This document shows, piece after piece, positions 1-64,000 of a DNA stretch of 64,000 bases (positions are counted from its first letter, which is position 1; every line of letters starts with the position of its first letter). The translations under genes were made by a program, and so were the position numbers. Source of the DNA: Gammaproteobacteria bacterium (GTDB taxonomy: Bacteria > Pseudomonadota > Gammaproteobacteria > Pseudomonadales > Cellvibrionaceae); assembly GCA_004172865.1 (NCBI GenBank), contig SEBV01000013.1:62001-126000 (forward strand). The letters are read 5' to 3'. The notes beneath the pieces were generated by a model. The model saw only the letters and a program-made list of their open reading frames with translations. It was not told the origin of the DNA and did no database searches.

Positions 1-304
1 ACAGCCCAATAAGCGCGCCTTCGCGAACTATGCGTATGGCGAGGTTATTGGCCGGTTCTGAGACAGGTGGTTTACGGCTGGCATTGCTTTGTTTCAATAG
101 GTTTTCTCGACGTGCTTGTTTAGTGATACTAATTTGATTTTATCCTGTAGGGCTGAAAAGACGCGATTTCACGAGCTTCGCCTTTCCCCGATAATATAGT
201 TGGTGACAATGTTAGAAGGCGCTTCGTTTTTCCATGCTGTATAGCGATTTAAAACATCAATTTAATGAAAATATGCGCTGTATCTTATAACAAAATCGCG
301 CTAA
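1..304. other. Left-edge region without a recognised gene
   Basis: No gene is recognised here. On the minus strand one frame is open from about 139 to the window edge. It is rich in Arg, Lys and Asn and has no ATG or GTG in its first codons, so it could be the 5' part of a leftward gene or chance. The rest, about 140-304, is AT-rich and shows no clear hairpin terminator for the lactonase gene that ends at 305. Confidence 0.3.
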
Positions 305-1219
305 TTACTGCGATACAAAACCTTTGTACCAAGACTCGTTTACGCCTTTGAAATCCGTGCGATAAATAAACAAATTGCCTGCTTCTGGTTGTGCGGCCAA
401 AGCTTCTTCGCTCAAACCGATGCGCGCGCTGGTCACAAACAATAGATTCATATCATCACCGCCAAACGCCATGCAGGTCGGTTGCGTCACTATGGTTTTC
501 AACTCACCCACTTGAACACCTTCGGCGTTGTAACGGACTAATCGCTGACCGCCCCACTCCGCATTCCACAAATGACCGTCGGCATCTATGCAGCTACCAT
601 CCGGTTCAACCTTATCGCTGGTTTGTACAAATACTTTGCCGTTACTGAGCGTGCCGGTTTTCGCATCGAAATCGTAGACTTTGATTTGATAGCTCGGCGA
701 ATCAGCGTGATAAAGTTTTTTGGAATCCAGACTCCAACACAGGCTATTTGAAATTGCCAAGCCGGTGAGATGTTGCGACACTTTTTCAGATTCATTTAAA
801 CAAAATAAGCCCGCACTTTGATCCGGCGCGTTTTTCTGTTCGACGATAGAACCAGACCAAAATCGGCCTTGGCGATCAACACGGCCATCGTTTAAACGGT
901 TGCCAACAAGATGTGCTTCCGGCTTTGCAATCCATTCGACTGCGCCGGAATTTTTATCGAACCACGCGAAACCCGATGCTAGTGCCAGCAAAATACGTTC
1001 ATCATTTTCGGCGAATGCAAAACAACCAACGGCTTCAGGCGTATCCCAGGTTTGTAAATCTTGTGTGGCGAGATGATAGCGAAAAATTTTGGAAGATTTA
1101 ATATCCGTCCACCACACCGCTTGTTCGCGATGATTCCATTGCACACCTTCGCCTAAAATATTGGCGCAGGGAATTTGAGCGATAAGTTCGATATTTTTTG
1201 TCAGGTCAGAGTTAGCCAT
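305..1219 (-). CDS. SMP-30/gluconolaconase/LRE family sugar lactonase
   Basis: This is a six-bladed beta-propeller lactonase of the SMP-30 (regucalcin/gluconolactonase) family, about 304 residues. Such enzymes hydrolyse aldonolactones to aldonic acids, using a divalent metal. Family features seen are the LGEGVQW start of blade one (metal-binding Glu), the GNRLNDGRVDRQGRFWSG segment, the GLAISNSLCWS segment and the EPDGSCIDADGHLWNAEWGG segment. I chose the ATG at 1219. An upstream in-frame start would begin inside the terminator of the preceding gene. Next to a Na+/sugar symporter and an SDR dehydrogenase, it probably acts second in an oxidative sugar pathway (sugar to lactone to acid). The sugar itself cannot be read from the sequence. 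Confidence 0.88.
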   Translation of the reverse strand: MANSDLTKNIELIAQIPCANILGEGVQWNHREQAVWWTDIKSSKIFRYHLATQDLQTWDTPEAVGCFAFAENDERILLALASGFAWFDKNSGAVEWIAKPEAHLVGNRLNDGRVDRQGRFWSGSIVEQKNAPDQSAGLFCLNESEKVSQHLTGLAISNSLCWSLDSKKLYHADSPSYQIKVYDFDAKTGTLSNGKVFVQTSDKVEPDGSCIDADGHLWNAEWGGQRLVRYNAEGVQVGELKTIVTQPTCMAFGGDDMNLLFVTSARIGLSEEALAAQPEAGNLFIYRTDFKGVNESWYKGFVSQ

Positions 1220-1270
1220 AAAATTCTTATTTTGTCGTTGAGCCGAATTAATTTTTATTTTCAGGAAGCA

Positions 1271-1299
1271 AAAAAAACGCCCCACTGTAGGGGGCGTTT
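1271..1299 (-). terminator. Rho-independent terminator of the symporter gene
   Basis: The arms AAACGCCCC (1275-1283) and GGGGCGTTT (1291-1299) pair perfectly, and a run of seven A on the plus strand (1271-1277) gives the U-tract for leftward transcription. It lies 39 bp after the symporter stop and separates that gene from the lactonase. Confidence 0.85.
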
Positions 1300-1337
1300 A
1301 AGGCTAACATTTTTTGCGCTTTATCACCAATTCTCGT

Positions 1338-2918
1338 TTACCACCACACTGTGTAGAAGGCGATAAGAACCAGCACCACACCTAAACACGCCACATTAAA
1401 TACCGGTTCAGTTTTGAAATTGATACCCTTGATGTCGATAGCTTTTTCTTGCACTTTGCCACCGGTTATGAAAGTCACTGCAACCGCCAACAACGCACAA
1501 AGCACAAACACAATCGCAATGCGATCCATAAAAGGATAATCCGCCGGCAATACAAACTTAGATAAAATCGATAGCGCCACCGAAGAAATACCTGCAACCA
1601 ATGCTGATAACGCCGTCGCTTTTTTCCAGAAGAAACCCATGAGGAACATCAGCACAACACCGGGCGTAAAGTACGCAGTGAAGTCTTGAATAAATTGGAA
1701 TGCTTGGTCTGATTTACCAATCAAAGGTTCAGCAACAACTAGTGCAATAATAATCGCAACCGTTGCAGCAAGACGTCCAACCATTACCAAATGTTTTTCG
1801 GATGCATTGGGGTTAATAATTTGTTTGTAAATATCCATGGTAAACAAAGTTGAAATACTGTTGGTTTTTGACGCGAGCGATGCGCACACTGCAGCGACTA
1901 AACCGGCGAACACAATACCCAAAATACCATGCGGCAAAATGTTAACCATCATCCAGGGATAAGCTTTATCAGAAGGTGTTAAACCTGGTTGCAAAACTGC
2001 AGCAGCAATACCGGGCAATACAATAATGACGGGCATCAACACTTTTAAATAAGCAGCGAGCGCAATACCCTTTTGTGCTTCTTGCAAACTTTTTGCAGCG
2101 AGCGTGCGCTGCGTAATGTATTGGTTGAAACCCCAGTAGGAAATATTCATTACCCACATACCGCCAATTAACACTGAAATTCCCGGTAAATTTTTGTAGT
2201 TGGGATTGCTCTTATCCAAAATCAAATCGAATTTTTCGGGAGCCTGAATTAATAATTGTTTAAAGCCGTCGATAACGCCATCGCCGCCGTGCAGTGCCGC
2301 AACTTTTTCCAAACCTAAATAAGTAATCAAGGCACCGCCCAATACCAGCAGCGTAACTTGAAATACATCGGTGAACGCAACGGCTTTCATACCGCCGTAA
2401 ATTGAATAACAAAATGAGAAAGTCGCCATCGCAATCATCGCGTGCAGCATCGGAATTCCGGTAACTGCGTTAACGGCGAGCGCGCCTAGATACATAATTG
2501 AGGTTAAGTTAACCAACACATAGAGCGTCAACCAAAAAATCGACATAACGGTACGTACACGGCGATCGTAACGTTGCTCCAAAAATTCCGGCATGGTGTA
2601 AATGCCTTTTGCGATAAAAATCGGCAGAAAATATTTACCTACAATAAATAGAGTGATCGCCGACATCCATTCGTAAGATGCGATAGCAATACCACCGGCA
2701 TAACCTGCACCGGACATACCCACAATCTGTTCAGCCGAAATATTTGCCGCAATTAATGAAGTACCCACCGCCCACCAAGGCAAGGCTTTACTGGCAAGGA
2801 AATAATCCTGCGCGTTTTTTTCGTGGCCTTTTTTCTCACGCGATACTTTGTAGGCGATAAACACCAGCACAATGGCGTACAACACCAAAATTGCCAGATC
2901 CAGATTGTTAAGATTCAA
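1338..2918 (-). CDS. Sodium/sugar symporter, SGLT (SSS) family
   Basis: This inner-membrane Na+-coupled sugar importer has 526 residues and about 14 predicted helices. It closely resembles the Vibrio Na+/galactose transporter vSGLT. Shared segments include AQDYFLASKALPWWAVG, SLIAANISAEQIVGMSG, ASYEWMSAITL, KGIYTMPEFLEQRYDR, YWGFNQYITQRTLAAKS (sugar-site Asn, Tyr and nearby Lys) and KAYPWM. The retained sugar-site residues suggest a hexose such as galactose or glucose, but a pentose is possible. It has terminators on both sides (1271-1299 and 2963-3003), so it looks like a single-gene transcript. A strong AGGTGTT-type ribosome binding site precedes the ATG. Its neighbours are the lactonase downstream and the SDR dehydrogenase upstream. 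Confidence 0.92.
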   Translation of the reverse strand: MNLNNLDLAILVLYAIVLVFIAYKVSREKKGHEKNAQDYFLASKALPWWAVGTSLIAANISAEQIVGMSGAGYAGGIAIASYEWMSAITLFIVGKYFLPIFIAKGIYTMPEFLEQRYDRRVRTVMSIFWLTLYVLVNLTSIMYLGALAVNAVTGIPMLHAMIAMATFSFCYSIYGGMKAVAFTDVFQVTLLVLGGALITYLGLEKVAALHGGDGVIDGFKQLLIQAPEKFDLILDKSNPNYKNLPGISVLIGGMWVMNISYWGFNQYITQRTLAAKSLQEAQKGIALAAYLKVLMPVIIVLPGIAAAVLQPGLTPSDKAYPWMMVNILPHGILGIVFAGLVAAVCASLASKTNSISTLFTMDIYKQIINPNASEKHLVMVGRLAATVAIIIALVVAEPLIGKSDQAFQFIQDFTAYFTPGVVLMFLMGFFWKKATALSALVAGISSVALSILSKFVLPADYPFMDRIAIVFVLCALLAVAVTFITGGKVQEKAIDIKGINFKTEPVFNVACLGVVLVLIAFYTVWW

Positions 2919-2962
2919 AGAACACCTCCAAATATTATTTATAAGATTTAATGATTATATTT

Positions 2963-3003
2963 AAAAAAAACTCGCACCCGCTGTTAAATCGCTAGGGTGC
3001 GAG
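2963..3003 (-). terminator. Rho-independent terminator after the SDR gene
   Basis: The arms CTCGCACCC (2971-2979) and GGGTGCGAG (2995-3003) are perfect complements, with eight A on the plus strand at 2963-2970 forming the U-tract for leftward transcription. Confidence 0.88.
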
Positions 3004-3022
3004 TTTTCAGAAAAACTGTCGA

Positions 3023-3808
3023 CTAGATTCTTCCGCCATCCACCACAAGTTCTTGTGACGTAATCATGGCTGAATCGTCGGATGCTAAAAACAATGCAAG
3101 CTTGGAAACGTCGTGTGCACCCAAGCGATGCTTCAAGCAAACACGTTTCATCAGTTCAACTTCTTCATCTTCCGACAACCATTTTTCCAACTGCTTGGGC
3201 GTTGCAACCCAGCCGGGCAAAATGGAATTCACACGAATATTGTCGCGGCCAAAATCTGTAGCGAGCGCTTTGGAGATTCCCAAAATGCCCGCTTTCGCAG
3301 CGATATAACCGGCAAGATTTGGTGGACTGAAATGGGTATTAATGGATGAAATATTAATGATGGAACCACCACCTAGTGCTTTCATCATCGGCTGAACTGT
3401 TTGCGCCGAAAAAAATACGGGATGCAAATTTACCGCTAAACCTTTGTGCCATTGTGCTTCGGTCAGTGTTTGAGTTTCGTAGCGCTGATCATTCGCAGCG
3501 TTGTTAACCAATACGCTGATATCGCCCAACTGTTTTTGCGCGTTGTAAATGCTGGTGCGCAATGCATCTATATCACTCACATCGCAGACTTGAAACAGCG
3601 GGCGCGGCAAACCTTTGGAGGCCAGCAATGCGCAAAGTTGTTCTGCAGCCTCAAGGTCGACATCCACAAAAGCTACCGAGGCATCTTGACTTAAAAAAGC
3701 TTCAACCAAGCTTGCGCCAATGCCGGTTGCGCCTCCGGTAATAAAAACTGTTCTACCAGCTAAACTGGCGTAGCGCGTGTAACCTTCGTGTGAGGAATAG
3801 TTATACAT
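3023..3808 (-). CDS. Short-chain dehydrogenase/reductase, probable sugar 1-dehydrogenase
   Basis: This 261-residue Rossmann-fold oxidoreductase belongs to the classical SDR family. Visible motifs are the cofactor loop TGGATGIG (about residues 25-32), an acidic Asp at the end of beta-2 (VDVD, favouring NAD+), NNAA (about 111-114), the catalytic Ser of SSINTH, the YxxxK pair in YIAAKAG, and the PG motif LPGWVATP. It resembles the XylB/galactose-dehydrogenase branch of sugar dehydrogenases that open oxidative pathways. The lactonase and the Na+/sugar symporter nearby support that role. AGAGG lies just upstream of the chosen ATG. The substrate (D-galactose, L-arabinose or D-xylose) is inferred, not shown. 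Confidence 0.85.
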   Translation of the reverse strand: MYNYSSHEGYTRYASLAGRTVFITGGATGIGASLVEAFLSQDASVAFVDVDLEAAEQLCALLASKGLPRPLFQVCDVSDIDALRTSIYNAQKQLGDISVLVNNAANDQRYETQTLTEAQWHKGLAVNLHPVFFSAQTVQPMMKALGGGSIINISSINTHFSPPNLAGYIAAKAGILGISKALATDFGRDNIRVNSILPGWVATPKQLEKWLSEDEEVELMKRVCLKHRLGAHDVSKLALFLASDDSAMITSQELVVDGGRI

Positions 3809-3895
3809 TGGAACCTCTATACATTACCTGCCCATTTATTGGGTTATCTGGCGTTGCAAACCTGGGTGATGATGCAATCGCGAGACTCTGACACC

Positions 3896-4615
3896 TCATT
3901 CCGCTTTCGGTGCTTGCTCTAGGGATAAATTTATTAGCTGCATAACTTCGGTGAGCAAATATTTAACAGACTCGGCGGCGGCATCGGGCTTGCCCGCCAA
4001 AATCTCATCGTAAATTTTCTTATGATCGTCGTAGTTCGCAGTAAACACGCCTTTCAGTTGGTTGGTGCTGGCGATACTCACACGTAAAGCAACCTGAATA
4101 AATTGACGCAATTGCAGAAAGAAACGGTTGTTGCTCGCTGCCAAAATAGTGGTATGAAATTCAATGTCCGCACTTAACGGATCATCCTGGCCAAGATCAG
4201 CCTTGCGCATGCGTTCAAGCGCATCGCCTATAGCCTTCATCTTGGCTTTGTCTTGGTTGTTATCAGCCGCGAGACGGGCAGCTTCTGGTTCTATCGCAAG
4301 ACGCAACTGAGTGAACTCACGCAACAAATCCAACGATGGACGCGCATGTAAAGTCCAGGCAAGCACATCCGGGTCAAACATATTCCACTGGGTGCTGGGC
4401 ATAACGCGAATGCCCTGACGTGGCCGCGATGCCAACAAGCCTTTCGCCGTTAACATTTTTACCGCTTCACGAGTAACGCTGCGACTAATGTTGAACTGTT
4501 GCGACAGCTCAGCTTCGGTTGGAAAACTTTTATCTATTGCGTAGCTACCCTGAATGATAGCAGCACCTAGCTGATGAGTGAGTTGGTGTGTGAGATTTCG
4601 ACCGGAATCCAACAT
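3896..4615 (-). CDS. GntR family regulator, FadR/FCD subfamily
   Basis: This 239-residue DNA-binding repressor has an N-terminal winged helix (about residues 8-75, with FPTEAELSQQFNISRSVTREAVKML) and an all-helical FCD ligand domain (about 95-230, with RLAIEPEAARLAA and FHTTILAASNN). FCD domains typically bind sugar acids or other carboxylates through His and Asp ligands to a metal, which fits control of the adjacent oxidative sugar genes. Transcribed in the same direction, it lies 87 bp upstream of the SDR gene. An inverted repeat overlapping a TATAAT box just before its start (4632-4651) suggests autoregulation. Confidence 0.9.
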   Translation of the reverse strand: MLDSGRNLTHQLTHQLGAAIIQGSYAIDKSFPTEAELSQQFNISRSVTREAVKMLTAKGLLASRPRQGIRVMPSTQWNMFDPDVLAWTLHARPSLDLLREFTQLRLAIEPEAARLAADNNQDKAKMKAIGDALERMRKADLGQDDPLSADIEFHTTILAASNNRFFLQLRQFIQVALRVSIASTNQLKGVFTANYDDHKKIYDEILAGKPDAAAESVKYLLTEVMQLINLSLEQAPKAE

Positions 4616-4631
4616 GTCTTTAGCCTATTTA

Positions 4632-4651
4632 TATTATGTATGTACATTATA
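4632..4651 (-). promoter_or_regulatory. Inverted repeat over a -10 box, likely FCD-regulator operator
   Basis: On the minus strand TATAATGTA-CA-TACATAATA forms an inverted repeat with one mismatched pair. Its left arm contains TATAAT, a perfect -10 hexamer about 30 bp before the regulator ATG. GntR/FCD operators commonly have a central GTA..TAC core, as here, so autorepression is likely (inference). Confidence 0.5.
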
Positions 4652-4768
4652 CGCTGACTCTCTGGCGTATGAATAGCTGAGCAATAAAGCGTCAATTCCG
4701 ACTAGGCCGCTCTTGCGCATCCCTGCGCTTGCGGCATACCGTTCATCCTAGCCGGCCACCCTGAACAT

Positions 4769-4800
4769 AAAAAAAACCCATACCGCGAGGATATGGGTTT
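4769..4800 (-). terminator. Terminator of the pst-phoU operon
   Basis: The arms AAACCCATA (4774-4782) and TATGGGTTT (4792-4800) pair fully and are followed on the minus strand by a run of eight U (plus-strand A run 4769-4776). It lies 19 bp after the phoU stop. Confidence 0.88.
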
Positions 4801-4819
4801 TTGTCGTGCAGTTAAATAG

Positions 4820-5515
4820 TTATTTTTCAGTGCCGTCCAGGTGACGGACATCTTCGCCCTTCACAAGGTAGATAACGTACTGCGCTAAATTGCGTGCGTG
4901 ATCACCAATACGTTCCAGCGCGCGTAACGACCACATGATGTTAAGCACACGCGTAATGCTGCGTGGATCTTCCATCATAAAAGTTACCAATTCGCGCATA
5001 GCGGTGCCGTACTCAAGATCCACAGTGCGATCCATTTGCACTACTTCGCTTGCCATATCCACATCTAAACGAGCGAAAGCGTCGAGTGCATCTTGCAACA
5101 TGCGCGATACCAAACCGCCGATGTGACGAACCTCTACATAACCTCGTGGCGCCATACCTTCGGTGCTAAGCGCAATTGCCTGACGCGCAATTTTGGTTGC
5201 TTCGTCGCCGATGCGTTCTAAATCGGTAATTGCTTTAGTGACGGCGATAACCAAACGCAAATCGCTAGCGGCGGGTTGGCGGCGTGCGAGGATGCGAATA
5301 CATTCTTCATCGATAGACATTTCCATGGAGTTCACGGTTTTATCGCCGCGCACAACTTGTTCTGCCGTGGTGATGTCGGCATCGACCAGCGCGACAATCG
5401 CATCATTCACTTGACGCTGCGCCATACCGCCCATTTCAGAAAGATGTTTACGAATATCATCTAACTCAATGTTGTATTGCTGAGAGATATGATGTGTGTG
5501 GCTTGTAATATCCAT
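4820..5515 (-). CDS. phoU: Phosphate signalling protein PhoU
   Basis: PhoU (231 residues) is the cytoplasmic negative regulator linking the PstSCAB transporter to the PhoR/PhoB two-component system. It is built from two three-helix bundles. Each repeat carries the acidic metal-site signature of the family: ERIGDEATKIARQ near residue 96 and ERIGDHARNLAQY near residue 205. The length is typical. It is the last gene of the pst cluster and is followed directly by the terminator at 4769-4800. The gap between pstB and phoU (5516-5695) is unusually long for an operon and holds the 21-bp tandem repeats. Confidence 0.97.
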   Translation of the reverse strand: MDITSHTHHISQQYNIELDDIRKHLSEMGGMAQRQVNDAIVALVDADITTAEQVVRGDKTVNSMEMSIDEECIRILARRQPAASDLRLVIAVTKAITDLERIGDEATKIARQAIALSTEGMAPRGYVEVRHIGGLVSRMLQDALDAFARLDVDMASEVVQMDRTVDLEYGTAMRELVTFMMEDPRSITRVLNIMWSLRALERIGDHARNLAQYVIYLVKGEDVRHLDGTEK

Positions 5516-5566
5516 TGTTGGAACTCCACCAAAATTGGCTGAATGACAAATAATTAAATCGCGATA

Positions 5567-5650
5567 ATTAAATTCTAGAAGTTAACTTTTAAATTCTAGA
5601 GACTAACGTTTAAATTCTAGAGACTAACGTTTAAATTCTAGAAGCTAACG
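5567..5650. repeat. Four tandem copies of a 21-bp repeat between pstB and phoU
   Basis: Four units of exactly 21 bp lie head to tail, with TTCTAG starting at 5573, 5594, 5615 and 5636. Units two and three are identical, unit four differs at two positions, and unit one is more divergent. The spacing equals about two helical turns. The array lies wholly in the pstB-phoU gap and encodes nothing recognisable. It resembles neither the PhoB box repeat nor a CRISPR (no spacers). Confidence 0.9.
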
Positions 5651-5695
5651 ATCACTTGTACACCTTTAAGCATTAAAACAAATGTGAATTTTTTG

Positions 5696-6472
5696 TTAAC
5701 CGTAACGACCGGTAATGTAATCTTCAGTTTGTTTTTTGGTTGGATTGGTAAATAAAGTATCGGTGTTTCCGTATTCAACCAAATCGCCCATGTACATAAA
5801 TGCGGTGTAATCAGAAACACGCGCCGCTTGTTGCATATTGTGCGTAACAATAACGATGGTGTACTTGTCTTTTAATTCGTAAATTAATTCTTCAATTTTC
5901 AACGTTGAAATGGGGTCCAATGCAGACGCTGGCTCATCGAGCAAAATAACTTCTGGCTCAATCGCCACCGCACGCGCAATTACCAAGCGTTGTTGTTGAC
6001 CGCCGGACAAACCAAATGCGTTATCGTGCAAACGATCTTTTACTTCATCCCAGAGCGCCGCGCCGCGTAGAGAATTTTCTACCACGGTATCCAGAATGCG
6101 TTTGGAATTTACGCCTTGTAAACGCAAACCGTAGGCAACGTTTTCATAAATAGTTTTTGGAAATGGATTTGGCTTTTGAAACACCATTCCAACTTGACGG
6201 CGCAATTCGGCAACATCGATTTTTTTGTCATAGATATTGCTGCCGTCCATTAAAATTTCGCCTTCAACACGACAGGAATCCACCAAATCATTCATGCGAT
6301 TAAAGCAACGCAATAGAGTGGATTTTCCGCAACCTGACGGACCAATAAATGCAGTTACTTTTTTCTCTGGAATCGACAAGCTCACGTTATGTAGTGCACG
6401 CTTCTGGTCGTAATACAAATTAAGATTTTTCACTTCAAGCTTTATATTTTCAGCAACTGCTGTATTTGTCAT
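5696..6472 (-). CDS. pstB: Phosphate ABC transporter ATPase PstB
   Basis: PstB (258 residues) is the ATP-hydrolysing subunit of the high-affinity phosphate importer. It has Walker [10 protein letters not shown] (about residues 44-52), the Q-loop in [16 protein letters not shown], the signature LSGGQQQR, Walker [14 protein letters not shown], and the switch His in VTHNM. The pattern KPNPFP and the insertion near RVEGEI are characteristic of PstB within ABC ATPases. It lies 74 bp after pstA in the order pstS-C-A-B-phoU. Confidence 0.98.
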
Positions 6473-6546
6473 AACCTTTGCCTGCTTAAATAACGGTAAA
6501 TAAAATAATCGGATTCATTCATTTTTTGCTAATCAACACATCAGGA

Positions 6547-8235
6547 TTAATCCGATGCGCTGCGATATCTTTCACGCAAATTATTGCGAATTTTAATGGC
6601 GGTTACGTTGAGCGATACAATCAACAACACCAAAATTAATGAGGTTGCGTAAACCAGCGGACGCGCTGCTTCAACGTTCGGGCTTTGGAAACCCACATCG
6701 TAAATATGAAATCCTAAATGCATAATTTTTTGATCGAGATGCAAGTAAGGATAATTGCCATCAACCGGTAATGCTGGAGCCAATTTCACAACGCCCACCA
6801 ACATCAAGGGCGCAACTTCACCCGCAGCACGCGCAATAGCAAGAATTAAACCGGTCATCATTGCAGGTGTTGCCAGCGGCACAACCACTTTCCAAAGCGT
6901 TTCAGTTTTAGTCGCGCCTAATGCCAAACTACCTTGACGAATGGTACTTGGAATACGTGATAAACCCTCTTCTGTAGAGACAATGACAATTGGCAACGTC
7001 AAGAGTGCAAGTGTTAGCGATGCCCAAAACAAACCGGGCGTACCAAATGTTGGCGACGGTAAAGTTTCTGCGAAAAATAATTGATCGAGATTGCCGCCGA
7101 GGTAATAGACAAAAAAGCCCAAACCAAATACGCCGTACACAATCGAAGGAACACCAGCGAGGTTGTAAACTGAAATACGGATCACGCGTAAAAACCAACC
7201 ATCACGTGCATATTCGCGCAAATAAATTGCCGCTAACACACCGAAAGGCGTAACGATAATCGCCATGATAATGACCATGATGAAGGTACCGAAAATCGCG
7301 GGGAAAATTCCGCCCTCGGTATTAGCTTCACGCGGTTCGGTGGTCATAAATTCCCAAAAGCGCGTTAGATAATCGCCCGTTTTTGCAATTACGCTCATGC
7401 TGTTTGGGCGAGTGATGCGCACCAGGTGATCCCACGGCAAGGCAACTTCTTTTCCGTCGGCAGTTTTAGCAATTAATTGATCGCGCTTTGCTTCTTGCGT
7501 AATAACATCGCGCTCACGCTTGATAACTTCGTACTCAGCTTCAAGCGCCGTTTTTTCTTCGGCTAAATGCGCGTCAGCTTCTGCCAATTTTTCTGCAGAT
7601 ACTTTTTTCAATTCGAGACGACGGTGCTCAAGTTTTAATTCCTGAATTTTATTGTTGATGCTACCGATTTGTACTTTTTCGATATGCGCAATTTGATCGT
7701 GCAATTTCAATGAACGTTTTGTGCGTGCATCTACCTCGTCCCAAAAATTAGGCGCATCTACCGCTAATACTGATTTGCCATTTTCGGTGATGCCAACGAG
7801 AAAACCGTAAAAATTTCCCCACTCGCGACGTTCAATGGCTACAGCATCTTTAGGATATTTCCACTCATCCATACCCATTTCGAGCACCCACGTAAAATCG
7901 CGGGAAGTAATGTCACGGTTACCCAACTTCATCAAATAACGTTTAATAAGTTCACGGCCTTCGGGAACTGTGAATCCATTATCGCGCGCAACAGCCGCAG
8001 AAATAACTTCATCACGCACCACTTCGCCCATAATTAACTGTTTGTGACCGGTGTTATCGGTAACGCTGGTTTGAATTATTTCTGATGGCCAAAAATGACC
8101 AAAGCCGCGCACTGCAATTAAACCCAGCAGACCGATAACCATGAGCATACAGATGGTTACTGCGCCGCCGTTTAACCAGATCCAGGGCGAACCACTTTTG
8201 TACCAGAGCACGGGTGCTTTCAATAAATTTTTCAT
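6547..8235 (-). CDS. pstA: Phosphate ABC transporter permease PstA, long form
   Basis: PstA (562 residues) forms one half of the phosphate channel. The permease core is C-terminal (about residues 308-555, with helices and the EAA-like loop LALGATKTETLWKVVVP). Between the first helix (about 22-45) and this core lies a region of about 260 residues that short PstA proteins (near 300 residues) lack. It includes a Lys/Glu-rich predicted coiled coil at about 190-255 (KIQELKLEHRRLELKK). Long PstA forms are known in pseudomonads. Topology places the insertion in the periplasm, where it may contact PstC or PstS (inference). It lies 15 bp downstream of pstC. Confidence 0.93.
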   Translation of the reverse strand: MKNLLKAPVLWYKSGSPWIWLNGGAVTICMLMVIGLLGLIAVRGFGHFWPSEIIQTSVTDNTGHKQLIMGEVVRDEVISAAVARDNGFTVPEGRELIKRYLMKLGNRDITSRDFTWVLEMGMDEWKYPKDAVAIERREWGNFYGFLVGITENGKSVLAVDAPNFWDEVDARTKRSLKLHDQIAHIEKVQIGSINNKIQELKLEHRRLELKKVSAEKLAEADAHLAEEKTALEAEYEVIKRERDVITQEAKRDQLIAKTADGKEVALPWDHLVRITRPNSMSVIAKTGDYLTRFWEFMTTEPREANTEGGIFPAIFGTFIMVIIMAIIVTPFGVLAAIYLREYARDGWFLRVIRISVYNLAGVPSIVYGVFGLGFFVYYLGGNLDQLFFAETLPSPTFGTPGLFWASLTLALLTLPIVIVSTEEGLSRIPSTIRQGSLALGATKTETLWKVVVPLATPAMMTGLILAIARAAGEVAPLMLVGVVKLAPALPVDGNYPYLHLDQKIMHLGFHIYDVGFQSPNVEAARPLVYATSLILVLLIVSLNVTAIKIRNNLRERYRSASD

Positions 8236-8250
8236 GTTTGAATTCCCGTA

Positions 8251-10536
8251 TTAAAGATTGCTATAACGTTTGCGTAAACCTTGGCGCACAATTTCTGCCA
8301 CCGTATTCACGATGAACGTCAGCGCCAGGAGCAATAAAGCGGCGAGGAAAAGTACGCGGAAGTGTGTACTTGCCACCGCGGTTTCCGGCATTTCCACCGC
8401 GATGTTGGCCGACAAGGTACGCATACCTTCGAAGATATTAAAATTCACCACCGGGCTATTGCCGGTCGCCATTAGCACGATCATGGTTTCACCGACCGCA
8501 CGACCAAAACCCATCATCACCGCCGAGAAAATACCTGGGCTAGCGGTAGGCAACACTACGCCGCGCATGGTTTGCCAGCGCGTCGCGCCGAGTGCTAATG
8601 AACCTTGGGTAAGATGGCGTGGCACGCTGAAAACAGCATCTTCTGCAATGGAGAAAATACTCGGGATAACCGCGAAACCCATCACCAGACCAACAACCAA
8701 TGCGTTGCGTTGTTCGAATTTAATGCCGTTGGTAGTGAACCATTGCGGCAGGCTGCCGTTGAAAAACCAGATTTCCAAATGGGGGCTGATGTCGATACAG
8801 GCCCAAATAGTGAGGATGACGGGAATCACCAAAATCGCGGCTTCCCAACCTTCAGGAATGCTGGCGCGAATACTTAGCGGTAATTGGCTCCACGTAAAAC
8901 CGACTATCAGCATTACGAGTGGAACGATCAACAATATGCAGAAAATCGCAGGCAAATGATTTTCCAAAAACGGAGCCAACCATAACCCCGCGAGGAACCC
9001 CAAAATAACGCTGGGTAATGCCGCCATAATTTCAATGGTCGGCTTCACCATACCGCGCAGCTTCGGCGTCATAAAATAAGCGGTGTAAATTGCACCCATT
9101 ACGCCAATCGGTACGGCGAATAAAATTGCGAAAAGAGCAGCTTTCAAAGTGCCCAAGGACAAGGGAACAAAACTCATCTTGGCTTCGAAGTTGTCGCTGC
9201 CTGAAGACGCCTGCCAAATGTAATCCGGCGCATCGCGGCCTTCATACCAAACTTTCTCCCAGAGCATACTGAAAGACACTTCGGGATGTTCATTCCACAC
9301 TTTCGCCATGCTGACTTTTTGGGTGTTGTCCAACAGCAACACACGACCATTGATAGGCGATAACCCTATGTGCGTGATTGGGTTTGAACCCATGGATTTG
9401 ATCAACAAGGTGCGAGAGGAAGTACCGTAATAAATACCAATATCGCCCTTGTCATCAGCAGCCCAAAATCCACGACGCGAAAATTCTGGCGCTATGTGAG
9501 TAACCGGCCCAGACAAAGGTTTGAAATCGCGAACATGAGTTACGTGATATTTGTTGTTCTTATCGCGCACCATCAACCATTGACTAATCTGACCCTGGTC
9601 GGTACCAATCGCTAAAGAACCGGTGCTCACCAGGAAACGCATTGCAGTAACTTTGCCACTCTCAACCGTGACGGGCTCGTAACGTTCGGCCGCTGCAGGT
9701 TTGGTGATGTTGTAGAGATAGAGTTGAGCTTTATCGTTAGCCACTACCAAATAGCGGCCAGCGTCATCAATTTGCATGTGAGTGACATGTTCGCCAGCAG
9801 GCAAAGCTGGCAGATTAAAGACTTCAGTGCTGCTGGTAGTTTCTTCGGTGATCGCATTGGTTTTGGTAGAGACGACGCCGAGCACCAAACGGTCATCGCT
9901 AGTCGCTGCGCTTAATACTGTGCCGCCCGAGGTTTCCTGAATCGCTAACACGGCGATTGCGGCTTTATTAGCATCCAACACGAACGCTTGTTCACCGAGC
10001 GGGAAACTCAAGTTGGGCGTTACCACACGTTTATCGTCAAGATAACTCAGCTCGTATTTCGCTTTAACAACAGCAACTTCGCCATTGTTATAACCGTAGG
10101 CGACCAAGCCGTGGGTCGATTCACTGGAGGCAAGCGTCGTAAATTCTGCATCGGCAGCTTTAGGAACTTGCTGGCGACTCAGTGCCGTTCCATCAACCGC
10201 ATTAAAAAATTGTACAGTGCCATTCTTGTGGTAGGCCGTGCCGATTTCTTCATAGCGTTCTAGGCTGATAAATTCGGCTGGACTTGCCGTTTCAACGACG
10301 GGCAATGAATAGGTTTTTTGGACATCGACAGAGGCACCGCGCAACAGCGGCGTAACTTCGGAAAATAAGTACACGAAAATCAAGGCTAACGACCCAACTA
10401 CCGCGATACCGGCAGTCATAATTCCATAACCTGAAAATTTATCTTTAATATTTCGCCAGCGGCGTAATTTTGCACGCTGTTCGGCAGATGGCATCAAGTC
10501 AGATGTCTTGGCTGCGGTTGTCATGGGTTGAGACAT
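8251..10536 (-). CDS. pstC: Phosphate ABC transporter permease PstC, long form with propeller-like domain
   Basis: PstC (about 761 residues) is the second channel subunit. The permease core sits at about residues 455-760 (SLGTLKAALFAILFAVPIGV and the EAA loop LALGATRWQTMRGVVLP). After a first helix near residues 38-62, about 380 residues are inserted that appear periplasmic. Their repeated blade-like strands (HGLVAYGYNNGEVAVVKA, DAGRYLVVANDKAQLYLYN, TGSLAIGTDQGQISQWL) look like a WD40-type beta-propeller. Similar long PstC proteins occur in pseudomonads. I place the start at the ATG at 10536; an in-frame GTG nine bases upstream is the alternative. The gene follows pstS and a terminator-like attenuator. 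Confidence 0.92.
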   Translation of the reverse strand: MSQPMTTAAKTSDLMPSAEQRAKLRRWRNIKDKFSGYGIMTAGIAVVGSLALIFVYLFSEVTPLLRGASVDVQKTYSLPVVETASPAEFISLERYEEIGTAYHKNGTVQFFNAVDGTALSRQQVPKAADAEFTTLASSESTHGLVAYGYNNGEVAVVKAKYELSYLDDKRVVTPNLSFPLGEQAFVLDANKAAIAVLAIQETSGGTVLSAATSDDRLVLGVVSTKTNAITEETTSSTEVFNLPALPAGEHVTHMQIDDAGRYLVVANDKAQLYLYNITKPAAAERYEPVTVESGKVTAMRFLVSTGSLAIGTDQGQISQWLMVRDKNNKYHVTHVRDFKPLSGPVTHIAPEFSRRGFWAADDKGDIGIYYGTSSRTLLIKSMGSNPITHIGLSPINGRVLLLDNTQKVSMAKVWNEHPEVSFSMLWEKVWYEGRDAPDYIWQASSGSDNFEAKMSFVPLSLGTLKAALFAILFAVPIGVMGAIYTAYFMTPKLRGMVKPTIEIMAALPSVILGFLAGLWLAPFLENHLPAIFCILLIVPLVMLIVGFTWSQLPLSIRASIPEGWEAAILVIPVILTIWACIDISPHLEIWFFNGSLPQWFTTNGIKFEQRNALVVGLVMGFAVIPSIFSIAEDAVFSVPRHLTQGSLALGATRWQTMRGVVLPTASPGIFSAVMMGFGRAVGETMIVLMATGNSPVVNFNIFEGMRTLSANIAVEMPETAVASTHFRVLFLAALLLLALTFIVNTVAEIVRQGLRKRYSNL

Positions 10537-10673
10537 AGCTTTCACTCAATATGGTAGTGGCATGTAAATGCTAACAGTCATAAATGACAGAATTGTTACA
10601 AATTCAGGTTTGATGAATTATGTTTCAGAAAAAAGACAGAAACCATCCCAACTTTTAGCAAACAATCGCCCAT

Positions 10674-10700
10674 AAAAAAACCGCTGCCAAGCAGCGGTTT
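10674..10700 (-). terminator. Terminator/attenuator between pstS and pstC
   Basis: The arms AAACCGCTGC (10678-10687) and GCAGCGGTTT (10691-10700) with a CAA loop are followed on the minus strand by seven U. It lies 19 bp after the pstS stop and 138 bp before pstC. It would let the abundant binding protein be made in excess over the membrane subunits. Confidence 0.85.
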
Positions 10701-10719
10701 AGGTAAATCAGACGAACAG

Positions 10720-11703
10720 TTACTTAAGTAAGGTAGCCAAAGTTTTCTCTGCCAATGCTGCCGGCAACGGAATGTAACCATCGCGCTCAACAGCTTGTTG
10801 ACCTTGTTTGGACAATACGTACTTGAAGAACTCAAGCTGTAATTTATCCAATGGTTGGTTTGGCTTTTTGTTTACGTAGATGTAGAGCTGACGCGACAAA
10901 GGATAAGTACCGTCCAGACCGTGTTCAGCATCTGCCGCAATGAAATCCTGGCCGCCTTGCTTAGCGATTGGTACAGCACGTACACCAGAAGTTTTGTAAC
11001 CAATACCAGAGTAGCCAATTGCATTTACTGATTCAGATACGCTTTGAACCACTGAAGCCGAACCTGGTTGCTCATTTACAGTTGATTTGAAGTCGCCTTT
11101 ACACAAAGCCTCTTCTTTGAAGTAACCATAAGTACCTGATACTGCGTTACGGCTGTACAAAGAAATTGCGCGTTTTTCCCAAGCACCGGTCAAACCTACT
11201 TCGCCCCAATTAACCAAATCTTTCTCGCCACCACATTTACGCGTTGCAGAAAAAATGGCATCCACTTGAGCCAGGGTAAAACCTTTAATTGGGTTATCTT
11301 TGTTTACGTAAACTGCCAATACGTCGATAGCAACAGGTACTTTAGTTGGCTTGTAACCGTATTTCGCTTCGAATGCTTGAACTTCTGCCTCTTTCATTGC
11401 ACGGCTCATTGGGCCGAAGTTTGAAGTACCTTCGGTCAATGCTGGTGGCGCAGTAGAAGAACCGGCGCTTTGGATTTGGATATTTACGTTAGGGTAAAGT
11501 TTTTTGTAATCTTCTGACCAAAGGGTCATCAAGTTTGCCAAAGTATCTGAACCAATACTGTTCACACTTCCTGATACACCGGTAGCCACTTTGTATTCTG
11601 GCAATTTGGCATCTACAGCTGCTTGTACAGCAACTGCACAAGTCATGGAACCGATAAGAGAACCGGCAAGTGCCAATCCTTTAATAAATTTGTTAGCGTT
11701 CAT
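10720..11703 (-). CDS. pstS: Periplasmic phosphate-binding protein PstS
   Basis: PstS (327 residues) is the substrate-binding protein of the phosphate importer. It has a clear Sec signal peptide (MNANKFIKG then a hydrophobic stretch, cleavage predicted after AVQA near residue 29). Phosphate-site loops are visible: [19 protein letters not shown] with FGPMSRAM, and [12 protein letters not shown]. It belongs to the PstS group common in pseudomonads rather than the classical E. coli form. It is the first gene of the operon, and a Pho-box-like sequence lies upstream. A terminator downstream suggests its mRNA exceeds that of pstCAB. Confidence 0.95.
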
Positions 11704-11770
11704 TGAGCGTTTCCTTTAGGAAAGGTGACGAATATTTAAGGATGAGCCTGCCTCACCCTTGACGCTCAAT

Positions 11771-11791
11771 TTACCAATCAATTGTGACAAG
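11771..11791 (-). promoter_or_regulatory. Possible PhoB box upstream of pstS
   Basis: On the minus strand a CTTGTCAC half-site resembles the first seven-base PhoB repeat (CTGTCAT), with a poor second half (GATTGGT) eleven bases further on. Position before pstS is right, but the match is weak. Confidence 0.3.
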
Positions 11792-11853
11792 TTTGTTACT
11801 GAAGCAACGATTGCATTCAACTTGTCATAATTTTTTTGCGCTCGCTAATTCCG

Positions 11854-12258
11854 TTATTTAACTACTTTGAGGAAAGATTTTTTAGCCGGCGCATCAGCTT
11901 CAGGCTTAGGCGGTTCCGACGGAGCTGGCGGTTCAGGCGGAGTTTCCAATTCAAACATCATGCCCTGTCCATTTTCACGCCCGTAAATACCAAGCACCGC
12001 GCCGCAAGGAACATAAATATTATTCACAACACCACTGAAGCGCGCACTAAAAGAAACAGCCTCATTGGCGATAAACAAGTCTTTTACGGCAGACGGGGCG
12101 ATGTTCAAAATAATCTGACCATCTTTATTAACGTGCTGAAGCGGCACCACAACGCCCGCGACATTCGCAAACACCACCAAGTGAGGCGTGCAATTGTTAT
12201 CGACTAACCACTCATAAATTGCCCTGAGCAGATAAGGGCGATTCGATGTCATTTCCAT
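11854..12258 (-). CDS. sspB: ClpXP adaptor (specificity-enhancing factor) SspB
   Basis: SspB (134 residues) binds ssrA-tagged proteins and delivers them to ClpXP. The N-terminal ssrA-binding domain covers about residues 1-105 (SNRPYLLRAIYEWLVDNNCTP and VLGIYGRENGQGM). A Pro/Ala-rich flexible linker follows. The C-terminal ClpX-docking tail ends in KKSFLKVVK, matching the conserved tail that binds the ClpX zinc domain. Its usual upstream partner sspA is missing: the next gene is the cytochrome b-c1 fusion, separated by a terminator hairpin. The gene therefore probably has its own promoter in 12259-12338. Confidence 0.95.
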   Translation of the reverse strand: MEMTSNRPYLLRAIYEWLVDNNCTPHLVVFANVAGVVVPLQHVNKDGQIILNIAPSAVKDLFIANEAVSFSARFSGVVNNIYVPCGAVLGIYGRENGQGMMFELETPPEPPAPSEPPKPEADAPAKKSFLKVVK

Positions 12259-12334
12259 AGCAAACTCACAAAACCAAAACTAAAAAAACAAGCAGCCAAC
12301 GGTGGCTAGGTAGATATTTTATAAATTAAGCGCT

Positions 12335-12366
12335 AAAAGAAAGGGCGACTTAGTAGTCGCCCTTTC
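12335..12366 (-). terminator. Terminator after the cytochrome b-c1 gene
   Basis: The arms GAAAGGGCGACT (12339-12350) and AGTCGCCCTTTC (12355-12366) form a perfect 12-bp stem with a four-base loop. A short U-tract of four follows on the minus strand. It lies 12 bp after the petBC stop. Confidence 0.8.
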
Positions 12367-12378
12367 TTACTGCTGATA

Positions 12379-14607
12379 TTAGTGAATATCTCGCCAGAAT
12401 TCCTTATTCAGGAAGTAAGCACAAGCGGCAAATAGAAGGATAAAGAGCAGAACGCGTTTACCCATATTTTCACGCTTGGTTGCAGCTGGCTCACCTAAAT
12501 AGGAGATGAAATTTACGATATCGTAAGCGGCTTGATCAAATTCTTCCTTCTTCAAGGTTCCTTTGATTTTACCTTCAACTAAACCACCGCAATGTTCATC
12601 AACTTCAACCTGGCCAATTGCATTACGCTCGGCATGACCATGGTGATCAAGTTTTGGACCAGGACCACATTCAAGCAAACCTTGTGGGCCAATCAATACA
12701 TGAGGCATACCAACGTTAGGGAACACGCGGTTATTTACACCCCAGGGCCGAGTTTCATCTTTGTAGAAATTACGCAGATAGGTGTAAACCCACTCTGGTG
12801 AACGTGCGCGAGTTTCCAAGCTTAAATCTGGCGGCGTTACACCAAACCAGACTTTTGCTTGTGCGGGACGCATAGCGATTTCCATCAATTGACCGATACG
12901 TTGACCACCCAAAATCAGGTTGCCTTCCATCAGGTCTTTCGGAATTTCAAGATCGTCTGCAACACGCTCAAAACGTGAATATTTTGCCGAGTGACAACCC
13001 ATGCAGTAGTTAGTGAAGTATTTAGCTCCACGCTGCAAAGATTCTTTGTCATGCAAGTCGACTTCAATCTTGTCACAAGGAATAGCGCCACACTCAAAAG
13101 TACCAGTGTTAGCTACTGCTTTGATCGGCACTATGGCAAGAATGAGGAACAACGCCAATCCGCCCAATACGATATGCAATGGTAAGCCTTTAGCTTGAAC
13201 ACGCTCTGGTTCGACCAGGTCAGGATCACGTGCTGCCAATATTGGCAATACCGCGAAGATCACCGCGAGGAAAGCACAGAATATCAACAGGAACACTGGC
13301 ACATCTGCTTTAAGGTAGCTTACGGTCATAGCTGCAAAAATAACCGCGAATAAACCTGACAACACGAATGACAACTTGGATTTCGCTTTAGCCAAATCTG
13401 GAGTAGTCCATACAGGCATAGTCACAAAGTAAGCAAAGTAGAAGGTTGTTGCGATTTGCGATAACAAGGTACGCCCCTCAGTTGGCGCTTGCACACCAAG
13501 GTAACCAAGCACCACGAACATAGCTGCAAAGCTCATCAAAGCTACGCGTGGAATCCAGCCGCGATAGCGGATTGATTTCACTTTTGCACGATCCAACCAA
13601 GGCAACACGAACAAAATTGCAATCGCTGCTGCCATCGCCACGAAACCAAGGAATTTCGCATTCAATGGACCGATTTCAATCGTTACCGCACGTAATACTG
13701 CGTAGAAAGGTGTGAAGTACCAAACAGGCGCAATGTGCGTTGGAGTTTTAAGATTATTCGCTTCTTCGAAGTTGGCATGTTCAAGGAAGAAACCACCTAC
13801 TTCAGGCATAAAGAACAAAATAAAGCAGAATACAAACAGGAATACGCTGATACCAACAAGGTCATGAACAGTGTAGAAAGGATGGAATGGAACGCCGTCG
13901 AGCGGAATACCGTTTTCATCTTTGTATTTTTTGATCTCAACGCCGTCCGGGTTGTTAGAACCTACGTGCTTATCATGCAGGGCCAAAATGTGCATTACAA
14001 CCAAAGCTAACAATACGATTGGCAAAGCAACAACGTGCAATGCGAAGAAACGGTTCAAGGTAATACCGGAGATCAAGTAGTCGCCGCGAATCCACTGCAC
14101 AAGGTCTTCACCAATGCCTGGAATAGCACCAAATAGCGATACGATTACCTGCGCACCCCAGTAAGACATTTGTCCCCAAGGCAATACGTAACCCATGAAG
14201 GCTTCAGCCATCAGAGCAAGGTAAATAGTCATACCAAAAATCCACACTAACTCACGTGGAGATTTGTAAGAGCCGTACATCAAACCGCGGAACATGTGCA
14301 GGTAAACAACGATGAAAAACGCAGATGCGCCGGTGGAGTGCATGTAACGCAGCAACCAACCGTAATCTACGTCGCGCATGATGTATTCAACAGAAGCGAA
14401 TGCACCTTCTGCTGTTGGGGTGTAACTCATCGTCAGCCAAATACCGGTAACCAATTGGTTGACCAGAATCAGCAGCGATAACACGCCAAAGAAATACCAG
14501 AAATTGAAATTCTTGGGAGCGTAATACTTACCCATGTGGGTATCCCAAGCTTTTTGTACGGGGAGGCGATAGTCAACCCAATTCCACAAACCTACTAACC
14601 ACTTCAT
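12379..14607 (-). CDS. petBC: Fused cytochrome b / cytochrome c1 of the bc1 complex
   Basis: One 742-residue frame encodes both haem subunits of ubiquinol:cytochrome c reductase. Residues 1 to about 400 are cytochrome b, with eight helices, haem-ligand histidines in RYMHSTGAS/VVYLHMFRG and FFALHVVAL/VVMHILALH, and a Qo-site PVWY in place of PEWY. Two further hydrophobic spans follow (about 410-432 and 437-458). A third acts as the cytochrome c1 signal/anchor (about 474-492). Cytochrome c1 then shows the haem c motif CMGCH (535-539), PPDLSLE, a candidate axial Met in GMPHVL, and a C-terminal anchor (about 720-736). Such fusions exist in Bradyrhizobium (FbcH), where the product is cleaved. It lies one base after the Rieske gene. 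Confidence 0.95.
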   Translation of the reverse strand: MKWLVGLWNWVDYRLPVQKAWDTHMGKYYAPKNFNFWYFFGVLSLLILVNQLVTGIWLTMSYTPTAEGAFASVEYIMRDVDYGWLLRYMHSTGASAFFIVVYLHMFRGLMYGSYKSPRELVWIFGMTIYLALMAEAFMGYVLPWGQMSYWGAQVIVSLFGAIPGIGEDLVQWIRGDYLISGITLNRFFALHVVALPIVLLALVVMHILALHDKHVGSNNPDGVEIKKYKDENGIPLDGVPFHPFYTVHDLVGISVFLFVFCFILFFMPEVGGFFLEHANFEEANNLKTPTHIAPVWYFTPFYAVLRAVTIEIGPLNAKFLGFVAMAAAIAILFVLPWLDRAKVKSIRYRGWIPRVALMSFAAMFVVLGYLGVQAPTEGRTLLSQIATTFYFAYFVTMPVWTTPDLAKAKSKLSFVLSGLFAVIFAAMTVSYLKADVPVFLLIFCAFLAVIFAVLPILAARDPDLVEPERVQAKGLPLHIVLGGLALFLILAIVPIKAVANTGTFECGAIPCDKIEVDLHDKESLQRGAKYFTNYCMGCHSAKYSRFERVADDLEIPKDLMEGNLILGGQRIGQLMEIAMRPAQAKVWFGVTPPDLSLETRARSPEWVYTYLRNFYKDETRPWGVNNRVFPNVGMPHVLIGPQGLLECGPGPKLDHHGHAERNAIGQVEVDEHCGGLVEGKIKGTLKKEEFDQAAYDIVNFISYLGEPAATKRENMGKRVLLFILLFAACAYFLNKEFWRDIH

Positions 14608-14608
14608 C

Positions 14609-15208
14609 TTATGCCCCTTGGTCTTCGCCGATGATGACTACGTTTTCACTCTCGTAAAAATGCTTGGGCACTTCGAGGTTGAGCGGAGCTGGAACACCAA
14701 AGAATACACGGCCAGCCAAATCGTATTTAGAACCATGACATGGACAGAAGAAACCGCCCTGCCACTTATCGCCACCGAGATCAGCCGCACCAACGTCGGG
14801 ACGATACAGCGGAGAACATCCCAAGTGAGTACATACGCCAAGCAAAATAGCGAACTCTTCTTTGATCGCACGGCCCTGGTTTTGAGCGTACTTTGGTTGC
14901 TGTGGAGCTTCGGATTTAGGGTCGCGCACCAAGCCAAGCTCTTCTACTTTTTTCAAGCTTGCCAATGCAGCGGGGGTACGACGAACAACATAGACCGGCT
15001 TACCGCGCCACTCCACAGTGACCATGGCGCCCGGCTCTATCTTGCTCATATTGAATTTTACAGGAGCACCAGCAGCCTTGGCTTTGGCGCTCGGGTTCCA
15101 GGAACCGACGAAAGGTGTTGCTATGCCTACGGCACCTACAGCACCCACAAGAGTGGTCGCACCAATAAGCAGGTTGCGACGCCCTTTATTTACAACGCCA
15201 TTACTCAT
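14609..15208 (-). CDS. petA: Ubiquinol-cytochrome c reductase Rieske iron-sulfur subunit
   Basis: This 199-residue subunit carries the [2Fe-2S] cluster that takes the first electron from quinol at the Qo site. Cluster ligands are Cys126 and His128 (CTHLGC) and Cys155 and His158 (CPCHGS), with the supporting disulfide pair Cys131 and Cys157. An uncleaved Tat-type N-terminus (GRRNLLIG, about residues 9-16) precedes the single anchor helix (about 14-35). It opens the petA-petBC operon and is almost contiguous with the fused gene. The promoter must lie in 15209-15408, after the rpsI terminator. Confidence 0.97.
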   Translation of the reverse strand: MSNGVVNKGRRNLLIGATTLVGAVGAVGIATPFVGSWNPSAKAKAAGAPVKFNMSKIEPGAMVTVEWRGKPVYVVRRTPAALASLKKVEELGLVRDPKSEAPQQPKYAQNQGRAIKEEFAILLGVCTHLGCSPLYRPDVGAADLGGDKWQGGFFCPCHGSKYDLAGRVFFGVPAPLNLEVPKHFYESENVVIIGEDQGA

Positions 15209-15408
15209 GACGAACTTCTCCCCTAACAGCTTTGACGGCCAGTAAACCAGTGCAAATAAATGAACAAAGGCAATGATTTAGGATAATTTTGGGCATCCCC
15301 AAAAAAGCGGCAATCTTAAAGAAATTAAGCTCCGCTTACAAGAATAACCATACGTAACAGAAGGATTAATTAGCTACGAAGAACATGGAATCTAGAGAGT
15401 GTAGATGC

Positions 15409-15444
15409 AAAAAAACGCCCAAGCCAGCAATGGCTTGGGCGTTT
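15409..15444 (-). terminator. Terminator of the rplM-rpsI operon
   Basis: The arms AAACGCCCAAGCC (15413-15425) and GGCTTGGGCGTTT (15432-15444) are perfectly complementary, and a run of seven A on the plus strand provides the U-tract for leftward transcription. Confidence 0.92.
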
Positions 15445-15491
15445 CTCGATAATCGTCCATTGCCGACCCAATAAGTCGCCAATGGCAATTA

Positions 15492-15884
15492 TTAACGCTT
15501 GGAGAATTGTGGCTTCTTACGTGCTTTACGCAAGCCAACTTTCTTACGTTCAACTTCACGAGAATCGCGAGTTACGTAACCAGCTTTACGCAGAGCACCA
15601 CGCAATTCCTCGTTGTATTCCATCAAAGCGCGAGTCAAACCGTGGCGAATTGCACCAGCTTGACCGAACGAGCCACCACCGGCAACGGTGACGTTTACGT
15701 CAAATTTATCGCTCAAACCAACCAACTCTAATGGTTGACGGACAACCAAACGAGCTACTGGACGACCGAAGTACTCGTCCAATGGACGGTCATTAACAAC
15801 GATTGTGCCAGTACCGGCAGTAAGAAAAACACGAGCAGTAGAGGTCTTACGACGACCTGTACCGTAATATTGAGTTGTAGCCAT
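15492..15884 (-). CDS. rpsI: 30S ribosomal protein S9
   Basis: S9 (130 residues) is a component of the small-subunit head; its basic C-terminal tail reaches the P-site tRNA. Family signatures are [16 protein letters not shown] at the N-terminus, the [19 protein letters not shown] segment, and the tail RKKPQFSKR ending in Lys-Arg. It follows rplM by 15 bp, as in most bacteria. Confidence 0.99.
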
Positions 15885-15899
15885 GTGTCCAGCCCCTTA

Positions 15900-16328
15900 T
15901 TAGATAGTCAGTTCTTGTGGTTGCTGAGCAGCATGTGGATGCTGGCTGCCTGCGTACACTTTCAGCTTACGTAACATTGCACGGCCCAATGGACCACGTG
16001 GCAACATACCTTTAACAGCGATTTCGATTGGAGAAGTCGGAGACTTTTCAACCAAATGCTTGAAGCTGATAGATTTGATACCGCCAATGTGATTGGTGTG
16101 ATGATAATAAATCTTATCAGTCAACTTTTTGCCAGTCACATGAACTTTTTCAGCGTTGATAACTACGATGTAGTCACCGGTATCTACGTGAGGAGTGTAT
16201 TCAGGCTTGTGCTTACCGCGCAAACGAGAGGCTATTTCTGCAGACAGGCGACCTAGGGTCTTGCCTGCTGCATCTACGATGAACCAGTCATGAACTACTG
16301 ATTCAGCTTTGGCACTATATGTCTTCAT
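15900..16328 (-). CDS. rplM: 50S ribosomal protein L13
   Basis: L13 (142 residues) is an early-assembling large-subunit protein that binds 23S rRNA. Recognised by [34 protein letters not shown] and [10 protein letters not shown]. It is the first gene of the rplM-rpsI operon. A candidate promoter lies about 110 bp upstream. Confidence 0.99.
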
Positions 16329-16708
16329 GTTGTATTTGCCTATGCTGGTTAAATTAAGTGTAGGAAGTACCTACGGGAAGTTTTAGCGGGCCCACTCATA
16401 ACAAAGATGAAGAGTCTCCACATAAAAAGAGCGCGAATACTACACACTGACAACTCACAATTCAACTTATTATTGCGTTAATTAATTAGCCTCCAAACAA
16501 GCTGACTGCATATAACTATAAATAGTCAATACCGCCAATCCCCGGCTTAATAATCGGTATTTCTTCACAAAAATACGTTAAGACGCGCCAAAGCTGAATT
16601 ACTGTCATATTTCTTGCTGATGTTCATTTACTGAGCTAAAGCGTCAATTTTTTGAATAGCCTTCCTGCTCAGCATACTCCCAACCCAGCAATCCCAAGGA
16701 ACATGACT
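16329..16708. other. Divergent intergenic region between rplM and the oxidase gene
   Basis: About 380 bp without a gene. The rplM-proximal half holds a likely sigma-70 promoter and a leader of roughly 100 nt with short inverted repeats (for example ACTTCC/GGTACTTCC around 16360-16380), where autoregulation by L13 is possible but not shown. The oxidase-proximal half is AT-rich, with no clear promoter. Confidence 0.4.
16437..16465 (-). promoter_or_regulatory. Candidate sigma-70 promoter of rplM-rpsI
   Basis: On the minus strand TTGAAT (-35) and TAGTAT (-10) are separated by exactly 17 bp. Transcription would start about 100 nt before the rplM ATG. Confidence 0.4.
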
Positions 16709-18400
16709 ATGAGCAATACATTCTATAGCGCCATTTTAACAATACACGGCATTGACGTACTCACCCGCGAAGAAGCAGCCAACACCTACGGTGCCGATAC
16801 GGGCGCAAGTCAACGACTACCGAGTGGTGCAATTATTGTGAAAGATGCGGACGCCATCGAGGCCATACTCGCACTCGCCAATAGTTATAAGGTTCCGCTC
16901 TGGCCCATCAGCGGTGGTCGGAATTTTGGTTACGGCACTGCGCTACCCGTGGATTCACGCAGTTTCATTCTCGATTTATCCCGACTTAAACGAATCAATA
17001 TAGATATAGGCTCTTCAACCGCACTAATCGAACCCGGCGTAACCCAAGCAGACCTCCACGAGGCGATCAAAAAAAGCGGTGCAAACTTACTAGTGCCCAC
17101 AACTGGTGTTGGCCCTAACGGCAATATTTTGGGCAATGCATTGGATGGCGGCTACGGCTTAACGCCAATCACAGATCACTTCAATGCGGTGTGCGAACTG
17201 AGCGGATACTGGGGTAATGGCACCGAATTTCGCCATACTTATCAAGATCTCAATTGTCCAGAAATGGCAAAGCGCTGGAATGCTGGCACCGGCTATTCCT
17301 GGGCTGGCCTCTTGCGTCAAGGCAACTTCGGCATAGTGACCAAAGCTCGCGTACAACTGGCACGCGCGCCAGAAGCTTGCCGCATACTGATTTTTGAATG
17401 GAAGAATGACGCGGACTTTATCGCCTCGCAAGCCAACTTGAATTTATTAACGGAAGATATTCCCGGTATCGGTGGCATTATTATGATGAATAACTGCCGC
17501 ATTCTTTCAACCCAAGTCGATACGCCACTCGCATCTCCTTTACGCGGCGAAGAGCGCAGCGCCTACCTTCGCAAGCTCGCCAAAGACAGAAAAATTTCTC
17601 CCTGGACCGGACTCGGCACTTTATATGGCTCCAAGGCCTCAGTGAAAGGCGCAGTGCGCGATATTCGCCGCCGCTTAAAAGGCGTAAAAGTTTGGAGCTT
17701 TAGCCCAGAAGAAATTCGCAAATTGCAAAAGGTAGAACAATACCTGCCGACTTGGGGATTCGCCTCCCTGCGTCGTCATTTTGGCGCTTTGGTTAACACG
17801 CTCGGAACAGTCGAGGGATTTCCAATCGTCGCTTTCTTAAAAATCGCTTACGCACTCGACCCAACCGCAAAGAAACTGAACGTGGAATCACACCCCGCCA
17901 AAGATGGCGCCGGGATTTTATGGTACGCCCCGTTGGTTCCATTCAATGGCGCTGAAGTGGAAAACTATCGCCAAGTTATGAGTGCATGCTTACTTCAGCA
18001 TGGATTTGATCCTTTACTAGCAGTGACATCGCGTTCGCCGCGAGTGCTGTCTGGAACTATTCCTCTCTTGTTTGACCGCAAAAACACTGCTGACGTAGCT
18101 CGCGCCAAAGCCTGTTATCGCCATATGGTTAAAGTGGGCTTGGAAAATGGCTGGCCACCCTATCGGTTAGGCGTGGATTACATGGATTTAATCGCGTGCG
18201 ATGCCGATTCACCAAGTGCTCAGGTGCAACGCCTATTAAAGAACGCGTTGGATGAGAACAACATCATTGCCTCTGGCCGCTATGAACATGCGAAACCGGT
18301 ACGTGTTGCCGCTGAGATTGATTTGGAGAAACTTATTTCCATTCCTGTGGATTACAGCGACGATGCAGTCGAGGAAACTCAGGAAAAAGTGGAAGCCTAA
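16709..18400 (+). CDS. FAD-linked oxidase of the VAO/p-cresol methylhydroxylase type
   Basis: This flavoprotein has 563 residues from the ATG at 16709, which lies eight bases after AAGGA; in-frame starts exist upstream. The N-terminal PCMH-type FAD domain (about 25-230) shows PLWPISGGRNFGYG, ALIEPGVTQADLHE and the GNILGNALDGGYGLTPITDHF segment that parallels vanillyl-alcohol oxidase. The C-terminal substrate domain has the Tyr-Arg pair in PPYRLGVDYMD seen at the VAO/PCMH active site. Relatives oxidise 4-alkyl- or 4-hydroxymethyl-phenols such as vanillyl alcohol, eugenol or p-cresol. No cytochrome partner gene is adjacent, which favours an oxidase, and the substrate is unknown. It is an insertion between rplM and zapE relative to the usual order. 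Confidence 0.82.
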   Translation: MSNTFYSAILTIHGIDVLTREEAANTYGADTGASQRLPSGAIIVKDADAIEAILALANSYKVPLWPISGGRNFGYGTALPVDSRSFILDLSRLKRINIDIGSSTALIEPGVTQADLHEAIKKSGANLLVPTTGVGPNGNILGNALDGGYGLTPITDHFNAVCELSGYWGNGTEFRHTYQDLNCPEMAKRWNAGTGYSWAGLLRQGNFGIVTKARVQLARAPEACRILIFEWKNDADFIASQANLNLLTEDIPGIGGIIMMNNCRILSTQVDTPLASPLRGEERSAYLRKLAKDRKISPWTGLGTLYGSKASVKGAVRDIRRRLKGVKVWSFSPEEIRKLQKVEQYLPTWGFASLRRHFGALVNTLGTVEGFPIVAFLKIAYALDPTAKKLNVESHPAKDGAGILWYAPLVPFNGAEVENYRQVMSACLLQHGFDPLLAVTSRSPRVLSGTIPLLFDRKNTADVARAKACYRHMVKVGLENGWPPYRLGVDYMDLIACDADSPSAQVQRLLKNALDENNIIASGRYEHAKPVRVAAEIDLEKLISIPVDYSDDAVEETQEKVEA

Positions 18401-18448
18401 TGCTCATCTAATAAACGCGGTTTATGCTCACGCTCGCCATCTCAATAA

Positions 18449-18479
18449 CTCAGCTTCGGTGTGTGACATCGAAGCTGAG
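18449..18479. repeat. Perfect 10-bp hairpin downstream of the oxidase gene
   Basis: CTCAGCTTCG (18449-18458) and CGAAGCTGAG (18470-18479) pair over an 11-base loop. No U-tract follows, so it is not a clear intrinsic terminator; it may stabilise the mRNA 3' end. Confidence 0.5.
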
Positions 18480-18603
18480 CTACCTGCAAACGGCAAATCA
18501 ATGTATTAGCACGCCTATCACTGGTAAACTTCTGCGCGCTTCCAATGTCTAGCTAAGTTCGCGCTAGATTTCAAACAATTGCTTTTTACGCAATAGAGAA
18601 AAT

Positions 18604-20262
18604 ATGACTCATCCAGATGTAGATCAACTTGATAACACCACGAAAAGAAAATTTTTTTCGTGGCAAATGAGCGAAATAAAATTCACGTGGCTCATCAGTT
18701 TAATTTTTATTTGTTTTTACAACGCTACATTTTTTAATGCCGTATTTAAGGCAGCGCCAATTCACGATCTAAAATCTGCATTTTTTCTGCTAAGTATTAG
18801 TTTGTTATTCTTCGTATTAAATACGCTGCTGGTATCAATTATTGTTTTCCCTAAAATTGTTAAACCAATCCTAGCGATTATTTTTATAGCTGCTGCTTGT
18901 GTCGCTTATTTTATGAATGCTTATGGAATCGTTATTCATCAAACAATGATTCAAAATACGATGGAGACAGACGTTAAAGAAGCAACGGGATTATTTAACG
19001 GCACCTTGGCGCTTTATATTTTTGTCCTGGGGATAATTCCAAGTCTTTTACTGCTCAAAATAAAAATTAATTTTGGCAATTTCAAACATCAAGCTTTCAG
19101 CAAGGCAAAATTATGGGGCCTTTGCATACTTGCAATACTGATTCTTATCGCGCCTTTTTCTGCAGATTATGCGTCCTTCTTTCGCAACAATAAAACCATT
19201 CGGCAAATGGCAAATCCCGCAAACTTTATTTACGCAACAATTTCCTATGCTTCCGCCAGCAATAAATCCGTAGTGATTAAACCTCTAGGTGAAGATGCCA
19301 AACTCAATGAAAAAGCTGCACAGCTTACCAAGCCAACCTTGTTTATTGTGGTGGTTGGTGAAACTGCCCGAGCAGATCACTTCAGCATTAACGGTTACTC
19401 AAAACCCACCACACCACTTATTGCACAACAAGATATTATTAATTATCGCCAGGTGTTTTCATGTGGAACAGAAACCGCCGTGTCAGTGCCATGCATGTTT
19501 TCAAATTTAACGCGCGCGCATTATTCGGATAAAAAAGCCAAATCCCAGGAAAGTTTGCTGGATGTGTTAAAGCACAGCGGTTATTCAATTTTGTGGCGAG
19601 ACAACAATTCCAGTTGCAAAGGCACTTGTGATCGCGTTGCTTATGAAGATCTTCGAGATTTTAAAATTCCCGAACTTTGTAATGAGCGCGAATGTTTCGA
19701 CAACATTTTATTAAACGATATTGATAAAAAAGTGGCGGCCATGAATGGCAATAAAGTCGTCGTACTGCACCAAAAAGGTAGTCACGGGCCGGATTACTAT
19801 AATCGTTACCCTGCAAATCTCGAAATATTTAAACCCGTCTGTAAAGTGAATAAATTGCAGGATTGCAGCAGCGAAGAAATTAACAACGCATTTGACAATA
19901 GCATTCACATGACTGATTTATTTTTGAATAACGCCATCGAATGGTTAAAAACGCAGAGCAGCAATTACAACACAGCACTTATTTACCTATCGGATCACGG
20001 TGAATCGCTCGGCGAAAAAAATCTCTACCTGCACGGCATGCCCTACATCATTGCACCAGTAGAACAAAAGCATGTGCCTTTTTTCTTTTGGTTCTCACCA
20101 GGTTTTGAACAGGAGAGCGGCATCAACCGCGAGTGCTTAAAAGCACAAGCGGAGACCGAGTATTCTCACGATAATTTATTCCACACCACGCTGGGTTTAT
20201 TAAATGTGAGTACGAGTTTGTACAAACCGGAATTGGATATGGTTGGGCAGTGCAGACACTAA
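18604..20262 (+). CDS. eptA: Lipid A phosphoethanolamine transferase, EptA type
   Basis: This 552-residue inner-membrane enzyme transfers phosphoethanolamine from phosphatidylethanolamine to lipid A. It has an N-terminal membrane part with five predicted helices (about 30-200) and a periplasmic sulfatase-fold domain (about 240-550). The catalytic Thr is in GTETAVSVPCMFS (Thr291). Zinc ligands fall in VVGETARADHF and LSDHGESLGE, and HGMPYIIAP follows. Paired cysteines typical of the family are present (SCGTE..PC, CKGTC, CNEREC, C..DC). It is a chromosomal relative of the MCR enzymes, which confer polymyxin resistance. No two-component regulator is adjacent. The gene is visibly more AT-rich than its neighbours. 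Confidence 0.93.
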   Translation: MTHPDVDQLDNTTKRKFFSWQMSEIKFTWLISLIFICFYNATFFNAVFKAAPIHDLKSAFFLLSISLLFFVLNTLLVSIIVFPKIVKPILAIIFIAAACVAYFMNAYGIVIHQTMIQNTMETDVKEATGLFNGTLALYIFVLGIIPSLLLLKIKINFGNFKHQAFSKAKLWGLCILAILILIAPFSADYASFFRNNKTIRQMANPANFIYATISYASASNKSVVIKPLGEDAKLNEKAAQLTKPTLFIVVVGETARADHFSINGYSKPTTPLIAQQDIINYRQVFSCGTETAVSVPCMFSNLTRAHYSDKKAKSQESLLDVLKHSGYSILWRDNNSSCKGTCDRVAYEDLRDFKIPELCNERECFDNILLNDIDKKVAAMNGNKVVVLHQKGSHGPDYYNRYPANLEIFKPVCKVNKLQDCSSEEINNAFDNSIHMTDLFLNNAIEWLKTQSSNYNTALIYLSDHGESLGEKNLYLHGMPYIIAPVEQKHVPFFFWFSPGFEQESGINRECLKAQAETEYSHDNLFHTTLGLLNVSTSLYKPELDMVGQCRH

Positions 20263-20300
20263 ATAAAGCCTATAGGTTTTAAATCGGCTTGATCTGATGA

Positions 20301-21434
20301 TTAAGGCCTATGTTCAGTGCCCAAATATTCATGGCTTTGCATTTCCAGCAGACGACTTACGGTGCGCTGGAATTCGAAATTTAATTTTCCATCCGAATAA
20401 AGTTCGGTGAGCGGTAATTCGGCTGAAAGCACCAGCTTTACGTGGCGATCATAAAATTCGTCCACCAGGTTTACAAAACGGCGCGCCTGGTCATCATTTT
20501 TTCGACCAAGCGCCGGTACGTTGCTGATAAACACCGAATGATATTCTTTTGATAATTCGATGTAATCATTCTGTGAACGCGGGCCGTCGCAAATATCCAC
20601 AAAATCAAACCACACAATTCCTTCAGCTGATGAATGTGATTTAATTTCGCGCCCTTCCACGATAAGAATTTCATTATTTTTTTCTTCGGCAGGCGATGAC
20701 AACAAACTGCGAAAGCTTTTTTGTAAACTTAAATCGGCGTGTTCATCTAATGGGTAATGATAAAGTTCAGCTTGCTCAAGCGCACGCAAGCGATAATCAA
20801 CACCGCCATCCACATTCACAATCTGTGTATGTTGTTTTAGCAATTCAATCGCGGGTAGAAAACGCGCGCGTTGCAAACCATCTTTATATAAACCGTCCGG
20901 CACAATGTTTGAGGTTGCTACCAACACGACACCGCGCTCAAAAAGTCCAGACATAAGCGTGCCGAGAATCATGGCATCGGTAATATCCGACACGAAAAAT
21001 TCGTCGAAACAAATGACTTTGGTTTCAGCCGCAATAATATTTGCAACTTTTTCCAGTGGATTTTTTTGTCCATCCAGCTTTTTTAATTCGCTGTGAACAC
21101 GCCGCATAAAACGGTGAAAATGCATACGCATTTTTTGCGGGAAAGGCAGGCTTTCAAAAAAATTATCCATAAGATACGTTTTGCCGCGCCCTACTCCGCC
21201 CCAAAAATACAGCCCTTTAATAGTTGGTTTGTTCGATTCACCAAACAGTTTTTTAAAAATCCCACCGAGTCCTGATGACTGCTGCGCTTTGGAATCTGCC
21301 ACTAAAGCATCGTAGAGAACCTGCAGATGTTGCACAGCTTGAGCTTGCGAGGCATCGCGACGAAAATCGTCGCGCGCTAAATCACGTTGGTAACGCGCCT
21401 GTGGAGAAAGGTTTTCACGCGAGGATAAAGTCAT
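20301..21434 (-). CDS. zapE: Cell division protein ZapE (AFG1-like ATPase)
   Basis: ZapE (377 residues) is an AAA-like P-loop ATPase that associates with the Z-ring under oxygen limitation or heat in E. coli. Seen motifs are Walker A GGVGRGKTYLMD (about residues 78-89), HFHRFMRRVHSEL, Walker B VICFDEFFVSDITDAM, and the sensor segment LVATSNIVPDGLYKDGLQRARFLPAI. The length fits the family. It lies next to zapG and algW, the same neighbourhood as E. coli yhcM-yhcB-degQ-degS. Confidence 0.95.
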   Translation of the reverse strand: MTLSSRENLSPQARYQRDLARDDFRRDASQAQAVQHLQVLYDALVADSKAQQSSGLGGIFKKLFGESNKPTIKGLYFWGGVGRGKTYLMDNFFESLPFPQKMRMHFHRFMRRVHSELKKLDGQKNPLEKVANIIAAETKVICFDEFFVSDITDAMILGTLMSGLFERGVVLVATSNIVPDGLYKDGLQRARFLPAIELLKQHTQIVNVDGGVDYRLRALEQAELYHYPLDEHADLSLQKSFRSLLSSPAEEKNNEILIVEGREIKSHSSAEGIVWFDFVDICDGPRSQNDYIELSKEYHSVFISNVPALGRKNDDQARRFVNLVDEFYDRHVKLVLSAELPLTELYSDGKLNFEFQRTVSRLLEMQSHEYLGTEHRP

Positions 21435-21450
21435 AAGGATATCAACAGCT

Positions 21451-22110
21451 CTACAAAGTAATTTGGCGCAATAAGGTCTCGGAAAGATCCGTTTTTAAAT
21501 TAGTGAGATATCCATGAAAAAAATGGCTGGCTTCCGGGTAGCGAATTAATTCGGCGGGGCTTTGCAAATGTTCAACCCAATCATAAACACCTTGTGCAAA
21601 AACGCGTTCATCTTTATCGCCCTGAATGACACAGAGTGGCGCATTGAAAACACTATCGCGATCATATTCATAACGCTCAACCGGCGGCGCAACTAGAGTG
21701 AGATGCGTTAATTCGTTTACCGAATAACTGGCGCGCGCGGCGATGGATGAACCAAAAGAAAAGCCCGCGATCAATAGTCGCGATAGCGGAAAATTAGCCG
21801 TGGCCCAAGTGATAACCGCAAGCAAATCGTCCAACTCTCCCACAGCATTATCGAACACGCCTTCACTCTTGCCGACGCCGCGAAAATTAAAGCGCAGCAC
21901 GTGAACTCCGAGATCGCGATAAGTGCGCATCAGCGTAGTCACCACTTTGTTATCCATGGTGCCGCCGTGCTGCGGGTGTGGATGGCAAACTATCGTCAAG
22001 CCATTAAGGGCCGATAAGGGAGCATCGCTGTCACCGCGATTCAGTATGGATTCCAACGCACCAGTGGGCCCGGGAATGATAATTTTTGTTTCTTTTTCAT
22101 CCAACAGCAT
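21451..22110 (-). CDS. Alpha/beta hydrolase (dienelactone-hydrolase-like, COG2945 type)
   Basis: A small cytosolic alpha/beta hydrolase of 219 residues. It shows the oxyanion-region HPHPQHGGTMDNKVV segment, FNFRGVGKSEG, the nucleophile elbow GFSFGS (Ser near 125), the acid in QGDKDERV and the catalytic His in EASHFFHGYL. Similar proteins sit beside zapE in pseudomonads. The substrate is unknown. It precedes zapE by 16 bp in the same direction, so the two are probably co-transcribed. Confidence 0.85.
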   Translation of the reverse strand: MLLDEKETKIIIPGPTGALESILNRGDSDAPLSALNGLTIVCHPHPQHGGTMDNKVVTTLMRTYRDLGVHVLRFNFRGVGKSEGVFDNAVGELDDLLAVITWATANFPLSRLLIAGFSFGSSIAARASYSVNELTHLTLVAPPVERYEYDRDSVFNAPLCVIQGDKDERVFAQGVYDWVEHLQSPAELIRYPEASHFFHGYLTNLKTDLSETLLRQITL

Positions 22111-22269
22111 GATTTACCTGGCAGAAAAGTAGAAAGCCTGACGATGAACACCAATTTTTTGCCGATCTATTTTAACAAAAGGCTTATACTATGAACGTAA
22201 GCTTTAAGAACTCATTGATTTATTACCTTATGAATTCTACCAATCTCGACAGTCGTTAAGGAGACTTTT

Positions 22270-22773
22270 GTGTTCTCACTCAGCACCCTTGTTTTTACCG
22301 GTTTTTTCTTTCTGCTCAGCGGCACAGCTTTGGGCGCTTTTTTGCTTCATATTTTTCGCTCAAATGTTTACAGCCGCGAATTGGAAGATCGGTTGAATGA
22401 AGCAGAAAGTTCATTACAAACTTATCAGCGCGATGTTGCAGAATCCTTCGCCCAAACCGCCAGCCATATTCAGGATATGACCCGTTGCTATCGCGAAATG
22501 CATGAGCACCTGGCGAGCAGCGCATTAAAGCTGGCAACCCCAGAAATCAGCCGTAAAATTCTGGATTCGGGCAACAGCCTCGGTGAAGGCAAAGGCACTT
22601 ACATAAATGCACAGCATATTGAGCCACCGAGAGATTGGGCGCCCAAGCCAGTTGGCGCAAAAGGCGCACTGAGTGAAGATTACGGTTTGCGCGATGATGA
22701 CCACGCAGTGCTTCGTCCCACGGAAACACCGGAAGATTATGACTTTGATGGCGCAGTGCCCAAGCGGTATTAA
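22270..22773 (+). CDS. zapG: ZapG/YhcB family inner-membrane protein (DUF1043)
   Basis: A 167-residue protein with one N-terminal helix (about 6-28) followed by a coiled coil (about 35-85, YSRELEDRLNEAESSLQTY) and a disordered acidic C-terminus. In E. coli YhcB/ZapG helps coordinate division, shape and envelope synthesis. The start is GTG, supported by AAGGAG seven bases upstream. It is divergent from the hydrolase and followed by a terminator, then algW. Confidence 0.88.
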   Translation: MFSLSTLVFTGFFFLLSGTALGAFLLHIFRSNVYSRELEDRLNEAESSLQTYQRDVAESFAQTASHIQDMTRCYREMHEHLASSALKLATPEISRKILDSGNSLGEGKGTYINAQHIEPPRDWAPKPVGAKGALSEDYGLRDDDHAVLRPTETPEDYDFDGAVPKRY

Positions 22774-22816
22774 TCTTCAAAGCTTTAATATTGAAAAACT
22801 AAAACGATAATCTTTT

Positions 22817-22838
22817 AACCCCGCGTCGCGGGGTTTTT
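22817..22838 (+). terminator. Terminator of zapG
   Basis: AACCCCG and CGGGGTT form a short GC-rich hairpin followed by TTTTT, 44 bp after the zapG stop. Confidence 0.8.
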
Positions 22839-22865
22839 ACTGCTGCCGCCGGCACTGGAGTATGC

Positions 22866-24002
22866 ATGAACCTCAAGCGTCTACTGCAATTTGCAGGTTG
22901 GCCAACGGCAGCAGGCGTTATTATTGCACTATTAGCAATGCTGGTTTTTCCACAAATACGCGGACAGCATGCGAATGCTACTCAATCGGTTGTTACTAAC
23001 GAAGATGTAGGGCCAGTCTCCTACGCCGATGCCGTCAGCCGTGCAGCGCCAGCTGTAGTTAATATTTACACCGCTAAAAAGGTGATTCAGCGCGACCCCA
23101 ATTACAACAATAATCCTTACTATCGCCGCCTCTACAAAAACTCCAACACTCCATTGCAAGAGCGCATGCAGAAAACCCTTGGTTCGGGTGTGATAGTGGA
23201 TAGCAGCGGTTTAATTCTTACTAATAATCACGTGATCAACGGCGCCGATAAAATTAACGTGCTGCTTAATGATGGCCGTTACACATCTGCTGAATTAGTC
23301 GGCGTAGATACTGAAAATGATTTGGCGGTTTTGAAAATCACGCTGGAAAACCTTTTTCCCATCACTCTCGGCCAACCAAACGCAATGCGCGTTGGCGATG
23401 TGGTTTTAGCTATCGGCAATCCCTTTGGCGTTGGTCAAAGCGTTAGCCAGGGCATTGTCAGCGCCATGGGTAGATGGGGTTTGGGCATCAACAATAGCGA
23501 AAACTTTATTCAGACAGATGCCGCCGTTAACCCCGGCAACTCTGGTGGAGCTCTAATAGATGCGCACGGGAATCTAATCGGCATTAACACCGCCATTCTG
23601 GATGAGACAGGCACAGCTTCGGTGGGAATTAGCTTTGCAGTACCGGCAGATACCGCCATCAGCTCGCTTAAACAAATCGTTCAATATGGCGAAGTTCGCC
23701 ACATTTGGCTCGGTTTTACCGTAAGCCTGAAATACAGCGAAACACCCACCACTCTGAAAAAATCTGAGCTAGTCGTTACCAGCATCGAAAATGGCAGCCC
23801 TGTATCTGACGCAGGTTTGGAAGAAGGCGACGTTTTGACTCATATCAACGGCGCGGAAGTTAGCGATATCCCCACCGCTAAAAAATTGATTGCCAACATT
23901 CAGGTAGGCTCTGAAATAAAATTCCGTGTCTTGCGCGGTAACAAACCTATCGAACTCAGTTTTGTGGCGCAGCTTCCACCGAATTCTCACACCAAAACTT
24001 AA
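22866..24002 (+). CDS. algW: DegS/AlgW-type periplasmic serine protease
   Basis: This trypsin-like HtrA protease (378 residues) has an N-terminal membrane anchor (about 12-31), a protease domain and a single PDZ domain (about 275-370). The catalytic triad is His122 (TNNHVI), Asp152 (ENDLAVL) and Ser226 (GNSGGAL). A single PDZ plus an uncleaved anchor marks the DegS/AlgW class. That class senses misfolded outer-membrane proteins and starts RseA/MucA cleavage, releasing sigma-E/AlgU. Position next to hisD and zapG matches AlgW of Pseudomonas. Confidence 0.95.
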   Translation: MNLKRLLQFAGWPTAAGVIIALLAMLVFPQIRGQHANATQSVVTNEDVGPVSYADAVSRAAPAVVNIYTAKKVIQRDPNYNNNPYYRRLYKNSNTPLQERMQKTLGSGVIVDSSGLILTNNHVINGADKINVLLNDGRYTSAELVGVDTENDLAVLKITLENLFPITLGQPNAMRVGDVVLAIGNPFGVGQSVSQGIVSAMGRWGLGINNSENFIQTDAAVNPGNSGGALIDAHGNLIGINTAILDETGTASVGISFAVPADTAISSLKQIVQYGEVRHIWLGFTVSLKYSETPTTLKKSELVVTSIENGSPVSDAGLEEGDVLTHINGAEVSDIPTAKKLIANIQVGSEIKFRVLRGNKPIELSFVAQLPPNSHTKT

Positions 24003-24024
24003 GAATATTAAACTGTATCACCAT

Positions 24025-24054
24025 AGAAAAAGGGAGCCGAAGCTCCCTTTTTCT
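24025..24054 (+). terminator. Bidirectional terminator between algW and hisD
   Basis: A perfect 13-bp stem (AGAAAAAGGGAGC / GCTCCCTTTTTCT) with a CGAA loop lies between the two convergent genes and has A/T tracts on both sides. Confidence 0.9.
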
Positions 24055-24076
24055 TTGTCTAGCTCTTAATAAAACA

Positions 24077-25384
24077 TCATTCTTTAATACGATATTCCGC
24101 CGAGCGCGCATGCGCTTCAAGATATTCACTGCGCGCCAATACTGATGCGACTTTTGATAATTCAGACGCTCCGGCTGCAGAGCACATAATAATCGAGCTG
24201 CGCTTTTGGAAATCGTAAACACCCAATGGCGATGAGAAACGCGCTGTGCCGGATGTCGGCAACACGTGATTCGGGCCAGCACAGTAATCACCCAAAGCTT
24301 CAGGTGTATAGCGGCCCATAAATATTGCGCCTGCATGACGAATCTGCGGCAAAAGTGCTTCAGGGTCGGCGACCGACAACTCAACGTGTTCAGGAGCGAT
24401 GCGATTACTCACGTCAACCGCCTGCGCCATATCAGCAACTTTAATTAAGGCACCGCGATTTTTAAGAGATATTGAAGCAATCTCTGAGCGCGCTAAAGTC
24501 GGTAATAAACGGGCAATTGCGGCTTCAACTTTATCCAGATAATCCGCATCCGGGCATAGCAAAATCGATTGTGCCTGCTCGTCATGCTCAGCTTGGCTGA
24601 ACAAATCCATAGCGATCCAGTCGGGGTCGGTTAAGCCATCGCAAATTACCAAGATTTCAGATGGGCCGGCGATCATGTCGATAGCAACCTGACCAAAAAC
24701 GGCACGCTTGGCAGTGGCGACGTAAATGTTGCCAGGGCCAACAATTTTATCGACCTTGGCGATAGTCTCGGTGCCGTACGCCAATGCTGCAACCGCTTGC
24801 GCGCCGCCGATGGTAATCACACGATCCACACCTGCGATTGCCGCAGCGGCCAATACCATTGGGCTAAGTTCGCTATCTGGCGCGGGCACAACCATGGTCA
24901 GCTGATCAACACCGGCCACTTTTGCGGGAATTGCGTTCATCAAAACAGATGACGGATAAGATGCTTTGCCGCCCGGAACATAAAGCCCGACACGCTCCAT
25001 AGCCGTAATTTGCTGACCCAGTACAGTGCCGTCAGCCTCGGTATAGCGCCACGACGCTTGTAGCTGATGCTTGTGATAACTGCGAATGCGCTCGGCTGCA
25101 ATTTCCAAAGCTTGGCGCTGCTCAGGGCTAATTTGCGTGAGCGATTCTTTCAACTGATCTGCAGTGATGACCAAATCCTTAAGGCTGCTTGCAGTACGGC
25201 GATCAAACTTGTTGGTGTATTCCAACACCGCCGCATCACCGCGACCTTTTACCTGTTGGATAATCTCATCCACAACGCCTGCGACTCGAGTGTCGCTGAC
25301 TGATTCCCACGCCAGCAAATCATCCAAACGCTGTTTGAAATCGCTCTGGCTGGCATCCAATCGGGTAATTAAAGATTCAGACAT
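24077..25384 (-). CDS. hisD: Histidinol dehydrogenase
   Basis: HisD (435 residues) oxidises L-histidinol to L-histidine in two NAD+-dependent steps using a bound zinc. Family signatures are [47 protein letters not shown] (a conserved His near the zinc) and IAPEHVEL (catalytic Glu-His). It follows hisG, but 181 bp apart rather than tightly coupled; that gap contains a large hairpin. The hisC gene found next in Pseudomonas is not here. Confidence 0.98.
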
Positions 25385-25482
25385 GGTTTTACTCGTTCAA
25401 CTAATTTGGCGTAATCATCAAGCTTGAGAAAGGAAAAAGCTCATTGGAAATTGTTATGAATGGGATAGCCCGAGAAGTTTGG

Positions 25483-25519
25483 TAGAGAATCGTTATTCCG
25501 TAGGAGTGACGATTCTCTA
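25483..25519. repeat. 17-bp hairpin between hisG and hisD
   Basis: TAGAGAATCGT (25483-25493) and ACGATTCTCTA (25509-25519) are perfect complements, and the inner bases continue the pairing with wobbles around a GTA loop. No U-tract follows on either strand. The ends resemble those of the larger inverted repeat at 53625-53713, which suggests a shared repeat family. Confidence 0.75.
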
Positions 25520-25565
25520 TTGAACTTTCCTTCGTAAAATGAAGCACTTCCATTTAAAAAATTTC

Positions 25566-26216
25566 TTAAGCGCTAACCGCTTTTGCAACATGATCAATAA
25601 TGGTTTGAATCTGCAAATGCTTCATCTTCATTGAGGCTTTGTTAACGATTAAGCGAGAGCTGATATCGGCGATAAATTCACGGGGCTCAAGGCCATTAGC
25701 CAACAAGGTATTACCGGTATCGACGATATCGATAATCTCATCAGCGAGATTCATGATGGGCGCTAATTCCATCGCACCGTAAAGCTTAATGATGTCGGTT
25801 TGGCGGCCTTGGGACGCGTAATATTGCTTGGCGATATTGACGTACTTAGTAGCAACACGAATACGGCCCGATGGAATGCTGGCACCTTTAACACCGGCAG
25901 TCATCAGCCGGCAGCGGGCGATATTCAGATCCAGCGGTTCGTACAAACCATCTGCGCCGTTTTCCATCAGGGTATCTTTACCCGAAATTCCCATATCCGC
26001 CGCGCCAAATTGCACGTAGGTAGGAACATCCGCGCCGCGCAGGAGCAACAGGCGAACGCCGGGTTGCGTGGTATCAAATACCAGCTTGCGGCTTTTTTCC
26101 ATATCCTCCAAAGGCTCGATTCCAGCGGCCGCGAGTAGCGGAAGAGTCTCTTCCAGAATTCGCCCTTTGGTAAGCGCAATCGTAAGCGTGTTAGTAGACG
26201 ATAGCGTCTGGCTCAT
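25566..26216 (-). CDS. hisG: ATP phosphoribosyltransferase, short form
   Basis: HisG (216 residues) catalyses the first step of histidine synthesis, joining ATP and PRPP. It has the short architecture that lacks the C-terminal ACT-like regulatory domain and works with HisZ, so a hisZ gene is expected elsewhere. Signatures include [24 protein letters not shown] and the PRPP loop [17 protein letters not shown]. It lies 21 bp downstream of murA, as in pseudomonads. Confidence 0.97.
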
Positions 26217-26237
26217 AATCTCAATCTCATTTCTGGC

Positions 26238-27542
<1,305 letters not shown>

Positions 27543-27615
27543 TCACCGCTAGTGGAATCGCTTGTGTTTATACAGCTATCGAAATGACCTGAAAATCAAC
27601 GGAATCGAGGCATTA

Positions 27616-27855
27616 TTATTGTTGTTGCCACTGCTCGGGAGTGAAAGTCTTGACGAAATCTACGGCATGAATGGAGCCATCAGCAAATTGTTGCGATAGA
27701 GTTCCAAGTACTAACTGCTGCTTTTTAACAGGTGTTAAACCCGCAAATACCGGGCTAATCACGACTAAATCAATATGGCTACCGTTAACGCCAACTTGGA
27801 CTTGGCTGTCGGGAATTTGGCTTTCAATAAGCGCTTTGATTTGCTCAGCTTGCAT
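27616..27855 (-). CDS. ibaG: BolA family protein IbaG
   Basis: A small 79-residue BolA-fold protein of the YrbA/IbaG branch, with the signature GSHIDLVVISPVFAGLTPVKKQQLV and DGSIHAVDFVKTFTPEQW. Family members bind a [2Fe-2S] cluster with monothiol glutaredoxins; the conserved His in SIHAV fits. Position before murA is conserved. The mlaB gene that usually precedes it is absent. Confidence 0.95.
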   Translation of the reverse strand: MQAEQIKALIESQIPDSQVQVGVNGSHIDLVVISPVFAGLTPVKKQQLVLGTLSQQFADGSIHAVDFVKTFTPEQWQQQ

Positions 27856-27954
27856 AGAAAAACTCTCAGGGCAGAACCCTTGATTAAAAAATAGAGGGGA
27901 ATTGAAAGGCGTGAATCTTACCCGAATGAGCGCAAAATCGCATCAAAAAGCAAT

Positions 27955-27986
27955 AAAAAACCCCGGTTGATGAAAACCGGGGTTTT
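27955..27986 (-). terminator. Terminator of mlaC
   Basis: AAAACCCCGGTT (27957-27968) and AACCGGGGTTTT (27975-27986) form a perfect 12-bp stem with a six-base loop and a U-tract on the minus strand, 24 bp after the mlaC stop. It isolates mlaC from ibaG-murA. Confidence 0.9.
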
Positions 27987-28010
27987 GGGTAAAACTGAAA
28001 TTCGTGTTTC

Positions 28011-28622
28011 TTAGTTAGCGACTAACCAGGTGGCGATAACTTTATCTATATCTTTGTCATTTTTAATCATGGCTTGATCAAATTGGCTAGTAAAAGATTC
28101 ACCCAGATTCACGCCATTTAACACTACGTTAATCAACTTCCATTCACCGTTGTCATTCAATTTCAAGGTGTAGGAAAGTTTATGCGTATTACCTTTATCG
28201 CTTACTTCCTGATCCACACTTACACGACGCGCGTCAGCAGGTAAAGTCACAGGAATTGTTTTAACAGTGCTGTCAGCATAATTGGCAATGCCTTTCGCGT
28301 AGGTTTTAATCAAACCATTCTTAAACACCGCTGTGAATCTTTCGATTTGATCTGGCGTAGCGGTTTTGGCAGATTTGCGCATTACGGCTTTAGCGATAAA
28401 ACTAAAATCGACCACTGAATCCAGTGTTTTTTGAATGTCCGTGTAATATGCCTCAGTAGCCTTGCCTGCAGCATTGTGCTTTTTCACAGTGGCAAACAAC
28501 TCGGTAGTGGCTTGCTCAACAATAACTTGTGGCGATTTTTCGGCCGCGGATGCCAATGGCGGAACAACCATCAACGCCAAAGATAAAAGAGCACCGGTGA
28601 GGTTTTGGTACAGTGGTTTCAT
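28011..28622 (-). CDS. mlaC: Periplasmic phospholipid-binding protein MlaC
   Basis: MlaC (203 residues) shuttles phospholipids between the outer-membrane MlaA complex and the inner-membrane MlaFEDB transporter. It has a signal peptide ending PPLASA near residue 26 and the MlaC/Ttg2 fold (VVDFSFIAKAVMRKSAKTATPDQIERFTAVFK and LINVVLNGVNLGESFTSQFDQ). In E. coli and Pseudomonas it belongs to an mlaFEDCB operon at this very locus. Here mlaF, mlaE, mlaD and mlaB are missing on both sides, and mlaC has its own terminator. The gene looks intact. Confidence 0.93.
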   Translation of the reverse strand: MKPLYQNLTGALLSLALMVVPPLASAAEKSPQVIVEQATTELFATVKKHNAAGKATEAYYTDIQKTLDSVVDFSFIAKAVMRKSAKTATPDQIERFTAVFKNGLIKTYAKGIANYADSTVKTIPVTLPADARRVSVDQEVSDKGNTHKLSYTLKLNDNGEWKLINVVLNGVNLGESFTSQFDQAMIKNDKDIDKVIATWLVAN

Positions 28623-28944
28623 TTGTTTACCTTCCTAATTAAATTTCCAAACAATGCGTTGCGGTAAGCAGACACTCTTCAGGTATAAATATCGAATGCC
28701 TTTTACTCACAGCTCGAAAAGTCTCATCAAGCTCAACGCGTAGCGAGCGGCACTAACACCGCTGGTTTTATCGCTCAGTAAAATTCATTGAGCAAATTCA
28801 GTTCTGCGCGAATTGTAAAATGGGGTTTGAATCCCCAATATCAAGCGAGCAGATTATTTAATATCAATATCGCTATAATGACCTCCCTGCGCATTTGCCA
28901 ATAGTGTTAATAGTCACAACGAATGACCAATATGAGATCCATCC
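28623..28944. other. Divergent intergenic region between mlaC and kdsD
   Basis: About 320 bp where mlaF, mlaE and mlaD would be expected. A perfect TATAAT (28874-28879) facing kdsD is its best -10 candidate, with a poor -35. A small hairpin TGGGG..CCCCA lies at about 28822-28838. No remnant of a transporter gene is recognisable. Confidence 0.4.
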
Positions 28945-29916
28945 ATGCCCCAATTTGATTTTGTTAAGTCTGGCCTTAGGACGATTAGCATCGAATCCGA
29001 TGCGGTGATCGCCTTGAGCCAGCGTCTTGATCAGGACTTCATCAAGGCATGCGAACTCATACTTAAGTGCCCCGGCCGCATTATCGTGACCGGCATGGGC
29101 AAATCCGGACATATCGGTAAAAAAATTGCCGCGACTCTCGCAAGCACGGGAACACCATCGTTCTTTGTGCATCCAGGAGAAGCCAATCACGGCGATCTTG
29201 GGATGATCACCAAACAAGACATAGTGTTAGCTATTTCTTATTCCGGCACTTCCAACGAAATTCTTACTCTCTTGCCGCTTCTTAAACGCTCGGGAATAAA
29301 AATTATCAGCATGACCGGTAATCCGCTGTCCACCTTAGCGGAAATAGCTGAAGCCCACCTGAACATTGCTGTAGAAACAGAAGCTTGTCCGTTAGATTTA
29401 GCGCCCACTGCAAGTACGACAGCGACTTTAGTACTCGGTGATGCACTCGCAATTGCGCTTTTAGAAGCGCGTGGCTTTACCGAAGAAGACTTTGCATTTT
29501 CTCATCCTGGAGGTGCGCTAGGCCGCAAACTCCTTTTGCGCGTGGTTGATATTATGCATACCGGCGAACAAATTCCCCGTGTGTTAGCGAACGCAAATTT
29601 AAGTGAAGCGTTACTCACGATGACGGAAAAAGGTTTTGGGATGACCACAGTTGTCGATGATAACAATCAATTGTTAGGTATTTTTACCGACGGCGATTTG
29701 CGTCGTACCGTTGATAAAGGTATCAACCTAAACGGTGTAGCTATAAGCGATTTAATGAATCGCACGCCCAAAACAATTGGCACTAAAGCACTACCGGCTG
29801 AAGCGTTAAAAATGATGGAAGATTTAAAAATCACCGCATTAGTTGTGCGTGATGAACAAAATCGCCCAATCGGCGTCTTACACATGCATGACCTGCTGCG
29901 CGCAGGTGTTGTTTAA
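28945..29916 (+). CDS. kdsD: Arabinose-5-phosphate isomerase KdsD
   Basis: KdsD (323 residues) interconverts ribulose-5-phosphate and arabinose-5-phosphate, the first step to KDO. The N-terminal SIS domain (about 40-190) has GMGKSGHIGKKIAATLASTG, HPGEANHGDLGM, SYSGTSNE and the catalytic His of SHPGGALGRKL. Two CBS domains follow (about 210-320). It is first in the KDO/LPS-transport run, 13 bp before kdsC. Confidence 0.97.
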   Translation: MPQFDFVKSGLRTISIESDAVIALSQRLDQDFIKACELILKCPGRIIVTGMGKSGHIGKKIAATLASTGTPSFFVHPGEANHGDLGMITKQDIVLAISYSGTSNEILTLLPLLKRSGIKIISMTGNPLSTLAEIAEAHLNIAVETEACPLDLAPTASTTATLVLGDALAIALLEARGFTEEDFAFSHPGGALGRKLLLRVVDIMHTGEQIPRVLANANLSEALLTMTEKGFGMTTVVDDNNQLLGIFTDGDLRRTVDKGINLNGVAISDLMNRTPKTIGTKALPAEALKMMEDLKITALVVRDEQNRPIGVLHMHDLLRAGVV

Positions 29917-29929
29917 ATAGGGAATACCT

Positions 29930-30505
29930 TTGAGCCATTCGATTTTACCCATATCAAATTTTCTAGATGCATCTGAATTAGTTGAGCGCGCTAAACGCAT
30001 CAAACTATTTCTGTTGGACGTGGACGGCGTTTTAACTGATGGCCGACTTTATTTCAGCAATCAAGGCGATGAATTTAAGACCTTCAGCACGCTCGACGGC
30101 CATGGCATAAAAATGCTGCAAAAAAGCGGTGTAAAAGTCGGAATAATCACTGGCCGCACCAGCAATCTCGTCGCGAAACGTGCGAGTGATTTGGGCATTA
30201 AAATGTTGATTCAAGGCCGTGAAGATAAGTGGGATGCACTTCAGGAAATTCTTGCGGAGCATCCAGTTGCCCACGAAGAAATCGCTTTTATGGGTGATGA
30301 CTGGCCAGACTTAAGCGTGATGTCACGAGTGGGTTTAGCATTTACGCCCGCTAACGGCCACAGCAGCGTTGTGGAATTATCCCATTGGCAAAGCCAGGCA
30401 CGCGGTGGTGAAGGCGCAGTCCGTGAAGCGTGCGATTTACTGTTAAAAGCGCAGGGCAGTTTTGATCAATTACTTAATTCTTATTTGCCACAGGGCTCGC
30501 AATGA
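29930..30505 (+). CDS. kdsC: KDO-8-phosphate phosphatase KdsC
   Basis: KdsC (191 residues) is a HAD phosphatase that releases KDO from KDO-8-phosphate. Motif I is LLDVDGVLTDG (nucleophile and acid-base Asp), motif II is ITGRTS, the Lys lies in REDKW, and motif III is FMGDDWPD. The start appears to be TTG. It overlaps lptC by four bases (ATGA). Confidence 0.96.
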   Translation: MSHSILPISNFLDASELVERAKRIKLFLLDVDGVLTDGRLYFSNQGDEFKTFSTLDGHGIKMLQKSGVKVGIITGRTSNLVAKRASDLGIKMLIQGREDKWDALQEILAEHPVAHEEIAFMGDDWPDLSVMSRVGLAFTPANGHSSVVELSHWQSQARGGEGAVREACDLLLKAQGSFDQLLNSYLPQGSQ

Positions 30506-31134
30506 TTAAATTACGTGTACCTGCTGTAAACAGTGCAAACCTGGAGCGAATAAATCCGCTACTTTTGCCCTTGCCATGGATTGTGGTCGGCGTATTGGTC
30601 GTTGCCTTTGCCACCATGAAGTACTCAAGTACTGAAGATACTGATACGCCGGAACAAGCGGCCATTAAAATCTTCCCGCAAACCTATCTTACTGAAGTTG
30701 AAATTCGTCAATATGATGAAAATGGCGCGCTGCATTATCAAATGAACTCGCCGCTAATCCGCAGCTTTCAAGTGAAGGAGACAGCAAGCACTGAAGATTA
30801 TTCGCTTTTCCAAACTCCAGTATTTTTATTATCCAATGACCCCAAAAAACCTAGCTGGCATGTAACCGCACAAGAAGGCCGGCTGGATGGTAATGATGAA
30901 TGGTTTACGCTCAAGCAAGACGTTGTTGCGCGCCAAACCTCTGAAAAGCAAGTCGAAACCACCTTCAATACGGAAGAATTACGGCTAAATGCCAGAGATC
31001 AATTCGCGGAAACCGGCAAAGCTGTTACTATGCGCGCCGCTAAAAGCGAGATCACAGCCATTGGCATGCGTGCCGAAATGAAACGTGAACATATTGAATT
31101 ACTCTCCCACGTTAAGGGCACCTATGAACCCTAG
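30502..31134 (+). CDS. lptC: LPS export protein LptC
   Basis: LptC (210 residues) is a bitopic inner-membrane protein of the Lpt bridge. It has one N-terminal helix (about 22-42) and a periplasmic beta-jellyroll (for example LTEVEIRQYDENGALHYQM). It passes LPS from LptB2FG to LptA. Start and stop overlap kdsC and lptA, showing translational coupling. Confidence 0.93.
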   Translation: MIKLRVPAVNSANLERINPLLLPLPWIVVGVLVVAFATMKYSSTEDTDTPEQAAIKIFPQTYLTEVEIRQYDENGALHYQMNSPLIRSFQVKETASTEDYSLFQTPVFLLSNDPKKPSWHVTAQEGRLDGNDEWFTLKQDVVARQTSEKQVETTFNTEELRLNARDQFAETGKAVTMRAAKSEITAIGMRAEMKREHIELLSHVKGTYEP

Positions 31135-31636
31135 CCTTAAATTAAGACTGCTGCGTAGCGTCGCAACCTGTGTGCTGGCGATTAGTCCGCTATGGGTTTA
31201 TGCCTTGCCTTCAGACAAAAATCAGTCACTGCATATCGAAGCCGACAAGCAAGAAATTGACCTTAAGCAAGGTGTTGTGGTTTACAGCGGCGATGCCAAA
31301 TTTGTTCAAGGCACATTGGAAATTACGGCGAAGAAAATTACCGTTCACAGAGACAAAGACCAATCGATAGAATCGGTTGTTGCTGAAGGCTCACCCGCAA
31401 AATATCAACAACAGCCTGAAGCGGGGAAGCCCATCATTCACGCTGAAGCAAATAAACTGAATTACAGTGTTAAAAATGAATATTTGGTGATGGAAGAGAA
31501 CGTATCCATTGAGCAAAACGGCGCGGTTACCAAATCCGGTCATGCTGATTACGATATCAAAAGCCAAACCGCAAAATTTTCGGGGACTGGCCGTGTAGAA
31601 ACGGTAATTCCTCCAAAACCTGAGAAAAAAGAATAA
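31124..31636 (+). CDS. lptA: Periplasmic LPS transport protein LptA
   Basis: LptA (170 residues from the ATG at 31124) forms the periplasmic filament that carries LPS. The chosen ATG follows AAGGG and is directly followed by a signal peptide ending in WVYA (MNPSLKLRLLRSV then a hydrophobic core). Family features are LHIEADKQEIDLKQGVVVYS, GDAKFVQGTLEITAKKI and a second SGHADYD strand set. It overlaps the lptC end by 11 bp. Confidence 0.94.
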   Translation: MNPSLKLRLLRSVATCVLAISPLWVYALPSDKNQSLHIEADKQEIDLKQGVVVYSGDAKFVQGTLEITAKKITVHRDKDQSIESVVAEGSPAKYQQQPEAGKPIIHAEANKLNYSVKNEYLVMEENVSIEQNGAVTKSGHADYDIKSQTAKFSGTGRVETVIPPKPEKKE

Positions 31637-31639
31637 TCC

Positions 31640-32365
31640 ATGGCTAGCCTTCACGCTCAACACCTCGCCAAAAGTTACAAAAAACGCAGAGTCGTTATTG
31701 ATGTTTCAGTAACCGTTAGCAGCGGCCAAATTGTCGGCCTACTCGGCCCCAACGGCGCTGGCAAAACTACGTGTTTTTATATGATTGCGGGCTTGGTTGA
31801 AGCGGATAATGGCCGTGTATTAATTGATGAACTGGATATCACCGGCCTGCCAATTCACGGTCGCGCCCGTGCTGGTATTGGTTATTTGCCGCAAGAAGCC
31901 TCTATTTTTCGTAAACTAAGTGTTGCCAATAACATTATGGCGATCCTTGAAACTCGTAAAGATTTGGATCGCAAGCAGCGTTTGGCAAAGATGGAATCTC
32001 TGCTGCAGGAGTTTCACATCACTCATATTCGCGACAACCTGGGCATGGCGCTCTCCGGTGGTGAACGCCGCCGCGTTGAAATTGCGCGCGCATTGGCTAC
32101 AGATCCCAAATTTATTCTGCTCGATGAACCTTTCGCGGGTGTAGACCCTATTTCGGTTGCGGATATCAAAGAAATCGTTCGCCACCTTAAAGAACGTGGC
32201 ATCGGCGTGTTAATCACCGACCACAATGTGCGCGAAACTCTCGATATTTGTGAAACAGCCTATATCGTAAGCGAAGGCCACATTATTGCGTCTGGCAATT
32301 CACAAGCAATTTTGGCGAACGACAAAGTTCGCGAAGTTTATCTAGGCGAAGACTTTAAACTTTAG
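31640..32365 (+). CDS. lptB: LPS export ABC transporter ATPase LptB
   Basis: LptB (241 residues) powers LPS extraction with LptFG. Motifs are Walker [15 protein letters not shown], the Q-loop [18 protein letters not shown], the signature [15 protein letters not shown], Walker [17 protein letters not shown] and the switch His in [10 protein letters not shown]. It follows lptA by three bases. Confidence 0.98.
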
Positions 32366-32427
32366 TGCTGCTGCAAGACCCAGTTTTCCTCCACTTATAT
32401 GCTTGACAAAACTCCATGTTTGGATGT

Positions 32428-32444
32428 TAGGCATAAAGATTGCT
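32428..32444 (+). promoter_or_regulatory. Candidate sigma-54 promoter upstream of rpoN
   Basis: AGGCATAAAGATTGCT has GG and GC exactly 10 bp apart, the -24/-12 spacing, and matches the consensus at GGCA and TTGCT. A sigma-70-like TTGACA (32403-32408) lies just upstream. Either could drive rpoN, whose ATG is about 125 bp further on. Confidence 0.35.
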
Positions 32445-32569
32445 TTAATTATTTCTCATTCGCACCATTGAGTTATTGCCTAGCGCGCAAACCCTGACTA
32501 AACTCCACCTAACAGTGTTTGGTTTTTTGCCTGCATTTTTATGCCAGCTAAGGGTTTGTCGTCCATACA

Positions 32570-34213
32570 ATGAAGCAATCTCTCCAACTCAAAATGGGTC
32601 AGCAACTGACCATGACCCCGCAACTGCAGCAGGCGATTCGCCTTTTGCAATTGTCCACTCTCGATCTTCAGCAAGAAATTCAGGAAGCACTCGACTCCAA
32701 CCCCATGCTGGAAGTTGAAGACAGCTTCGACACGCCAGCCGCGCCCAATGAATTTGAAGATGGCGATTACGTTCGCACGCAGGAAATAGCCGCTAGCAGC
32801 GACAGTAACACTGACGACTTCAGCGAGAGTTACTCTGGCGAAATTACTTACAGTGAATCCAGTAGTGACCAATTTAGTGAAGGAAAGTTTGGCGACGAAA
32901 GTTTTGGTGAAACAACCAGCTTTAGTGACAGCGAAGGCTTCGGCGAATCAGACAATTATTCCGGCACCGATGATTACAGCGAAAGCGCCACCGAATGGAA
33001 TGAAGCCATTCCCGCAGAACTCCCAGTAGACACAAGTTGGGACGATGTTTACCAAACCAATCCAGCCAGTGGCTCAACCAATTACGACAATGACGATGGT
33101 GATTTTGAAAGCCGTCGCGCTGCAACAGATTCGCTTTACGACCACCTAATGTGGCAATTAAATCTCACGCCCATGTCAGACCGCGACCGCATTATTGCCA
33201 TGGCAATTATCGATGCAGTTGAACCTAGCGGCATGCTGTCAGTCACATTAGAAGACATCTACAGCGGCCTGATTAATGAATGGGATGATTTGGAACTTGA
33301 TGAAGTTGAGGCGGTACAGCATCGCATTCAACAGTTCGACCCCTGCGGTGCTTGCAGCCAAAATCTGGCTGAGTGTTTGACAGTGCAACTGCATCAATTC
33401 GACCCTACTACCCCGTTTTTGGCGGAAGCAAAATTAATCGCGAAACAATATTTGCCTTTATTGGCTAGCCGCGATTTTCGTCAACTAATGCGTCGCACCA
33501 AACTCAGAGAAGATGAGCTGAGTCAGGCAGTAACCTTAATTCAAAGCTTGAACCCGCGGCCAGGCGATATTATTGCCAGTGGCGATACTGAATATGTTGT
33601 CCCCGATGTATTCGTTGATAAACGCGAAGGCCGCTGGGTCGTAGAATTAAATCCGGAAATTGCACCGCGCCTACGAATTAACTCTGATTATGCGTCGCTG
33701 GTGAAGCGCGCCGACTCAAGCAGCGACAACACTTTTTTAAAAGATAATTTACAAGAAGCACGCTGGTTCTTGAAAAGTTTACAAAGCCGCAACGAAACTT
33801 TGCTAAAAGTTGCCAGTTGTATTGTTGAAAAACAACGCGGTTTTCTAGACTATGGTGCAGAGGCGATGAAGCCACTTGTTCTCCACGATATTGCTGAAAT
33901 TGTTGAAATGCATGAATCCACTATTTCACGCGTAACAACTCAAAAATTTATGCACACACCACAGGGAATTTTTGAGTTGAAATATTTCTTCTCAAGCCAT
34001 GTGAGTACAGATTCCGGCGGCGAATGTTCATCTACAGCGATTCGCGCCTTGATTAAAAAATTAGTAAATGCGGAAAATCCTAAGAAGCCGTTAAGCGATA
34101 GTAAAATTACCGATTTATTAGGCGAGCAGGGAATTCAGGTTGCGCGTCGTACCATCGCAAAATATCGCGAGTCACTCAACATTCCGCCATCCAATGAACG
34201 CAAAACGTTATAA
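32570..34213 (+). CDS. rpoN: RNA polymerase sigma-54 factor RpoN
   Basis: Sigma-54 (547 residues) directs polymerase to -24/-12 promoters with enhancer-binding activators. Region I is the Gln/Leu-rich start ([20 protein letters not shown], about 5-24). Region II (about 55-170) is a long acidic Ser/Asp/Glu/Gly stretch with repeated FSEG- and FGE-like units. The core-binding region and helix-turn-helix follow ([14 protein letters not shown]), and the RpoN box is [10 protein letters not shown] near 525-534. The protein is longer than E. coli RpoN (477) because of region II. It is followed by hpf, ptsN, rapZ and npr. Confidence 0.97.
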
Positions 34214-34287
34214 CTTTTACAATAATTTTTTGCGCATTGCAGATTGCAATCAGTTCCACCAACGAGAAGTACTATGAGGAAGTCTCT

Positions 34288-34578
34288 ATGCAAATAAATA
34301 TCAGTGGCCACCACTTGGAAATTACTGAATCATTGAGAGATTATGTATCGAGCAAATTGGAACGCTTAAATAATCATCACGACCGCATCACCAGCACTCA
34401 CGTAATTCTTTCAGTCGATAAACTCGAACAAAAAGCGGAAGCCACCTTGCACGTTAGCGGTAAAGATATTTTTGCCGATGCAACCGATACAGATTTATAT
34501 GCAGCTATAGATTCGCTGGCCGACAAACTCGATCGTCAGCTAATTAAACACAAAGAAAAGATGCGCAGTCATCGCTAA
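34288..34578 (+). CDS. hpf: Ribosome hibernation promoting factor, short form
   Basis: HPF (96 residues from the ATG at 34288, preceded by GAGGAAG) binds the decoding centre and promotes 100S ribosome dimers in stationary phase. Recognised by MQINISGHHLEITESLRDYV, HDRITSTHVILSV and AAIDSLADKLDRQLIKHKEK. It lies between rpoN and ptsN as in most gammaproteobacteria. Confidence 0.96.
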   Translation: MQINISGHHLEITESLRDYVSSKLERLNNHHDRITSTHVILSVDKLEQKAEATLHVSGKDIFADATDTDLYAAIDSLADKLDRQLIKHKEKMRSHR

Positions 34579-34590
34579 TCGCCCACCATC

Positions 34591-35037
34591 ATGCAAATAG
34601 AATCTCTGTTAACACTTGAGCGCACCCGCAGCAGCCTGGAAGCCAGCGGTAAACGAAGTGCTCTGGAATTACTTGCGCAGACCATCGCGCAAGATATTCC
34701 CAATATTGATGCCGACGATTTGTTTCGCCGCTTTCTTGCGCGCGAACGTTTAGGCTCTACTGGAATCGGTCACGGTATTGCGATTCCCCATTGCCGCATT
34801 AATAACAGCGCCGGCGCTGTGGGCGCGTTAATTACGCTGACGCAGCCAATAGAATTCGATTCAATTGACAGCGAGCCCGTCGATATTTTATTTGCCATGC
34901 TAGTGCCAGAAGAAGCTCACGATGAGCATTTAAAAAATCTGGCAGCATTGGCCGGCGCACTTACGCGCAGTGAATTTCGCCAACGCTTACGTGCAGCTGA
35001 TGACCATGCAACGCTTTACCAAGCTGCAATAAGTTAG
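34591..35037 (+). CDS. ptsN: Nitrogen PTS enzyme IIA (PtsN)
   Basis: EIIA-Ntr (148 residues) is the terminal phosphoacceptor of the regulatory nitrogen PTS; it controls potassium transport and phosphate signalling rather than sugar uptake. The phosphorylated His is His67 in GIAIPHCRI. The family segment LLTLERTRSSLEASGKRSALE opens the protein. It lies 12 bp after hpf. Confidence 0.96.
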   Translation: MQIESLLTLERTRSSLEASGKRSALELLAQTIAQDIPNIDADDLFRRFLARERLGSTGIGHGIAIPHCRINNSAGAVGALITLTQPIEFDSIDSEPVDILFAMLVPEEAHDEHLKNLAALAGALTRSEFRQRLRAADDHATLYQAAIS

Positions 35038-35107
35038 TTATGACGTTATTAACCTTTAGGCTTTTTGTCATGGACAAAACCAGTTATCCCTTCAAGGAAC
35101 TGCGCTT

Positions 35108-35977
35108 ATGCAATTAGTCATTGTGAGCGGCTTGTCTGGCTCAGGTAAAAGTACCGCGCTGCATGTATTGGAAGACGTGGGTTATAACTGTATCGACAAT
35201 TTGCCGGTGAGTTTATTGCCAGCACTCGTCGCGCAAATTGAAATTCACAAAGATGACAAGCACAAATTTGCTATAGGCATTGATGTGCGCAATGCATGGA
35301 AAAATTTACAAATTTTTCCAGAAATGATTAACACCCTGAAAGAAGCGCATGTCCCTTTTACGGTTATCTTTTTAGATTCTCAAGCGTCGGTGTTAATTCA
35401 ACGCTTCAGTGAGACCAGACGTAAACATCCGCTTAGCGACAACTCCACGAATTTGGCGGAAGCCATTAGTAATGAACAGGAATTGCTGGAACCGATTCGT
35501 GATACAGCGGATCAAATTATCGACACCAGCCACCTTACGCTGCACGAGTTGCGCGATTTGGTGAAAGAGCGCGTTGTAGGCCGCGGTCAGTCGGGAATGG
35601 CGATTTTGTTTGAGTCCTTTGGTTTCAAACACGGCATTCCGATTAACGCAGACGTGGTTTTCGATGCGCGCTGCTTGCCGAATCCACATTGGAAACCAAA
35701 TTTGCGTCCGCTGACGGGTAAAGACAAAGACGTTATCGACTTTCTGGAAGCAGAACCCGTAGTGCTGGAAATGTACGATGACATTAAGAATTACATGACT
35801 CGCTGGCTACCACGCTACCAGGCGAATAACCGCAGTTACATTACGATTGCGGTGGGTTGTACTGGCGGACAGCATCGCTCGGTCTACTTAAGCGAACGTT
35901 TGAAAGCGCATTTTTCTGACCAGTTTAGCGATGTTCAGGTTAGACACCGCGATATACATAAACACAAGAAAAACTAA
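35108..35977 (+). CDS. rapZ: RNase adaptor protein RapZ
   Basis: RapZ (289 residues) is a nucleotide-binding protein that in E. coli presents GlmZ sRNA to RNase E, controlling glucosamine-6-phosphate synthase. It has Walker A GLSGSGKST (8-16), a Walker B-like GIDVRN segment, and the conserved C-terminal domain with FGFKHGIPINADVVFDARCLPNP and GCTGGQHRSVYL. The npr gene starts two bases after its stop. Confidence 0.96.
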   Translation: MQLVIVSGLSGSGKSTALHVLEDVGYNCIDNLPVSLLPALVAQIEIHKDDKHKFAIGIDVRNAWKNLQIFPEMINTLKEAHVPFTVIFLDSQASVLIQRFSETRRKHPLSDNSTNLAEAISNEQELLEPIRDTADQIIDTSHLTLHELRDLVKERVVGRGQSGMAILFESFGFKHGIPINADVVFDARCLPNPHWKPNLRPLTGKDKDVIDFLEAEPVVLEMYDDIKNYMTRWLPRYQANNRSYITIAVGCTGGQHRSVYLSERLKAHFSDQFSDVQVRHRDIHKHKKN

Positions 35978-35979
35978 CT

Positions 35980-36249
35980 ATGTTGACTGAAACTATTACG
36001 ATCATTAACAAACGTGGATTGCATGCTCGCGCAGCAGCTAAGTTTGCCACGCTGTCGGCCCAGTTTGGCTGCCGCACCCAGGCGCGCACCAGCGGCAGTT
36101 GGGTGGATGCAAAAAGCGTTATGTCGCTGATGTTATTAGCGGCTACCCAAGGCACAAATCTTGAAGTGTCTACCGAAGGCGATGACGAAATCCTGGCGAT
36201 GGACGCCGTTAGAGCGCTGATTAACAATCGTTTTGAGGAAGATGAATAG
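35980..36249 (+). CDS. ptsO: Nitrogen PTS phosphocarrier NPr
   Basis: NPr (89 residues) relays phosphate from EI-Ntr to PtsN. The active His is His15 in KRGLHARAAAKFA. The site equivalent to HPr Ser46 falls in DAKSVMSLMLL, typical of NPr. Adjacent to rapZ and ptsN. Confidence 0.95.
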   Translation: MLTETITIINKRGLHARAAAKFATLSAQFGCRTQARTSGSWVDAKSVMSLMLLAATQGTNLEVSTEGDDEILAMDAVRALINNRFEEDE

Positions 36250-36391
36250 CATCATCCAGCAATTTTACCGGGCAAGCTGACCCATTGTGCCAAAACAAAG
36301 ATTGTTATTTCTCCTCTGTTGACCTACCCTGTGCGACCTTTTTTGACCCTATCTGCATCAAATACTCTTTATCAAGTAGCATGGCAACACT

Positions 36392-36910
36392 ATGGTTTAC
36401 AAATACGACGACATTAATCCCGACGATTACATCAGAAGCAAATCGCAAGCAAAACGCGAGATGACCGCGTTACAAAAGCTGGGTGAATTACTTATCGACT
36501 TTAACGATAAGCAGCTCGCCATGATTCCCGCCGAAGAAAAATTGCTTGATGCCATTCATGAAGCGCGCAAGATGCCGCACCGCGAAGCGCGCCGCCGTCA
36601 TTTGCAATTGATCGGCAAAATAATGCGCGAAACCAATCACGAAGAAATTCAAGCCGCCGTTGATAAAGTACAAGCGCGCAGCGATCAATATATAAATCGC
36701 CAACACCAGGTTGAACGCTTCCGCGATATGCTGATTGATGGCGACAAGCAAATTTTCCAAACCCTTGTTACCAATTGCCCAGGCATTGATGTACAACATT
36801 TAAAGCAATTAGTGCGCAGCGCTCAAAAAGAACGCGAAGAAAATTTACCGCCAAAAAATTCGCGTAAATTGTTTGCTTACATTCGTGAACAATTAGAACT
36901 GCAGGATTAA
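36392..36910 (+). CDS. darP: Ribosome-associated protein DarP/YjgA (DUF615)
   Basis: A 172-residue, charged, largely helical protein of the DUF615/YjgA family, which takes part in late 50S assembly in E. coli. Recognised by SKSQAKREMTALQKLGELL, MPHREARRRHLQLIGKIMR and the C-terminal SRKLFAYIREQLE. It ends ten bases before the bidirectional terminator. Its usual partners tldD and pmbA are not here. Confidence 0.94.
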   Translation: MVYKYDDINPDDYIRSKSQAKREMTALQKLGELLIDFNDKQLAMIPAEEKLLDAIHEARKMPHREARRRHLQLIGKIMRETNHEEIQAAVDKVQARSDQYINRQHQVERFRDMLIDGDKQIFQTLVTNCPGIDVQHLKQLVRSAQKEREENLPPKNSRKLFAYIREQLELQD

Positions 36911-36920
36911 TTTTTCTAGG

Positions 36921-36963
36921 CACAAATAAAAACGGCGACTTAAAGTCGCCGTTTTTATTTGTG
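36921..36963. terminator. Bidirectional terminator between darP and yhdP
   Basis: A perfect 19-bp stem (36921-36939 with 36945-36963) around a TTAAA loop, with a GGCGAC core and A/T-rich flanks, lies between the two convergent stops. Confidence 0.95.
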
Positions 36964-36964
36964 C

Positions 36965-39900
36965 TTATTTTTTCTTTCGCCGTCGATCTTTCGGATCTGG
37001 TTCAGCCTCTTCGGGTTTATTTACGCTATTGAGCAAATCAGCCTCGCTTTCAAAGAGACGATCGAAACTCATTTTAGGTTCGCTCCAACTACCTTTAATG
37101 CTGTAGCTAATACTGGTAGCGCGATCCACTTGTTTCTTAAATAATTTACTGGCGACATAAATACCGGCCGCCGCGGGCAAGCCTGTAACTAGCGCGGTAA
37201 AAAATGTGTAGCTACCAACGACCGGCAAAGTCGCAATCAAACGCGCATCAATTTTTTCATTTTCCAAATCCAGTTTACCGGCTAACTGCAATCGGCTTGA
37301 TGGCGTTTTTACCGACAAAGGTTCGGTAAAGGTCATGGTGCCGGGCACAAAATTTACCTTGCCGATAATTTCATCGTAGGCCAGTCCGCTTTTATATAAA
37401 TCCGAGAAATCCAAACGCAAACGGCGCGCGAGAGAATCAAAATTCAGTACGGCCATCAAACGCAAAAAGCCATCACTGCCGGGACTCGGATTACTTTTAA
37501 AACGGCCTTTTTCCAGCCATACATCAATATTCCCGGCTATTTTTTTCAACGAAAAATCTTGCGGATCGCCAGCCCACAGTATGTCGGTATTAAACCGCGC
37601 ATGTTTACTTTCCAGCGTGTCCGGCTTCTGCCATTCACGTAAAACTGTCGAAATATCGTCGGCGGTTAAAACCCCAATAAAATGTGTACTTGAAGCGGCA
37701 TCGTTTACCGACCACTCCATTTTCGCACCGCCAGCTTTCTCGTCGGCAGCGCCTACAGTGACGCCTTTAACGGTACCGTTAATTTTGTCGAACAAAACTC
37801 CAGTGGTATTAGGGCGAATTTCAAGTGACCAGTTGCCGTAATTAACATCATCTAAATAGAGCGCATTAACGGCCAAATCAGCACGAGGCAATGACCGTGG
37901 ATCAATACTTAACTCGCTCTTTTTTGGCAGCTCGCCAATAGCGGGTGCTTCAACATTCTGCGCATTTAGCAAAGCGCTATTTAATCGCAATGATTGCAAG
38001 TTAATTTTTAACGGCGATGAGCTTTGGTTGGGAAGATAAATTTCGCCGACGGCCAACGCATTGGTAAACGATATTTTCCAGGCATCTATTAAATGCGAAG
38101 CGCGAACACCAATATTATCCAGCGCCAAAGGGCCCACTTGATAATGGCCGAGCATAACGTCTGCATGAAAGGGTAAACCGGCAATCGAATAAGGATCATT
38201 TTTTGCGAGATTTTCAGTGCGGGTAGAGTTTTCAGAATTAGAACTATCTGACGATTTTGGATTTTGCGCATCAATTTGTGCCGCATAAGCGCTGTAACTT
38301 TCTTGCACTTTTTTCCACGGCGCCAAATCAAATGCCGGTAAATTTCCGCTCAATAAAAATTGTGGTTCGGCTGCTAATTTAGCATCGCTACCGAGTGCGA
38401 CATTAGCATTCAATAATCTGTTATTTTCACGCGAATCTAGTTGAAATAGCGCTTGAATTTGTTTGTCGTAATCCAGGTGAATCAGCGAGGTTTTCTCAAA
38501 CAAAGACATGGTAAAAGCCAGCGGACGCTCCTCTTCCTGCGCTTTGGTGTAAGGCGCGGGCAGATCTATCGCAACACCGGCAAGCGAGCTATTTACCAAT
38601 ACCACTGCGAAAGGATTGAGCGCTGGGTCATCGCCTGGATTTTTATGGTTTAGCTCGATGAGCGCGTTGTAAGGAACGCGCCCACGCATAAATAAGACTT
38701 CAGGACGCTGCGTCCAAGTCGCGAGATTTTTTGCATCCACCTCGCCTTTCACTTCCACTAAAGTTTGGCTGGAGTCGCCCTGCTTTTTAGTGGTCAGTAA
38801 TGCTTTTACCGGTTCGCCAAATAAGCTGCCGTGCAAGCCTTCACTGGCAAGACCACGGGTTTCGTTGAAACTGATATGGCCCGTAACTTCCTGCATGGAC
38901 AATCTGAGATTGGACATTTCAAAATGTGGCGATTTTAAATCTATATCGACTTGCTGCTTGGCACCTGTGCCTTCGCGATCCAGCGGCACGGCGATATTGA
39001 TTTTGGTGTGCATATCGCCATCCAGCGCCCAAGTATCCAAACCTGTGCCCACATAGCGATGCAACATGCTTTCACGCAGCACTCGCATTCCATCTGCCGC
39101 ACCGCCATCTACAGTGCCAGATACGCGCAATAAGGAACCGTGCCCATCAGGATTAGGACTGGCATTAACGTAAGTCGGACCAACGGCACTATCGAATAAT
39201 TTAGCGTTATCAACGCTAGCCATTACATCGTCATCACTCACCAGCAGGCGACCGTTAACATCTGTTAGTGCCGGCCACTCGGGATGATAGTTGAGTTGCG
39301 CGCGCTTAATATCGACAAATAGTTGATGACTGCGTGCAGCATGGTTGTGATTGTTAAGCGTGCCGCGGTAGAGGAAACCAACCTGATCGACAAACCCGGA
39401 ATTGTTCGGGCCTACGCTTTTTTCCAGCCATTCCAGCAGTGAGTGCGGAATTACGGCGGGCGTGTATTTGCTGTAAAGGCTTGCATCTAATTTTTCTGCA
39501 CCGATTTGCAGATACAGGTCTACATCACCGGTGCCGGGTTTCCAGGGCATAGCCAGCCACATATAACCTTTGGCGTATTCAGCGCCGTTGGTGAACTCAA
39601 GCGCGCCGCTGTTGACGTAAATTTGGTTATTTTCCGGCTGCAACCACCAGGCGACCTGCCCTTTTGCCTGTTGATATTCCATAGGCGCCGAATAAGTCGG
39701 GGAGTAATGCATGCTAAAACCCTGACGACTATCAATATTCACATAGCCGCCCTGCTGACCGGCTTTTACAAAACCATCGACTTTGCGTAACGCCGGTACA
39801 CCTTGCCAAGCATTGGCGCCGACTTGGGAAAGATTGGCTTGCAACTCCCAAGCTTTAGGGTCCCGGGCGGGAATGGAAAATTCCAGATTGTGCAATTCGC

Positions 39901-41062
39901 CTTGCGGGCTTAACTGCCGGATTACATCTCGCAATTTGCCATCGCCCAAGACACCGGCGCTGTCCAGGGTGTGACTTAAACGCTCTAGATCCAGACGTTG
40001 CAGATGCAAAACCACCGGATCGGAAAAACTTTTAGCAGAAGCCGCGAAGTTAAGTTTTTCGATTTTTTGTTCGTTTACGTTGGCATCGATATGTTGCAAC
40101 GCCAATTGCCATTGACCGCTATAAAGCCAATGACCAGTTAATTCAGTCGAAAAGCTATCCAGACTTAAACTGCGACCCAACACGGGCAAACTCAAACGCT
40201 GCACGCCGAGTTTACCGACCAGATCTATACCTTCATGTTGCGGCCGACTGGTAAACCAGAGGCTTGCATCCAGAGAACCTTCGCTATGAACTTCGGCTTT
40301 AATGCCGCGCAATAAAAACGCCGTGGTGGCTGCAATGGGCTCGCTGGTGGGGAATTGCTTTAGCTGGACATAACCTTTGCTGCTGAACGTTTCTTTATGA
40401 CGCGGATCACCGCGGAATTCAGCGAGCATGGTTAGCGTATTAGGTTTGCCATCCACATCTACATGTAATGATAAACGATGGAAATCATCCTCGTTTTCCA
40501 TGCGTACCAAGGGCGAACTCAACGTTGTAGCGGTGCCGGAGGCAAAATGAAAATTGAGTTGGGCTTGCGAGAGTTCAATACGACGCGAAAGAAGCGACAT
40601 ATCGATTAAGTCATCTAGCTTGGCGGGCTTGTGGTCCGGTTCGTTCTCAGGCGCGGGAAGGCCTGAAATTCGCCATAAACCATCGTCAGTTTGAACAAAA
40701 TCCATTTGTACTTGGTCGAGTTGGAGAACGCTCCAGACCAAACGGAAATGAATAAAAGTGCCTAGCAAATCCAGACGCATACGCGCATTGCTGAGCGCCA
40801 GGATGGGTTTATCAGTGTGACTTTGGATGCGCAGATTTTTTACATCTACCGCAGGCTTTAGACCTTCCCACTCGGCACTCACCGCGCCGATAGTGACTTT
40901 CGCATTGAGTTTTTTAGAGAAATAGCTGCTTAGCTCTTGCGGATACTCTGCCACTAAATGGGAAAAGCTACGCCCAGCCTGAACAATCACCGCCAAACTG
41001 ATGACTGCAATTGCCAACAAAAGGAAAAACCACCTAATAAACTTGCGCGGGTAAGTGGTCAT
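36965..41062 (-). CDS. yhdP: AsmA-like phospholipid transport protein YhdP
   Basis: A 1365-residue protein of the YhdP/DUF3971 family (AsmA-like, TIGR02099 type). One N-terminal helix (about 10-30) is followed by a very long repeat-beta domain expected to form a hydrophobic groove across the periplasm. The conserved C-terminus includes GDPQDFSLKKIAGNIDVWLEKG, RLRLDFSDLYKSGLAYDEI and SSRLQLAGKLDLENEKIDA. In E. coli YhdP, TamB and YdbH move phospholipids to the outer membrane. It is followed upstream by rng, as in many gammaproteobacteria. Confidence 0.95.
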   Translation of the reverse strand: MTTYPRKFIRWFFLLLAIAVISLAVIVQAGRSFSHLVAEYPQELSSYFSKKLNAKVTIGAVSAEWEGLKPAVDVKNLRIQSHTDKPILALSNARMRLDLLGTFIHFRLVWSVLQLDQVQMDFVQTDDGLWRISGLPAPENEPDHKPAKLDDLIDMSLLSRRIELSQAQLNFHFASGTATTLSSPLVRMENEDDFHRLSLHVDVDGKPNTLTMLAEFRGDPRHKETFSSKGYVQLKQFPTSEPIAATTAFLLRGIKAEVHSEGSLDASLWFTSRPQHEGIDLVGKLGVQRLSLPVLGRSLSLDSFSTELTGHWLYSGQWQLALQHIDANVNEQKIEKLNFAASAKSFSDPVVLHLQRLDLERLSHTLDSAGVLGDGKLRDVIRQLSPQGELHNLEFSIPARDPKAWELQANLSQVGANAWQGVPALRKVDGFVKAGQQGGYVNIDSRQGFSMHYSPTYSAPMEYQQAKGQVAWWLQPENNQIYVNSGALEFTNGAEYAKGYMWLAMPWKPGTGDVDLYLQIGAEKLDASLYSKYTPAVIPHSLLEWLEKSVGPNNSGFVDQVGFLYRGTLNNHNHAARSHQLFVDIKRAQLNYHPEWPALTDVNGRLLVSDDDVMASVDNAKLFDSAVGPTYVNASPNPDGHGSLLRVSGTVDGGAADGMRVLRESMLHRYVGTGLDTWALDGDMHTKINIAVPLDREGTGAKQQVDIDLKSPHFEMSNLRLSMQEVTGHISFNETRGLASEGLHGSLFGEPVKALLTTKKQGDSSQTLVEVKGEVDAKNLATWTQRPEVLFMRGRVPYNALIELNHKNPGDDPALNPFAVVLVNSSLAGVAIDLPAPYTKAQEEERPLAFTMSLFEKTSLIHLDYDKQIQALFQLDSRENNRLLNANVALGSDAKLAAEPQFLLSGNLPAFDLAPWKKVQESYSAYAAQIDAQNPKSSDSSNSENSTRTENLAKNDPYSIAGLPFHADVMLGHYQVGPLALDNIGVRASHLIDAWKISFTNALAVGEIYLPNQSSSPLKINLQSLRLNSALLNAQNVEAPAIGELPKKSELSIDPRSLPRADLAVNALYLDDVNYGNWSLEIRPNTTGVLFDKINGTVKGVTVGAADEKAGGAKMEWSVNDAASSTHFIGVLTADDISTVLREWQKPDTLESKHARFNTDILWAGDPQDFSLKKIAGNIDVWLEKGRFKSNPSPGSDGFLRLMAVLNFDSLARRLRLDFSDLYKSGLAYDEIIGKVNFVPGTMTFTEPLSVKTPSSRLQLAGKLDLENEKIDARLIATLPVVGSYTFFTALVTGLPAAAGIYVASKLFKKQVDRATSISYSIKGSWSEPKMSFDRLFESEADLLNSVNKPEEAEPDPKDRRRKKK

Positions 41063-41157
41063 AAAGATAAAGCTTTCATAAAAATACTACTGTCATGCTG
41101 ATCGGTATTTCCAAAGCGTTGACCAATTTTTTATGGACTAAAACGCAAATTTGATTG

Positions 41158-42627
41158 TTAAACCAGCACTATATCGTACTGTTCTTGAGTAAACAGATTC
41201 TCTACCTGGAACTCGATGGTACGGCCAATAAAAGCTTCCAGATCAGCCACATAGGCCGCTTCTTCATCCAATAATCGATCAACCACCAAGGTTGACGCCA
41301 ATACCAGAAACTTTTGGTTATCGTAAGATCGCGACTCGCGCAAAATTTCACGAAAAATCTCATAACAAACCGTTTCGGCAGATTTTACCTGACCACGGCC
41401 CGCGCAGACTGGACATGGTTCGCACAACATTTGTCCAAGGGATTCGCGGGTGCGCTTGCGCGCCATTTCTACTAAACCTAATTCAGACACACCGGTAATG
41501 CGGGTCTTCGCGTGATCTTTCTCCAGCGCTTTTTCCAAGGTGCGCAATACCTGCCGCTGGTGTTCCTCGTCCTGCATATCAATAAAATCGAGGATGATAA
41601 TCCCGCCCAAATTTCGCAACCGCAATTGGCGAGCTATCGCCGTTGCCGCTTCAAGATTGGTTTTAAAAATCGTCTCTTCAAGATTACGATGCCCAACAAA
41701 TGCGCCAGTATTAACGTCAACCGTGGTCATGGCTTCGGTCTGTTCAATGATCAAATAACCATTAGATTTAAGCGGTACGCGCGTATCCAAAGCACGGCGA
41801 ATTTCCTCTTCCACGCCGTACAAATCCAGCAATGGACGCTCACCGGTATAACACTCAATCAAGTCGACTAACTGCGGCGAATAATTGCTGGCGAAATCCA
41901 GCATTTGCTGGAATGTAAGCCGCGAATCTACCCGAATCTTGTCGATAGGCGCACGAGCCAAGTCGCGTAATGCCCGCAAATACAAGGGCATATCTTTATG
42001 AACGACACCCGGCACCGGAATGCTCGTCAGTTTGTCACTGAGATCGGTCCAAAGTTTCTGCAAAAATGGAATATCCGCCAAAATAGCGTCGGCAGTTGCA
42101 CCTTCGGCTACGGTACGAACGATAAAGCCGCCAGTTATCGCATTGGCTTCTGCAGCGCCATCCATAACCTGACGCAGACGATCTCGTTCCTGGTCGTCCT
42201 CGATGCGAACGGATACACCGATATGACTACTGTTCGGCATGTAAACGAGATAACGCGATGAGAGAGTGAGATGCGTGGTAAGGCGTGCGCCTTTGGTACT
42301 AATGGGATCTTTTGCAACCTGAACCAGAATGGTTTGACCTTCGCGAACCAAGCTGCGAATGTCCGGCACTTCTGCAGCTCGTGGTTCGCCAGCCGGAGCT
42401 TCAGGAACCATATCGGCGGCATGAATAAAGCCAGTGCGCTCAAGGCCTATATCTACAAATGCCGCCTGCATGCCCGGCAGTACTCTTACGACTTTGCCTT
42501 TATAGATGTTGCCAACGTAACCTTTGCCGTGGCTGCGCTCGATGTAAAGCTCTTGCACCACGCCATTTTCAACCAGCGCAACTCGTGTCTCAACCGGCGA
42601 GACATTGATGAGAATTTCTTCACTCAT
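41158..42627 (-). CDS. rng: Ribonuclease G
   Basis: RNase G (489 residues) is a single-strand endoribonuclease that matures the 16S rRNA 5' end. It has an S1 domain (about 38-120), a 5'-sensor, the metal-binding Asp residues of TTVDVNTGAF and IIILDFIDMQ, and the zinc-link cysteines in CEPCPVCAGRG (about 403-413). Lack of a long C-terminal scaffold separates it from RNase E. It lies between yhdP and maf. Confidence 0.97.
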   Translation of the reverse strand: MSEEILINVSPVETRVALVENGVVQELYIERSHGKGYVGNIYKGKVVRVLPGMQAAFVDIGLERTGFIHAADMVPEAPAGEPRAAEVPDIRSLVREGQTILVQVAKDPISTKGARLTTHLTLSSRYLVYMPNSSHIGVSVRIEDDQERDRLRQVMDGAAEANAITGGFIVRTVAEGATADAILADIPFLQKLWTDLSDKLTSIPVPGVVHKDMPLYLRALRDLARAPIDKIRVDSRLTFQQMLDFASNYSPQLVDLIECYTGERPLLDLYGVEEEIRRALDTRVPLKSNGYLIIEQTEAMTTVDVNTGAFVGHRNLEETIFKTNLEAATAIARQLRLRNLGGIIILDFIDMQDEEHQRQVLRTLEKALEKDHAKTRITGVSELGLVEMARKRTRESLGQMLCEPCPVCAGRGQVKSAETVCYEIFREILRESRSYDNQKFLVLASTLVVDRLLDEEAAYVADLEAFIGRTIEFQVENLFTQEQYDIVLV

Positions 42628-42661
42628 AGTGCATAGTTGCTCTGTTAGTTAAATTGTTCTA

Positions 42662-43297
42662 TTAATCAGCACGGTGCCACCAAGGCACGGAAAATTCCTG
42701 CAACAACAAAAAGGTTTGCTCAAGCGGTAAGCCGACCACGCCAGTGTAGCTGCCGCGAATCTGTTCAACGAATACCGCACCGAAACCCTGAATGCCGTAA
42801 CCGCCCGCTTTATCATGCGGCTCGCCGGTTTGCCAATAGGCGGCAATCTCATTTTCAGTAAGCGGACGAAAGACCACATCTGTCACCGAAAGTTTTATTT
42901 CTTGTTTGGCGTCAGTCACCATAGCGACAGCGGTCATAACTTGATGTGTAGCGCCTGCGAGCTGGCGTAACATTCCGGCGGCATGTTCGGCATTGCGCGG
43001 CTTTTCTAAAATTTCATTATTAATAACTACAATCGTATCTGCGCCCAATACTGGTTTGGGAATGAGCGATTGAAGTTTAAGACTAGCTAAACCAGCCTCG
43101 GCTTTTTCGCGAGCGAGTCGCTGAACATAATCTGCTGGCGATTCGTGGTGGCGCGGCACCTCGATGACATCGGCATCAATCACCTGATACGAAACGCCGA
43201 TTTGCTGCAGCAGCTCGCGGCGACGCGGCGACTTGGACGCTAAATACAATGCGGGTAACTCTGATGCGCTCACTCGGGAATTCCTTCTTAACGGCAA
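42662..43297 (-). CDS. maf: Maf family nucleotide pyrophosphatase
   Basis: A Maf-type house-cleaning enzyme (211 residues), most like the dTTP/UTP pyrophosphatase branch (YhdE). Motifs are YLASKSPRRRELLQQIG (phosphate-binding), the KAEAG segment, LGADTIVVINNEIL (catalytic Asp) and the DKAGGYGIQG loop. It hydrolyses non-canonical or pyrimidine NTPs to NMP. The order mreD-maf-rng is conserved. Confidence 0.95.
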   Translation of the reverse strand: MPLRRNSRVSASELPALYLASKSPRRRELLQQIGVSYQVIDADVIEVPRHHESPADYVQRLAREKAEAGLASLKLQSLIPKPVLGADTIVVINNEILEKPRNAEHAAGMLRQLAGATHQVMTAVAMVTDAKQEIKLSVTDVVFRPLTENEIAAYWQTGEPHDKAGGYGIQGFGAVFVEQIRGSYTGVVGLPLEQTFLLLQEFSVPWWHRAD

Positions 43298-43373
43298 AAT
43301 CTGCGTGGATTGTTAAAATTTATTATCTGATCTTGAATGCGATCAAGTCGGTGCTCTCGACCTCTCAGCCGGA

Positions 43374-43862
43374 TTAAACAACGCGATAATGACGGGTGAT
43401 TTTATCCAGCATCCAGCGCAATACGGGCCATATCAATGCACTCGTTACGGCGGGTGCTAAAAACAATACTCCCGATAAAGGGCGACCGGACATACTTTGC
43501 ACCCAATTACCTGGCAGCTGTGCTAATCCAACTAGTACAAATACCCAACCAGCCTCTTTCCAGACCGCAAAATTGCGCACGCGTTGATAAGAGAGAATGC
43601 AAATATAAGACACTATCACTAGCGACAAACCGTGCTGGCCGAGCGGTACGCCTTCGAGTAAGTCTTGGTAGATACCGAGGAAACAGAGAAAAAATATACT
43701 GATGGTGAGCGGGAAAACAGAGATCCAATAAATCGCTACTAGCAACACGAATTCGGGCCGCCACCAACGTAATCCCATAGGCAAGGGATAAACTGCCAAG
43801 AGGAGCGCTATCAAAAAGCTGATCAGAATAACAATGTAACCATTCCAATGATGCGGAATCAT
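43374..43862 (-). CDS. mreD: Rod shape-determining protein MreD
   Basis: A 162-residue integral membrane protein with five predicted helices and the family segment LGIYQDLLEGVPLGQHGLSL. It works with MreC, RodA and PBP2 in the elongasome. Its start overlaps the mreC stop by four bases. Confidence 0.94.
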   Translation of the reverse strand: MIPHHWNGYIVILISFLIALLLAVYPLPMGLRWWRPEFVLLVAIYWISVFPLTISIFFLCFLGIYQDLLEGVPLGQHGLSLVIVSYICILSYQRVRNFAVWKEAGWVFVLVGLAQLPGNWVQSMSGRPLSGVLFLAPAVTSALIWPVLRWMLDKITRHYRVV

Positions 43863-44740
43863 GGCTTGCCTGCTTCTGACGATGACGAAGATGAAGACTG
43901 GACGTGATCGCCGGTTTGCATGTGAGTATCAAACACCAGTAACACATGGCGACTGCGATCCAAACGCGCCATAGGCCGAGCGATAACGCGCGCGAATGCC
44001 TGACCGGAATTGCGAACCACTTGTTCGACTTCAGCTACGGGATAGCCAACCGGAAAGCGTTCGCCAAGGCCTGAACTAACTAATACATCGCCTTCGCGGA
44101 TATCCGCATTGATAGAGACATGACGCAGACTCAAGCGGTTCAAATCGCCAGTGCCTTCCGCGATGGCGCGCACGCCATTGCGATTGACTTGTACTGGAAT
44201 GGCGTGAGTTGAATCTGAAATCAGCAAAACGCGACTCGTAGTTTCATCCACCTCAATAATTTGGCCCATTAGACCGAAGGCATCCAGTACCGGCTGACCT
44301 TCATAAACGCCTTCTTTGCTGCCGCGATTGATCACCACAATATGGCTGAGCGGATTTGGCGATACGCCAATCAACTCGGCGATCAACACCCGGTCTTGCA
44401 ACATGTCTTTGCCATTTAACAATTGGCGTAAACGTACGTTTTCTGCCGCCAAAGCCGCCATCTGTTGTTGCTTACGTTGGTAGATAAGCAATTCAATTTT
44501 CAAGCGCTCGTTTTCCGCGCGAATATCTTTTTCAGACGTGAGCGCACCACTACCCCATTCGCCTACACGACGCGGGATATCAGTAACTTGGTAAAAGGGA
44601 ACCGTAAGAAAATTGAGCTGCTGGCGGATTTGCTTAAGCCACGGTGTGTAAAGGCCCACGAGAATTAAGGCCACCATGGCGATGAGAAGCACCACGACGC
44701 GCGCGGTAACTGATGTACTGTTGGAAAATAAGGGTTTGAT
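43859..44740 (-). CDS. mreC: Rod shape-determining protein MreC, apparent ATC start
   Basis: MreC is a bitopic protein that activates PBP2 in the elongasome. It has a short cytoplasmic tail, one helix (about 17-38), a coiled coil (about 60-105) and a two-lobed beta domain with LIGVSPNPLSHIVVINRGSKEGVYEGQPV and VLLISDSTHAIPVQVNR. I extend the start to the ATC at 44738-44740, about 293 residues. That codon lies eight bases after GGGAGG and would give MKPLFSNSTSV, matching the MKPIFSRGPSL start of E. coli MreC. An in-frame TAA lies just upstream. The only other initiator, GTG at 44695, has no ribosome site and would remove the tail and part of the helix. Confidence 0.9.
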   Translation of the reverse strand: MKPLFSNSTSVTARVVVLLIAMVALILVGLYTPWLKQIRQQLNFLTVPFYQVTDIPRRVGEWGSGALTSEKDIRAENERLKIELLIYQRKQQQMAALAAENVRLRQLLNGKDMLQDRVLIAELIGVSPNPLSHIVVINRGSKEGVYEGQPVLDAFGLMGQIIEVDETTSRVLLISDSTHAIPVQVNRNGVRAIAEGTGDLNRLSLRHVSINADIREGDVLVSSGLGERFPVGYPVAEVEQVVRNSGQAFARVIARPMARLDRSRHVLLVFDTHMQTGDHVQSSSSSSSEAGKP

Positions 44741-44762
44741 AGCTTAAGCCTCCCGTAAAGGT

Positions 44763-44785
44763 AAAACGGCGGCCGAAGCCACCGT
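44763..44785 (-). terminator. Weak terminator or attenuator between mreB and mreC
   Basis: On the minus strand ACGGTGGC-TTCG-GCCGCCGT forms an eight-bp stem with a stable UUCG-type loop, followed by UUUU. It would reduce mreCD expression relative to mreB. Confidence 0.65.
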
Positions 44786-44804
44786 CTTATGCTGAATCAG
44801 GATC

Positions 44805-45851
<1,047 letters not shown>

Positions 45852-46073
45852 TTATTAATCTGGTTTAGCAACTATTAACCTGAAACAGCAGCTATGGCTG
45901 ATAAAGTGCGGCAGTATAAGGGAAATCTCTGCGTAAGTCGGCTTCTTTTTACGCACTTTTTACAAAACAATTAGCAATTCAGCAGGGAACTTAATAACGG
46001 GAAAAGTTTCGCGGAAATTCATTGCTAGCGGATTAATAAACGATCAGAAGCGAACAGCAGTATTTAAGAAGAA

Positions 46074-48653
46074 CTAATGAGCATCAGTCCAGCTCGATTC
46101 TGCCATCCACTCGTCAATTTGCGACAGCGGCATCGGTCGGCCAATATGATAGCCCTGCGCCTCATCGCAACCCATGCTGGATAGACGATCAATCAAAGCC
46201 GCATTTTCCACGCCTTCGGCCACGACTTTTAAGCTCAAACTGTGAGCAAGATGAATGGTGGATTCAACGATTAGCTCATCCTGTTTATCGTCAAGCATAT
46301 TGCGGATAAATGAGTAATCTATCTTCAAGGTTTGCACAGGCAATTTTTTTAGGTAGGCAAGCGATGAATAACCCGTACCGAAATCGTCGATCGATAATTG
46401 CGTGCCCAACTCATGCAATTGTTGCAAGACTCGAAGCGCACGCGACGGATCACTCATAATCGAACTTTCCGTGATTTCCAACTCCAATGCGCTCGCGGGC
46501 AAATCATATTTTTGCAATAAAGTACGCACGAGTTTTGGCATATTTTCATCGAGCAAATTGCGCGCGGATAAATTTACTGCAACGCTCACAATTAAACCTT
46601 GAGAGTGCCACAAGCGACACTGCGCAATACTTTTTTCTAAAACCCACGCGGTGAGCGGATGAATTAAGCTGGTGACTTCTGCGATAGGAATAAAATCATT
46701 CGGCGGAACAAAACCTAATTCAGGATGATTCCATCTCAGCAAGGCCTCAAAACCATAAAAGGATTTATCGCCCAAACTAACTTTGGGTTGATAGTACAAA
46801 CACAATTGATCTTCACGAATAGCACGACCCAATTCACTCATCATCGCCAAACGTTTCGGTGAATGCGGATCAATTTCCGGCTTATAAACTGCAATGCCTG
46901 ACATTTGTTCTTTGGCGTAATACATAGCTACGTCAGCGTAACGCATTAACTCATTAACATCCGATGCTTGCGTAGGCGCGAGTGCAATGCCGATACTTGC
47001 GCTAATTTCCGCGCAAAAAACTTCAAGGTCAAACTCCAAACGCAGCGCATCTAAAATACAATGCGCGAACACGACCGCATGTTGCTGGTTGCGAATACTT
47101 GGTAAAAATATCGCAAACTCATCGCCGCCCATGCGCGCAACTGTACCGCTAACATCTGTCATTTCCGATGCGATACGCGGGCCAATTAATTGCAACAATC
47201 TATCGCCGACCTGATGACCCAGCGTATCGTTAATTTCTTTGAAGCGATCTAAATCGATAAATAAAAGCGCGCCTTGGGCATCGCCGCCTGCAGCATAAAA
47301 ACGCTCTATTTCCTGATAAATATTAGCGCGATTCGGCAAGCCGGTTAGCGCATCGTGCATGGAAACATGTTCAAGCCGATGCTCATAACGCTTGCGTACC
47401 GTAACGTCCTTAGTAGTTCCCCATACGCGTGTTAAGCAATTATTTTCTACTACACCTACGCAGGAAATTTGAAAATAAAAACGGCGACCTTTACTGTCTT
47501 CACGAATAATATCGTGATCTACCATTTGAAAGTTATTGTTCACAAAAAACTTCAAATCAAATACATAACGAGTTGAGCCACTATCGCGCAAACCCATACC
47601 GATAATATCGCTTAGGGATGTTGCGCCCAACATAGTTACGAGCATTTTATTACCTTGCGATAATTGTGCTCGCTCTTCCATCAAATCCGCCTGTCGCTCG
47701 GCAGATTCATCAAGCGAAATCGGCGGAACCATGTCGTAACACCATATAGCTTCGCTGCTGTTGGCAATAAAAGCTTTATAACTTGCCTCGCTTTCCTGTA
47801 ATTTTCGCTGCTGCTCCATCAGAATTTTTAACGCGCTTTCTTCGCGACTTCTATCCTGCAATTGAATGAGCACACGCTCCAAATCACCGTAGCGATTTCT
47901 GATCGGCAAGAGGCTTGCCCGCAGGCTTATTTCTTTATCACGAGCTGTAATTTTTTTTGAAAATGATGAAACAGAATAATCCAGATCGACACTTAAACAT
48001 TCTGCCGACTCATAAACTTTTGCGAGTGATGTTGCAGAATCTACCAAGGCCAATAATTTTTTATCGTGCAATAAATTGTAGCGGCCAACTGCTGCACTGA
48101 TTTTGCGAGAATTAATTTCAAATAATTTTTCAAATGCATTGTTAGCTTGCAGGAGTACGCCTTTTGCGTCAGTCATTAAACTGGCGATGGGATTTTCGGC
48201 AAAAAGTGTACGCAATAAACTGCTGCTAGTTTCGCTGCCGGGATTGGCTAACCAATGCTTACTTGGCACCGCGACGCCTTCAAATTGCCTGGTATTCGCA
48301 TTGGGCACCAATCGGCCGATAAAACGTACTCGATAATCGCCCACGTTACTCATGCAATTAACTTCGCATGCGCGCACGTCACTATCGAGATCGTCTGGAT
48401 GGCTATTGAAGGTTTGCTTGAAGATGTATTTATCGGCAGGACTCAAAGCATCCATCAATGATGACAAATGTTGAAACGGATTTTGGTTTGCCAGAAAAAC
48501 CAAAGAGAATTCTTTGGAAAAAAGTAAGGCACCCGAGATTACATCCAATCGCCACGCAGCCACATCGGGCGCAAGCAATGCATATTCCAAACTCAAAGGA
48601 CTCAACTCCTCTAAATTGGCAGAATGCGGATTGGGATGAGTCATAGGCGGCAA
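46074..48653 (-). CDS. PAS-GGDEF-EAL cyclic-di-GMP signalling protein
   Basis: An 859-residue soluble protein with three PAS-like regions (about 20-135, 145-275 and 295-420, the last with a PAC segment RFYFQISCVGVVEN), a GGDEF domain (GGDEF intact near 508-512) and an EAL domain (EALLRW near 636; also NLSARNLLD, ELEITES, DDFGTGYSSLAYLKKLP). Both catalytic signatures are kept, so it may make or degrade c-di-GMP; many such tandem proteins act mainly as phosphodiesterases. The start is TTG at 48653, or ATG at 48644. It follows no obvious operon and lies upstream of mreB in the same direction. Confidence 0.92.
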   Translation of the reverse strand: MPPMTHPNPHSANLEELSPLSLEYALLAPDVAAWRLDVISGALLFSKEFSLVFLANQNPFQHLSSLMDALSPADKYIFKQTFNSHPDDLDSDVRACEVNCMSNVGDYRVRFIGRLVPNANTRQFEGVAVPSKHWLANPGSETSSSLLRTLFAENPIASLMTDAKGVLLQANNAFEKLFEINSRKISAAVGRYNLLHDKKLLALVDSATSLAKVYESAECLSVDLDYSVSSFSKKITARDKEISLRASLLPIRNRYGDLERVLIQLQDRSREESALKILMEQQRKLQESEASYKAFIANSSEAIWCYDMVPPISLDESAERQADLMEERAQLSQGNKMLVTMLGATSLSDIIGMGLRDSGSTRYVFDLKFFVNNNFQMVDHDIIREDSKGRRFYFQISCVGVVENNCLTRVWGTTKDVTVRKRYEHRLEHVSMHDALTGLPNRANIYQEIERFYAAGGDAQGALLFIDLDRFKEINDTLGHQVGDRLLQLIGPRIASEMTDVSGTVARMGGDEFAIFLPSIRNQQHAVVFAHCILDALRLEFDLEVFCAEISASIGIALAPTQASDVNELMRYADVAMYYAKEQMSGIAVYKPEIDPHSPKRLAMMSELGRAIREDQLCLYYQPKVSLGDKSFYGFEALLRWNHPELGFVPPNDFIPIAEVTSLIHPLTAWVLEKSIAQCRLWHSQGLIVSVAVNLSARNLLDENMPKLVRTLLQKYDLPASALELEITESSIMSDPSRALRVLQQLHELGTQLSIDDFGTGYSSLAYLKKLPVQTLKIDYSFIRNMLDDKQDELIVESTIHLAHSLSLKVVAEGVENAALIDRLSSMGCDEAQGYHIGRPMPLSQIDEWMAESSWTDAH

Positions 48654-48797
48654 CTTTACTCAGAAAAGTGAAATATCAATCCTGAGTCTAGTCAACAATA
48701 ATGATTTAGCTGAAAGAATTTGTTGCTATGGGTTTCGTCGAAATCAAAACTTTTCGATGCAAATTTGTCGCAAAATTCAACATAAGAGATTTATTTT

Positions 48798-49016
48798 TTA
48801 GTAGTGAGGTGGGCGTTCATCAGTAACGTCATCACTACCGTTGGTTTGCGCAAATGAAAGTTCATCAACACGTTTTGCAAGCAAACGCATCTGTTGTTGT
48901 AATTGGATAATGTCGGCGTCTTGCTTGGTAATAACATCGTTTAGCTGCTGAATGGTATCTTCCTGGTAGGCTACTCGTGTTTGCAATTCAATTAAATCGT
49001 CGTTGATATCGTTCAT
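48798..49016 (-). CDS. slyX: SlyX family protein
   Basis: A 72-residue coiled-coil protein (heptads over about 5-52, LIELQTRVAYQEDTIQQLND) ending in the family motif PPHY. Function is unknown. It lies 24 bp after the serine hydrolase gene in the same direction. Confidence 0.88.
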   Translation of the reverse strand: MNDINDDLIELQTRVAYQEDTIQQLNDVITKQDADIIQLQQQMRLLAKRVDELSFAQTNGSDDVTDERPPHY

Positions 49017-49040
49017 TTCTTCACCTGCTTATTCAGCTAT

Positions 49041-50240
49041 TTATTCGCCTAAAACGGCGTAGGCCGCATTAATAATCTTCACGGCGCGATCATCAATTAA
49101 TAAGCTCTGCCCCATTCGCGATGTGACATAACCAAAACCTAATTCATAATCAGGATCGGCAAAACCTAAACAACCGCCCGCGCCGGGATGCCCGAACCCA
49201 CGCGCGCCGCGCCCGTAGCGACAATCTGCGCGATCAGTTTGCGACAACATAAAACCGTTACTGAAACGCAAGGGTAAACCTAACACCTGGTCATCGCTAA
49301 AGGTTTGCTCTTCGGAACACAGTGTCAAAAATCCTGCTGATAATGATTTTCCATTCAACAGTCCACTATAAATAGCAGCGATAGCCTGTGCATTTGCATG
49401 AGCATTAGCGGCGGGAATTTGCGCTTGTCGCCACGCTTTTGTATTAGTCGCCGTCATTAAACTAATGGGATTACAAAATGCGCGATTGGTTACACCACGC
49501 GGATCGGCCTTCATTAATTTGCCGAGCGCCACACTGTCCGCGCCTTGACTTGTTGCAGGTGCAGCGCCGGCATTACGCTTGAGCGGGCCAGTGTCTGCAA
49601 TTAAATCCAACGCCGAATCAGGCACGCCAAAATGACAAGTCACACTCAAAGGCGATGCAACTTGCGCTTGAAAATAATCATTAAAACTTTCGTAACCACT
49701 CACGCGACGAACCAGCTCACCCAAAATCCAACCATACATAAATGGCGAATAACCTTGGCCTTCGCTCGGCGTCCACCAGGGCGTTTCGCTTGCGATAGCG
49801 GCGGTCATTGCATCCCAATTAAAAATTTGGTCATCCGCAATATGTTGATGAAACGCTGACAAACCGCTGCGATGACAAAGCACATCGCGCACCGTAATTT
49901 TTGCTTTATCGCCCTGCGCAAACTCGGGCCAATAATTGGCGATAGGAGAATCCAGAGTTAATTTTCCCTGCGCAACCAGCTGCAATACGCACAGCGCAAC
50001 CAAACCTTTTCCTGCAGAAAAAATATTAACGATGGTATTTTCCTGCCAAGGCTGACCGGAAATTCCCGCGAGGCGATTTCCGCGCTCACCAGCCCAAATA
50101 TTCACCACCAATTCACCGCGATGATAAAGCGCCACACCAGCGCCTTGCTCGCCTCCACTAAAATTGGCCGCAAAGGCATCAACCACCGGCTGCCACTCTG
50201 GAGCCCACCTGCCTTTAATAACGGGACCTTCAATTGTCAT
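49041..50240 (-). CDS. Beta-lactamase-fold serine hydrolase (class C / EstB type)
   Basis: A 399-residue protein of the serine beta-lactamase/D-Ala-D-Ala carboxypeptidase superfamily, most like EstB-type esterases. The SxxK nucleophile motif is SAGK in NIFSAGKGLVAL (near 75-78), the Tyr motif is in YSPFMYGWILGELV, and the third motif is HPGAGGC in GHPGAGGCLGF. There is no signal peptide, so a cytosolic esterase is likelier than a lactamase. The substrate is unknown. Confidence 0.85.
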   Translation of the reverse strand: MTIEGPVIKGRWAPEWQPVVDAFAANFSGGEQGAGVALYHRGELVVNIWAGERGNRLAGISGQPWQENTIVNIFSAGKGLVALCVLQLVAQGKLTLDSPIANYWPEFAQGDKAKITVRDVLCHRSGLSAFHQHIADDQIFNWDAMTAAIASETPWWTPSEGQGYSPFMYGWILGELVRRVSGYESFNDYFQAQVASPLSVTCHFGVPDSALDLIADTGPLKRNAGAAPATSQGADSVALGKLMKADPRGVTNRAFCNPISLMTATNTKAWRQAQIPAANAHANAQAIAAIYSGLLNGKSLSAGFLTLCSEEQTFSDDQVLGLPLRFSNGFMLSQTDRADCRYGRGARGFGHPGAGGCLGFADPDYELGFGYVTSRMGQSLLIDDRAVKIINAAYAVLGE

Positions 50241-50375
50241 GGCTTATCACCTCGTAACTCTCACAGCGTCGAATGGCAGGCATTCTAGCAGCTAAGCGCT
50301 GGCGAATTTTAAGAAAAGCGATTGAGCTTTTGCGACTGCCTGCCTAAGATCGCATCCTCAGCAAGAGGGCAACTC

Positions 50376-50705
50376 ATGAACAACGACAAAAACTCCCGCC
50401 TGGTGTATTCCACCGACAGCGGCCGCATTAAAGAAGAAAAACCTGCAGCTGCAATTCCAAAAAGCGACGGCATAGTTAGAATTCGCCGCGAAACCGCAGG
50501 CAGAAATGGCAAAGGCGTAACCACTATCACCGGCATTCCTGTCGATGAAACCGAATTAAAAAATATCGCAAAAGCACTCAAACAAACCTGCGGCGTCGGC
50601 GGCTCGGTGAAAGACGGCGTAATTGAAATTCAAGGCGACCAACGCGAAAAAATTAAAGCCGATTTAGAGAAACGCGGATACACCGTGAAATTGGCGGGCG
50701 GCTAG
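50376..50705 (+). CDS. yciH: YciH/SUI1 family translation factor
   Basis: A 109-residue SUI1-fold protein, the bacterial relative of eIF1. The start is the ATG at 50376, after AGAGGG. The SUI1 domain covers about 40-109 (GKGVTTITGIPVDETELKNI, KALKQTCGVGGSVKDGVIEIQGD). E. coli YciH is reported to inhibit initiation under stress. It is divergent from the serine hydrolase and seven bases before the DUF3820 gene. Confidence 0.93.
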   Translation: MNNDKNSRLVYSTDSGRIKEEKPAAAIPKSDGIVRIRRETAGRNGKGVTTITGIPVDETELKNIAKALKQTCGVGGSVKDGVIEIQGDQREKIKADLEKRGYTVKLAGG

Positions 50706-50712
50706 AAAACCT

Positions 50713-50943
50713 ATGGAAAATGGACAACCAGATTCAACCATTTTAGTAGAACTCGCCAACACCAAAATGCCCTTCGGAAAATATGCAGGGCGCGTATTAA
50801 TGGATTTGCCCGAACCTTATTTAGTTTGGTTTTCGCAGCAAGGTTTTCCGAAAGGAAAGCTTGGGGAGCAGCTTCAGTTTTTGTATGAAATAAAATTGAA
50901 TGGGCTAGAGGGATTATTGAAGCCGTTGAAAAAGAATGATTAA
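50713..50943 (+). CDS. DUF3820 family small protein
   Basis: A 76-residue protein matching DUF3820, with the core MPFGKYAGRVLMDLPEPYL and the FPKGKLGEQL segment. Function is unknown, although a nucleic-acid-related role has been suggested for such domains. It is seven bases after yciH and probably co-transcribed. Its stop is immediately followed by the palindromic repeat element. Confidence 0.85.
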   Translation: MENGQPDSTILVELANTKMPFGKYAGRVLMDLPEPYLVWFSQQGFPKGKLGEQLQFLYEIKLNGLEGLLKPLKKND

Positions 50944-50946
50944 GAG

Positions 50947-51055
50947 CCCCCTCACCCTAGCCCTCTCCCAAAGGGAGAGGGGACTGGAATGTGCTAATTT
51001 CAACGTGCGTGCTTTTAGCTCCCTCTCCCTCTGGGAGAGGGTTGGGGTGAGGGGG
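50947..51055. repeat. Palindromic repeat element, copy A
   Basis: About 109 bp bounded by imperfect 23-bp inverted ends (starting CCCCCTCACCC and ending GGGGTGAGGGGG), with inner CCCTCTCCC/GGGAGAGGG stems. The middle segment containing GTGCTAATTTC and TGCTTTTAGC recurs in copy B. It overlaps the 3' end of the DUF559 gene and supplies its last codons. Confidence 0.85.
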
Positions 51056-51382
51056 TTTTAAAGCATCATAAATCACCCTTAACACCGTCTCCGTTTCTAA
51101 AAACACTTGCCGATTATCAAACCTAAGCACAGTAATTCCCAATTCATTAAGCCGCTGCGTACGCACAATATCTTTTTGCAAACCATCATCAGTAAAATGC
51201 TGGCTGCCATCCAACTCAATAATTAACTTATATTCGTGACAATAAAAGTCAGCGATGTAACCCTCTACTGGATGCTGCCGCCGAAACTTTGCGTTTGCGA
51301 TTTGGCGATTCCGTAATAACTGCCACATAAATAATTCAGCACTGGTTTGATTTTTACGTAATTTTTTCGCGAGTTCGATCAT
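50957..51382 (-). CDS. DUF559 domain protein (Vsr-like endonuclease fold)
   Basis: A 141-residue protein whose first 108 residues are a DUF559 domain related to very-short-patch-repair nucleases. Seen are RKNQTSAELFMWQLLRNRQ, KFRRQHPVEGYIADFYC and the PD-(D/E)XK-like IELDGSQH. The last 32 residues, from PPHPNPLPEGEG to PLPLGEG, are encoded entirely by repeat copy A and are not part of the domain. The gene overlaps the AraC regulator by four bases. The physiological role is unknown. Confidence 0.8.
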   Translation of the reverse strand: MIELAKKLRKNQTSAELFMWQLLRNRQIANAKFRRQHPVEGYIADFYCHEYKLIIELDGSQHFTDDGLQKDIVRTQRLNELGITVLRFDNRQVFLETETVLRVIYDALKPPHPNPLPEGEGAKSTHVEISTFQSPLPLGEG

Positions 51383-52287
51383 GTGAGCTGGGGCGGACTC
51401 GATAAGGGGAGAGGATTTGGGAGAGTGCTAATTTCGAAGTCGATGCTTTTAGCCCCCTCCTCCTCTGAGCGGGGCGCGCAGTCAGGGCTGGGGTGAGGGC
51501 TCTGAAAATACTGATTCGGCGCAACCCCAAAGGTGCGCTTAAACATCGCCGAAAATGCACTTGGGCTGGCATAGCCAAGCGCATTTGAAATGCGCGCAAT
51601 AGACTCGCCGCGGCCCAATCGGCAGATCGCATCGGCAATTTGCACTTGCTGCACCCACTGGCGATATTTCAGGCCGGTTTCTTTCGGGAATAAACGAATC
51701 AAAGTACGTGCGCTGGCACCGGCAGCATCTGCTAACTCCTCAATAGTGCGATTAACGCCAGGCGCACTCATGATTGAATGACATACGGTTTGTAAACGGC
51801 GATCTTGCGGCCAAGGGATTTCTACCGCGTGGGTTGCAGCGCGATTTATTTCCATCAATATCAAAGCAGCGATGTGCTCTCCGCGCCCCGCTACCGGATA
51901 TTCCGCTGGCTCTTCGAGCAAACCCAAAATTAATTCCCGCAAGAAATTCGACACTGAAATTGCGCGGCATTCCTGACCCAGGGCGACGGGCACATCCGCA
52001 CTTACATACAGCGTGCGCATCTCAAGGTCGCTCATCATAAATGAATGATGTTCGACATTTGCCGGAACCCAAAGCGCGCGTTGTGATGGAATAGTCCAAA
52101 CACTGGTGGGCGTAAGTACGCGCATCACTCCTTCGACCGCATATAACAATTGCGCGCGCGGATGCGTATGCGGCGGTATTTCGTCACCGTTGTTGTAACG
52201 CCCGGCCCAGGCCACTATGGGGCGCGGTACATCCTGCAGAGCTTCCGCGCTGCGCATATGATTTATTACCACGGAACCCCCTAACAA
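51379..52287 (-). CDS. AraC family transcriptional regulator
   Basis: A 302-residue regulator with an N-terminal cupin ligand domain (about 15-110, PPHTHPRAQLLYAVEGVMRV) and a C-terminal double helix-turn-helix (about 165-262, ARTLIRLFPKETGLKYRQW and ISNALGYASPSAFSAMFKRTFG). The tail after residue about 265 is encoded by repeat copy B. It is divergent from the Fsr-type MFS gene with 86 bp between, so it probably controls that exporter. Confidence 0.9.
   Translation of the reverse strand: MLGGSVVINHMRSAEALQDVPRPIVAWAGRYNNGDEIPPHTHPRAQLLYAVEGVMRVLTPTSVWTIPSQRALWVPANVEHHSFMMSDLEMRTLYVSADVPVALGQECRAISVSNFLRELILGLLEEPAEYPVAGRGEHIAALILMEINRAATHAVEIPWPQDRRLQTVCHSIMSAPGVNRTIEELADAAGASARTLIRLFPKETGLKYRQWVQQVQIADAICRLGRGESIARISNALGYASPSAFSAMFKRTFGVAPNQYFQSPHPSPDCAPRSEEEGAKSIDFEISTLPNPLPLSSPPQLT
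51385..51503. repeat. Palindromic repeat element, copy B
   Basis: A diverged relative of copy A sharing GTGCTAATTTC, TGCTTTTAGC and the GGGGTGAGGG end. It supplies the C-terminal tail of the AraC regulator. Inverted pairing is weaker than in copy A. Confidence 0.7.
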
Positions 52288-52373
52288 TTGTCACTTAATC
52301 GATAGTTTATGTCATATCTGCTTTTTTCAACACTTTATAATTTATCCTCAATAGTCCAAAAGCAGAGCTCTCT

Positions 52374-53603
52374 ATGACCAAGATGGAACCAATTCCCGCG
52401 GCACCCTCAATTGCGCCAGTACCGACATTTGATAGCACCAAACTGATTTTGCCAGTCGTCGGCGCAGTAAGTTTTGTGCACTTATTGAATGACTTGATTC
52501 AAGCGGTGTTGCCGTCGATTTATCCCATGCTGAAAACCGATTACAACCTGAGCTTTACGCAAGTTGGGCTGATTACATTGGTGTTTCAATTAACCGCGTC
52601 CGTCTTGCAACCAGGTATTGGTTTTTATACAGATAAACATCCAAAACCTTATTTGTTGCCCGCCGGCATGGTGTTTACCTTGATTGGTTTGATCATGCTT
52701 TCGCTCGTGAATAGTTTCGAGTGGATTCTGATTGCATCTGCTTTTATCGGCTTGGGGTCTTCCGCGTTTCACCCGGAGGCTTCACGCGTTGCACGCACAG
52801 CATCGGGCGGACGATTTGGTTTTGCGCAAGCGTTCTTCCAAGTAGGCGGCAATAGCGGTTCTGCGCTTGGCCCGTTATTAGCGGCGGCCATTGTGATTCC
52901 GCGCGGGCAACCCGCCATCGCCTGGTTTACGATTTTTGCAGTGATTGGAATTATTGTGTTGTTCAATGTAAGCCGTTGGACGATCCGTACCCATGCGGCG
53001 ATGAAAGCCAGCGCCAAGCATCATCGCAAGCCCGACTTGTCACGCAACCAAATTGTGAAGGCGCTTTTCGTATTGGGTATTTTGGTGTTTTCCAAATACA
53101 TTTATATGACGAGCCTGTCGAGTTACTACACATTTTATTTGATTGAAAAATTTAACCAGCCCGTTGCCAGTGCACAATTATTTTTGTTCCTGTTTTTAGC
53201 AGCCGTTGCCGTGGGGACTTTTGCAGGCGGGCCCATTGGCGACCGTATTGGCCGCAAGCTGTTGTTGTGGATTTCTATTCTCGGTGTAGCGCCTTTTACG
53301 CTTTTGTTGCCTTACTGCAATTTGTTTTGGACAGGTGTAATCAGCGTATTTATCGGCTTGGTTTTGTCTTCAGCTTTCTCCGCCATTATTGTATTTGCGC
53401 AAGAGTTGGTACCCGGAAAAGTTGGGCTAATATCAGGAATTTTTTACGGACTCATGTTCGGTTTTAGCGGAATTTCTGCAGCGGCCTTAGGCGCATTGGC
53501 GGATTCAACCGACATTATTTTTGTTTTTAAATGCTGTTCATTTTTGCCGCTGCTGGGAATAGTTACGGTGTTTTTGCCGAAGGTTGAATACTCAAAACAT
53601 TAA
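52374..53603 (+). CDS. fsr: MFS transporter, fosmidomycin resistance (Fsr) type
   Basis: A 409-residue major-facilitator exporter with 12 predicted helices. It resembles Fsr by VSFVHLLNDLIQAVLPSIYPMLK near helix 1, GLGSSAFHPEASRVAR, the motif-A-like GGPIGDRIGRK loop and FAQELVPGKVGLISGIFYGLMFGFSG. Fsr exports fosmidomycin; its native substrate is uncertain. The divergent AraC gene is the likely regulator. Confidence 0.88.
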   Translation: MTKMEPIPAAPSIAPVPTFDSTKLILPVVGAVSFVHLLNDLIQAVLPSIYPMLKTDYNLSFTQVGLITLVFQLTASVLQPGIGFYTDKHPKPYLLPAGMVFTLIGLIMLSLVNSFEWILIASAFIGLGSSAFHPEASRVARTASGGRFGFAQAFFQVGGNSGSALGPLLAAAIVIPRGQPAIAWFTIFAVIGIIVLFNVSRWTIRTHAAMKASAKHHRKPDLSRNQIVKALFVLGILVFSKYIYMTSLSSYYTFYLIEKFNQPVASAQLFLFLFLAAVAVGTFAGGPIGDRIGRKLLLWISILGVAPFTLLLPYCNLFWTGVISVFIGLVLSSAFSAIIVFAQELVPGKVGLISGIFYGLMFGFSGISAAALGALADSTDIIFVFKCCSFLPLLGIVTVFLPKVEYSKH

Positions 53604-53624
53604 AAATTCTTATTTCCTTTATTT

Positions 53625-53713
53625 GGGAAACGTCATCCTCGCGCAGCGGGGATCCAGCTGTTGAAAATCAAAGTCTAAAGATGGATCCCCGCTACGCGAG
53701 GATGACGATTCCC
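53625..53713. repeat. MITE-like inverted repeat
   Basis: Arms of 32 bp (53625-53656 and 53682-53713) match at 30 positions around a 25-base loop. Ends are GGGAA-CGTCATCC. This form of repeat (GTCATCC..GCGGGGATCCA) is widespread in proteobacteria. It lies in the gap after the MFS gene and encodes no protein. Confidence 0.85.
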
Positions 53714-53829
53714 TATTTAATGTTTCCTATCTTTTCTTCAGGGTACGAAGACAAGCACTGGCCTGGTTATTGCAATTTTCCTCTCACCTAAACCCGAACG
53801 ACGTTTTTCTGACAGAGAGGCCCAACAAT

Positions 53830-54363
53830 ATGGATACGCAAACCTTTATCCAATTAACTGACACATCGCTCAAAATTGGCCTAGGCGCATTGATCGCAGC
53901 GCTAATTGCCTGGTTCATTCTGTGGCGTAGCGCCAATCTGAACAGCGCGCCGCGTGAGAATCGACGCTTGCAGATTCTGGAAGACGTGTCGGCACAAGTT
54001 GGAACTGTCACTCATATATTCGCCAAATATTCGTCACTTGTTGTGGAATCCATTCAATTTGGTGACCGTTGGCCGAGCGCACGCCGTCAAGAATTGGACA
54101 TAGTAAATACTGAACTGGTTAACGAATTCCGTAAACTTGCAGACGCCGAAGCAAAATTGTTGATGCTGGGCGAAAAAAATCTTGAGCGCAGCCTGCGTTT
54201 GTACGGCGCAAAAATTGCCGTGTTCCGCAAACAAGTTTATGTCTGCCGCAAAGACATCAGCCACGAGCAAATCACTACCTTGAAGATGGGCGTGAACCAA
54301 GTTCGTGAACAGTTTTACGATATGCTCAGCCGCAAGTACGACCGCCTTTTAGCAAACGCTTAA
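53830..54363 (+). CDS. Membrane-anchored hypothetical protein
   Basis: A 177-residue protein from the ATG at 53830 (AGAGAGG upstream). One N-terminal helix (about 16-33, GLGALIAALIAWFILW) is followed by a charged, helical cytosolic-looking domain without a recognised motif (LQILEDVSAQVGTVTHIFAKY, LDIVNTELVNEFRKLADAEA). I do not recognise the family. It ends at its own terminator. Confidence 0.7.
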   Translation: MDTQTFIQLTDTSLKIGLGALIAALIAWFILWRSANLNSAPRENRRLQILEDVSAQVGTVTHIFAKYSSLVVESIQFGDRWPSARRQELDIVNTELVNEFRKLADAEAKLLMLGEKNLERSLRLYGAKIAVFRKQVYVCRKDISHEQITTLKMGVNQVREQFYDMLSRKYDRLLANA

Positions 54364-54382
54364 CAAATTCATTTCAAAATTT

Positions 54383-54420
54383 AAAACGCCTGCCGCACGA
54401 AAATGTGGCGGGCGTTTTGT
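54383..54420 (+). terminator. Terminator of the hypothetical membrane gene
   Basis: A 15-bp stem with two wobble pairs (AAAACGCC.. and ..GGCGTTTT) around a six-base loop, followed by TTTTGTT, 19 bp after the stop. Confidence 0.85.
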
Positions 54421-54477
54421 TATGCGTTACCTTTCTTCGCTTCCCCAGTAACACTCTATAAAAACAAATTAAGGTGA

Positions 54478-54834
54478 CGTCAAATAACTTGGCAGCGTCA
54501 AGCATTAAAGAAGAACGTTTATATCGACGGGACATTAATTGGCGAATCATCCAACAAAGTGTTCTTTTACAAAACCTTTGCGCCTGGCACTCATAAATTG
54601 TCAACGGAATCAGAATTTAGCGAGAACTATACCGAATTAAAAACTGAAGGCGGCAAAAACTATTTTGTTGAGCAATCAATAAAAATGGGCGTCTTCGTTG
54701 GCGGTGCAGTTGAGTTTCAATTCTTAGCTCCACATGGTTCGCAGGTTGAATATTTTCAAATTTTTTTGGATTACGAAAATATTTTCGCGGAAAAAATCAA
54801 AAAAATTTTCATCCCACCACCTGATGCCTTTTAA
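54478..54834 (+). pseudogene. N-terminally truncated DUF2846 gene remnant
   Basis: An open frame after a TGA at 54475 encodes a clear DUF2846 C-terminal part (VYIDGTLIGESS, FAPGTHKLSTESEFSE, GGKNYFVEQSIKMGVFVGGA). The signal peptide and first strands that such lipoprotein-like proteins carry are missing. No start with a ribosome site lies at the right place; the first in-frame GTG at 54559 is inside the domain. The 3' end overlaps the convergent GntR gene by 26 bp. It looks like a decayed gene. Confidence 0.65.
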
Positions 54835-55483
54835 TCGCCTGTTGCAACTGGCTAAGCGTTACGCTTCGCGCTAGCTCCTGGCTTTTGCGGATGTGTTTTG
54901 TCATGGCACGACGGGCTTGGGTTTTATTGTGTTCGCGGATGAGTTGGCAGATTGAGGAATGTTCGTCGCAGGTTTCTATTACGGCTTGACGATCTGGAAA
55001 ACCCAAGCGACGTAAAATTCGAATGTGATTATTTATATCGCGTAGATAATTCGCGAGGATATTGTTGCCACTGCCGATGGCGATGGCGATATGAAATGCT
55101 TCTTCGCGCACTTTAATTTCTTCCATGTCTATTTCGTTTTCTAAATTTTCGCGGTTCCATTCCTCTTGCAACGCATCTATATCCTCATCGCTCATATGGT
55201 CGCAGGCTAATTCGACGGCGGTGGCTTCGAGGGTAATGCGCACGTCGTAATATTGGCTGATGGATTCGATGTCCACCGAGCGAACGAAACAGCCTTGCTT
55301 GGGCATGATGGTGATTTGCCCTTCGGTTTCCAAGCGCTGTAGTGCGGCGCGTACCGGCGTGCGGCTTACTTGAAAGTCTTCCGCAATTTCTGATTCGGTG
55401 ATGCGTGTGCCTGGGTAAATTTCAAAGTCGATTATTTTTTTCTTGAGCTGTTCGTAAACCAGTTGCGCAGACGATTTGGCCAA
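54809..55483 (-). CDS. GntR/FCD regulator of the biuret/triuret-type cluster
   Basis: A 224-residue FadR-type repressor: winged helix (about 5-70, YPGTRITESEIAEDFQVSRTPVRAALQRL) and FCD domain (about 78-210, RITLEATAVELACDH, FHIAIAIGSGNN). It is divergent from the porin gene across a 457-bp gap that holds a perfect 14-bp palindrome. Control of the porin-hydrolase-permease genes is inferred from position. Confidence 0.88.
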   Translation of the reverse strand: MAKSSAQLVYEQLKKKIIDFEIYPGTRITESEIAEDFQVSRTPVRAALQRLETEGQITIMPKQGCFVRSVDIESISQYYDVRITLEATAVELACDHMSDEDIDALQEEWNRENLENEIDMEEIKVREEAFHIAIAIGSGNNILANYLRDINNHIRILRRLGFPDRQAVIETCDEHSSICQLIREHNKTQARRAMTKHIRKSQELARSVTLSQLQQAIKRHQVVG

Positions 55484-55940
55484 AAGTAGTGCTCCAGTTT
55501 AAATGCAGAAGAGTTTTTCATTTAGGGAGAAATTGGATGTTTACGTCTTCATGGTAGGTGAGGCTCTTCAGCTTGTAAACAACACTTACTGTTAACCGAT
55601 TTACGCGGTTAATTGCATTTATTTCATCGTTATTCGCCCTCAAGAAGTGCAGTGAATATTGGTCTAGATATTTTTTGGTGCCAATCTTCTCTCCAAATCC
55701 CCGCTACAAAACCTGACCATTTTTGATATGCAATCATAAAAACTCAGATAACTCATGGAGTTGCGACGTTTAAATCTGTTCATTTTTCGAACTGGCACGA
55801 CCCATGCTAAACACATCGTTGTATACAACGTTGATCTATTAAAACACACAATGATGTAAACCAAAGCCGGAAATCACCTTAAAACCAAGACCATTTACGG
55901 CTAGCGCCGTCACTTACCAATAATTAGCGAGGGAGTACTC
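55484..55940. other. Control region between the GntR gene and the porin gene
   Basis: A 457-bp gap with no gene. It contains the palindromic operator at 55817-55830 and AT-rich stretches before the porin ATG. GAGGGAGT lies just before the porin start. No clear -35/-10 pair stands out. Confidence 0.5.
55817..55830. promoter_or_regulatory. Perfect palindromic operator CGTTGTATACAACG
   Basis: All 14 bases are self-complementary. The core TTGTATACAA is the classical FCD-type GntR operator form (TTGTA..TACAA). It lies 110 bp before the porin ATG. Confidence 0.75.
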
Positions 55941-56996
55941 ATGAAGATAAATAACCGCTTGATTACGCAGTTGATCGCCCCAGCCTGTTTTAGCTCTCTC
56001 TTGCTACTCGCGAATTCAGCGAGCGCCGAATCATCGCTAGATTTTGTTGGCGAACTGGATACCTACTTGGGCTACAACCGTCCCGCTGGCGGTGATGACG
56101 TCGAGAGCAAAACCGGCGTTGAATCCAATGGTTTAACCACTTCCTATTTAGGCGTACATGGCAGTCACGATCTGGATAACGGCTTGACTGCCATAGCATC
56201 GGTAGAAGCTTTTATGCGGCCAGACTCCGGCGAAATTGGGCGCTTTGAAGATGACATCATGTTCGCACGCGCCGCTTATTTTGGGCTTAAAGGCGACTTC
56301 GGCCAATTCACGATTGGGCGTAATACCAGCCTTTATTTTTTGTCCGCGATTATTTTTAACCCCTTCGGCGATTCCTTTTCCTTCTCACCCATGGTGCTCT
56401 CAAGCTTCGGCGGTGGCGGCCTTTATGGCGATACTGGCTGGAGCGATTCGCTGGTCTACACCACCCCTACCGCAGGCGGTTTCACTACCAGCTTCTCCTA
56501 CGCCTTCGGTGAAAAAGCGGGCGATACCAGCACCAATAAGATGGCTGCCAATACCTTTTATAAATCCGGCGATTTCGGATTTACCGCCGCTATCCAGAAA
56601 ATTTCCGGCACGCAATCGGGCGCCACGGGATTGGGACCAGATGATGACCAAACCGATGGAATCGTCGGCATTAGCTACGCCATCGGCGACAGCACAGTTT
56701 ATGCACAGTACCAAATGATGCGCGACAAAATTAACGGCGAAGGCAGTGATATTGACCGCGATACGCTGGTCTTGAGCGCGTCGATTGCGGTCGGAAAAGG
56801 CGCGATTTATCTCGGCTATGGCTACACCAAAATCGACACAGATGGCAGCGACTACGACCGCAACATCTATACGATTATGTACAACCTGCCCCTGAGCAAA
56901 AAACTCGATTTATACGTCGGCTACACCAACGACGACCCCGAATGGACGGAGAAAACCGGCCAAACCTTTGGCCTCGGTGGACGCTTCCGTTTCTAA
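55941..56996 (+). CDS. Gram-negative trimeric-type porin
   Basis: A 351-residue outer-membrane beta-barrel. It has a signal peptide ending ANSASA (about residue 29), strands with the general porin pattern (SLDFVGELDTYLGYN, YLGVHGSHDLDNGLTAIASVEAF, FGQFTIGRNTSLY) and the terminal aromatic Phe in FGLGGRFRF for BAM recognition. It is first in the cluster after the palindromic operator. It probably admits the small polar N-compound used by the downstream enzymes (inference). Confidence 0.9.
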   Translation: MKINNRLITQLIAPACFSSLLLLANSASAESSLDFVGELDTYLGYNRPAGGDDVESKTGVESNGLTTSYLGVHGSHDLDNGLTAIASVEAFMRPDSGEIGRFEDDIMFARAAYFGLKGDFGQFTIGRNTSLYFLSAIIFNPFGDSFSFSPMVLSSFGGGGLYGDTGWSDSLVYTTPTAGGFTTSFSYAFGEKAGDTSTNKMAANTFYKSGDFGFTAAIQKISGTQSGATGLGPDDDQTDGIVGISYAIGDSTVYAQYQMMRDKINGEGSDIDRDTLVLSASIAVGKGAIYLGYGYTKIDTDGSDYDRNIYTIMYNLPLSKKLDLYVGYTNDDPEWTEKTGQTFGLGGRFRF

Positions 56997-57032
56997 ATCG
57001 CGCAGCCCTGAAGCGCCTACGAGAACACCACT

Positions 57033-57728
57033 ATGAGTACACAAGTGATTGCCGCCAAGCCCGAAGCCATAGCGCTGGATCTGAGCAAAGCGGCGCTGAT
57101 CATTATTGATATGCAGCGCGACTTTCTCGAACCCGGCGGCTTCGGCGCAAGCCTTGGCAATGATGTGAGTTTGTTGCGCAGCTGTATCGAACCTTGCCAA
57201 CGCTTACTAGCAGCAGCGCGGGCGGCAGACATGATGGTGATTCACACCCGCGAAGGTCATCTACCAGATTTGTCCGATGCACCGCCCGCCAAGATTGAAA
57301 GGGGCAAGCCATCGCTGCGAATTGGCAATACCGGCCCTATGGGACGGATTCTGGTTCGCGGCGAACCGGGTCACGGAATCATCCCCGAGCTGGCGCCCAT
57401 AAAGGGCGAGCTGGTGATCGACAAACCCGGCAAGGGCGCTTTTTATCACACGGATTTGCAAGAACAACTGCAAGCGCGCGGCATAGAAAACCTGCTGGTG
57501 TGCGGCGTCACCACGGAAGTCTGCGTACACACCACCGTTCGTGAAGCCAATGACCGCGGCTACCGTTGCGTCGTTATCAGCGATGCCTGCGGTTCCTATT
57601 TTCCCGAATTCCACGAGATGGGATTGCGGGTGATTACGGCACAGGGAGGAATTTTTGGATGGGTCGCTACCTCCGGCGCGGTGATTGCGTCGATCAAGAA
57701 TGCGGCGACTCAAGCGCTACAAACTTAA
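57033..57728 (+). CDS. Cysteine hydrolase (isochorismatase fold), candidate triuret hydrolase
   Basis: A 231-residue amidohydrolase of the cysteine hydrolase family. The triad is Asp26 (IIIDMQRDF), Lys131 (IDKPGKGAF) and Cys164 ([11 protein letters not shown]). It is a clear paralogue of the BiuH-like gene downstream: both share [22 protein letters not shown] and TT.VCVHTT.REANDRG. It differs at substrate-side segments, with [12 protein letters not shown] and [15 protein letters not shown] role on triuret or a related ureide is inferred from its pairing with the biuret hydrolase and is not proven by sequence. Confidence 0.85.
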
Positions 57729-57813
57729 GTTCAAGGCGTTACGTTTTAAGACCACAGTTCGACCAAAGCACCATCGACTAGAAGCAACTTATAAATAACT
57801 TGGAGGTACCGCT

Positions 57814-59379
57814 ATGCAAACAACCAAACCCACTATTTGGGTGCCTGGAGATTGGAATGCGTTCTTCGGCTTCGGCACCAATATTCTTGTCAACCTACTC
57901 GTACTCACCGGCTTGCTGCGCTATGTGCTGAATATGCCGGACGATCTTGTCTTCGGGAGAATCCTGCCGGCGACGGGTTTAATGCTGTGTATTAGTACGC
58001 TTTATTACGCCTACCTCGCGTACAAGCTCGCGCAAAAAACCGGGCGAACGGACGTGTGCGCCCTGCCTTCGGGAATATCCGTGCCGCATATGTTTGTGGT
58101 GGTGTTCGTGATTATGTTGCCCATCGCCACCATGACGGGTAATCCACTTAAAGGTTGGGAAGCCGGTTTAACCTGGGTGTTCGTGCAAAGTTTTGTGTTG
58201 ATGGTAGGCGGCTATATCGCGCCCTACATTCGTAAAATCACCCCGCGCGCTGCACTTTTGGGAACTCTTGCCGGTGTATCCATCGCCTTTATTTCACTGC
58301 GCCCCGCGTTGGAAATGTTTATGACACCGGTGATCGGCGTCGTCTGTTTTGCGATTATTTTACTGAGCTGGTTTGGCGGCGTTCGCTATTTCAAAGGAAT
58401 ACCCGCCGGCCTTGTCGCCATCGCCGTTGGTACTTTAATCGCGTGGGGTTCAACGGCGATGGGCCTGAACTACGGCGGTCTTACGCTCGAAAAACTCACT
58501 CAATCCGTCACCAGCTTTGGCTTTTCGGTACCGATTCCGGCAATCGGCCATGTGTTCTCCGGCTTTGAATTTATCGGCGTAATTCTTGTTACCGCCATTC
58601 CTTTCGGGATTTACGACCTCGTGGAAGCCATGGACAACGTAGAGAGCGCCGCAGTCGCAGGCGATGATTTCCCCACAACCCGCGTGCTCACTGCAGATGG
58701 TGTCATCAGCCTGATTGGTTGCTGCATGGGAAATCCGTTTATCAACGCGGTTTACATCGGTCACCCGGGTTGGAAGTCTATGGGCGGGCGAATCGGTTAT
58801 TCAGCCGCAACAGGGATTGCAGTGCTGGTGCTGTGCTGGCTGGGAATTATCGCGGTGTTTTCATCGTTTATTCCGATTGTCGCCATATCGCCGATTCTGC
58901 TCTACATAGGCATGCTGATTGGCTCCCAAGCCTTTCAGGAAAGCCCGAAAAGTCACGCTCCAGCGATTATCGTTGCCCTTATGCCGCATCTCGCCGCTTG
59001 GGGGAAATTGCAAATCGATAACGTACTCGGCGCGGCAGGAACCAACGCAGCGACCGTCGGCTTGGACAAACTCGCTCAGACCGGCGTCTTGTATCACGGA
59101 CTGTCGGTACTCGGCGGCGGCGCGATTCTGGGTGGATTGATGCTCGGCGCAATCACCGTATTTATTATTGATCGTGCTTTTGTTAAAGCCTCTGCTTTTG
59201 CACTCGCCAGCTCGGTAATGACCTTCTTCGGATTTATGCACGGCGAAGCCATCGGAATCGGACAAACACCCACAGTCGCCTTCGCGTATTTCGCGGTTGC
59301 TTGCGTGCTGTTCGCCTGCGCGAAATTTAGTGTGGCGGATAACCGGGCGCCGGAACCCTTGGAACATAGTCATGCGTGA
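57814..59379 (+). CDS. NCS2-like permease
   Basis: A 521-residue inner-membrane transporter with about 12-14 helices and features of the nucleobase-cation-symporter-2 / xanthine-uracil permease superfamily (LPSGISVPHMF, GIYDLVEAMDNVESAAVAGDDFPTTRVL, NPFINAVYIGHPGWKSMGGR). Ribosome site GGAGGT precedes the ATG. Flanked by two cysteine hydrolases, it most likely imports the ureide or pyrimidine-like substrate that they use. Confidence 0.85.
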   Translation: MQTTKPTIWVPGDWNAFFGFGTNILVNLLVLTGLLRYVLNMPDDLVFGRILPATGLMLCISTLYYAYLAYKLAQKTGRTDVCALPSGISVPHMFVVVFVIMLPIATMTGNPLKGWEAGLTWVFVQSFVLMVGGYIAPYIRKITPRAALLGTLAGVSIAFISLRPALEMFMTPVIGVVCFAIILLSWFGGVRYFKGIPAGLVAIAVGTLIAWGSTAMGLNYGGLTLEKLTQSVTSFGFSVPIPAIGHVFSGFEFIGVILVTAIPFGIYDLVEAMDNVESAAVAGDDFPTTRVLTADGVISLIGCCMGNPFINAVYIGHPGWKSMGGRIGYSAATGIAVLVLCWLGIIAVFSSFIPIVAISPILLYIGMLIGSQAFQESPKSHAPAIIVALMPHLAAWGKLQIDNVLGAAGTNAATVGLDKLAQTGVLYHGLSVLGGGAILGGLMLGAITVFIIDRAFVKASAFALASSVMTFFGFMHGEAIGIGQTPTVAFAYFAVACVLFACAKFSVADNRAPEPLEHSHA

Positions 59380-59444
59380 TGAGAGGATCATCTCGTTCCC
59401 TATCCGGGCGCCCCAAACTCCTTGCTTGGGAACGCATATATACA

Positions 59445-59539
59445 CTCCCAAGCTGGAGCTTGGGAGCGAGGGGTGAAGTAAAAGGAATCGTCATCCCCGC
59501 AGGGGATACAGTACTCGTTCCCAAGCTCCAGCTTGGGAA
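59445..59539. repeat. AAGCTnnAGCTTGGGA hairpin repeats between permease and BiuH genes
   Basis: Two near-identical palindromes, CTCCCAAGCT-GG-AGCTTGGGAG (59445-59466) and TTCCCAAGCT-CC-AGCTTGGGAA (59518-59539), flank a smaller ATCCCC/GGGGAT hairpin (59493-59506) next to GGAATCGTCATCC. A partial third copy lies near 59418-59434. This common proteobacterial repeat type adds a non-coding insertion inside the operon. Confidence 0.8.
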
Positions 59540-59631
59540 TGCAGATTTACCTCTAGCTGGGGCTTACGCTGATTTCGGTGGCCCCTTTTTTACTAACACT
59601 TATTGAACCCGACTCTTCCACCGGAGCCACT

Positions 59632-60312
59632 ATGACGACTTATCTCTCAAGCACTCCCTATCTCTGGCCGTACGATGGCGATTTACGCCCGGAAAATACC
59701 GCGTTGATCATCATTGATATGCAAACGGATTTCTGCGGCGCGGGAGGTTATGTGGATAGCATGGGCTACGATATCGGCCTTACGCGCGCGCCTATCGAAC
59801 CGATCAAACAATTGCTCGCGGCTATGCGCGAAAAAGGCTTTCACATTATTCACACCCGCGAAGGTCATCGCCCCGACCTCGCGGATTTACCCGCTAACAA
59901 ACGCTGGCGCTCGCGGCAAATAGGCGCAGGTATTGGCGATGAAGGACCCTGCGGCAAAATTCTGATTCGCGGTGAACCGGGCTGGGAAATTATTCCCGAA
60001 CTCGCGCCCATTGAAGGCGAAATTATTATCGACAAGCCTGGCAAAGGTTCTTTTTACGCAACGGATTTGGAGCTGGTGCTACACACCAAAGGCATTCGCA
60101 ATTTGATTCTCACCGGCATCACTACCGATGTCTGCGTGCACACCACCATGCGTGAAGCCAACGACCGCGGTTTTGAATGTGTGCTAGTCGCCGACTGTTG
60201 CGCGGCGACTGATCCCGCCAATCACAAAGCTGCACTAGCGATGATTCATATGCAAGGCGGCGTATTTGGCGCCGTCACAAAATCGACAGCTTTATTAGAA
60301 GCGCTTGCGTAA
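59632..60312 (+). CDS. biuH: Biuret amidohydrolase BiuH-type cysteine hydrolase
   Basis: This 226-residue enzyme should cleave biuret to allophanate and ammonia. The start is the ATG at 59632 (CCGGAG upstream). Triad residues are Asp29 (IIIDMQTDF), Lys135 (IDKPGKGSF) and Cys168 ([11 protein letters not shown]). They sit at a constant offset of seven from Asp36, Lys142 and Cys175, which I recall for Rhizobium biuret hydrolase. Flanking segments also match from memory: [49 protein letters not shown] and MQGGVFGAV. Allophanate would then go to an allophanate hydrolase not in this window. A cupin gene follows 10 bp later. Confidence 0.9.
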
Positions 60313-60322
60313 GGAGATAATT

Positions 60323-60670
60323 TTGGAAAACAAATTGGTGTGGAATAACCTGTTAAATATCACTTTCGATGCGCCGGAAATTAAATGGCAAGATTTTCGC
60401 GCAGGCGTAGATATTTTCCCGCTTTACGGCGATGACTCGCCGGGCTGTTCAAGCGCGCTACTTCGCTATCATCCCGGCGCCCGCATTCCCAAACATTTAC
60501 ATGTCGGCACCGAGTTTTTAATGATTTTATGGGGCAGCCAATCCGACGAGCGCGGCCACTATAAAGCCGGCAGTCTTTTGATCAACCCTACCGATACCAG
60601 TCACGAAATTTTGAGCGAAGAAGGTTGTGTCGTGCTGGCAATTTGGGAAAAACCGGTTCGTTTTATATAA
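60323..60670 (+). CDS. Small cupin protein (ChrR-like)
   Basis: A 115-residue single-domain cupin. The start is TTG at 60323, six bases after AAGGAG. The metal-binding pattern is HLHVGTEFLMILWG with a later His in TSHEIL, resembling the ChrR cupin. The DFRAGVDIFPLYGD segment also fits ChrR-like sensors/enzymes. It lies ten bases after biuH, so it belongs to the same operon. Its role in the pathway is not known. Confidence 0.82.
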   Translation: MENKLVWNNLLNITFDAPEIKWQDFRAGVDIFPLYGDDSPGCSSALLRYHPGARIPKHLHVGTEFLMILWGSQSDERGHYKAGSLLINPTDTSHEILSEEGCVVLAIWEKPVRFI

Positions 60671-60948
60671 GCTGGATTTCATTCACCACAAGCTCTACTG
60701 CAGAATCACCTTACCTGCCAGCTTATCGCGGGCCGCTTAGCCTTACATTATCTCGTTAGCAAAATCCTGCGGGCTGCAAAATCTTAACTATACTGTCCCA
60801 GGTATATCAAAATTCCAACACCCAACTTCATAGACTCGACGCCAAAAAATTAACGATAAAAGCTTAAGATTATTTATTGATTCCAATAATCTTTTTTGGC
60901 AATTGCATAGCTCAACTCTCGAGAACAACAGGGCAGTAAAATCACTCT

Positions 60949-62262
60949 ATGGCAAACCAACAAAGCGCAAAATACCTATTCTGGAACAAACTTCTTCTGT
61001 GCGTTTTAGTCACAGTTATCGCTATGTATAGCCATCGCTTTTTCCCCGAAAAACATTTGAAAATTGCACCGAGCAAAGACGCAAATTTCTGGTTGTATGG
61101 CGATACCAATTCATCAGGCCAAACTGCCGTGCAATGGACCAACAAAGAAGAACTCGCGTGGATGTGCAATATCGAAGTTGACGGCAACGATCATCACATT
61201 TGCGGATTTGGCATTTCTATCGGCGGAGGAATCGGTACAGAGGGAACCGATCTTTCCGGTTATGATCGTTTAAAATTTGACATGGAATATGAAGGCAGCG
61301 ATCAAAGAATCAGAATTTATATTCGCAATTATCTCAAAGGTTTTTCCGATATTAATGCTGTTGAATCTCAGCAATTTATCAATTTATTAATTCCCACGAA
61401 TGAGCTGGGGAAATCACTCACCATCGATTTTTCAAAATTTATGGTCGCAGAATGGTGGATAAGTGCGTACAACGCGCCGCTGCAATTAATGTATCCCAGC
61501 CTTAAAAACGTAACGGTGTTAGGTGTGGATTTACACTATCCATCCACACCCGGAAAACATTATTACAAACTGAAAAATCTCGAAGTTGTCGGTTTGTGGA
61601 TAAGCGTGGAGAAATGGTACCTCAGCATATTAATTTTTTGGATTATCGTTATTTTAGTAAACGGCGCGATTAGTTTTTGGCAATTCAAAAGAAAATTTGA
61701 GACTGAACACCAACAACTTGAAGAATTAAAAGTGTCGAGTTCAACCCTGGAAAATGAATCCAAACATTATCGCCAACTTTCCATTACCGATCAATTAACC
61801 GGGCTCATGAGCAGACACGGCCTCAATGAATTTATTGAGCATTATTTTCCCACTGCATCGCCACAAAAATTGTCGATCATGATTGCCGACATAGATTTCT
61901 TTAAAACCATCAACGATAAATACGGCCATGTGTATGGTGACCTCGTATTGAAAACAATTGGCTCAACGATCCAGGCAACCATCGCATCAAATGATGTTGC
62001 AGCGCGTTGGGGCGGCGAAGAATTTGTTATTTTGTCGTTTGATGTGGGCCAAACTGATGTACTTGAACAAGCGGAGAAAATTCGCATCGCCGTGGAGAAT
62101 TTGGAGTTCAGTGAGATTCCCGGCATGCACACCAGCATTAGTATTGGAGTTGGGATTTTGAAAGAGTCCGAAAGCTTCCTGCGGCTTTTTGAACGCACCG
62201 ATGCAGCGCTTTATCAGGCCAAAAATAACGGCCGCAATCAGGTTTCCTTTGCCGAGGATTAA
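60949..62262 (+). CDS. Membrane diguanylate cyclase with jelly-roll-like ectodomain
   Basis: A 437-residue protein with a first helix (about 12-28), a periplasmic domain (about 30-215), a second helix (about 222-243), a coiled coil (about 250-275) and a GGDEF domain whose active-site GGEEF lies at 355-359 (RWGGEEFVIL). The ectodomain (GTEGTDLSGYDRLKFDMEYE, QRIRIYIRNY, VTVLGVDLHYPS, YYKLKNLEVVG) resembles galactose-binding/CBM-like jelly rolls. It should synthesise c-di-GMP in response to an external, perhaps carbohydrate, ligand. No inhibitory RxxD is obvious. Confidence 0.9.
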   Translation: MANQQSAKYLFWNKLLLCVLVTVIAMYSHRFFPEKHLKIAPSKDANFWLYGDTNSSGQTAVQWTNKEELAWMCNIEVDGNDHHICGFGISIGGGIGTEGTDLSGYDRLKFDMEYEGSDQRIRIYIRNYLKGFSDINAVESQQFINLLIPTNELGKSLTIDFSKFMVAEWWISAYNAPLQLMYPSLKNVTVLGVDLHYPSTPGKHYYKLKNLEVVGLWISVEKWYLSILIFWIIVILVNGAISFWQFKRKFETEHQQLEELKVSSSTLENESKHYRQLSITDQLTGLMSRHGLNEFIEHYFPTASPQKLSIMIADIDFFKTINDKYGHVYGDLVLKTIGSTIQATIASNDVAARWGGEEFVILSFDVGQTDVLEQAEKIRIAVENLEFSEIPGMHTSISIGVGILKESESFLRLFERTDAALYQAKNNGRNQVSFAED

Positions 62263-62358
62263 CTACTCAATTAAGAACGCTCGAAACTTGCGTGTGCAAG
62301 ATTTACAAATCAAAGAACTGTAGTGTGATGCTTGTTGATAGTTAACATTTTAGATTTC

Positions 62359-62392
62359 GTGGCAGCTTATAAAAATATTTATAAGCTGCCAC
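62359..62392. terminator. Long perfect palindrome between convergent genes
   Basis: GTGGCAGCTTATAAA (62359-62373) and TTTATAAGCTGCCAC (62378-62392) form a perfect 15-bp stem with an AATA loop, between the diguanylate cyclase and metY stops. It lacks a strong U-tract, so its action as a bidirectional terminator is likely but not certain. Confidence 0.6.
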
Positions 62393-62425
62393 AGAATTTA
62401 CTGTCTTTAAAATCAAATTTAAATA

Positions 62426-63715
62426 TTAAACCGCTGCTAACGCCTGTTCTAAATCCGCTAGCAAATCATCAATATGTTCAATACCAATACTCAAACGAAC
62501 CGTGTCTTCACTGATGCCTGATTTTTCCAATTCTTCTGGCGATAATTGGCGATGCGTTGTGGATGCAGGATGAGTCGCCAAAGATTTGGAATCACCAATA
62601 TTTACCAAGCGAGTAAATAACCTAAGCGCATCCAAAAAGCGTGCACCAGCAATGCGACCTTCATCAGACTTCACACCAAACGTTAATAAGCCCGATGGTT
62701 TTCCATCGAGATATTTTTGGGCGAGTTCGTAATAAATGTTATCCGGCAGGCCTGCATAATTTACCCAAGCCACTTTTGCATGGGATTGCAAATACTCAGC
62801 AATGCGCTGGGTATTTTCGGTAATGCGATCAATCCGCAGCGAAAGCGTTTCAATTCCCTGCAAAATTAAAAACGCATTGAAGGGCGAAAGTGCAGCGCCG
62901 GTATTGCGTAAAGGCACAACACGCGCACGACCAATATAGGCAGCTTCACCCAAGGCTTCGGTGTAGACAACACCGTGGTAACTTACATCCGGCTCGTTTA
63001 AACGCTTAAAGCGTTCTTTATGTTTTGCCCACGGAAATTTACCGGAATCTACAATCGCACCGCCAATACTTGTGCCGTGACCGCCCAAATATTTTGTCAG
63101 TGAATGTACAACAATATCCGCACCGTGTTCGATGGGGCGCAACAAATAAGGTGTAGCAACTGTGTTATCAACAATCAACGGAATGCCATGTCTATGCGCA
63201 ATTTCCGCAAGCGTGGCAATATCAGTTACGTTGCCTTGCGGGTTGCCAAGGGACTCGACAAAAATTGCTTTGGTGCGTTCATCAATTAAAGGTTCAAAAC
63301 TGGAAGGATCGCGGTGATCTGCAAAACGAGTAGTAATGCCAAATTGCGGAAAAGTATGCGCAAATAAATTATAAGTTCCGCCATACAAAGCCGTTGAAGA
63401 AACAATATTATCGCCCGCCTCCGCAATCGTTTGAATAGCATAAGTTACTGCTGCTTGACCGGACGCTAGTGCAAGTGCTGCAAGCCCACCTTCCAACGCA
63501 GCAATTCTTTTTTCGAGCACGTCATTGGTGGGATTCATAATGCGCGAATAAATATTTCCTGCAACTTTCAAGTCAAATAAATCCGCACCGTGTTGAGCAT
63601 TATCAAATGCATAAGCCACCGTTTGATAGATAGGAACAGCAGCAGCCCTAGTGGTTGGGTCTGGCGAATAACCGGCATGAACAGAGAGTGTTTCGAATTT
63701 CCAATTTTCAGACAT
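62426..63715 (-). CDS. metY: O-acetylhomoserine sulfhydrylase (MetY-type)
   Basis: A 429-residue PLP enzyme of the Cys/Met metabolism family. The PLP Lys lies in VVHSLTKYLGGHGTSIGG; other signatures are FETLSVHAGYSPDPTTRA, YSRIMNPTNDVLEKRIAALEGG, ALASGQAAVTYAI and FVESLGNPQGN. The long form and the NIGDSKSLATHPASTTH C-terminal segment favour direct sulfhydrylation of O-acetylhomoserine over cystathionine enzymes. AAGGAG stands before the ATG. No operon partner is visible. Confidence 0.95.
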   Translation of the reverse strand: MSENWKFETLSVHAGYSPDPTTRAAAVPIYQTVAYAFDNAQHGADLFDLKVAGNIYSRIMNPTNDVLEKRIAALEGGLAALALASGQAAVTYAIQTIAEAGDNIVSSTALYGGTYNLFAHTFPQFGITTRFADHRDPSSFEPLIDERTKAIFVESLGNPQGNVTDIATLAEIAHRHGIPLIVDNTVATPYLLRPIEHGADIVVHSLTKYLGGHGTSIGGAIVDSGKFPWAKHKERFKRLNEPDVSYHGVVYTEALGEAAYIGRARVVPLRNTGAALSPFNAFLILQGIETLSLRIDRITENTQRIAEYLQSHAKVAWVNYAGLPDNIYYELAQKYLDGKPSGLLTFGVKSDEGRIAGARFLDALRLFTRLVNIGDSKSLATHPASTTHRQLSPEELEKSGISEDTVRLSIGIEHIDDLLADLEQALAAV

Positions 63716-64000
63716 AAGGAGTTCCTACTATTATTTAAATGATGAACATCAATGCGATAACCCGGCGCTGAATACACTTAGTTGATTTCAGCGAAGTGAG
63801 CAGAATGTAGAAATTTGACAACTCACGTCCAATCTTTTTTTCGCATTAGCTTATAACGCGAATTTAATGACTATCAAACGAACATCAAGTTCAATACTCA
63901 AAGTCGGGTTTTGAATTGGATTTTATTTTTTAAAGTGAAAGGAGAAAACCGGATTGCTCCAGCCTTCTCCCGAATTTTTAATAGAATTTATTGTTAATAC
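63716..64000. other. Right-edge region upstream of metY
   Basis: About 285 bp with no gene. It holds the metY promoter region. I find no clear MetJ box, SAM riboswitch or SAH riboswitch by eye, and no partial gene reading in from the right edge. Confidence 0.4.

Follow-up and report, generated by a model that had tools for sequence, protein, structure and literature searches.

Triuret is both a fertiliser impurity and a product of urate oxidation, and the hallmark of the triuret hydrolase TrtA is activity on this compound with an about 10^4-fold preference over biuret. The triuret pathway of Herbaspirillum sp. BH-1 and R. leguminosarum comprises TrtA, BiuH and the allophanate hydrolase AtzF, which ends it, and carboxybiuret, which decays with a half-life of about 20 minutes, is produced by TrtA as well as by AtzD (PMC7948467, accessible part). 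A decarboxylase of AOB is named TrtB in the accessible part of PMC12625717. In the searchable open-licence literature, we came across no tested triuret or biuret transporter.

Here we describe a locus in a window of 64,000 nucleotides (the whole stretch of DNA analysed) from contig SEBV01000013.1 of a Cellvibrionaceae genome. The six genes that a sequence-only reading had placed at positions 54809-60670 are all present in the open reading frame listing (table 1). Judging from its sequence, the locus is probably a triuret/biuret nitrogen-scavenging operon. Its enzymology corresponds to the known pathway, given the TrtA and BiuH assignments and the presence of AtzF in the genome; the transport part is less known.

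Table 1. Features of the Cellvibrionaceae locus, in window positions
Feature	Position	Strand	Basis
GntR-family (FCD) regulator, divergent	54809..55483	-	PF00392 and PF07729
Candidate operator CGTTGTATACAACG	55817..55830		Palindrome, GntR-porin intergenic region
Outer-membrane porin	55941..56996	+	Porin_4 PF13609, E 1e-46
Triuret hydrolase (TrtA-type cysteine hydrolase; hydrolase 1)	57033..57728	+	D26/K131/C164; residues, identity, tree
NCS2/NAT-fold permease, candidate triuret importer	57814..59379	+	Predicted fold, TrtA linkage
Biuret hydrolase BiuH (hydrolase 2)	59632..60312	+	D29/K135/C168; NF050097, residues, identity
Single-domain cupin	60305..60670	+	Cupin_7 PF12973; listed TTG start overlaps BiuH gene by 8 bases

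The two hydrolases had been read as paralogues with a common triad, and indeed they share 51% identity over 222 positions, with Asp-Lys-Cys in both. Hydrolase 1, which shows the isochorismatase-like fold (PF00857) in Pfam profiles, has the same letters as the crystallised TrtA 6XIX at 14/14 active-site and specificity residues (65% identity over 195 aa), including all seven TrtA specificity residues (F35, N41, A134, E160, Y187, Q202 and I205 in TrtA numbering). The positions compared are catalytic, binding or selectivity residues according to the accessible part of the TrtA paper (PMC7948467). Hydrolase 2 matches R. leguminosarum BiuH at 14/14 residues, with 76% identity over 224 aa, and carries the letters of that enzyme (Y, Y, S, D, T, Q and V) at the TrtA specificity positions. 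Its open reading frame is listed as 59578-60312, but the ATG at 59632 is the likelier start, and counting from this ATG the triad falls on Asp29, Lys135 and Cys168, just as previously read. Hydrolase 2 was the only one of the two to pass the NCBIfam model for BiuH (NF050097; 424 bits, cut-off 370), hydrolase 1 reaching 270 bits. In the phylogenetic tree, hydrolase 1 lies inside the branch of Herbaspirillum TrtA 6XIX (SH-aLRT 97) and hydrolase 2 inside the BiuH branch (SH-aLRT 86). By residues, tree and profile, hydrolase 1 is a predicted triuret hydrolase (TrtA) and hydrolase 2 a predicted biuret hydrolase (BiuH). The sequence-only reading had allowed triuret "or another ureide" for hydrolase 1; the substrate can be narrowed to triuret because the "different substrate-side loops" noticed in that reading include the published TrtA specificity residues.

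No allophanate hydrolase was seen near the cluster among the listed open reading frames. A genome search for atzF, proposed in the sequence-only reading, gave a single match above cut-off (816 bits, cut-off 511), located on a different contig, C182. There, AtzF is followed by a urea carboxylase with 1934 bits against a cut-off of 1304, by a GntR-type gene and by UrtA with 559 bits against 493. The one genome match for urease scored 26.6 bits, far under the cut-off of 680. With AtzF, the genome encodes the complete pathway from triuret to ammonia, and its position beside urea carboxylase suggests that the cluster relies on the urea pathway for its final enzyme.

The TrtA-permease-BiuH block was found in 11 of the 21 genomes of the genus, our own counted among the 11 and one of them having the block split over contig ends. 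Given this recurrence, the gene grouping exceeds chance. GC content is 57% in TrtA, 54% in the permease and 53% in BiuH, against 42-52% in the other sampled genes of the window, which fits a transfer without proving one. Promoter-like sites numbered 7, with 7.3 expected.

The "NCS2-like" label given to the permease holds for its predicted structure, which aligns to UapA, SVCT1 and UraA (NCS2/NAT fold), but not for its sequence, which matched no Pfam family even at E=10. Its profile returned only chance matches (E above 1) against PDB sequences. In the fold comparison, identity was 10-16% in the NCS2/AZG rows, with the related SLC26 and SLC4-type folds close behind, and we give the fold call moderate confidence because the model has a pLDDT of 67. 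The permease thus resembles UraA, UapA, SVCT1 and AZG in predicted fold, while differing from them in its low identity and in escaping Pfam recognition.

In 61 of 80 loci, the permease lies 39-501 bp downstream of TrtA; these loci were taken as those closest to hydrolase 1 out of at least 567 relatives and so are not a random sample. The other 19 have no well-covered permease, although a copy is still visible in two of them, L048 and L025, the latter truncated at a contig end. Among 249 sampled Hyphomicrobiales genomes, all 20 permease homologues at 64% or above are located directly downstream of a TrtA-type gene (64-243 bp), a residue check returning TrtA in 10 of 10 loci and the other 10 upstream genes being called TrtA-type from position and 50-55% identity to BiuH. 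Due to this linkage to TrtA, the permease is a specific and strong candidate for a triuret importer; beside the first enzyme, it looks like an undescribed triuret transporter. BMP-type ABC transporter genes occupy the place of the permease in 20/20 permease-free loci examined, which had been picked for BiuH and TrtA lying close together. The two types are not strictly exclusive, since two Bradyrhizobium loci among 100 (L014 and L027) carry both the permease and a BmpA homologue.

Other readings of the enzymes and the permease can be weighed against these data. It is very improbable that hydrolase 1 acts on a different ureide, such as guanylurea or ureidoacrylate: guanylurea hydrolases related to TrtA and BiuH do exist within the same enzyme superfamily (PMC9800807, accessible part), but hydrolase 1 keeps every TrtA specificity residue. 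As to ureidoacrylate, the RutB model TIGR03614 gave 120 bits for hydrolase 1 and 119 for hydrolase 2, far under its cut-off of 378, and hydrolase 1 did not group with RutB, the long-branched outgroup of a tree in which RutB was included while other isochorismatases and guanylurea hydrolases were absent. With the enzymes unchanged, the permease could import biuret, or both compounds, as its position between TrtA and BiuH in Cellvibrio might suggest. We regard this as unlikely, because permease and BiuH showed no association among the sampled Hyphomicrobiales (Fisher P 0.39), and the notion that the permease tracks BiuH instead of TrtA was rejected: BiuH at 69% identity or more occurs in 6/20 permease-bearing genomes, 14 being without it (G203, one of these, has a homologue at 57%), and 47 of the 53 genomes with BiuH have no permease. 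Nucleobases are the usual cargo of NCS2-fold proteins, and a purine (xanthine/urate) permease might travel with TrtA since urate oxidation yields triuret. Besides the fold, this reading draws on relatives at 36-43% partly annotated as "xanthine permease" and on the OHCU decarboxylase of urate breakdown encoded in the genome. It nevertheless seems improbable to us, as urate-pathway genes were not found among the cluster open reading frames and the gene upstream is TrtA-type for 20/20 close homologues.

The cupin falls in a subfamily linked to TrtA (18/18 strong homologues), with H64, H66, E70 and H100 invariant in 17/17 sequences. AtzE is present in 11 of the 20 ABC-type loci and the cupin in 5 others, while 4 have neither and none has both; the chance of no overlap would be 0.008 for independent loci, a condition that these loci do not satisfy. 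For all 100 loci (AtzE 21, cupin 10, both 0) the chance is 0.08. One operon of R. leguminosarum L234 holds the cupin together with the two producers of carboxybiuret, TrtA and AtzD, the cupin overlapping TrtA by 8 bases. Sampling of the AtzD family across the phylum gave 13 loci, none with a cupin beside AtzD; only the cupin count was used, because the AtzD query aligned partly to most AtzD genes. Six of the 13, which we presume may be barbiturase loci, carry an AtzE-like amidase at 28%. A role of the cupin in handling carboxybiuret is plausible, though its absence from the 13 AtzD-family loci speaks against it. There is a considerable chance, somewhat short of even, that it is instead no enzyme but a small sensor or a regulatory protein of the ChrR type, since ChrR cupins are its best named families and ChrR is among its top fold matches. 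However, it spans only positions 105-202 of a 216-position model, the cupin part, and stays under the cut-offs of the curated ChrR models (51 bits against 124.5, and 34 against 300). Moreover, among the cluster open reading frames we saw no gene for a sigma factor, and the cupin overlaps enzyme genes as a pathway member would, both in L234 and here, where its start is uncertain. More tentatively, and with rather doubtful prospects as a whole, we propose that the permease founds a family of NCS2-fold triuret transporters, a functional alternative to the BMP/ABC type, and that the cupin replaces the AtzE amidase, acting as a carboxybiuret decarboxylase or as another enzyme that handles carboxybiuret.

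As for regulation, homologues of the GntR regulator (86-89%) were found in three Cellvibrio-type loci. All 4 Cellvibrio-type loci compared contain the 12-base core of the palindrome, GTTGTATACAAC, and 3 of them the 14-base form. The core has a single exact occurrence in the genome (5.25 Mb), and no exact copy of the palindrome lies upstream of AtzF. With up to one mismatch allowed, 7 sites turned up in the genome, compared with 19 for the reversed control, so the exact site alone deserves attention. Through this palindrome the divergent GntR protein probably regulates the operon. The porin was present, by homology, in 2/3 related loci.

Flux through the proposed triuret pathway would run as follows. 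The porin would admit ureides to the periplasm and the permease would move triuret, perhaps biuret too, over the inner membrane, gene linkage backing the permease part of this uptake route. TrtA would convert triuret to carboxybiuret and one ammonia; carboxybiuret would lose CO2 to give biuret, spontaneously or helped, possibly by the cupin; BiuH would split biuret into allophanate and ammonia; and the allophanate hydrolase on C182 would complete the last step. If the permease is a triuret importer, it would show how bacteria reach this fertiliser impurity and urate-oxidation product, and would provide a marker of triuret use resting on more than the enzyme. In lineages that lack AtzE, the carboxybiuret step could fall to the cupin, which is a concrete candidate for it.

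Compared with the Herbaspirillum and R. leguminosarum pathway, as covered in the accessible part of PMC7948467, the Cellvibrionaceae locus has the same catalytic and specificity residues in TrtA and BiuH, but AtzF lies outside the operon, and porin and NCS2-fold permease inside it. At the one R. leguminosarum locus compared (L234, Gr 12/7), a BMP-type ABC transporter, a formamidase and AtzD are found where the Cellvibrionaceae locus has porin and permease. The nitrifier trtA/biuH/atzF loci with BmpA-NupABC, in the accessible part of PMC12625717, likewise keep the hydrolase pair on one locus; unlike the Cellvibrionaceae operon, they have an ABC nucleoside-type transporter collocated with trtA and biuH.

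Based on the open-frame listing and a family scan, all six genes that the sequence-only reading had placed in the cluster were found as described. The regulator is a GntR protein of the FCD type, divergent from the other five genes, which all run in the same direction. Taking 59632 as the start of hydrolase 2, the gaps from the porin to this gene measure 36, 85 and about 250 bp, and the cupin overlaps hydrolase 2 by 8 bases, provided that its listed TTG start holds. Judged from the sequence, this is a genuine operon for triuret and biuret, and its enzymes are of known kinds. The genome (5.25 Mb) was rated 99.9% complete with 3.6% contamination, and its closest named relative, judged by the triuret hydrolase (TrtA) gene, is a Cellvibrionaceae MAG (locus L012; 87% identity).

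Coordinates of the cluster genes and of related features in other sequences
Feature	Sequence	Position	Strand
Whole cluster	window	54809..60670	
GntR regulator	window	54809..55483	-
Porin	window		+
Hydrolase 1 (TrtA type)	window	57033..57728	+
Permease	window	57814..59379	+
Hydrolase 2 (BiuH type)	window	59632..60312	+
Cupin	window	60305..60670	+
UT-type urea transporter (PF03253)	locus L218	7236-8270	
TrtA-containing gene run	locus L234, Rhizobium leguminosarum Gr 12/7, pRLgr12_3	1-8006	
TrtA-type hydrolase stretch	locus L186, E. coli plasmid pACN001-B	25313-33491	
TrtA-type hydrolase stretch	locus L232, E. coli H105 chromosome	6001-14197	
Amidase-signature array (L093-L095)	contig C87, own genome	about 14-86 kb	

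Catalytic and binding residues, as well as those distinguishing TrtA from biuret hydrolase (BiuH), are identified in PMC7948467. We aligned 85 proteins, that is, the two from the window, three PDB chains, RutB of E. coli K-12, one E. coli plasmid protein and 78 from fetched loci. Hydrolase 1 carries the TrtA letters at 14/14 positions, as one of 41 such rows among the 85, and hydrolase 2 the BiuH letters at 14/14, as one of 29. In a quick tree of 84 rows, with one truncated row left out, hydrolase 1 shares a branch with the crystallised TrtA 6XIX (SH-aLRT 97), in a separate sub-branch, and hydrolase 2 falls within the BiuH branch (86, under the 95 mark). RutB, with which hydrolase 1 might have clustered had the sequence-only reading been mistaken, forms the outgroup and is set apart by a very long branch. 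Moreover, hydrolase 2 passes the NCBIfam BiuH model (424 bits vs a cut-off of 370) and hydrolase 1 fails it (270 bits). Hydrolase 1 is thus predicted to be of the TrtA type and hydrolase 2 of the BiuH type.

The permease had been called NCS2-like, which is right as a fold, since its model aligns to UapA, SVCT1, UraA and AZG (Foldseek and VIA-align), but not as a Pfam family, no Pfam model matching it. Among PDB sequences, no match was better than chance. The AlphaFold model, built from 24 sequences, reached pLDDT 67 and pTM 0.68, and SLC26-type and SLC4-type transporters rank close behind the NCS2-type matches.

Within the genus, the 11 of 21 genomes with the permease are the same 11 with a full-length TrtA-type gene at 72% identity or more; G013 has hydrolase fragments only and no permease match, and G004 a 49% hydrolase without permease. 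Among the 80 loci nearest to the window's TrtA, the permease, counted at >80% coverage, lies 39-501 bp downstream of TrtA in 61; L025 and L048, among the remaining 19, still show a copy. Permease matches at E 1e-50 or better occurred in 22 of 249 Hyphomicrobiales genomes, evenly drawn from a larger group. Twenty of them are at least 64% identical, and all 20 have a hydrolase of the TrtA/BiuH family 64-243 bp upstream, with TrtA residues in 10/10 of those fetched as loci, while the other 10 were assigned from position and identity. Of the two matches left, one is at 53% with the hydrolase on the opposite side (G050) and one at 35% with no hydrolase match (G080). BiuH at 69% or more was present in 53/249 genomes, six of them also with the permease. 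On a Peptoclostridium acidaminophilum plasmid (L233), a TrtA-like hydrolase (12/14 residues) has a 'xanthine permease' gene on either side, and AllFGH-like genes and carbamate kinase come next; pairing of TrtA with permeases of this type extends to a Gram-positive anaerobe.

From 20 of the 47 BiuH genomes without permease, we took one locus each in which BiuH and TrtA lie close together; all 20 loci encode a binding protein of the BMP type together with permease genes and an ATPase (similarity clusters; Pfam on representatives). Permease and BmpA homologue were both present in two of all 100 loci. In L218, a UT-type urea transporter stands between the cupin and a variant TrtA-type gene (Asp at residue 41, Thr at 134, Phe at 187); of six loci with a similar gap (the others being L217 and L219-L222), only L218 was scanned. 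Because the permease, the BMP-type system and the UT-type transporter are each seen with TrtA, the transporters found beside this enzyme are of no fewer than two unrelated types and perhaps of three. The R. leguminosarum run holds BMP transporter genes, formamidase, an isochorismatase-family hydrolase (taken as BiuH by position), AtzD, an ABC ATPase, TrtA and cupin.

Cupin-fold ureide enzymes exist, such as ureidoglycine aminohydrolase. The cupin here carries the residues typical of cupins (His-X-His, Glu and a distal His), which do not vary among the 17 sequences compared, and its model is a confident cupin fold (pLDDT 89), nearest to the Reut_B4571 and ChrR cupins. Matches at 1e-12 occurred in 36 of the 249 Hyphomicrobiales genomes. 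The strongest (at least 74 bits) lie within 1.2 kb of a TrtA-type hydrolase in 18/18 cases, of which 12 were aligned, all in the TrtA branch, and six judged by position and identity. Weaker matches (at most 59 bits) fall, at 17 of 19 places, in open frames of at least 220 codons, as ChrR would. Since AtzE consumes carboxybiuret, as stated in PMC7948467, and cupin and AtzE shared none of the 100 loci examined, we suggest, at moderate odds, that the cupin acts on carboxybiuret. AtzE was called by TIGR02715 on one representative (648 bits vs a cut-off of 426), and at least 38% identity was required for the counts. Of the 16 genomes searched, five (G021, G024, G026, G027, G036) have TrtA and no close BiuH, each giving a single match. 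Locus L056 of G027 has AtzE and AtzF near TrtA and permease, which suggests a route via carboxybiuret hydrolysis instead of BiuH. A 5-formyltetrahydrofolate cyclo-ligase-like protein near TrtA in 9/20 loci (L166-L170, L173, L176, L180, L181; PF01812 in L169, the one scanned, far under the MTHFS cut-off) is possibly another carboxybiuret candidate.

Allophanate hydrolase (AtzF) is absent from the cluster. The genome-wide search proposed by the sequence-only reading gave one match above the cut-off, on contig C182, where the next genes are urea carboxylase, one of GntR type and UrtA. Because AtzF and urea carboxylase share this contig and no urease match exceeded the cut-off in the genome, a predicted urea amidolyase pair can finish allophanate. 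Contig C87 carries an array of roughly twelve amidase-signature ORFs, if not more, many with signal-peptide-like starts (by eye) and with asparaginase-like ORFs interspersed, which could be a secreted amide-degrading island.

The intergenic region holds a palindrome, CGTTGTATACAACG, in the window and likewise in L012 and L025, and locus L013 has its 12-base core, of which the whole genome holds exactly one exact copy. The GntR protein may bind this candidate operator. Promoter scans gave nothing exceeding chance.

TrtA-type hydrolases with 14/14 TrtA residues also occur in E. coli, on a plasmid and on a chromosome, the latter copy being 62% identical to hydrolase 1 over 222 aa. Their neighbours are AllFGH-like genes (DUF2877, fdrA, DUF1116), carbamate kinase, a cytosine-type permease and a lone allophanate-hydrolase C-terminal domain (PF21986 in L232). 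At 80% coverage, this 8.2-kb stretch was present in 1543/5426 complete E. coli genomes, at 1617 places (1488 chromosomal, 129 plasmid). Its genes may serve a fermentation in which triuret or biuret yields ATP by way of carbamoyl phosphate; the main text of the AllFGH paper (PMC11326118) contains neither word. Compared with the open-licence literature searched, and with the proviso that subscription papers may already cover part of it, what is new in the window's cluster is its arrangement, with its own porin, an NCS2-fold permease and AtzF outsourced, together with the linkage evidence for permease and cupin.
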